Both the position numbers and the translations under genes were made by a program. This document shows positions 1 through 20,186 of a stretch of 20,186 nucleotides of DNA, piece by piece. Every line of letters starts with the position of its first letter. Positions within the stretch are counted from its first letter, which is position 1. The notes under the pieces are model-generated. The model saw nothing but the letters and a program-made list of their open reading frames with translations. It did not search any database and had not been told where the DNA came from. Source of the stretch: a virus; the IMG/VR virus record IMGVR_UViG_3300019763_000020, positions 1 through 20,186 of that record. One strand, given 5' to 3'.

Positions 1-483
1 AAAATTAAATTCCAATACTACACCAATTTTTTCATTCTCATGTTCTTTTAAAAATTCATATATTCTTTTTATATCAACATCGTTAAAACTATCTATACTA
101 GCCAGTAAATTACTTTCAAAATAAGTTAGACCTTTATTTTGAAACAACTCAACTAAAAGTCTAAATAACAATCGTGCATGTAATTCATACATTGTTATTC
201 TGATTTTTTCGAAAAACTCGTATAAATAATTTAAATTTTGAGGATTACTCTTTAAATCATTAAAAAAGTTTTTTCTTTGATTATCTGTTAATTTATCCCA
301 AATGTCTGCATTCTTGTATATTCTATTTTTAAATCTATTCGCTGACATCTGATCCATTGCTTGAGGCAAAGCATCTAAGTTACTAACATGATAAAAAACT
401 CTACTTACAAAAGTTCCTACACTTATAATCCCTTCACATGCTTCATCTGCCATATCAACTATATCATACTTATTTCCATCCAT
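1..483 (-). CDS. Hypothetical protein, 3' end outside window
   Basis: An open minus-strand frame of 161 codons runs from an ATG at 483 off the left edge without a stop, so the protein is incomplete. A GGAG Shine-Dalgarno at 489-492 sits five bases before the ATG and supports this start. The visible part looks soluble and mostly helical, rich in Phe, Leu, Asn and Asp, with no signal peptide, membrane segment or catalytic motif that I recognise. It begins MDGNKYDIVDMADEACEG. It lies 41 bases downstream of the methyltransferase and on the same strand, at the distal end of the tail operon, a place where phages often carry lysogenic-conversion or phage-exclusion genes. That context is suggestive only; no function is assigned. 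Confidence 0.7.
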   Translation of the reverse strand, partial: MDGNKYDIVDMADEACEGIISVGTFVSRVFYHVSNLDALPQAMDQMSANRFKNRIYKNADIWDKLTDNQRKNFFNDLKSNPQNLNYLYEFFEKIRITMYELHARLLFRLLVELFQNKGLTYFESNLLASIDSFNDVDIKRIYEFLKEHENEKIGVVLEFNF

Positions 484-524
484 AGAAACTCCAATAATAA
501 TTTATCAGAGTTATTATAGCAAAA

Positions 525-1307
525 TCAATAATTACTTATAAGTATTTCACAAACACTTTTCTTCTTACCATGTCTATTCTTACCAAGAGTATATTCAATC
601 TCTTTAGTAGATCTAATATTAAAGTCTTTATATAACTCTCGTAGCAGCTCACAATCATTGTAAGAGAGTAGAAACTTCCCTTTGATATTTGATAAAGTAA
701 CTGCTAAAAGCTTATGCTCTTCTATTCCAAAGCCACCTGTATTTTTATAGTAACTTTCAGTTGCCACATAAGGAGGATCACAATAAAAGAATGTTTCTTC
801 CTTATCGTAAAGTTTGATTAAATTATCAAAACTTTTATTTTCAATCGTTACACCTTTTAATCTATTTGACCACTTAGAATATGACTTATAAATATCTTTT
901 GGCTTTCTGCCTGATTTAGCTGACATAGCAAAGTTATCACCTTTTGAGCCAAATGATTGAGTAAGTTGAAATAGATAAAAGGCAGCTGCTTCTATTTTGT
1001 TTCGTGGTTTCATTCTTTTATGTTTGATATCATCAAATATCTCTCTTGAGATAAGTAACTGGTTTAGATACATTGATAATGTTTCAGGATTACTTCTTAT
1101 AGCTCTGTGTAGATTTACAAGCTCAGAATTAATGTCATTTACAATTTCTAATTTACTCGGCTCTTTTCCATAAAACACACTAAGTGCTCCACCAAATACT
1201 TCAACATAAGTTGTATGATCAGCAGAGATTGCTGCTATAATATCTTTAGAAAGTTTTGACTTACCACCTACCCATCCAAATGATGCTTTTAATTTTGTTG
1301 ACTGCAT
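525..1307 (-). CDS. D12-class DNA adenine N6-methyltransferase (Dam-like)
   Basis: This enzyme should transfer a methyl group from S-adenosylmethionine to N6 of adenine in a short DNA target. The protein starts MQSTKLKASFGWVGGKSKL, where FGWVGGK is the SAM-binding motif I; VEVFGGALSVF and IVNDIN follow. The catalytic motif IV, DPPY, is at about residues 177-180. Its length, about 260 residues, fits the Dam/D12 family. The frame can be read from a TTG at 1325, but the ATG at 1307 has an AAGGA Shine-Dalgarno at 1313-1317 with good spacing, so I use the ATG. It lies beyond the last tail gene with its own gap of about 100 bases, and no restriction enzyme is seen. A solitary phage methylase may protect phage DNA from host restriction or alter gene expression. 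The target sequence cannot be read from the protein. Confidence 0.92.
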   Translation of the reverse strand: MQSTKLKASFGWVGGKSKLSKDIIAAISADHTTYVEVFGGALSVFYGKEPSKLEIVNDINSELVNLHRAIRSNPETLSMYLNQLLISREIFDDIKHKRMKPRNKIEAAAFYLFQLTQSFGSKGDNFAMSAKSGRKPKDIYKSYSKWSNRLKGVTIENKSFDNLIKLYDKEETFFYCDPPYVATESYYKNTGGFGIEEHKLLAVTLSNIKGKFLLSYNDCELLRELYKDFNIRSTKEIEYTLGKNRHGKKKSVCEILISNY

Positions 1308-1322
1308 AATATTCCTTTGTGT

Positions 1323-1359
1323 CAATAAGTCACTTATCTATGCTCAAATAACTTATTGT
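1323..1359. promoter_or_regulatory. Palindromic half-site cluster upstream of the methyltransferase
   Basis: The 13-base perfect palindrome ATAAGTCACTTAT (1325-1337) lies just upstream of the methyltransferase ribosome binding site. A further ACTTATTG (about 1352-1359) forms an 8-base inverted repeat with CAATAAGT at 1323-1330. This could be an operator for the methylase. In DNA this AT-rich, short palindromes also arise by chance, so the functional call is weak. No convincing -35/-10 pair was found. Confidence 0.25.
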
Positions 1360-1407
1360 GTTAAAATTTATTTACAGTCATCTTGGCGGAGGTGACTTTC
1401 TTATTAG

Positions 1408-2343
1408 CTAATTCTCAAATTCTATATCAGTTTTCCATCCTTTTGAATCTAAAATATGACTAGCTTTTGTTATTGAGTACTCACCATCATCTTCTAATGA
1501 ATTAATGATTTCTATTATTCCACCTGCATACATGATTTGTCCAGGTACTGATAAACTTCCTTTTTTAGTTCCAGCCAATGCTCTTTGTAATAATGCTTCA
1601 GCTTTTAGTTTAGCTTCGGCTGCATTTTTGAAGCTTCCTTTGTTTTGTATCTGTGGTGATCCAGTACCTACTATTACACTTTTTACTTCATTATCTTTTG
1701 TATCATGCCATATAGATTTACAGCTTTTATAGATTGTTTTACCAAGAGCTGTTGTACTCAATGTTGTATTATTTTTTACATCTATAATATACCTTGGTAA
1801 AGCATCACTTTTTTTATTCTCTTTAATCTTTTTTAAAAATACTAAAGTGTTATTTTTGATATTAAATATTGCATTAAAATCTTTTGCGATTCTATTTAAA
1901 AAGTGTAGATCACTCTCACCACTTTGTGCGATTGATATTGGATATACATCATCAAAGTCACACTTAACTTTGATATCATTTCTAGATGCTATTTGTGAGC
2001 ATATATTTGTAACAGATATGCCCTCATAAGTGATATCTCTTTTCTCTTTTAATGTATCAGAAAATTTTACACCTGTTGCTTTGATACTTAGCTCATAATT
2101 ATTAGACCTAGTTGGTTCGAGTACTTGGAACAATCCACAAAATACTAACTTTTCATATCCTAGATAAAGTTTGAGTTCATCTTTAAAACTAGGTCTTGCA
2201 AACTCTCCAGCTACACTTATTGTTATCTCATCTGCTTTATCATTTGCATGATCTATAAAACTGATTGATTTTAGATTCTTTTGTAAAGTTTCTGTTACAT
2301 CTTTATCATTAGCAAGAAGTTGAAACCGTGGTTTTTTTACCAT
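1408..2343 (-). CDS. D: Baseplate hub protein, P2 late control gpD family
   Basis: P2 gpD-type proteins form the trimeric hub at the centre of the baseplate and are structurally related to T4 gp27 and the N-terminal part of VgrG. They join the tail tube to spike V. The 311-residue length is close to normal for the family. The frame shows the family layout: an N-terminal beta-rich region, then a middle segment around SIAQSGESDLHFLNRIAKDFNAIF that is typical of gpD, and a C-terminal region with the usual SVPGQIMYAGGIIEI stretch before the end. It is the last tail gene of the operon. Its ATG overlaps the end of gpX by seven bases, which points to translational coupling. It ends with a TAG. Only a weak hairpin and no T-run follow, so no clear terminator separates it from the methyltransferase. 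Confidence 0.9.
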   Translation of the reverse strand: MVKKPRFQLLANDKDVTETLQKNLKSISFIDHANDKADEITISVAGEFARPSFKDELKLYLGYEKLVFCGLFQVLEPTRSNNYELSIKATGVKFSDTLKEKRDITYEGISVTNICSQIASRNDIKVKCDFDDVYPISIAQSGESDLHFLNRIAKDFNAIFNIKNNTLVFLKKIKENKKSDALPRYIIDVKNNTTLSTTALGKTIYKSCKSIWHDTKDNEVKSVIVGTGSPQIQNKGSFKNAAEAKLKAEALLQRALAGTKKGSLSVPGQIMYAGGIIEIINSLEDDGEYSITKASHILDSKGWKTDIEFEN

Positions 2344-2543
2344 AATTTTTGCACCTCTTCTATTGGATTTTCAACAATATTAATAAGAGGTAATTGAACG
2401 ATATCATTCTCTTTTAAAACTACTTTATTAATAAGATGTGTATTTGATTCTAATACTTCAGTATAAACTTTTAAAGTACCATAATGTTTAAATATTATTT
2501 GATCTAATCTATCACCTTCTAATGCTTTATGAGTCATCATCAT
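2337..2543 (-). CDS. X: Tail protein X, P2 gpX family (LysM-like)
   Basis: A 68-residue protein of the P2 gpX type, a small LysM-like domain found in contractile-tailed phages and thought to work at the baseplate hub. Visible signs are the start region HKALEGDRLDQIIFKHYG and the later ENDIVQLP, which match the LysM-like pattern of a short helix pair followed by 'G/N-D-x-I-x-L-P'. The reading frame starts with three Met codons. An AGGTGG at the end of gpU fits the first or second of them, so the start is uncertain by up to six bases. The gene overlaps gpU by 17 bases and gpD by 7 bases, so U-X-D form a tightly coupled trio in the P2-tail order. Confidence 0.88.
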   Translation of the reverse strand: MMMTHKALEGDRLDQIIFKHYGTLKVYTEVLESNTHLINKVVLKENDIVQLPLINIVENPIEEVQKLW

Positions 2544-2901
2544 TAACCACCTGTAAAGCTATAGTATATGTTTGTTTTAAAAATAAACCATCTTTTAAAA
2601 AGCTATTCATTACTCTTTTAATCTCAAGTATCAACACACTAAAAGCTACACCATTTACAAACACCATAGTTACAGGAAGTTTCTTTGTAGCCATTGTCTC
2701 AAAGTTATCTAACTGAGATTGTTTTTTTACTATTAAGGTACCTTTGATACTTATACTATCTTCATATTTTCCGATATCTTGATAAAGGTTAAAATTACCA
2801 AGTCTCTCATGTGTAGCAAATTTAAAAGATAAGGTTCTCTCTAAACTCTCAAAACTAGTACCATTTATTTCAAATATATAATCACCTATTTGTGCTAACA
2901 T
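2527..2901 (-). CDS. U: Tail protein U, P2 gpU family
   Basis: gpU-type proteins are small tail components needed for completion of P2-like tails and act close to the hub. The 124-residue frame begins MLAQIGDYIFEINGTSFESLERT, which matches the family's 'LG-x-F-x-F-x-(I/L)-x-T' opening. Further on it has RLGNFNLYQDIGKYEDSISIKG, corresponding to the 'Q-x-x-G-x-G-x-E-x-x-(I/L)-x-G' core. Its start overlaps the stop of the tape measure gene by one base in a TAATG junction, with a GGAG upstream inside the end of that gene, so it should be translated by coupling. It overlaps gpX at its other end. The position after the tape measure is the same as in P2. Confidence 0.88.
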   Translation of the reverse strand: MLAQIGDYIFEINGTSFESLERTLSFKFATHERLGNFNLYQDIGKYEDSISIKGTLIVKKQSQLDNFETMATKKLPVTMVFVNGVAFSVLILEIKRVMNSFLKDGLFLKQTYTIALQVVNDDDS

Positions 2902-4850
2902 TAAAACTCTCCATCACTTAAACTGGTACTATTATCTAATCCATTACTAGCATTATTTACAGCTTGAGTTATCAATGTTTGTATTTGAGTTCCCATATTT
3001 TCAGGTATTCTTCCCTCTTTTACATCTACTTTTATTACAGGAGCCACTTGTATTTGATTAGTAACTTGTTTATTACTATTAATACTTTTTAATAAATTCT
3101 TTGTTGTTGAAGAGTTGTTTCCAACTGCAACATTATTTGATTTGCTATCTTTTTCAGTAGTGTTATCAAACCCAAAGAAATTAGATATTGTACTCCCAAT
3201 ACTTTGACTACTATTCTCTTTATTACTTGGACTTTCTTTATCTTTTGTTACAGCACCTGGTGTATTTTCATCATCCCCAAATCCAAAGAAACTAGATACT
3301 GAACTAGCCATCCCTTTTACTTTAGTAACAGAAGCTCCCATCCATTCAAATTTAGATCCTAAATAATCAAAAAAACCACCAAACCAACTTTTTAAAGTAT
3401 CCCAATTATGATAAATGAGATATGCTCCAGCTGCTATACCTGTTACAGCTAATCCAACTGGATTTGTTAAAAATATCTTTCCAACTGTTGCCATTGCTGT
3501 ACCCATAAATCCTATAGCAGTTGTAGCAACACCAAAGCCAACAGTAAGAGCTGGTACAGCCATACCTACTAAACCAACAGCAGTTCCAAAAGCTCCAACA
3601 ACTAATAATCCACCACCAATAATAGCAATACACGTTGCAAGTGATCCACTTAACTCTTCATTCTCTTCCATCCAAGAAGTTACAGCAGTAACAGTATCTC
3701 CAATTGCATCACCCACAACTAATGCAGCTGGAGCAAAAAAGCTACCCATCATATCAGCTGCATTACCTAGTTTTTGACCTAAAACTTCGAACTCTTTACC
3801 TTGATTTGTAGCTTTTGCCATCTCCAGAGTTTTTTTAGTTCCACTTTGAAGTGATACTCCCATGCTATCTATATTTTTAGTTAAGGTATCAGTTTCATTA
3901 TAAAGTAGTTTTACAAGTCCAACAGCTTCTTCAGTTCCAAATGCTTTTTTCAGTTCTGCTGATTCAAGAGCATCAACTGTATCTCCATATTTATCTTTTA
4001 TTTTAGAGATAATTTCAGGCATAGATAACATCTGATTATTTGCATCAGTAAATTGTAAACCTAATTTATCTCCAGCACCTTGAGCTGATCCTAAAAATGC
4101 TTTGTATTTTGTAGCAGCTTCACTTCCACTCATTGTTGCTTGAAGTTGACCTAAAATAGATAATTGTTCTGCAAAAGAAACTCCAGCACTCGTAGCATTG
4201 GCTCCTAAAGTTCCAAGAGCTGAACTCATATTTCCACCATCAGTTTTAAAAGCTTGAACAGATGAAGATATACCAGCAGAAAAGTACTCTCCAAATTTTA
4301 TATCTTTTTCTTCATCACTTAATGCATTCCAACCTTGAATACTAGAAGCTCCAAAATCATCAAATTGTTTTCTATATATCCCAAAACCAGTTGCAAATAA
4401 TGAAGTCATTTGTGAAGTTGATGATTTTGTGGCACCTGCTGTTAGTGCTGCTGTTTTTGTAAACTCTCCAACAGCTGTATCACTTAAACTTGATATCCCT
4501 GACTTTATATCATAACTAGCTTTTATAAATTCAGGTGCAGTAGTACCTGCAAATTCTTTTGTAAATTCTCTAGCACCTTTGGTAATTGACTTTATACCTT
4601 TATCATCAATTCCCAAAGATGCTATTTCACCTTGAGCTGCTTTTAAATCTTGATATCCTGATACTAGTCCTTTTATAGGAGCTAAAATAGCAACACCTGC
4701 ACCCATAGAAATAGCTCCAGCTTTTGCTATATTTTTACTAGTGTCACCGATTCGTTGATCTAACCCTGATAGTTTATTTTCAATCTGACCAAAAACTGCA
4801 CTTGCTTGGTCTTTAGCTGATATTAAAATACCTACTGCAAAATTACTCAA
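2901..4850 (-). CDS. T: Tail tape measure protein, P2 gpT type
   Basis: The tape measure protein fills the tail tube during assembly, sets tail length and is released on DNA entry. The 649-residue frame has an alpha-helical N-terminal part with Ala/Gly/Ser-rich stretches. A long hydrophobic block follows at roughly residues 400-480, with several possible membrane-spanning segments. A Gly/Ser/Asn-rich low-complexity C-terminal part precedes a short conserved end. The start is a TTG at 4850 (SNFAVGILISAKDQASAVF follows), supported by an AGGAG at 4857-4861 with six-base spacing and lying just three bases past the E' stop codon. At about 0.15 nm per residue the tail would be somewhat under 100 nm, shorter than P2; that is an estimate from family knowledge. 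The location directly after E/E' is diagnostic. Confidence 0.93.
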   Translation of the reverse strand: MSNFAVGILISAKDQASAVFGQIENKLSGLDQRIGDTSKNIAKAGAISMGAGVAILAPIKGLVSGYQDLKAAQGEIASLGIDDKGIKSITKGAREFTKEFAGTTAPEFIKASYDIKSGISSLSDTAVGEFTKTAALTAGATKSSTSQMTSLFATGFGIYRKQFDDFGASSIQGWNALSDEEKDIKFGEYFSAGISSSVQAFKTDGGNMSSALGTLGANATSAGVSFAEQLSILGQLQATMSGSEAATKYKAFLGSAQGAGDKLGLQFTDANNQMLSMPEIISKIKDKYGDTVDALESAELKKAFGTEEAVGLVKLLYNETDTLTKNIDSMGVSLQSGTKKTLEMAKATNQGKEFEVLGQKLGNAADMMGSFFAPAALVVGDAIGDTVTAVTSWMEENEELSGSLATCIAIIGGGLLVVGAFGTAVGLVGMAVPALTVGFGVATTAIGFMGTAMATVGKIFLTNPVGLAVTGIAAGAYLIYHNWDTLKSWFGGFFDYLGSKFEWMGASVTKVKGMASSVSSFFGFGDDENTPGAVTKDKESPSNKENSSQSIGSTISNFFGFDNTTEKDSKSNNVAVGNNSSTTKNLLKSINSNKQVTNQIQVAPVIKVDVKEGRIPENMGTQIQTLITQAVNNASNGLDNSTSLSDGEF

Positions 4851-4853
4851 TTT

Positions 4854-5009
4854 CTACTCCTCTTGTTTTAAACTATCTTTTGCTATTTCTACATATTGTT
4901 CAAAGTGATCAAGAGATAAATTCATCTGATCACTTAATGTAAAATGTAAAACTGCTCCTACCAAAGCTGTATCTATTATAAGATTTTGGCTTTGGCTCTT
5001 TGTAAACCC
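4854..5009 (-). CDS. E': E' extension of the tail assembly chaperone, reached by -1 frameshift
   Basis: On the minus strand the gpE frame contains the heptamer G_GGT_TTA (5009-5003), in exactly the phase required for a -1 slip (X_XXY_YYZ), at gpE codons 84-85. From there the -1 frame is open for 49 sense codons and ends in TAG at 4856-4854, three bases before the tape measure start. The fused gpE-E' would be 134 residues. The extension reads TKSQSQNLIIDTALVGAVLH and continues to an end in Lys-Gln-Glu-Glu. It has no start codon of its own, and it fills the otherwise empty gap between E and the tape measure. P2 makes gpE+E' by the same kind of slip; the particular heptamer here is my reading of the sequence. 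Confidence 0.78.
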   Translation of the reverse strand, partial: GFTKSQSQNLIIDTALVGAVLHFTLSDQMNLSLDHFEQYVEIAKDSLKQEE

Positions 5010-5257
5010 ATTAATGTACTTTGTAAGGTTGTATATTCAGCTGCATCCCACTCTTCAACATCATCCATTGTTATTTGAAGATCAGTAAGATTACCAATTA
5101 AAGCAATCTCCCTTTCAACTGGATTATTGATATGATCTACAGCTAACATATCTTTTACTTTTGGTACTCTCATTGTTACTTCTTTTACCTCTTTACCATC
5201 AACTAAAATTGGCAACTCAAATATAATCTTTTTTGCTTCTCTTTTTGTTTTTTCCAT
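4976..5257 (-). CDS. E: Tail assembly chaperone gpE
   Basis: The short chaperone is made together with its frameshifted longer form and coats the tape measure protein before tube assembly. The frame of 93 residues matches P2 gpE in size and in the pattern LPILVDGKEVKEVTMRVPKVKDMLAVD. That motif introduces the family's beta-hairpin-then-helix fold ('L..P...dg..v..l.lR.P...d'). The ATG has AGGA five bases upstream, at the end of the tube gene. It sits between tail tube and tape measure, the place for this gene in P2-like tails. The frame ends in TAA while the -1 frame continues; see the E' entry for the slippery site. Confidence 0.88.
   Translation of the reverse strand: MEKTKREAKKIIFELPILVDGKEVKEVTMRVPKVKDMLAVDHINNPVEREIALIGNLTDLQITMDDVEEWDAAEYTTLQSTLMGLQRAKAKIL
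5003..5009 (-). promoter_or_regulatory. -1 ribosomal frameshift slippery heptamer (G_GGT_TTA)
   Basis: The minus-strand bases 5009-5003 read GGGTTTA, with GGT and TTA being gpE codons 84 and 85. A simultaneous -1 slip gives GGG and TTT, keeping first and second base pairing. It is the only X_XXY_YYZ heptamer I found in the overlap between a -1 frame stop upstream and the gpE stop downstream. Confidence 0.7.
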
Positions 5258-5269
5258 CTCTTATTCCTA

Positions 5270-5770
5270 TTAATTAATGTGGTTTCTTAGCTCTTCTAAA
5301 TAGTCAACACCATCTATAATTGCAATCATATTTTCAGTATCAAATAAACAACCTTGTTTACCATCAATCTCCATCATAAAATAAGTAGGAAAATGTTTCA
5401 CTTTATATTCTGCTTCTTTTCCCTCTTCAATCTTTCCAGGATCTAAATCTACTCCACCTTGAATTGTTATAAATACAGGTACCTTTTTTCCACCTTGATG
5501 AATTGAAGCTTTTACTGTTAAATTTACTCCAGATCCACTAGCTTCTCCAGCTGCCATTGCTGCCATAATTGTTGGAGACCATTGTGAAAATACAGACTCA
5601 GCTTCTAGTTTTTTAAAAATACCAGTATCAACATCTTTTTCAAATCCACCTGATTTAATTGTATTTCGTATCTTCTCAAGCTTTGGAACTTGAAAAGTTT
5701 TACTTACACCTAAATGCCCAAAACCATCTACAAAAAAGTTTGCACCTACGAAAGATTGTGGTAAATTCAT
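5270..5770 (-). CDS. FII: Major tail tube protein, P2 gpFII family
   Basis: This protein forms the stacked rings of the inner tail tube through which DNA passes. The 166-residue frame has the FII-type opening MNLPQSFVGANFFVDGFGHL and then VPKLEKIRNTIKSGGF, matching the family's 'lP...l...n.fvdG....G......PkL......e.r..G' pattern. A beta-rich body follows. Length is close to that of P2 FII (about 170 residues). The start overlaps the sheath stop in a TAATG junction with GGAGG just upstream, so tube synthesis is probably coupled to sheath translation. Sheath followed by tube is the universal order in such tails. Confidence 0.92.
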   Translation of the reverse strand: MNLPQSFVGANFFVDGFGHLGVSKTFQVPKLEKIRNTIKSGGFEKDVDTGIFKKLEAESVFSQWSPTIMAAMAAGEASGSGVNLTVKASIHQGGKKVPVFITIQGGVDLDPGKIEEGKEAEYKVKHFPTYFMMEIDGKQGCLFDTENMIAIIDGVDYLEELRNHIN

Positions 5771-6906
5771 TACTCACCTCCATTTATATAATTTATTAAC
5801 ACTTCGTTCCATTCATCACTATAAACTAACTCAATGTTTAACTCTCTAACTGTTGCCATAGTTCCAACTGTAATAGTTAGATAAAACTTACCAGCTGTTA
5901 CAGTCGCATTTGTATTTTTTAAAGGATCAAAGATTGCATTAAATCCAAGAACTACACCAGCCCCTTTTAACTCTCTCATAAAATCTGCCACAGCTTGTTT
6001 TACTTTGATAAGTTCACTTGCCTCTCTATCACGAGCAAATTTACTAGCTTTCATAATGGCTGTTAATAGTCTATGAAAAGTTCTAACTCTCTCTAAACTT
6101 TGCCATACAACTTCTATATCAGTTGTCTCAAAACCATACAATCTCCAACCCTCATCTTTAAGAATTGTTGCCATACCTTTTTGTCTTAATCTTCTAGCTT
6201 CACAATCAGAACTCTCAAGGTATTCAATAATCTCACTTGTCTCTTCATGTTCAATTCCAGACACTCCTCTTACAACTCTATTACTATGACTTTTTGACCA
6301 ACCAAAAGCTTTAGAATCCCAAAATGCAATATGACCAGCTACCAATGCACTAAATGGAATCTTCTCTCCATCAGCCTTATACAATCCACTTCCAATTAAA
6401 ACAAATCTAGTACCAAAATTAGTGATATAATCATTTCTTTCAGCTTCCGTTTTACTAAAATTATCAGTAATAGCAGTTGCCCATAATTGTTTAGCAATAC
6501 TATCTAGCTTCATAGCTACTTCTACATCTTGGCTAAAGAATGGAGATATAATCACACCATTTCTAAGATTTATGCCTGTTACTGTATCACTATTTTTAAA
6601 CTCATTTATTCCATCTAAAACATTTGCTTTATCAGTTGCTTCATCAACTGGAATAATTAAAAACACTACTATAGGACAGTTAACACCTTGAAGATTGATA
6701 CCTTTTAAAACAGCTTTTAAATTTCCACCTGTAATAGTATTATCTTCAATATAATCCAATCCCTCTTGAGCATTATTAAACTTTTTAAAGCCAACATCAC
6801 CTTTATCTACAGTTGCAACAATTCCAATTGCAGTTGTACTATTTACTATAATTGGATTAGCAGCTTTAGAGCTAATTTCTCCATTTATTCCATAATTTAA
6901 ATCCAT
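5770..6906 (-). CDS. FI: Contractile tail sheath protein, P2 gpFI family
   Basis: The sheath surrounds the tube and contracts to drive it through the envelope, so its presence defines a myovirus-type tail. The 378-residue frame is near the normal P2 FI length of about 400. Recognisable stretches are the N-terminal NPIIVNSTTAIGIVATVDKG, the SPFFSQDVEVAMKLDSIAKQL region, and the C-terminal IKVKQAVADFMRELKGAGVVLGF with GKFYLTITVGTMATVRELNI. The last of these is the conserved domain that holds the sheath to the tube. An AAGGAG six to seven bases upstream of the ATG supports the start. The gene begins 27 bases after a small unknown gene and is followed at once by the tube gene. Confidence 0.95.
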   Translation of the reverse strand: MDLNYGINGEISSKAANPIIVNSTTAIGIVATVDKGDVGFKKFNNAQEGLDYIEDNTITGGNLKAVLKGINLQGVNCPIVVFLIIPVDEATDKANVLDGINEFKNSDTVTGINLRNGVIISPFFSQDVEVAMKLDSIAKQLWATAITDNFSKTEAERNDYITNFGTRFVLIGSGLYKADGEKIPFSALVAGHIAFWDSKAFGWSKSHSNRVVRGVSGIEHEETSEIIEYLESSDCEARRLRQKGMATILKDEGWRLYGFETTDIEVVWQSLERVRTFHRLLTAIMKASKFARDREASELIKVKQAVADFMRELKGAGVVLGFNAIFDPLKNTNATVTAGKFYLTITVGTMATVRELNIELVYSDEWNEVLINYINGGE

Positions 6907-6933
6907 TTTATCTCTCCTTTATTTTGATAAACT

Positions 6934-7377
6934 TCACTTTAATAACTCAATTCGCTCAGCCCTTAATATATTTAATTGATCTTCTAAAGCAAGTAACTTA
7001 TTAACATCATATTCATCAGGTTCAGTCTCTTTCAATTCCGCTATTTTTATAGAAGATAAAGGTCTAATTTTTTCACCTTCTATTTCTTTAAAGCGTTTAT
7101 CAATTTCACTTATTCTATTTGTAATTAAATCTTCTTTTGTAACTTCTTTTGGAGTATCCAAGATATTCTTTTCTTTTTCAAATTCATCCAAAACAAATTG
7201 ATATTTCGCAAGTGGTACTTCTTGCATTAAAGGCTCTTCTAAACAAAAGTTATTTCCTTTATGGAATTGAACCGCTGTTATATCTTCTTTTAATGATATT
7301 GTTATCTCTATATCTCTACTATCTACAATTACGCTATTACCTACATAGGTCATTTGTTTAATATCTGAAAAATTCAT
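6934..7377 (-). CDS. Small tail-region protein of unknown function, possibly a fibre chaperone
   Basis: A 147-residue protein. The N-terminal half (MNFSDIKQMTYVGNSVIVDS, then ITAVQFHKGNNFC) resembles the small beta-rich proteins found beside tail fibre genes in many Gram-negative phages, in which a 'Y..n..viv' strand is followed by 'i..iqw..g'. The C-terminal half, from about residue 85, is charged and strongly helical (EISD/EIDKRFKEIEGEK, then LLALEDQLNILRAERIELL) and likely a coiled coil. It lies two genes downstream of the tail fibre, where fibre assembly chaperones usually sit. That position and shape are the only reasons for the suggestion; no chaperone family is clearly recognised. The start ATG follows closely on the stop of the preceding gene. 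Confidence 0.6.
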   Translation of the reverse strand: MNFSDIKQMTYVGNSVIVDSRDIEITISLKEDITAVQFHKGNNFCLEEPLMQEVPLAKYQFVLDEFEKEKNILDTPKEVTKEDLITNRISEIDKRFKEIEGEKIRPLSSIKIAELKETEPDEYDVNKLLALEDQLNILRAERIELLK

Positions 7378-7379
7378 TT

Positions 7380-7595
7380 TTACTCACTCTCTTCATTTAC
7401 TGATAATTTATCATTTTCTATAACTGCATTTGCACCTTGTTTTATTATCTCTATAATTTCATCTAAACTATTTTTACTGTTTAGTACCATAGAAGCAGTT
7501 AGAACAGTAGTTGCACTCATTAAGCTATCTTGACTACATTCTGATTCTATATTTACATTTCCATTTTCTATATCTATTAAAATTGATTCATTCAT
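7380..7595 (-). CDS. Small acidic protein of unknown function
   Basis: A 71-residue acidic protein with an Asp/Glu-rich N-terminus (MNESILIDIENGNVNIESE), a central stretch of small and hydrophobic residues that could be a helix (SATTVLTASMVLNSKN), and an acidic C-terminus. The central stretch is too short and polar for a safe membrane call. An AAAGG sits seven bases before the ATG, within the last codons of the fibre gene, so the small size does not reflect a spurious frame. It is squeezed between fibre gene and next small gene with gaps of two or three bases, meaning it is co-translated with the tail. Nothing in it is recognised. An adaptor or chaperone role is possible from context only. 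Confidence 0.6.
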   Translation of the reverse strand: MNESILIDIENGNVNIESECSQDSLMSATTVLTASMVLNSKNSLDEIIEIIKQGANAVIENDKLSVNEESE

Positions 7596-7598
7596 TTT

Positions 7599-8420
7599 TT
7601 AACCTTTCATTATGTATGCTAATTTCATATAAGGAGGTAAGTTCTTACCTATTCCATTTACACCACTTTTGTTTACTGTTACACCGTGAGCATGGCTTCC
7701 TGCTGTAGATGTTGTTACATTTTTTGTATTTACTTTTATGGTATGTGAGTGATTTCCAGTAGTGTTCGTTTTTGGAGCATGACCTGATTGAAAATTAGAT
7801 GCACCTGCTCCTACTGTAAATACTTCAGATAATGATTGATGTCCGTATCGTGACTGCCAAGATTCTATCCCATTATACCCCGTATGATGATTATGATTAC
7901 CTGCGGTATTTGAACTTGCAGTATGATCATGATTTGCAGTATGATTATGACTTCCTGCAGTATTTGAACTAGCAGAGTGATTATGTTCTACTACAACTGC
8001 ATTTGCACTACCACCTGTTGCACCTACATCACTATCTTTACTTGCTCCATAAATAAAACGAGCTCTTAAATCTGGTGTATTATTTTGTCCGTTACACAAA
8101 AACCAACCACTTGGAATTGTAGAAATTGAACCGCTCCACATTGTTATTACACCACGAGGAATAGCTTGAAAATTATTAAATGCTGTATCTAGTTGCCCTT
8201 TATTTATAGCTTCTTTACTATTTGTTGCATCTTTAACTTTAAAAGTTTTAGTTTCATCTCCCTCTTTATTTGCTTTATGCTCTTTAAGCCACTGTGTACG
8301 GTCTGCCAAGTTTTTATGAGGTAAATTATCAATACCATTTTCCCCTCCTTGAACCGGATCAGTGATTTCTAACTGATAAATCTCATTACTCCAAGTTTCT
8401 TTCTCTTTTATTCCTGGCAT
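7599..8420 (-). CDS. Tail fibre / collar-domain protein with HxH repeats
   Basis: The receptor-binding fibre of the phage. The N-terminus (about 15-48: ITDPVQGGENGIDNLPHKNL then ADRTQWLKEH) is the usual baseplate-attachment segment of prophage fibres. Residues 88-130 (PRGVITMWSGSISTIPSGWFLCNGQ, TPDLRARFIYGA) are the phage tail collar domain, and the C-terminal NLPPYMKLAYIMKG closes it. Between lie six His-x-His motifs: HNH at 146-148 and 158-160, HDH 164-166, HNHH 176-179, HSH 224-226, HAH 243-245. In T4-type fibre trimers such motifs bind metal ions along the axis. The DNA here carries an imperfect 54-base direct repeat. AGGAGG lies five bases before the ATG. Protein length, 273, is short for a fibre, so the spike reach would be small. 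Confidence 0.88.
   Translation of the reverse strand: MPGIKEKETWSNEIYQLEITDPVQGGENGIDNLPHKNLADRTQWLKEHKANKEGDETKTFKVKDATNSKEAINKGQLDTAFNNFQAIPRGVITMWSGSISTIPSGWFLCNGQNNTPDLRARFIYGASKDSDVGATGGSANAVVVEHNHSASSNTAGSHNHTANHDHTASSNTAGNHNHHTGYNGIESWQSRYGHQSLSEVFTVGAGASNFQSGHAPKTNTTGNHSHTIKVNTKNVTTSTAGSHAHGVTVNKSGVNGIGKNLPPYMKLAYIMKG
7889..7985 (-). repeat. Imperfect 54-base tandem repeat inside the fibre gene
   Basis: Two copies, offset by 54 bases (cores starting near 7901 and 7955 on the plus strand), encode the 18-residue repeats around SSNTAGSHNH and SSNTAGNHNH. They share most positions, so the His-rich region probably grew by in-frame duplication. Confidence 0.7.
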
Positions 8421-8429
8421 ATTATCCTC

Positions 8430-9047
8430 CTAATGTGTATATTTTGAATCATAATAAAATGTTCCATTTCGTTCTTGTACTCGTGTTACAAATCCTATTA
8501 AGGAACATCGCATAGGTGCATATTCCTTTAGTAGTTTTCTTGCCAATACATTTTTATATGTATTCATTGCAACTTGTATTTCAACTGCATATTCAGCCCA
8601 ATGCTTAAATTGAAAATCATAAATTTCAATACCATCATTATGTTTCACTCTGCTATTAAAGTTGTGTGTACCATCTCTTTGAACATCATATTTATAATTA
8701 TTTCTATCTTTATATTCGATGATTACAGCTTCATAATCAGGTAAACTAAGACCAACAGCTTTCAGAACTTCTAAAATAGCCCATCTAGTCCCTTTTAATC
8801 TATGAAGTTTGGGACTAGCTTTTATTAAAGCTCGTTTATCCATATCCCTTAATCTCTCATCCCATAAATCAACCTTGTTTTGATATGCTAAATATGCTAA
8901 ATATTTAGAGTCACACTGATCTGCATCTGCTAACTTTGTTATGACATTTATCTCATCACCAAGCTTTTCATGAATATCAAATGCCACATGATCAGCTTTA
9001 TGTAATTTAAACTCCTCAAATGGTGGAATAAGTGATTGATGTTTCAC
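8430..9047 (-). CDS. I: Tail protein I, P2 gpI family
   Basis: P2 gpI-type proteins are baseplate wedge components next to gpJ that hold the tail fibre. The 205-residue frame carries the family signature in KYLAYLAYQNKVDLWDERL (about residues 49-67; 'LP.LAw...vD.W') and KLHRLKGTRWAILEVLKAVG, followed by a middle W-rich segment (HWAEYAVEIQVAM). The start codon is GTG at 9047, chosen because an AGGAG lies six bases upstream, while the only nearby ATG is followed at once by a stop. The gene overlaps gpJ by 32 bases and is followed by the fibre gene. This J-I-fibre order is that of P2. Confidence 0.92.
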   Translation of the reverse strand: MKHQSLIPPFEEFKLHKADHVAFDIHEKLGDEINVITKLADADQCDSKYLAYLAYQNKVDLWDERLRDMDKRALIKASPKLHRLKGTRWAILEVLKAVGLSLPDYEAVIIEYKDRNNYKYDVQRDGTHNFNSRVKHNDGIEIYDFQFKHWAEYAVEIQVAMNTYKNVLARKLLKEYAPMRCSLIGFVTRVQERNGTFYYDSKYTH

Positions 9048-10194
9048 TACATACTCCTATCTCATTATCAGAGTTAATTACATTTTGAAGAGGTGCTAAG
9101 ATAATTACTTCTTTAACACCTGGTACTTTTAAAAAGTCATTGATTTCACTTAGAGTTATATTTGTACCAATTTGTTTTAATGATTCTAAACCCTCATTTA
9201 AACTTTTAATTGCATTAGAATAAACAGCTGCTACTTCTTGATTTGGTAATAGTTTTAATTCTGCATTTACTACAAAATTCTTTTGTGTAGCAGCTGCTAC
9301 TTTTACAACATCACTAAGTGGTCTTACCTCTTCTTTATTTAAGCTCTGTTCAATTCTACTTTGCATAAGATCATCTGCATCTGCACTATAATAATACACT
9401 TTAACAGTTGCTATATCATTCGTAAATTCAATTAATGCATCTAAAATTTCATCTTCACTTTTCTCAAAAAACATCGATACATAATCTTCTAATGGTTTAA
9501 TTCCATTTTTGATACTTACATCTTCAATTCTCTCATCAGCTTTAAAAGTAAAGGACTTGTATGTTTCTTCACTTCCAGCAGTTGATTTATCAGCCATAGA
9601 TAAAAGTATTCTATGTTTGAGTTCATCATCTTTTTCAACATCACTGCCATTTGAAAAAACTTCTAAAGCTTTTACTTCTACTAAAAACGGAAAACTTGTA
9701 GTTACTGTTTCAGTTTTGATATCACTTTGTTTTGTCTCTTCTTGAAGTTCTACAACGCCAGTAGCTTTATCCTCTCCAGCTTTTATAGTTACACTATTTA
9801 AAAGTTTTGCTGTGTGAATACTTGTACCATCTATTAAAGTAAATCCTGAAGGGATAACTAAATCTGTATCTCTTATCGCACTTAATTTAAATTCATAAGG
9901 GGCATATGGTTTACTTCCTTTTAGTCTCTCAAGTCCATAACGCAAAGCCCAATTATCTAAATCCTCATTTTTAGCAGTTAATAAAAAGAAAGCTTTTGAG
10001 AGTTCATTAAATTCAGCTCTTAAATATAACTCTCTATATGCAAAGGCATCTAAAATGAGTTTAAATTCATCACTCTCAAGAGGAATCCAGTCAGGTACAA
10101 GAGTTTTAAAATTATTAATGTTTTGTTGTAAAATCTCATCATAATCCAAGATTTTTAAAACACTTGGTAATGGTAAATTATCAATATTAATCAT
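9016..10194 (-). CDS. J: Baseplate assembly protein J
   Basis: gpJ forms the wedge of the baseplate and is related to T4 gp6 and type VI secretion TssF. The 392-residue frame is longer than P2 gpJ (about 300), with an insertion or extension in its central and C-terminal parts. Family signs are the N-terminal 'ETLVPDW.p...D....ll.a.aYrel' motif, here VPDWIPLESDEFKLILDAFAYRELYLR, followed by LDNWALRYGLER ('LD.lg..ygv.R'). The central SNGSDVEKDDELKHRILLSMADKSTAGSEETYK is the 'G.d.EsDe.yr.Ri....e..s.AGs...Y' motif. Its ATG overlaps the gpW stop in an ATGA junction. The C-terminus overlaps gpI, consistent with a coupled W-J-I unit. Confidence 0.93.
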   Translation of the reverse strand: MINIDNLPLPSVLKILDYDEILQQNINNFKTLVPDWIPLESDEFKLILDAFAYRELYLRAEFNELSKAFFLLTAKNEDLDNWALRYGLERLKGSKPYAPYEFKLSAIRDTDLVIPSGFTLIDGTSIHTAKLLNSVTIKAGEDKATGVVELQEETKQSDIKTETVTTSFPFLVEVKALEVFSNGSDVEKDDELKHRILLSMADKSTAGSEETYKSFTFKADERIEDVSIKNGIKPLEDYVSMFFEKSEDEILDALIEFTNDIATVKVYYYSADADDLMQSRIEQSLNKEEVRPLSDVVKVAAATQKNFVVNAELKLLPNQEVAAVYSNAIKSLNEGLESLKQIGTNITLSEINDFLKVPGVKEVIILAPLQNVINSDNEIGVCSETSITYSTI

Positions 10195-10478
10195 AAAACT
10201 ACTCCTACAAATCCACCATTGGTAAATGCTATTTTTAATGTCACAACTCCAGTTATAGGAGTTACCTCAAAATCTACTTTAGAAACTTTTACTCTTTTTT
10301 CCCATTTTGTGATTGCTTCATATGTATATTGAGTTGCTTTTAATTTAAACTCATCATTAAACTCTCTATCTTTAAGCTCATGTAATCTACTCCCAAATAA
10401 AGGATTCATAACACGACTTCCAAGAGGTGTTTTTAAAATTCTTTTAATGCTATTTGGAATTGAGATTTGATACATCAT
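10191..10478 (-). CDS. W: Baseplate wedge protein W (gp25-like lysozyme fold)
   Basis: gpW belongs to the T4 gp25/TssE family, a small wedge protein needed to start sheath assembly. The frame contains the diagnostic stretch SIKRILKTPLGSRVMNPLFG followed by SRLHELKDREF, equivalent to 'I..IL.T..GsR.m.p.yGs.L..l'. The frame can be read from an ATG at 10523, but this would overlap gpV by 44 bases and add residues foreign to the family. An AAGG at 10483-10486 spans the gpV end and fits the paired ATGs at 10478 and 10475. I use 10478; the second has the better spacing. The product is about 95 residues. It ends overlapping the start of gpJ. Confidence 0.9.
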   Translation of the reverse strand: MMYQISIPNSIKRILKTPLGSRVMNPLFGSRLHELKDREFNDEFKLKATQYTYEAITKWEKRVKVSKVDFEVTPITGVVTLKIAFTNGGFVGVVL

Positions 10479-10479
10479 A

Positions 10480-11124
10480 TTACCTTGCGTTAGATGTTCC
10501 ACCATCACTATCATTATGTCCATGACATGTTAAGTCACCCTTACTATCACTTATATGTCCAGTAGTGCTAATATCTCCATCAACACTAGCACCACTTCCA
10601 CCGCTAATTGCAAGACCACCTTTTCCAGTTATCAAGTTTGAGACTGTTAAATTTCCATTTATAGTTACATCGCCAGTATTTGATGTAGTTGCAGTTACAT
10701 CAACTGTATCAGCTTTTACAGTTGCAGCCTTACAAATAATAGTGATTTTGTCACTAGCATTTACCTTTAACTCTTTAGCAGCAGTATCATAAGAGATAAC
10801 AGTTCCATCTTCATACTCCATCACTTCACAAGTTTGACTACTCCCATTTGGCTCTTTACATGATCTATTAAATATACCTCTTATAATAAATCCACTAGAC
10901 GCATCTCCAAAAACTGAAAATACTAAGACTTGCTCATTAACTCTCATTGGAATAAAGTGTCTTTTGAATGTATTTGAAAAAGAAACAACAGGATAGAAGT
11001 CAGTAACCCTATCAAATATCTTTACTCTAGCAAGAGCTTTACCTTGAGCACTTTTAGTTTCACTAATAGTGCCAATTGATATTAAGTTGTTTAATCTTCG
11101 TAATAATTCAGATAGATTCATCAT
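10480..11124 (-). CDS. V: Baseplate spike protein V with metal-binding tip
   Basis: gpV forms the trimeric membrane-piercing spike at the end of the tail tube. The frame has an N-terminal OB-fold-type region (SAQGKALARVKIFDRVTDFYP, then RVNEQVLVFSVFGDASSGF), followed by a repeated beta-helix-like part rich in Thr, Val, Gly and Asp. The tip segment GHISDSKGDLTCHGHNDSDG contains the HxH motif (HGH) that in P2 spikes holds an iron ion. Three upstream residues could be added from a TTG at 11139, but the GGAAAA at 11125-11130 fits the paired ATGs at 11124 and 11121. The operon order V-W-J-I is that of P2. Length is about 214 residues, comparable to P2 V. Confidence 0.93.
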   Translation of the reverse strand: MMNLSELLRRLNNLISIGTISETKSAQGKALARVKIFDRVTDFYPVVSFSNTFKRHFIPMRVNEQVLVFSVFGDASSGFIIRGIFNRSCKEPNGSSQTCEVMEYEDGTVISYDTAAKELKVNASDKITIICKAATVKADTVDVTATTSNTGDVTINGNLTVSNLITGKGGLAISGGSGASVDGDISTTGHISDSKGDLTCHGHNDSDGGTSNAR

Positions 11125-11143
11125 TTTTCCAATTTTCAAAGAC

Positions 11144-11692
11144 TTATTTTAATTTAAATGCTTGTTTATCTTTTTCTTTACTACCGATACTAGATCCAAA
11201 GAAAAAACCATCAACAGCCATAACTCTATTTGTAACAAGAGTAATAAGACCACTTACAAATCCACTTATTGCCATAGCCAAACCTTTATCATGTATAAAG
11301 TATGCTGTTGCAAATAATGTAATAATTCCAAGTAATACAACAAAATAAAACTGAAAATTGATATGGTTTACTAAGCTTTTTTGAATTGAACTATCTTCTC
11401 GAAAAACCTCTACACTCAAAGATTTATCTTCAATTTGCAGTTCTTTATCTTTTAGATCAAGCTCTTTGATTCTAAGTTCAAAGTCTTGCTCTAATTTTTT
11501 GAGTTTATAAACAGATTCAGGATTTGAAGAGATATGATCTAAAATATCCTCTTTTTTTGTTGCAGTAATACCTAATGCATTAGCTGCACCTTTTACTACT
11601 TGACCTGTTAAATCTTTTATAGCTTCATCTTTATCATCACTTGTAAAAAGTTTATATATAGATGGTGCTGCGGCTAATAGTGCTGTTAACAT
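11144..11692 (-). CDS. Holin, 3-TM/GTA-type family
   Basis: The protein probably forms the timed lesion in the inner membrane that starts lysis. The 182-residue frame has an N-terminal hydrophobic segment (MLTALLAAAPSIYKLF), a charged helical middle (about residues 20-105), and two clear membrane segments: FQFYFVVLLGIITLFATAYF and GLAMAISGFVSGLITLVTNR. The C-terminus has the motif DGFFFGSSIGSKEK, which I know from the '3-TM holin, gene-transfer release' family. AGGAG nine bases before the ATG supports the start. It lies immediately before gpV and after a small membrane protein, forming a short lysis unit. No endolysin gene is visible in the window, so the muramidase or amidase must be elsewhere. 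Confidence 0.75.
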   Translation of the reverse strand: MLTALLAAAPSIYKLFTSDDKDEAIKDLTGQVVKGAANALGITATKKEDILDHISSNPESVYKLKKLEQDFELRIKELDLKDKELQIEDKSLSVEVFREDSSIQKSLVNHINFQFYFVVLLGIITLFATAYFIHDKGLAMAISGFVSGLITLVTNRVMAVDGFFFGSSIGSKEKDKQAFKLK

Positions 11693-12001
11693 TTATTTAC
11701 TCTCCTGTAATAGATCTAAGATTTTATTGTTCTGAATTTTTATTTCATCCATTGACTTATTAAGATGATTCACTTCACTTTTATATAATTCCATAGAAAC
11801 AAAAGTCTCTCGAGCTTTTTTCTCTTCCATCATCAAATTACATTTATCTTTTAGATCTTCGTAATTCTGTGAAATCTTTATTATTTTGGTAGTATTCTCT
11901 TTCGTTTGAATCTTATTTGTTATATAAGATGTAAGCCAAGCTCCAAAAATACTTACTACATAAATAAAGTTTTTCAAGTCAATCGTAAACTCCATAATCA
12001 T
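11693..12001 (-). CDS. Small membrane-anchored coiled-coil protein, possible spanin-like lysis accessory
   Basis: A 102-residue protein with one membrane segment near the N-terminus (about residues 11-28, NFIYVVSIFGAWLTSYIT), followed by a long charged helix with coiled-coil pattern (about 33-98). An N-terminal anchor with a periplasmic helix is the form of Rz-type inner-membrane spanins; DUF2730-type phage proteins have the same layout. No spanin-specific motif is present, so the function is inferred only from topology and from the neighbouring holin, whose start it abuts. It is the first gene of the leftward operon. AGGA stands four bases before the ATG at 12001 (a second ATG follows at codon 3). 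No outer-membrane lipoprotein partner is seen. Confidence 0.55.
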   Translation of the reverse strand: MIMEFTIDLKNFIYVVSIFGAWLTSYITNKIQTKENTTKIIKISQNYEDLKDKCNLMMEEKKARETFVSMELYKSEVNHLNKSMDEIKIQNNKILDLLQESK

Positions 12002-12174
12002 TCTTTCCTAATTTCAAATCTGTGTAGCATTCTAATTCAATCTATGACTTACAATCCACTATTTATGTTTAGTTAGCCCCATTTTTAAAGCATTTGTAGA
12101 AAAAACAAGAGTGGATAATGCTCTTTATATCGTTGTAGTATTTGGTTCAATATTTATAGATTTGAAGAGGAAAT
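12002..12174. promoter_or_regulatory. Divergent intergenic region between tail and head arms
   Basis: This 173-base gap separates the leftward tail operon from the rightward head operon and must hold promoters for both. For the right arm, TTGTAG (12133-12138) and TATAGA (12155-12160) are separated by 16 bases. For the left arm, a minus-strand TAGAAT (12034-12029) is the best -10-like site, about 20 bases before the ATG. Both are weak matches, and an activator of late transcription would be expected. No clear palindromic operator was seen. A 26-codon GTG frame at 12111-12191 overlaps the next gene and is not called. Confidence 0.4.
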
Positions 12175-12612
12175 ATGTCAAAGTTGCATGAATTAGAACT
12201 AATAGATAGATTAAAAGATATCGCCACTACACAAAAGTATTATGGTGAACTAGAACATCCCTCTACTGCTCAATTCTTACAAAATGATTTACCTTTAATA
12301 TATGTAGATTTTCTTGGTGAAGATACAATTGATAGTTTCACTTTAGAATTAAAATATAGCTTATATATTGTTCATCTTTCATATTCAAAACATAAAAGTA
12401 CTAGAACAAAAAAACATTATGAGTTATATGATCTAAATGCAGATATTAGAAAAGAGTTATTTATGACATCTATTCTTGACTCACAACCGCTTTCATTAAA
12501 AAAATTATCAAAAATATATGATGCAGTAAGTGCAAATGGATATCTGACAATCTATAAAAGAGATCTTTCGTTTAGTATTCCAAACAATATTACACAGGAA
12601 GATTTAAATTGA
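12175..12612 (+). CDS. Putative neck/tail-terminator protein, DUF1834 (Mu gp37)-like
   Basis: The 145-residue protein has an N-terminal helix, then LPLIYVDFLGEDTIDSFTLE and a beta strand followed by LYIVHLSYSKHKSTRTKKHYELYDLNADIRKEL. This matches the Mu gp37/DUF1834 layout, in which a 'P-x-(V/I)-x-V-x-(Y/F)-x-G' strand precedes a conserved beta core and a helix with 'Y-x-L-x-D-x-(I/V)-x-x-x-L'. Such proteins connect head to tail. It opens the right arm directly before the protease-scaffold gene, whereas in Mu gp37 comes after the capsid genes, so this call depends on weak sequence resemblance. AGAGG four to five bases before the ATG is the ribosome binding site. Confidence 0.5.
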   Translation: MSKLHELELIDRLKDIATTQKYYGELEHPSTAQFLQNDLPLIYVDFLGEDTIDSFTLELKYSLYIVHLSYSKHKSTRTKKHYELYDLNADIRKELFMTSILDSQPLSLKKLSKIYDAVSANGYLTIYKRDLSFSIPNNITQEDLN

Positions 12613-12973
12613 AAAAGAAACAGGAGTATTCAAAATGAATAAATCATTAATTGCTTGTTCAATTTTATTTGCATTATCTACAGCAAAAATAGATGAAGAT
12701 TTAAATGAAATAAAACTTGCAGTAGTAGGAAAATGGAAAGGTCATCCAGCTGGTCCTTTTGAACTAACACATGAAGATCTAGTTCAAATCAAAACTAACT
12801 TTGACAATGGAGAGGTTGATATTGTTGTTGATTTTGAGCATTCATCTTTATGGAATGAAAAAGCACCAGCAACTGGCTGGATTAAAGAGCTATTTTTCAA
12901 AGAGAAAGATTTATGGGCAAAAGTAAAGTGGATAGGTGACTCAAAAGAACTTATCAATTCTGAACACTATAAA

Positions 12974-12976
12974 TAG
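12974..12976 (+). other. In-frame amber codon in the protease gene
   Basis: TAG replaces a conserved Tyr position (HYK-stop-ISPVF) with the same frame open on both sides. Several neighbouring genes end in TAG (gpD, gpI, E', small terminase), so TAG is not generally reassigned here. Confidence 0.85.
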
Positions 12977-13129
12977 ATCAGTCCTGTATTTGATTCTAAA
13001 ACAATAGATCAAGTAAGTGGCGATGATATGGGCTGGAGCTTACATAGTGTTGCTTTAACAAATAGACCATTCCTAGAAGAATTAGGAGAAATTATCGCAA
13101 ACAATAGAAGTCAAAAAGGAGATACAACT

Positions 13130-13441
13130 ATGACTGAAAAAGAACAAAAAAGACTTGATGATCTTGAAAAAGAAAATCAAAAGTTAAAAGATGATGCAGC
13201 TACAACTGAAGAAAAAAGAGTTGAAGAGGAAGTAGATACTGCCATTGCAAACTCTAAAGCAACACCTGAACAAAAAGAGTCACTTCTAGCATTTGGAAAA
13301 AGTGATCCTGAAGGATTAACTAAATTACTTGAAGCTGCATCAACAACTATTGTTGCACCAGAAAATGACTTGTATGTAAATAGCAAACAAAACCCAAATG
13401 CACCAAAATATGATGTATTAAAATTAGCAGGAGTGAACTAA
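13130..13441 (+). CDS. Nested capsid scaffold protein, in frame within the protease gene
   Basis: Inside the protease reading frame (codon 166) an ATG at 13130 is preceded by AAGGAG at 13116-13121, spacing eight bases, one of the better Shine-Dalgarno sites in the window. The 103-residue product starts MTEKEQKRLDDLEKENQKLK, a strong heptad coiled coil up to about residue 45, followed by an acidic helical part and a C-terminal Pro/Asn-rich segment. In Mu the scaffold Z is likewise made from an internal start in gene I. Because the start lies beyond the amber codon, scaffold synthesis does not depend on readthrough. The stop overlaps the decoration gene ATG by one base (TAATG). Function is inferred from position and from the coiled coil. 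Confidence 0.72.
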   Translation: MTEKEQKRLDDLEKENQKLKDDAATTEEKRVEEEVDTAIANSKATPEQKESLLAFGKSDPEGLTKLLEAASTTIVAPENDLYVNSKQNPNAPKYDVLKLAGVN

Positions 13442-13773
13442 TGTTTACAGGACAAAATGTAAAAAATGTAACACAAAAAAAACAAAGTGATGTGGTAATT
13501 AAAAAAATACTATCTGATTATGCAAAGGTAACTTTACCAGAAGATGCAGATGTATTAGAACCAGGACAAGTATTAATTACAGTAGATGGAGGAAGCACGT
13601 TTACAGTTCCAGCTGATGAACTTGCTGAGCCAAATGGAATTTTATGTGAAGCATTAAAAGCTACAGGTAAAGCTGAAGTATTAGTATGTGGTGTTGTAAG
13701 AGAAAAATATCTTACATCTTATGTAGCAGATTACAAAGTGCATTTATTTGCAAATAAAATTATTTTAAAGTAA
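13441..13773 (+). CDS. Head decoration protein, lambda gpD type
   Basis: The 110-residue protein is predicted to sit as trimers on the outside of the expanded head and stabilise it. The sequence has a basic N-terminus, then PEDADVLEPGQVLITVDGGS and ILCEALKATGKAEVLVCGVVRE, matching the lambda head decoration pattern, in which 'G.vL..........(d)g..i.gil..a' leads to 'v.v.l.g.v...al'. The C-terminal stretch (VADYKVHLFANKIIL) resembles the family end 'l...gI..k'. It sits between scaffold and major capsid protein, as in lambda (Nu3-D-E), with a one-base overlap to the scaffold stop and nine bases before the capsid start. Confidence 0.85.
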   Translation: MFTGQNVKNVTQKKQSDVVIKKILSDYAKVTLPEDADVLEPGQVLITVDGGSTFTVPADELAEPNGILCEALKATGKAEVLVCGVVREKYLTSYVADYKVHLFANKIILK

Positions 13774-13782
13774 GGAATTAAA

Positions 13783-14760
13783 ATGTCATTTTTAGAAATT
13801 ATGAAATTATGGACTATAGTAAAGACTATGGCTGCAATTAACCAAATGAAAACTACAGGTACTTATATCTTTGATAGATATTTCAAAGGTGTTGGAAAAC
13901 CAGTTATGGGAAATACTGCAAAACTGAAAATCAAAAAAGGTGCTGGAATTGTTCTTAAAACTATTGCACCAGGTGCTGATAGATTAGTACAAGATTTAAA
14001 AGATGTTTATGAATTAACTATAGAACTTCCAAGGTTTGGATTAAGTGGTCAAATATTAGCTCATGAGATTAATGCATTTGAAACACTTGAGGGTGAAGCA
14101 AAAGCAGAAGCAATTTCGCAAAAGATTGCTGAGATTATTAAAGAGCATAAAGATGATTATATGACGACTATTGAACATATGTCAACAGGTGCTTTATTTG
14201 GAAAAGTTGTAGATGGAGATGGAAAAGTATTATTTGAATTTAAAACAACAGCAGCTCCAATTGATTTCAAAAATAAAACTATTATTGAATCTTTAAATGC
14301 AGTTGATGATGCTCTTGTAGATGAATTAGGAAAAGAAGTACCTTATGAAGTTTTAGCTTCAAGAGATTTTATGAATAGAATTTCTGCTAATGCAACTGCT
14401 GCTGAACTATTTAAAACTGGTGAAGCAAAATGGATTAATGAATCTAATAAAAGAGTATTAGAAGTTCATGGTACTAAATTTATTCCTTACTCTGCATCAT
14501 GGACAGATGAAAATGGAAATAAAAAACCATATATTGAAGCTGGACATGCTGTAGTTATTCCAAAAACTCCTGATGTATTTCAGTTGGTATATGGAAGAGC
14601 TGATCATATGGAAGCATTAAAATCTGCTCCAAAACTTTTCTTTGCATCAAAACCTGAAGAGTTAGAGAAAGGAAAAGGTTGGGGAATTGAAACAGAAACA
14701 AAACCACTTCCATATTGTGTAAGACCAGGTGCTTTAATTAAGTTGAAATATACAGCTTAA
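13783..14760 (+). CDS. Major capsid protein, lambda gpE family
   Basis: The 325-residue protein forms the icosahedral shell. It has the family's N-terminal pattern (TIVKTMAAINQMKTTGTYIFDRYFKG), the middle PRFGLSGQILAHEINAFETLEG, and the C-terminal HAVVIPKTPDVFQLVYGRADH, equivalent to lambda E's 'D...f.....a..a.....' and 'p..........y.pap...'. The length is close to that of lambda E (341). TAAGGA upstream serves as Shine-Dalgarno. The gene ends TAA followed directly by an in-frame TAG, a doubled stop. It is followed by the terminator region, as is common for the most abundant virion protein. Confidence 0.93.
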   Translation: MSFLEIMKLWTIVKTMAAINQMKTTGTYIFDRYFKGVGKPVMGNTAKLKIKKGAGIVLKTIAPGADRLVQDLKDVYELTIELPRFGLSGQILAHEINAFETLEGEAKAEAISQKIAEIIKEHKDDYMTTIEHMSTGALFGKVVDGDGKVLFEFKTTAAPIDFKNKTIIESLNAVDDALVDELGKEVPYEVLASRDFMNRISANATAAELFKTGEAKWINESNKRVLEVHGTKFIPYSASWTDENGNKKPYIEAGHAVVIPKTPDVFQLVYGRADHMEALKSAPKLFFASKPEELEKGKGWGIETETKPLPYCVRPGALIKLKYTA

Positions 14761-14777
14761 TAGCAAAAAACCAATCT

Positions 14778-14823
14778 GCCACTAAATGGCGATACTATTA
14801 AACCTCTAAAAGGTTTATATAGT
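14778..14823 (+). other. Two tandem stem-loops with the same CTAAA loop
   Basis: Behind the capsid stop, GCCA-CTAAA-TGGC (14778-14790) is followed by a longer hairpin at 14794-14823. The stem AAACCT/AGGTTT (14800-14816) again encloses a CTAAA loop, and it extends with ACTAT/ATAGT after a one-base asymmetry. Stem bases differ but pair in both, and the loop is identical. See findings. Confidence 0.6.
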
Positions 14824-14856
14824 AAAAGCTCATATTTGGATTATATGGGCTTTTTT
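14824..14856 (+). terminator. Intrinsic terminator after the capsid gene
   Basis: AAAAGCTCATAT (14824-14835) pairs with ATATGGGCTTTT (14843-14854) with one T-G wobble and a seven-base loop, followed by further T residues to 14856. This is a long hairpin with a U-run. It should end or reduce transcription before the DUF1320-terminase-portal block, giving more shell mRNA than motor mRNA, or separate two transcripts. Confidence 0.8.
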
Positions 14857-14938
14857 ATGATTAGATGACAAATCTATCGTTTAAAAAGAGTTAAGAGTTT
14901 TTAAACACATTTTAAACGGTAAGAAAAAAGGATTAAAA
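14857..14938. promoter_or_regulatory. Leader with repeated TTTTAAAC half-sites before the DUF1320 gene
   Basis: GTTTAAAAA (14879-14887) is a perfect inverted match to TTTTTAAAC (14898-14906) with a ten-base spacer. CGTTTAAAA (14878-14886) also matches TTTTAAACG (14910-14918). The left arm can thus pair with either copy but not both. It may be an operator with three half-sites or an RNA switch; no clear promoter is seen. AAGGA at 14928-14932 is the ribosome binding site of the next gene. Confidence 0.4.
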
Positions 14939-15346
14939 GTGATAAACAATCAAGACTTACTAAAAGAGATAAGTGAACAACAATTATTAGAATTATCAGA
15001 TATTAATGCAACAGGGGAAATTAACCAAGATGTAATTGATGATGCATTAAACGACTCAATCTCTTTTATTGAATCTTTTATTATTTTGCCAAATAATCCA
15101 ACACCACTATTAAAAAAAATTACAGTTGATCTAACTATCTATGAACTGAAAAGAAAAAATAGTTTTGTAAGTGATATAGATAAGGAACTCAAAAAAGAGA
15201 ACGAATCATATTTAAGCAAAATGAGTAATGGGAGATTAAGAACTGAGATTATAAAAAATGAAACAGCCTCAGTTCCAAAAGATTCTAATAATTTTGCATT
15301 TAGACATAGATCAAATAGAAGAGTAAATACAAAAGGTTTTAGATGA
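14939..15346 (+). CDS. DUF1320 neck protein, Mu gp36 family
   Basis: Mu gp36-type proteins are part of the head-tail connection. The 135-residue frame starts at GTG (14939), justified by AAGGA at 14928-14932, six bases upstream; no ATG lies nearby. Family signs are the opening 'i...dLl..is..eL.eLsd' with Asp/Asn-rich INQDVIDDALNDSISFIESFIILP, matching 'd...i..ai..As..id.yl..rY.lPl', then LKKITVDLTIYELKRK ('L...a.diA.y.L'). The last 25 residues are basic and likely disordered. Four bases of overlap to the next gene (ATGA junction) join it to the terminase genes. In Mu this gene lies far behind the capsid gene, here it lies before the terminase. Confidence 0.75.
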   Translation: MINNQDLLKEISEQQLLELSDINATGEINQDVIDDALNDSISFIESFIILPNNPTPLLKKITVDLTIYELKRKNSFVSDIDKELKKENESYLSKMSNGRLRTEIIKNETASVPKDSNNFAFRHRSNRRVNTKGFR

Positions 15347-15849
15347 TTAAGTTATCAAATGCAGATAGAAATAGACTATTATCAAGATCACTTTTTGTAG
15401 ATGCGAATAAATCATATAAAGAGATTGCAGAAACTTTAGGAGTATCAGATAAAACAGTAGGTAATTATCAAACAAAAGATAAATCAGAAGGTTTTGATTG
15501 GTTGACTCTACGAGCTAGTAAACACATTTCAAAAGCAAATGATACAAAAGAAAATATGTACTCTATGTTCACACAGTATATGTTTGATAGTTTAAAAGAG
15601 ATAAGAGAAAATGAAGAACTGTCACCAGCTACTAAGAGTGAAGCTATAGCCTCTTTAGGAGATAGCTTCTCAAAGATGGGAAAAATTGCAAGACAAGAAG
15701 ACCCTGAAGCTTATAAACTGGGAATTATAAAATACACAGTAGAAACCTTACTTATAAATATCAAAGATGTAGTATCAAAAGAATGTATGGAAAGTATCAT
15801 AACTAAGATTCATGATATAGGTGAGGAACTCTCTAATGTCTCTATTTAG
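15343..15849 (+). CDS. Small terminase subunit, DUF1804 (Mu gp27)-like
   Basis: This protein should bind the packaging site and guide the large terminase. The 168-residue frame has a helix-turn-helix at about residues 25-45 (KSYKEIAETLGVSDKTVGNY) followed by QTKDKSEGFDWLTLRASKH, the family's 'aA...gVs..Ta.rWk..ak..GdDW...Ra'. The C-terminal half is helical and suits ring formation. The ATG overlaps the stop of the upstream gene in ATGA. The end overlaps the large terminase gene. Mu gp27 is the neighbour of large terminase gp28 in Mu, which agrees with the order here. Confidence 0.82.
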   Translation: MIKLSNADRNRLLSRSLFVDANKSYKEIAETLGVSDKTVGNYQTKDKSEGFDWLTLRASKHISKANDTKENMYSMFTQYMFDSLKEIRENEELSPATKSEAIASLGDSFSKMGKIARQEDPEAYKLGIIKYTVETLLINIKDVVSKECMESIITKIHDIGEELSNVSI

Positions 15850-17569
15850 TAAAGATGAATTACTAGAACATTTAAAAGACACAGAACAACAAGCTTTAGA
15901 TAGTGGAGCTAATAAGAAAAAAGCTAGAAAGATAGCAAAAAAAGCTTTTAAATCTTGGTTAGATGATTTTACTTCCTCTTTAAAAGAACAAATTAAAATA
16001 AGTGATACATTAGATCCTAATGAAAAGCATTTAAGAGTACTTACTCAATCAAACGATTTTCATTATTTTAGAAATACTTACTTTCCTCATTATTATACTT
16101 TAGAGGGAAAATCAGGACTACAAGATGATTTAGAAGAGACCTACTACAAAATTGTAGATAAAGATAAACATTCTGGGTTAAAATTTGCAAAAGCAGCACC
16201 AAGAGGTAATGGTAAATCCACAGATGCATCTATAGTATTTCCTTTATGGTGTATCGTAAATGGTTTTAAAAATTTTATCACTATATTCTCTGATGCAATA
16301 GAACTAACAGAAACACTCATTGAATCAATTAAAGTAGAACTAGAAGAAAATGACAGACTAAGAGCTGATTTTCCTGAAGCAGTAGGTATGAGTAAAGTTT
16401 GGAAGATTGGGGAGATAGTTACAAACAACAATATCAAAATAAAAGGTTTTGGTAGTGGTAAAAGAGTAAGGGGTATCAAGCATGGAGTTTATAGACCTGA
16501 CTTAGCCATCATAGATGATCTAGAAAATGATACAAATGTAAGAAGTAGAAAACAAAGAGATAAACTTGAAGAGTGGCTTGATGAAGCTATTGATAACTTA
16601 GGAAGAGTTGATGGTTCTATGGATATTTTATACATAGGTACCATTTTACATAGAGACTCAGTTCTAGCTAGAAAGCTCAAACTCAAGTTTTGGCATCCAG
16701 CAATATTTAGATCACTTATTAGCTATCCAACTAATATGCATATGTGGGAAGAGTACACAAATATTTATAAATATGAAGGTGTCAATGAAGCTAGAAACTA
16801 TTACTTAGATAACAAATCTTTGATGGATGAAGGAGCAGTTCTTTTATGGGATGCAGTTAGTCTAGAACTTCTTATGCAAAAAAGAGCAGCTAATACTAAA
16901 GCATTTCAAAAAGAGCAGCAGAACAATCCAAATAGCGAGAATCAAAAGTTTGACTCTAGTAAGTTTCAAAAGATATCACCAACTCAAATGCCAAAGCTTG
17001 ATTATATCTATATGTTTGTAGATGCAAAAGGTGACTCAGACCAAGGCGACTTTTGTGGGATACTTGCAGGTGGAGTAAGTCTAGCTACCCAAAAACTCTA
17101 TATATTCCTCTCAAAACAAGAGCGTATCAAAGGTAAGCCTGTAGTTACAAAAGTAGTAAATATGCTAAATGAAATGAAAGTATATATGCTAGGTGGTGAT
17201 AAGAATGGTGGTTTTTATATGCTTAGAGATTGGATTAAAGATGAATGTTTCAAGCAAGGTATTCCAGCTCCCCTTATGAGGTTTACACACTGGACTGAGA
17301 ATAAAGAGGACAGAATGGGTGAATTAGAGTTTCCTATAGATGATGGAGATATTATATTTGTAGGAGATCATCCTGAGCTATTCAATCAAATGGATGACTT
17401 CCCTGAATCTGAAAACGATGATTTACATGATCCTCTATCTGCAGTTTACAGAATGAGTAAATTAAGAAGATTAAAAAAAGACGCAAATGGAAGTGGAAAA
17501 CGCTCAAATACGAGAGCTACTAGACATAAACGACCAAGTAGAAATTCAAGAACAAGAGGAAGACGATAA
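15836..17569 (+). CDS. Large terminase subunit (packaging ATPase-nuclease), Mu gp28 type
   Basis: The motor that cuts and pumps DNA into the head. The 577-residue frame has a Walker A motif APRGNGKST (about 121-129), a Walker B LAIIDDLE (about 223-230), a coupling motif region YIGTILHRDS, and a C-terminal nuclease domain with FVDAKGDSD (from about 394) and a late acidic HDPLSAVYRM. A reading from GTG at 15821 is possible, but AGGA at 15824-15827 fits the ATG at 15836 with eight bases, so I start there. It overlaps the small terminase by 14 bases. The last 30 residues are strongly basic (Arg/Lys/Ser/Thr) and likely disordered, unlike the core. Genes follow to the portal with a TAATG junction. 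Confidence 0.93.
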   Translation: MSLFSKDELLEHLKDTEQQALDSGANKKKARKIAKKAFKSWLDDFTSSLKEQIKISDTLDPNEKHLRVLTQSNDFHYFRNTYFPHYYTLEGKSGLQDDLEETYYKIVDKDKHSGLKFAKAAPRGNGKSTDASIVFPLWCIVNGFKNFITIFSDAIELTETLIESIKVELEENDRLRADFPEAVGMSKVWKIGEIVTNNNIKIKGFGSGKRVRGIKHGVYRPDLAIIDDLENDTNVRSRKQRDKLEEWLDEAIDNLGRVDGSMDILYIGTILHRDSVLARKLKLKFWHPAIFRSLISYPTNMHMWEEYTNIYKYEGVNEARNYYLDNKSLMDEGAVLLWDAVSLELLMQKRAANTKAFQKEQQNNPNSENQKFDSSKFQKISPTQMPKLDYIYMFVDAKGDSDQGDFCGILAGGVSLATQKLYIFLSKQERIKGKPVVTKVVNMLNEMKVYMLGGDKNGGFYMLRDWIKDECFKQGIPAPLMRFTHWTENKEDRMGELEFPIDDGDIIFVGDHPELFNQMDDFPESENDDLHDPLSAVYRMSKLRRLKKDANGSGKRSNTRATRHKRPSRNSRTRGRR

Positions 17570-18948
17570 TGTGGTTTAGAAATAAGAATAAAAAAGAAAC
17601 AAAAAAAGAGCAAAACAAAAGAGAGAAAGTATCACTTACTTCAAGTAATAAAAACATATTAAAATCTATCTTTGATCTACCAGTTCAAGAATCATGGTTA
17701 AGTGAAGATACTATTGAAAAAATATTAAGAGATGGTACAGTTGAAAGCTCAATCGGAAGTAGAAAAGCAGCCACTCTAAAAAAAGAGATCATTATCACTT
17801 GTAAAGATGACAAGATGAGAAAAGAGCTAGAAAATATCTTTAACTATGACATATTAGATTGTATTCTAGACACACCATATTATGGTTTCAACACTTTTGA
17901 GATCAACTGGGAAAATAAGAATAATATTTTATATCCAACTTTAGAAGATAGAGACTATAAAGAGTTTATTTTAGATGGTAAAAAACTGTGCTACTTTCCA
18001 AATGGAATGATGCAAGAGATACCTCCTTATAAATCTGTTTATGTAACATACAGAGCAAAAGCTAAAAGACCCTATGGCAAACCTATTTTAAATACATTGT
18101 TTTGGTTAATAGAATTTAAAAATGCTTCATTAGAATTTTGGGTTGAGTTACTTGAAAAGTTTGGTACACCTTGGGTTATAGGTAAAACAGAAGGTAACAA
18201 AGATGATTTTGCAGATGAGATATTTAATATGCTTGGTGGAGATGGAGCTGTTATTGATAGCGAGGATTCTTTAGAGATAAAAACAGCAACAGACAAAGGA
18301 AACTACAAAGAGCTAATAGAATATATAGATGATCAAATAAGACAACTTATCTTAGGTGGAAATCTTACATCAAATGTAAAAGGTGGTTCACAAGCAGCTG
18401 CAACAGTTCATAATGATATTAGAGAAGATCTAGCAAAAGCAGATGAAAATATAGTAAATAAAGTTATCAAAGAGGTACTTCACTATTTTACAGAGCTAAA
18501 CGGAATCACAGAAGAGATAAAAGGGGAGTTCAAAGATAAAGATGATCCAAACAAAGCTTTAGCTGATAGAGACAAAGTTATATCAGAGATGGGATATACA
18601 CCAACACAAGAGTATATAGAGCAAACTTACAATATTAAAGTTGAAAAGATTGAAGATTCTCAAACAGTTATAGCAAATAGTAAACTTATTTCTTTGTCTA
18701 AAGATATGCCTGAGGATGAGCTAGAGTATCAAGCCAATCAACTTGATACAAAAAAACCACTCACATTTCAAAAGCAAATTTTAGAGATTATTGAAAATAG
18801 TAAATCGTTTGAGGATATGCAAGATAAACTTTTAACACTTTATCCAAATACAAATACAGATGATTTACAAGAAATACTCTTTAACAATATTGCAAATAGT
18901 GAGATACTAGGACGAGCTGAAATAGAGAACGAAAATGGCAACAGTTAA
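17569..18948 (+). CDS. Portal protein, DUF935 (Mu gp29) family
   Basis: The dodecameric portal through which DNA enters and leaves the head. The 459-residue frame has the basic N-terminus, then the DUF935 stretch VESSIGSRKAATLKKEIIIT, ILDTPYYGFNTFEINWE ('i..a...G.s..E..W'), and the C-terminal region with FGTPWVIGKTEG ('yG.P...g') and GGNLTSNVKGGSQAAATVHNDIREDL ('G.tlt........g....Aav...v...i'). Its length is somewhat below Mu gp29 (about 510). Start: ATG in TAATG, with GAGGAAG upstream. It ends inside the next gene, overlapping by 14 bases. Portal directly followed by MuF is typical of Mu and SPP1-type modules. Confidence 0.92.
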   Translation: MWFRNKNKKETKKEQNKREKVSLTSSNKNILKSIFDLPVQESWLSEDTIEKILRDGTVESSIGSRKAATLKKEIIITCKDDKMRKELENIFNYDILDCILDTPYYGFNTFEINWENKNNILYPTLEDRDYKEFILDGKKLCYFPNGMMQEIPPYKSVYVTYRAKAKRPYGKPILNTLFWLIEFKNASLEFWVELLEKFGTPWVIGKTEGNKDDFADEIFNMLGGDGAVIDSEDSLEIKTATDKGNYKELIEYIDDQIRQLILGGNLTSNVKGGSQAAATVHNDIREDLAKADENIVNKVIKEVLHYFTELNGITEEIKGEFKDKDDPNKALADRDKVISEMGYTPTQEYIEQTYNIKVEKIEDSQTVIANSKLISLSKDMPEDELEYQANQLDTKKPLTFQKQILEIIENSKSFEDMQDKLLTLYPNTNTDDLQEILFNNIANSEILGRAEIENENGNS

Positions 18949-20095
18949 TTTCAACTTTAATCTAGCTCCAAAAGACGCAATTAAATATCTACAAAATAAA
19001 GGTTTTAAACTCTCTTTTGATTATGATGAGCTACAAAAAGAAGCACATCTTAGAGCCTTTACAGTAGCAAAAGTTACAAGACTAGACTTACTCAATGATA
19101 TTTTTACAAATATAGATACAGCATTAAAAGATGGTAGATCATTTCAAGACTTCAAAAAGGAGTTAGTTCCAACACTTCAAAAAAAAGGATGGTGGGGAGA
19201 GCAGGATATAGTAAACCCTAAAACAGGAGAAGTAAAAACTATAAACATAGGTTCAAGAAGATTACGAAATATTTATAAAACCAATATGAGAGTAGCATAT
19301 CAAGTAGGAAGATACAAACAAAAAAAAGCACTTCCACTTAGTGTTTATTGGAGATATAAATCAGCATTACTAGAAAATACAAGGGAGGAACATGCCAAAA
19401 TGCATGGTATTCTACTCCATAAAGATGACCCTTGGTGGAATACAAACTATCCTCCAAATGGTTGGGGATGTCATTGTAAAGTTACAGCTCACAGTCTTAA
19501 AGATATAGAAAAACGAGGCTGGAGTATTGAAGATAAAAAGTTACCTAATATCGCTTCAAAAGATTGGGAGTACAATGTAGGAGATGGAAATACAATTTCC
19601 ACTCTAAGTAAAATTAATTTAGATAAGAGTTTAAATAACCTAACAAAAGTAAATGATGTAAAACAAACAAAATATAAAGAGTTAAGTGATGAGAAATTAA
19701 AGAATCTATTTTATACAAACATGGGTGTAAAAGCTGGTGATACTTTTATAGATAAGATTGGTGATCCTATGATTATAGATGATGAACTTTTTAAAATTAA
19801 TAATTGGACTAAAATCAAGAAAAAAGACAGACATTTATATTTAGACAAAATAGCAAAAACAATAAAAGAACCTCATGAGATCTATTTAGAATATGATGCT
19901 CCACACAATAGACTTTTAAAAAAGATGTTTAGATACTTAGATCATAATGGTAAAAAAAGAGCTGTATTAGTAATCTTTGAATATTTAAAAGATAAAACTC
20001 AAGGTGTAAGTGCTTATTTTGTAGATACTCCAAATGCTGTTGAGAAAAAAAGAATAGAAAAACTTATATATCAAGAGAGTACTCATAAAGAGTAA
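18935..20095 (+). CDS. MuF-type head morphogenesis protein with C-terminal PBECR-like nuclease domain
   Basis: The first part, about residues 1-215, is the MuF head protein (Mu gp30, SPP1 gp7), which associates with the portal and is carried in the head. Its marks are NTREEHAKMHGILLHKDD (about 148-165) and PPNGWGCHCKV (173-183; 'PP.G..C.C.v'). The second part, about 255-382 (KDRHLYLDKIAKTIKEPHEI, YLEYDAP, a basic Lys/Arg-rich loop, then KKRAVLVIFEY and YFVDTPNAVEKKR), resembles the PBECR class of phage nuclease domains of the barnase/EndoU/colicin/RelE type. These are known as C-terminal fusions to MuF. If so, the virion may deliver a nuclease with its DNA. Domain assignment is by eye; catalytic residues are not proven. 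The ATG overlaps the portal gene. Confidence 0.85.
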   Translation: MATVNFNFNLAPKDAIKYLQNKGFKLSFDYDELQKEAHLRAFTVAKVTRLDLLNDIFTNIDTALKDGRSFQDFKKELVPTLQKKGWWGEQDIVNPKTGEVKTINIGSRRLRNIYKTNMRVAYQVGRYKQKKALPLSVYWRYKSALLENTREEHAKMHGILLHKDDPWWNTNYPPNGWGCHCKVTAHSLKDIEKRGWSIEDKKLPNIASKDWEYNVGDGNTISTLSKINLDKSLNNLTKVNDVKQTKYKELSDEKLKNLFYTNMGVKAGDTFIDKIGDPMIIDDELFKINNWTKIKKKDRHLYLDKIAKTIKEPHEIYLEYDAPHNRLLKKMFRYLDHNGKKRAVLVIFEYLKDKTQGVSAYFVDTPNAVEKKRIEKLIYQESTHKE

Positions 20096-20186
20096 GGGGA
20101 TTTCGTTTCAATGCCTAACTAAATAGGTAAAGTGTAAGGACTCAGGACGGTGCCCCATTCGTCTAACCGTTACACATCTCTCTTGT
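20096..20186 (+). ncRNA. Candidate structured RNA, runs off the right window edge
   Basis: No gene is visible in the last 91 bases. G+C here is roughly 45 per cent, well above the surrounding genes. CCTA (20114-20117) pairs with TAGG (20124-20127) over ACTAAA. GTGTA (20132-20136) pairs with TACAC (20171-20175), and inside it ACGGT (20147-20151) with ACCGT (20166-20170). The first stem-loop resembles the one at 14778-14790. Neither the end of the element nor a following gene can be seen, so the class is unknown. Confidence 0.35.

Follow-up and report, generated by a model that had tools for sequence, protein, structure and literature searches.

The stretch analyzed here (20186 bases in full, hereafter the window) is arranged in two divergent modules, with tail genes on the minus strand (1-12001), head genes on the plus strand (12175-20095) and the divergence point at approximately 12.0-12.2 kb. 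Annotations of related Helicobacter and Campylobacter phages show the same divergent arrangement of tail and head genes. The plus-strand gene at 12635-13441 is a head maturation protease and scaffold gene of the Mu-I/Z type, comprising 268 codons and a stop. Its frame opens with ATG 12635 behind the ribosome binding site AGGAG (12622-12626, plus strand) and stays open to the TAA at 13439-13441, except for a single break: an in-frame TAG at codon 114 (12974-12976, plus strand). The product as encoded (12635-12976) is 113 amino acids long, keeps D66 and H69, and lacks S138. The protease-only remainder (12977-13129, plus strand), which carries core strands as well as S138 within the conserved LHSVALTN, goes unread if the TAG terminates translation. 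A second ribosome binding site, AAGGAG (13116-13121, plus strand), lies in a zone conserved in relatives and precedes ATG 13130, the start of an intact nested scaffold of the Mu Z type (13130-13441, plus strand; 103 amino acids; PF10123, 29.5 bits). The major capsid protein gene (Phage_cap_E; 13783-14760, plus strand) is also intact.

A preliminary description of this locus had recognized a Mu-I-type protease gene whose frame runs on across the stop, with the motifs DFEH and GWIKEL 5' of the TAG and ISPVF and ALTNRPF 3' of it. Profile searches agree with both statements. The read-through protein scores 113.2 bits against PF10123 (Mu-like prophage I protein; curated cut-off 25.2) and falls into the PHROGs family phrog_328, head maturation protease (5.7e-37). 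Each half matches PF10123 as well—51.9 bits for residues 1-113 and 47.6 bits for residues 115-268—and a search of the record with this profile returns one match with a single TAG inside. The gene thus has the score and the nested scaffold start of a PF10123 member, and lacks a frame that stays open from the start of the protease through the end of the scaffold. Judged by its sequence, it is a member by descent that encodes a truncated protein, and the continuity of the frame across the TAG is not a matter of chance.

Homologues were collected from viral_contigs (80 kept out of 293 confirmed relatives), genome_contigs, a phage collection (three of ten matches taken) and 397 genomes of the phylum to which a Sulfurimonas MAG belongs, where 35 genomes had a match and 30 loci, 29 of them new, were taken. 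The nearest relatives of the window gene are the two copies in this one MAG: L158, with 64% identity, and L014, an uninterrupted gene that aligns end to end with the whole window frame at about 60-61% identity. Relatives found in plasmids are all below 60% identity. Among 190 related loci, 188 align across codon 114 (L190 and L191 do not), and these represent 151 distinct stretches. Tyrosine is encoded in 148 of them, phenylalanine in two, histidine in one, and a stop in none. This comparison, which the preliminary description had recommended, confirms that the stop replaces a family tyrosine, and excludes a split shared by all relatives. As far as the aligned sequences go, the TAG falls at an almost invariant position and is the one break in the Mu-I/Z frame; among the related loci, it is confined to the window record. 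Stops at other positions were also encountered. A distant homologue from Oscillibacter sp. 1-3 (L072) has its own in-frame TAG (10085-10087) in the place of codon 58, followed by conserved sequence. Two TAGs lie close to the start of another locus, L144, which may contain a frameshift or be truncated at the end of its contig; a TAA in L172 was rejected as an in-frame stop and read as the natural gene end.

The earlier claim that the scaffold from 13130 remains intact is also upheld. Of the 85 distinct relatives that cover the linker zone, 84 have a start codon with a purine-rich ribosome binding site there, compared with 1-8 of 85 when the same requirement is applied to seven control zones of equal size. 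On these counts, almost all relatives examined conserve the nested start of the Mu-I/Z scaffold. Since the stop lies upstream of this start, annotations of records like this one should not treat the scaffold as lost.

What the stop takes away is best judged from the intact relative L014. Residues D66, H69, H137 and S138 (L014 numbering, which agrees with the window) are invariant in 65 aligned relatives, and the roles of H69 and S138 are probably catalytic. The predicted structure of the L014 protein (mean pLDDT 85.3, pTM 0.57) contains core strands at residues 114-124 and 131-142, both at or 3' of the stop position, and a long helix at 169-206. Region 20-162 of the model aligns with herpesvirus proteases (assemblins) with Z scores of up to 10.2 (rmsd 3.2, 115 residues) and with T4 gp21 with a Z score of 8.8 (rmsd 3.6, 116 residues). 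Foldseek alone returns weak matches to the model (best E 8.3e-3); solved structures found by sequence are likewise weak matches, mostly to the scaffold part (best E 0.048). As modeled, the protease domain of L014, as distinct from the window protein, has the assemblin-type fold of herpesvirus and T4 gp21 prohead proteases. The 113-residue window product, with the conserved His69 kept and the conserved Ser138 and two core strands lost, should have no protease activity.

The age of the lesion can be gauged from the protease-only codons that follow the stop. Conservation was assessed in 36 sequences including the window, with <85% mutual identity, drawn from 60 distinct relatives. In the protease-only codons 115-163, the window retains all 14 of the 14 strongly conserved columns, and its private residues number 2 of 49 (0.041, against a mean of 0.044 in the other relatives); in codons 30-113, which precede the stop, its private fraction is 0.071 and the mean 0.052. 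No sign of relaxed selection 3' of the stop is seen over codons 115-163 in this set. The suggestion that an intact scaffold might relax selection against the stop therefore finds no support here: the protease-only codons after the TAG are as conserved as those of the relatives, so that any relaxation must be recent. Hence the stop is recent, read through, or an assembly error.

We also screened the window for wider decay, using 1016 ORFs of at least 70 amino acids from 23 of the 190 related loci, 424 of which had matches. The stop at 12974 is spanned by 23 of these ORFs. Other stops crossed in this screen belong to antisense or out-of-frame shadow ORFs, as read from frame and strand, with the exception of a stop at 18923, just 5' of the Mu-F-like start at 18935, which is crossed by three ORFs with a longer N-terminus. 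None of the 1016 ORFs matched the window in two pieces, as a frameshift would produce, and the proteins of the relatives reveal no other in-frame stop inside the coding frames of the 20-kb record. Relatives in the related loci were found for 25 of 26 window genes (the exception is 7380-7595), for some genes over only part of the length (52% in the case of 6934-7377, for example). The TAG is the sole lesion in a coding frame, and the notion of a defective phage is thus not backed by decay elsewhere; by the same token, the consensus looks good.

The reading we prefer, with a probability of roughly 0.65, is that a single nonsense mutation recently struck the head-maturation protease gene of a temperate Mu-like phage whose relatives are of the Campylobacterota type. 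Ribosomes would halt after 113 residues, and the resulting fragment, deprived of the conserved serine and the core strands of the protease fold, would be inactive; scaffold would still be produced from its own internal start. Proheads may then assemble, with the scaffold not removed and the heads failing to mature unless protease were supplied by a helper phage or the host suppressed the stop. On this reading, the phage copy is probably defective and young. The complete set of conserved columns and the low private fraction after the stop are expected of a young mutation, and also fit readthrough or a consensus error; the separate TAG at codon 58 of L072 counts in favor of a nonsense mutation. 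The earlier proposal of a defective prophage arising by point mutation survives in its first part, a defect being the likeliest reading, while prophage status stays a supposition, as the 20186-base record is without shown host flanks. Portions of PMC7918605 describe in-frame stops as a common and mostly short-lived feature of prokaryotic genes, commonest in the mobilome category, which combines phages and transposons. Like the prophage and mobilome cases in those portions, the window has one nonsense codon, set in a phage gene that is conserved around it; they describe comparisons of related genomes, whereas the window was compared without a close relative. The case is mostly a caution: a lone nonsense codon is nothing unusual for a single virus record of the metagenome type.

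Lone consensus substitutions that create a stop are uncommon, and this counts against the possibility that the real gene is intact and the TAG arose in sequencing or assembly, or that the metagenome consensus picked up a minority base or one from a mixture of strains. The lack of any frameshift or further coding-frame stop in the 20-kb record tells against it as well. The TAG is nevertheless the only lesion, set in sequence that is conserved all around it, and no second copy of the phage confirms it: the phage collection contains no DNA-level match, and viral_contigs gave 0 matches to a 49-base pattern in which the third base of codon 114 was left free. We consider such an error unlikely.

Functional suppression, in which ribosomes decode the TAG often enough to give a useful low dose of full protease-scaffold, appears rather improbable. 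Decoding could come from a suppressor tRNA, supplied by the host or by a missing part of the phage, or from plain leakiness. Compared with the scaffold, little protease is normally required, which counts for this explanation, as do the unrelaxed codons 3' of the stop. In the same direction, PMC7918605 argues that some level of readthrough occurs at many in-frame stops of bacteria. The evidence from the window points the other way. No tRNA genes were found in the 20186-base record, where suppressor tRNA genes had been proposed as a check, or in 37 related loci. The 100 nt 3' of the TAG contain no unusual RNA structure that might stimulate readthrough (z -0.04), and this, together with a stop conserved in 0 of 151 relative stretches, is not the pattern of programmed readthrough. 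TAG also ends three other window genes (1408-2343, minus strand; 8430-9047, minus strand; 15343-15849, plus strand) and is therefore a normal stop in this phage: over 27 ORFs we counted 17 TAA, 6 TGA and 4 TAG, the one at codon 114 included. A change of the genetic code was rejected on this tally, TAG being among the regular terminators, and within the 20186-base record we see neither the avoidance of TAG nor the suppressor tRNA that mark TAG-reassigned phages. The suggestion of low-dose protease by readthrough thus gains no positive evidence. Quite improbable, in our estimate, is the specific form in which the TAG serves to control dose, with little protease-scaffold made in hosts that decode a few per cent of the stops and an excess of scaffold made from its own start. 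If readthrough were true, the locus would naturally separate the dose of protease from that of scaffold. A split protease, with residues 1-113 active together with a C-terminal piece restarted 3' of the stop, is very improbable: the ATG-started ORF at 13028-13441 retains Ser138, but has no ribosome binding site before 13028 (ATCAAGTAAGTGGCGATGAT), lacks the strand 114-124, and has no counterpart among the relatives, none of whose 151 stretches is split at codon 114.

A nonsense mutation would have struck a familiar arrangement. In phage Mu, genes I and Z have the same layout, with a protease gene and an in-frame nested scaffold. PMC2628397, in the part considered here, states the layout for gp28/gp29 of KS10 and for 'many other phages', and the in-frame nested scaffold is thus known. 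Like Mu I/Z and KS10, the window has one frame with the protease on the N-terminal side, an internal scaffold start with its own ribosome binding site, and the capsid gene downstream; unlike them, its protease part is cut by the TAG at codon 114. Homologues with 37-64% identity occur in Campylobacterota, in Sulfurimonas OB8, in prophages of Helicobacter apodemus and H. pullorum, and in Campylobacter phage CAM-P21. In the three annotated phage records among them, the neighboring genes are similarly ordered and the tail genes lie on the opposite strand, and all of the named homologues, in contrast to the window, have a sense codon at 114. The window gene, of the Mu-I/Z type, contains an isolated in-frame amber, most likely a recent nonsense mutation by which the protease is removed and the scaffold spared.

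Several other features of the record deserve mention. In the tail module, within 4852-5257 (minus strand), a 93-amino-acid tail gene (phrog_166) is followed by an open extension of approximately 40 codons in another frame before the tape measure gene; read by eye, this is presumably the usual G/GT tail-chaperone frameshift. A DNA methyltransferase of the phrog_56 family (525-1325, minus strand) lies at the end of the tail module and is matched in only three related loci. In the head module, the Mu-F-like protein (18935-20095, plus strand) ends in a nuclease-like domain of the PBECR2 type (residues 268-380, 57.9 bits), possibly a toxin-like domain on a head protein.

What the first reader, a model, noticed from the sequence alone, without database searches (positions are those of the whole stretch)
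18935..20095. Virion-borne nuclease: MuF capsid protein fused to a PBECR-like toxin domain
The MuF core ends near residue 215, but the protein continues for about 170 residues, the last 130 of which look like a PBECR-type domain (KEPHEIYLEY with a downstream basic and aromatic strand pattern). Because MuF-type proteins are packaged in the head and enter the host with the DNA, this could be a phage-delivered nuclease acting in the infected cell or against competing phages. What protects the producing lysogen is not visible; an immunity gene or RNA would be expected close by, and the following bases, which look like a structured RNA, are the first place to look.
Basis: partly seen in the sequence, partly recalled or inferred. 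Interest (0 to 1): 0.6.

Follow-up and report, generated by a model that had tools for sequence, protein, structure and literature searches.

The report
Phage capsid nuclease with RNA antidote
A minor head protein of this Mu-like phage carries a predicted RNA-cutting toxin at its end, and right behind it, on the opposite strand, sits a small folded RNA that occurs in related phages almost only where the toxin looks active, which suggests that an RNA rather than a protein is the antidote.

Summary
The finding holds. Residues 55-183 match Phage_Mu_F and 268-380 match PBECR2 (PF18810), well above cut-offs; predicted catalytic residues are intact. MuF-PBECR fusions are published (Iyer 2017), so that part is known.

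No immunity gene fits, but the MuF-gpG gap holds a structured RNA on the minus strand, its outer stem formed by MuF's last codons. Among 138 related long MuF proteins in three nuclease classes, it is present in 98 of 101 with an intact motif and in 4 of 37 without; Mu, D3112, DMS3 and JBD30 lack it. The coupling holds over independent tree pairs (8 same, 0 opposite, p about 0.008).

RNA type follows nuclease type: pseudoknot RNAs with PBECR2; tRNA-like RNAs without a normal anticodon loop with the PBECR3/MuF_C-like class (T-arm in 26 of 31, 0 of 107 elsewhere). Minus-strand TATAAT boxes are strongly enriched. A non-BECR class has a 70-85 aa ORF in the same slot.

Best reading: a virion-delivered RNase whose lysogen is protected by a decoy RNA, like a type III toxin-antitoxin. 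Structure and coupling are shown by comparison; inhibition, target and expression are inferred.

The parts
18935..20095 (+). MuF-PBECR2 minor head protein, 386 aa
   Evidence: ORF; Pfam and PHROG matches (phrog_220 minor head protein and DNA pilot, E 8e-76)
19097..19483 (+). Phage_Mu_F (MuF) head domain, residues 55-183
   Evidence: PF04233, E 2.7e-19
19736..20074 (+). PBECR2 nuclease domain, residues 268-380
   Evidence: PF18810, E 1.5e-15; AF2 model pLDDT 90.5
19829..19834 (+). Arg299-His300 of the N-terminal helix (DRHLYLDK), the predicted catalytic position; the position of Arg299 is the one lost in relatives without the RNA
   Evidence: alignment A5, motif tables; active-site scheme from PMC5512222
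19997..19999 (+). Thr355 (DKTQG), predicted C-terminal Ser/Thr of the BECR active site
   Evidence: alignment A5; PMC5512222
20072..20185 (-). structured minus-strand RNA, proposed antidote RNA (5' end at about 20185 or just beyond the window)
   Evidence: topology P1>P2>P3 plus pseudoknot beats 60 of 60 shuffles here; coordinates; minus-strand promoter seen in relatives
20072..20079 (-). P1 3' arm (CUCUCUUG), made of MuF's last codons
20178..20185 (-). P1 5' arm (CAAGAGAG)
20170..20175 (-). P2 5' arm (GUGUAA)
20132..20137 (-). P2 3' arm (UUACAC)
20160..20163 (-). P3 5' arm (GACG)
20146..20149 (-). P3 3' arm (CGUC)
20153..20156 (-). pseudoknot strand in the P3 loop (GGGG)
   Evidence: assigned by eye from the family pattern (the script's best solution for the window used another pseudoknot partner); pseudoknot permutation test over the family
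20096..20099 (-). pseudoknot partner between P2 and P1 (CCCC)
   Evidence: same caution as the row above
17569..18948 (+). portal protein (Mu gp29-like), context
   Evidence: ORF; same order in relatives and in phage Mu

Best explanation
The protein is a phage-head-borne toxin: a MuF minor head protein with a C-terminal PBECR2 RNase domain that probably enters the cell with the phage DNA. The same locus encodes, on the opposite strand and from its own promoter, a small folded RNA that binds the nuclease domain and blocks it as a decoy or pseudo-substrate. In a lysogen the late operon is silent, but the RNA promoter would be on, so the lysogen, and the cell making virions, is protected while unrelated recipients are not. 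Each nuclease class has its own RNA type: pseudoknot RNAs for PBECR2, tRNA-like RNAs lacking the anticodon loop for the PBECR3/MuF_C-like class. Shown here by comparison: domains, intact active site, RNA structure, enriched minus-strand promoter boxes, coupling of RNA to active-site motif and to nuclease class. Inferred: delivery, RNase activity and target, transcription in the lysogen, and inhibition by binding.
For: PBECR2 and MuF matches. The gap between MuF and gpG carries a minus-strand structured RNA in relatives: observed topology exceeded all 60 shuffles in 23 of 24 loci; each P3 loop fits its own partner strand better than other loci's strands, 0 of 20,000 permutations. Coupling to activity: with RNA and intact motif 98, no RNA and lost motif 33, RNA and lost motif 4, no RNA and intact motif 3; phylogenetically independent pairs 8 same, 0 opposite, p about 0.008. 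Phages Mu, DMS3 and MP22, JBD30 and D3112 have overlapping F and G genes, no RNA. RNA type follows nuclease class: canonical T-arm in 26 of 31 class-1 loci with RNA, 0 of 107 others, background 2.2%. TATAAT on the minus strand in 50 of 102, plus strand 4 of 102, random windows 4.6%, loci without RNA 0 of 36. In Rhizobium phage RR1-B a minus-strand promoter-like site and terminator-like hairpin bracket the RNA. A non-BECR C-terminal class has a 70-85 aa ORF overlapping the MuF stop in 6 of 6 loci, i.e. a protein in the immunity slot. One locus keeps a relic nuclease tail plus a second RNA (L166), another two tandem tRNA-like RNAs (L117), as orphan immunity would look. Jamet 2017 (PMC5576092): MuF toxins are normally followed by a small immunity ORF.
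Against: No transcript, binding or toxicity data. Folding energy does not tell the strands apart for the PBECR2 class; strand assignment rests on promoter boxes and on the T-arm of the other class. Exceptions: four RNA-bearing class-1 proteins lack the His (they have Arg/Asn; Iyer 2017 reports an Arg-type PBECR family), and three near-identical portal-MuF fusions have an Arg-to-His change and no RNA. Fold search of the domain is weak. Only about half of the loci have an exact TATAAT. The window itself lacks the promoter region.
Confidence: 0.68

Rival explanations
1. The RNA is a cis-antisense regulator (type I-like): it pairs with the 3' end of MuF mRNA and limits its expression, and does not bind the protein.
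For: It is encoded opposite the MuF 3' end, and would also be dispensable once the nuclease is dead.
Against: Overlap with MuF is only about 10-25 nt while a 70-110-nt fold is conserved; RNA type tracks nuclease class and imitates tRNA, which antisense pairing does not require.
Confidence: 0.1
2. The RNA is a cofactor, cargo or substrate of the nuclease (for example carried into the virion with it) rather than an antidote.
For: Also predicts loss of RNA with loss of activity and matching of RNA and nuclease types.
Against: The slot holds a small ORF for a non-BECR toxin class and nothing for short MuF proteins next to gpG, as immunity would; the relic tail plus second RNA in L166 looks like orphan immunity.
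Confidence: 0.15
3. The C-terminal domain is a structural or RNA-binding head domain, and the RNA is an unrelated transcript or terminator.
For: Mu's own domain is predicted inactive (PMC5512222), and fold search is weak.
Against: RNA presence follows catalytic residues in three classes; T-arm specific to one class.
Confidence: 0.05

Closest known systems
PBECR2 / MuF-PBECR fusions (Pfam PF18810; Iyer et al. 2017, PMC5512222)
   Same: Same domain, same fusion to MuF, same predicted active site; the paper states that active orthologs of Mu F are likely RNases and that Mu's copy is inactive.
   Different: No RNA partner or immunity element is described in the passages read.
MuF polymorphic toxins of temperate phages (Jamet et al. 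2017, PMC5576092)
   Same: MuF head domain with C-terminal toxin in the packaging module, an immunity element expected just downstream.
   Different: There the immunity candidates are small proteins; here no ORF fits and a minus-strand RNA takes the slot.
Type III toxin-antitoxin systems (ToxIN, CptIN, TenpIN)
   Same: Protein endoribonuclease with a structured, often pseudoknotted RNA antitoxin.
   Different: ToxN-like toxins are not PBECR domains, their RNA is a same-strand repeat array before the toxin; here a single RNA on the opposite strand, after a capsid-fused toxin, partly tRNA-like (general knowledge of type III systems; abstracts PMC8860590, PMC5086642).
tRNA
   Same: The class-1 partner RNAs have an acceptor stem, T-arm and often a D-arm.
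   Different: No standard 7-nt anticodon loop (loops of 3-5 nt mostly), below Rfam's gathering score, not found by ARAGORN at default settings.

Membership tests
PBECR2 (PF18810) | profile match above gathering cut-off | tested here: met
   57.9 bits against 27.1, E 1.5e-15
[quoted passage not shown]
   R299-H300 and T355 conserved; scheme from PMC5512222
PBECR2 (PF18810) | BECR fold by comparison with solved structures | tested here: inconclusive
   helix plus strands in AF2, BrnT and CDI toxins among the listed rows but Z at most 3.8
PBECR2 (PF18810) | metal-independent RNase activity | not testable with these tools
   needs biochemistry
MuF polymorphic toxins | MuF domain with C-terminal toxin domain in the packaging module | tested here: met
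   terminase and portal genes upstream
MuF polymorphic toxins | small immunity ORF directly downstream | tested here: not met
   gap of about 81-120 nt to gpG in most relatives, filled by the RNA; window itself ends 91 nt after MuF
Type III toxin-antitoxin | structured RNA coupled to an active RNase | tested here: met
   (activity judged from motifs only)
Type III toxin-antitoxin | same-strand tandem-repeat RNA upstream of the toxin | tested here: not met
   single RNA, opposite strand, downstream; tandem copies only in L117 and L166
Type III toxin-antitoxin | RNA neutralises the toxin | not testable with these tools
   needs co-expression
tRNA (class-1 partner RNAs) | acceptor stem and T-arm | tested here: met
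   perfect or near-perfect 5-9 bp acceptor stems, 21 distinct arm pairs among the loci printed; T-arm 26 of 31
tRNA (class-1 partner RNAs) | 7-nt anticodon loop and detection as tRNA | tested here: not met
   mostly 3-5-nt loops; ARAGORN none; Rfam 27.1 bits against 29 for L187
Known Rfam RNA family (window RNA) | match at gathering score | tested here: not met

The most novel reading that the evidence does not exclude
A new class of immunity: polymorphic toxins carried in phage heads are neutralised not by proteins but by small RNAs that imitate the nuclease's own substrate, for example anticodon-less tRNA mimics, swapped as cassettes together with the nuclease.
Probability: 0.55. Interest if true: 0.93.

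Novelty: new variant of a known kind. Interest (0 to 1): 0.85.

Why it matters
How a lysogen survives its own capsid-borne RNase has no known answer for these fusions, and their targets are unknown. If the RNA is the antidote, polymorphic toxins can have RNA immunity, and each RNA is a clue to the substrate: tRNA for the class with tRNA-like partners. Compact inhibitor RNAs and inactive natural controls (Mu, DMS3, JBD30) make this directly testable in lab phages.

Tried and rejected
Twister, hammerhead, HDV or riboswitch readings of the window RNA: no Rfam match. Minus-strand elements as ordinary tRNA genes: ARAGORN none at default; low-threshold ARAGORN hits scatter over both strands and give no support. 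Protein immunity in the RNA gap: no suitable ORF apart from class 3. Strand choice by folding energy: undecided. MAFFT alignments with P1 (A2, A3) misplaced helices, so per-locus helix searches and permutation were used. Covariance model R1 is too narrow: it found only close relatives, not the window. Searches with whole-class nuclease alignments had no conserved stretch. Genome-wide search for orphan RNAs failed for want of a genome handle. PDB sequence search of the domain: no relative. First gap table overcounted short gaps because of early in-frame starts; redone with gpG alignment. Solved-structure comparison of the class-1 model was not run. Paper searches found no report of an RNA partner; the library holds open-licence papers only.

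Full report
What was claimed and checked. The ORF at 18935-20095 encodes a 386-aa protein whose residues 55-183 match Phage_Mu_F and 268-380 match PBECR2, phage-Barnase-EndoU-ColicinE5/D-RelE-like nuclease 2, far above the curated cut-offs. PHROGs names the family minor head protein and DNA pilot. AlphaFold2 of the C-terminal 180 residues gives a confident model, a long helix followed by strands; comparison with solved structures is weak but lists BrnT and contact-dependent-inhibition toxins among low-scoring rows. The helix carries D298-R299-H300, and T355 lies in the later strand region, matching the active-site scheme of Iyer et al. 2017 (PMC5512222), who describe MuF-PBECR fusions, predict RNase activity for active copies and call phage Mu's own copy inactive. 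The protein part is therefore a member of a known kind.

The window's limits. The record is a 20,186-base IMG/VR fragment that ends 91 bases after the MuF stop, inside the outer stem of the element described below. The gene after MuF and any promoter for the element had to be read in relatives.

An RNA in the immunity slot. In relatives with the same nuclease the next gene is the Mu gpG homologue, roughly 80-120 nt downstream in most. That gap holds no fitting ORF. Read on the minus strand, it begins just after a TATAAT box and forms an outer stem P1 (whose 3' arm is MuF's own last codons), an inner stem P2, a hairpin P3, and a pseudoknot between the P3 loop and the strand between P2 and P1. 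This topology scores above all 60 dinucleotide shuffles in 23 of 24 loci tested, the window included. When the nested stems are chosen without regard to the pseudoknot, each loop still fits its own partner strand better than other loci's: 0 of 20,000 permutations reached the observed mean. No Rfam family matches the window or its close relatives. In the window the GGGG/CCCC pseudoknot was assigned by eye from the family pattern; the script preferred another partner strand there.

RNA type follows nuclease type. Clustering MuF C-termini by protein sequence alone gave a PBECR2 class, a second class with weak PBECR3/MuF_C similarity, a third and a fourth. In the enlarged set the second class's RNAs have a canonical tRNA T-arm in 26 of 31 loci; none of the 107 other loci do, and random windows do so in 2.2%. 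Their acceptor stems are 5-9 bp with 21 different arm pairs among the loci printed, and the middle hairpin loops are mostly 3-5 nt instead of seven. ARAGORN does not call them tRNAs and Rfam scores one just below its cut-off on the minus strand. They look like tRNA mimics that cannot decode.

The RNA goes with the active site. For 138 long MuF proteins of three classes, RNA presence (gap to gpG above 40 nt) and an intact N-terminal-helix residue were scored. Both present: 98. Both absent: 33. RNA without the residue: 4 (an Arg/Asn variant of class 1). Residue without RNA: 3 (near-identical portal-MuF fusions). On a tree of the MuF head domain, supported independent pairs went the same way in 8 and the opposite way in 0 (p about 0.008). 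The class-1 scoring combined two alternative His positions (LLH and KRH) chosen after inspection, and the lost set was listed by hand from the motif table, so a blind re-scoring is desirable. The long-gap criterion is a proxy: structure was tested directly in about 25 loci and the T-arm in all. Well-known phages without the RNA are Mu, DMS3 and MP22, and JBD30 and D3112: their F and G genes overlap by 1-4 nt.

Other support. TATAAT occurs on the minus strand downstream of MuF in 50 of 102 RNA loci, on the plus strand in 4, in 4.6% of random windows and in 0 of 36 loci without RNA. In Rhizobium phage RR1-B a sigma-70-like site and a terminator-like hairpin bracket the RNA on the minus strand. 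Named phages with such RNAs are Campylobacter CAM-P21 (tRNA-like), Rhodobacter RcWaterboi and Rhizobium RR1-B. A fourth, non-BECR class of C-termini is followed in 6 of 6 loci by a 70-85 aa ORF overlapping the MuF stop, so the slot appears to hold whatever antidote the toxin needs. Locus L166 keeps a relic nuclease tail (KRIEKLIYRKPKGTDK) with a second RNA, and L117 two tandem tRNA-like RNAs, as displaced or duplicated immunity would look.

Mechanism. I propose a virion-delivered RNase neutralised by a decoy RNA made from its own promoter, constitutively in lysogens. It works like a type III toxin-antitoxin pair but is not filed as one: the RNA is on the opposite strand, single, downstream of a capsid-fused toxin of another family. 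Rivals are antisense control of MuF mRNA, and a cofactor or cargo RNA. The coupling alone does not separate antidote from cofactor; the protein ORF in the same slot and the orphan-like copies favour the antidote.

What is not shown. Transcription, toxicity, the target, and RNA-protein binding. Folding energy does not distinguish the strands for the PBECR2 class. The literature searched, open-licence full texts only, has no report of an RNA partner for these toxins; absence there is not proof of novelty.

Noticed in passing
window 12635-13441: The protease/scaffold gene appears split into two ORFs (12635-12976 and 13028-13441), which could be a frameshift, a sequencing error or a real break.
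   Followed up: no
L166, MuF stop to gpG (gap 335 nt): A relic of a second PBECR2 tail (KRIEKLIYRKPKGTDK*) followed by a second structured RNA, like an orphan toxin-immunity cassette.
   Followed up: partly
L053, L054, L155, L174, L176, L184: A non-BECR MuF C-terminal class (motif HDLFY...FANIFEIILSGN) with a 70-85 aa ORF overlapping the MuF stop, a candidate toxin and protein immunity pair.
   Followed up: partly
L168 and L188, between the RNA and gpG: Small ORFs with paired CxxC motifs (zinc-ribbon-like) lie between the RNA and gpG.
   Followed up: no
L012-L037 and other Gastranaerophilales-type loci: Short MuF proteins (about 250 aa, no C-terminal domain) are followed by an ORF of about 270 aa (INWVGGKRLLRK...PFGGG), resembling an adenine DNA methylase, before gpG; the window has a similar ORF at 525-1325 (minus).
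   Followed up: no
L277, L278, L280, L281: Portal and MuF appear fused into one protein of about 970-1007 aa with PBECR2 at the end and no RNA gap.
   Followed up: partly
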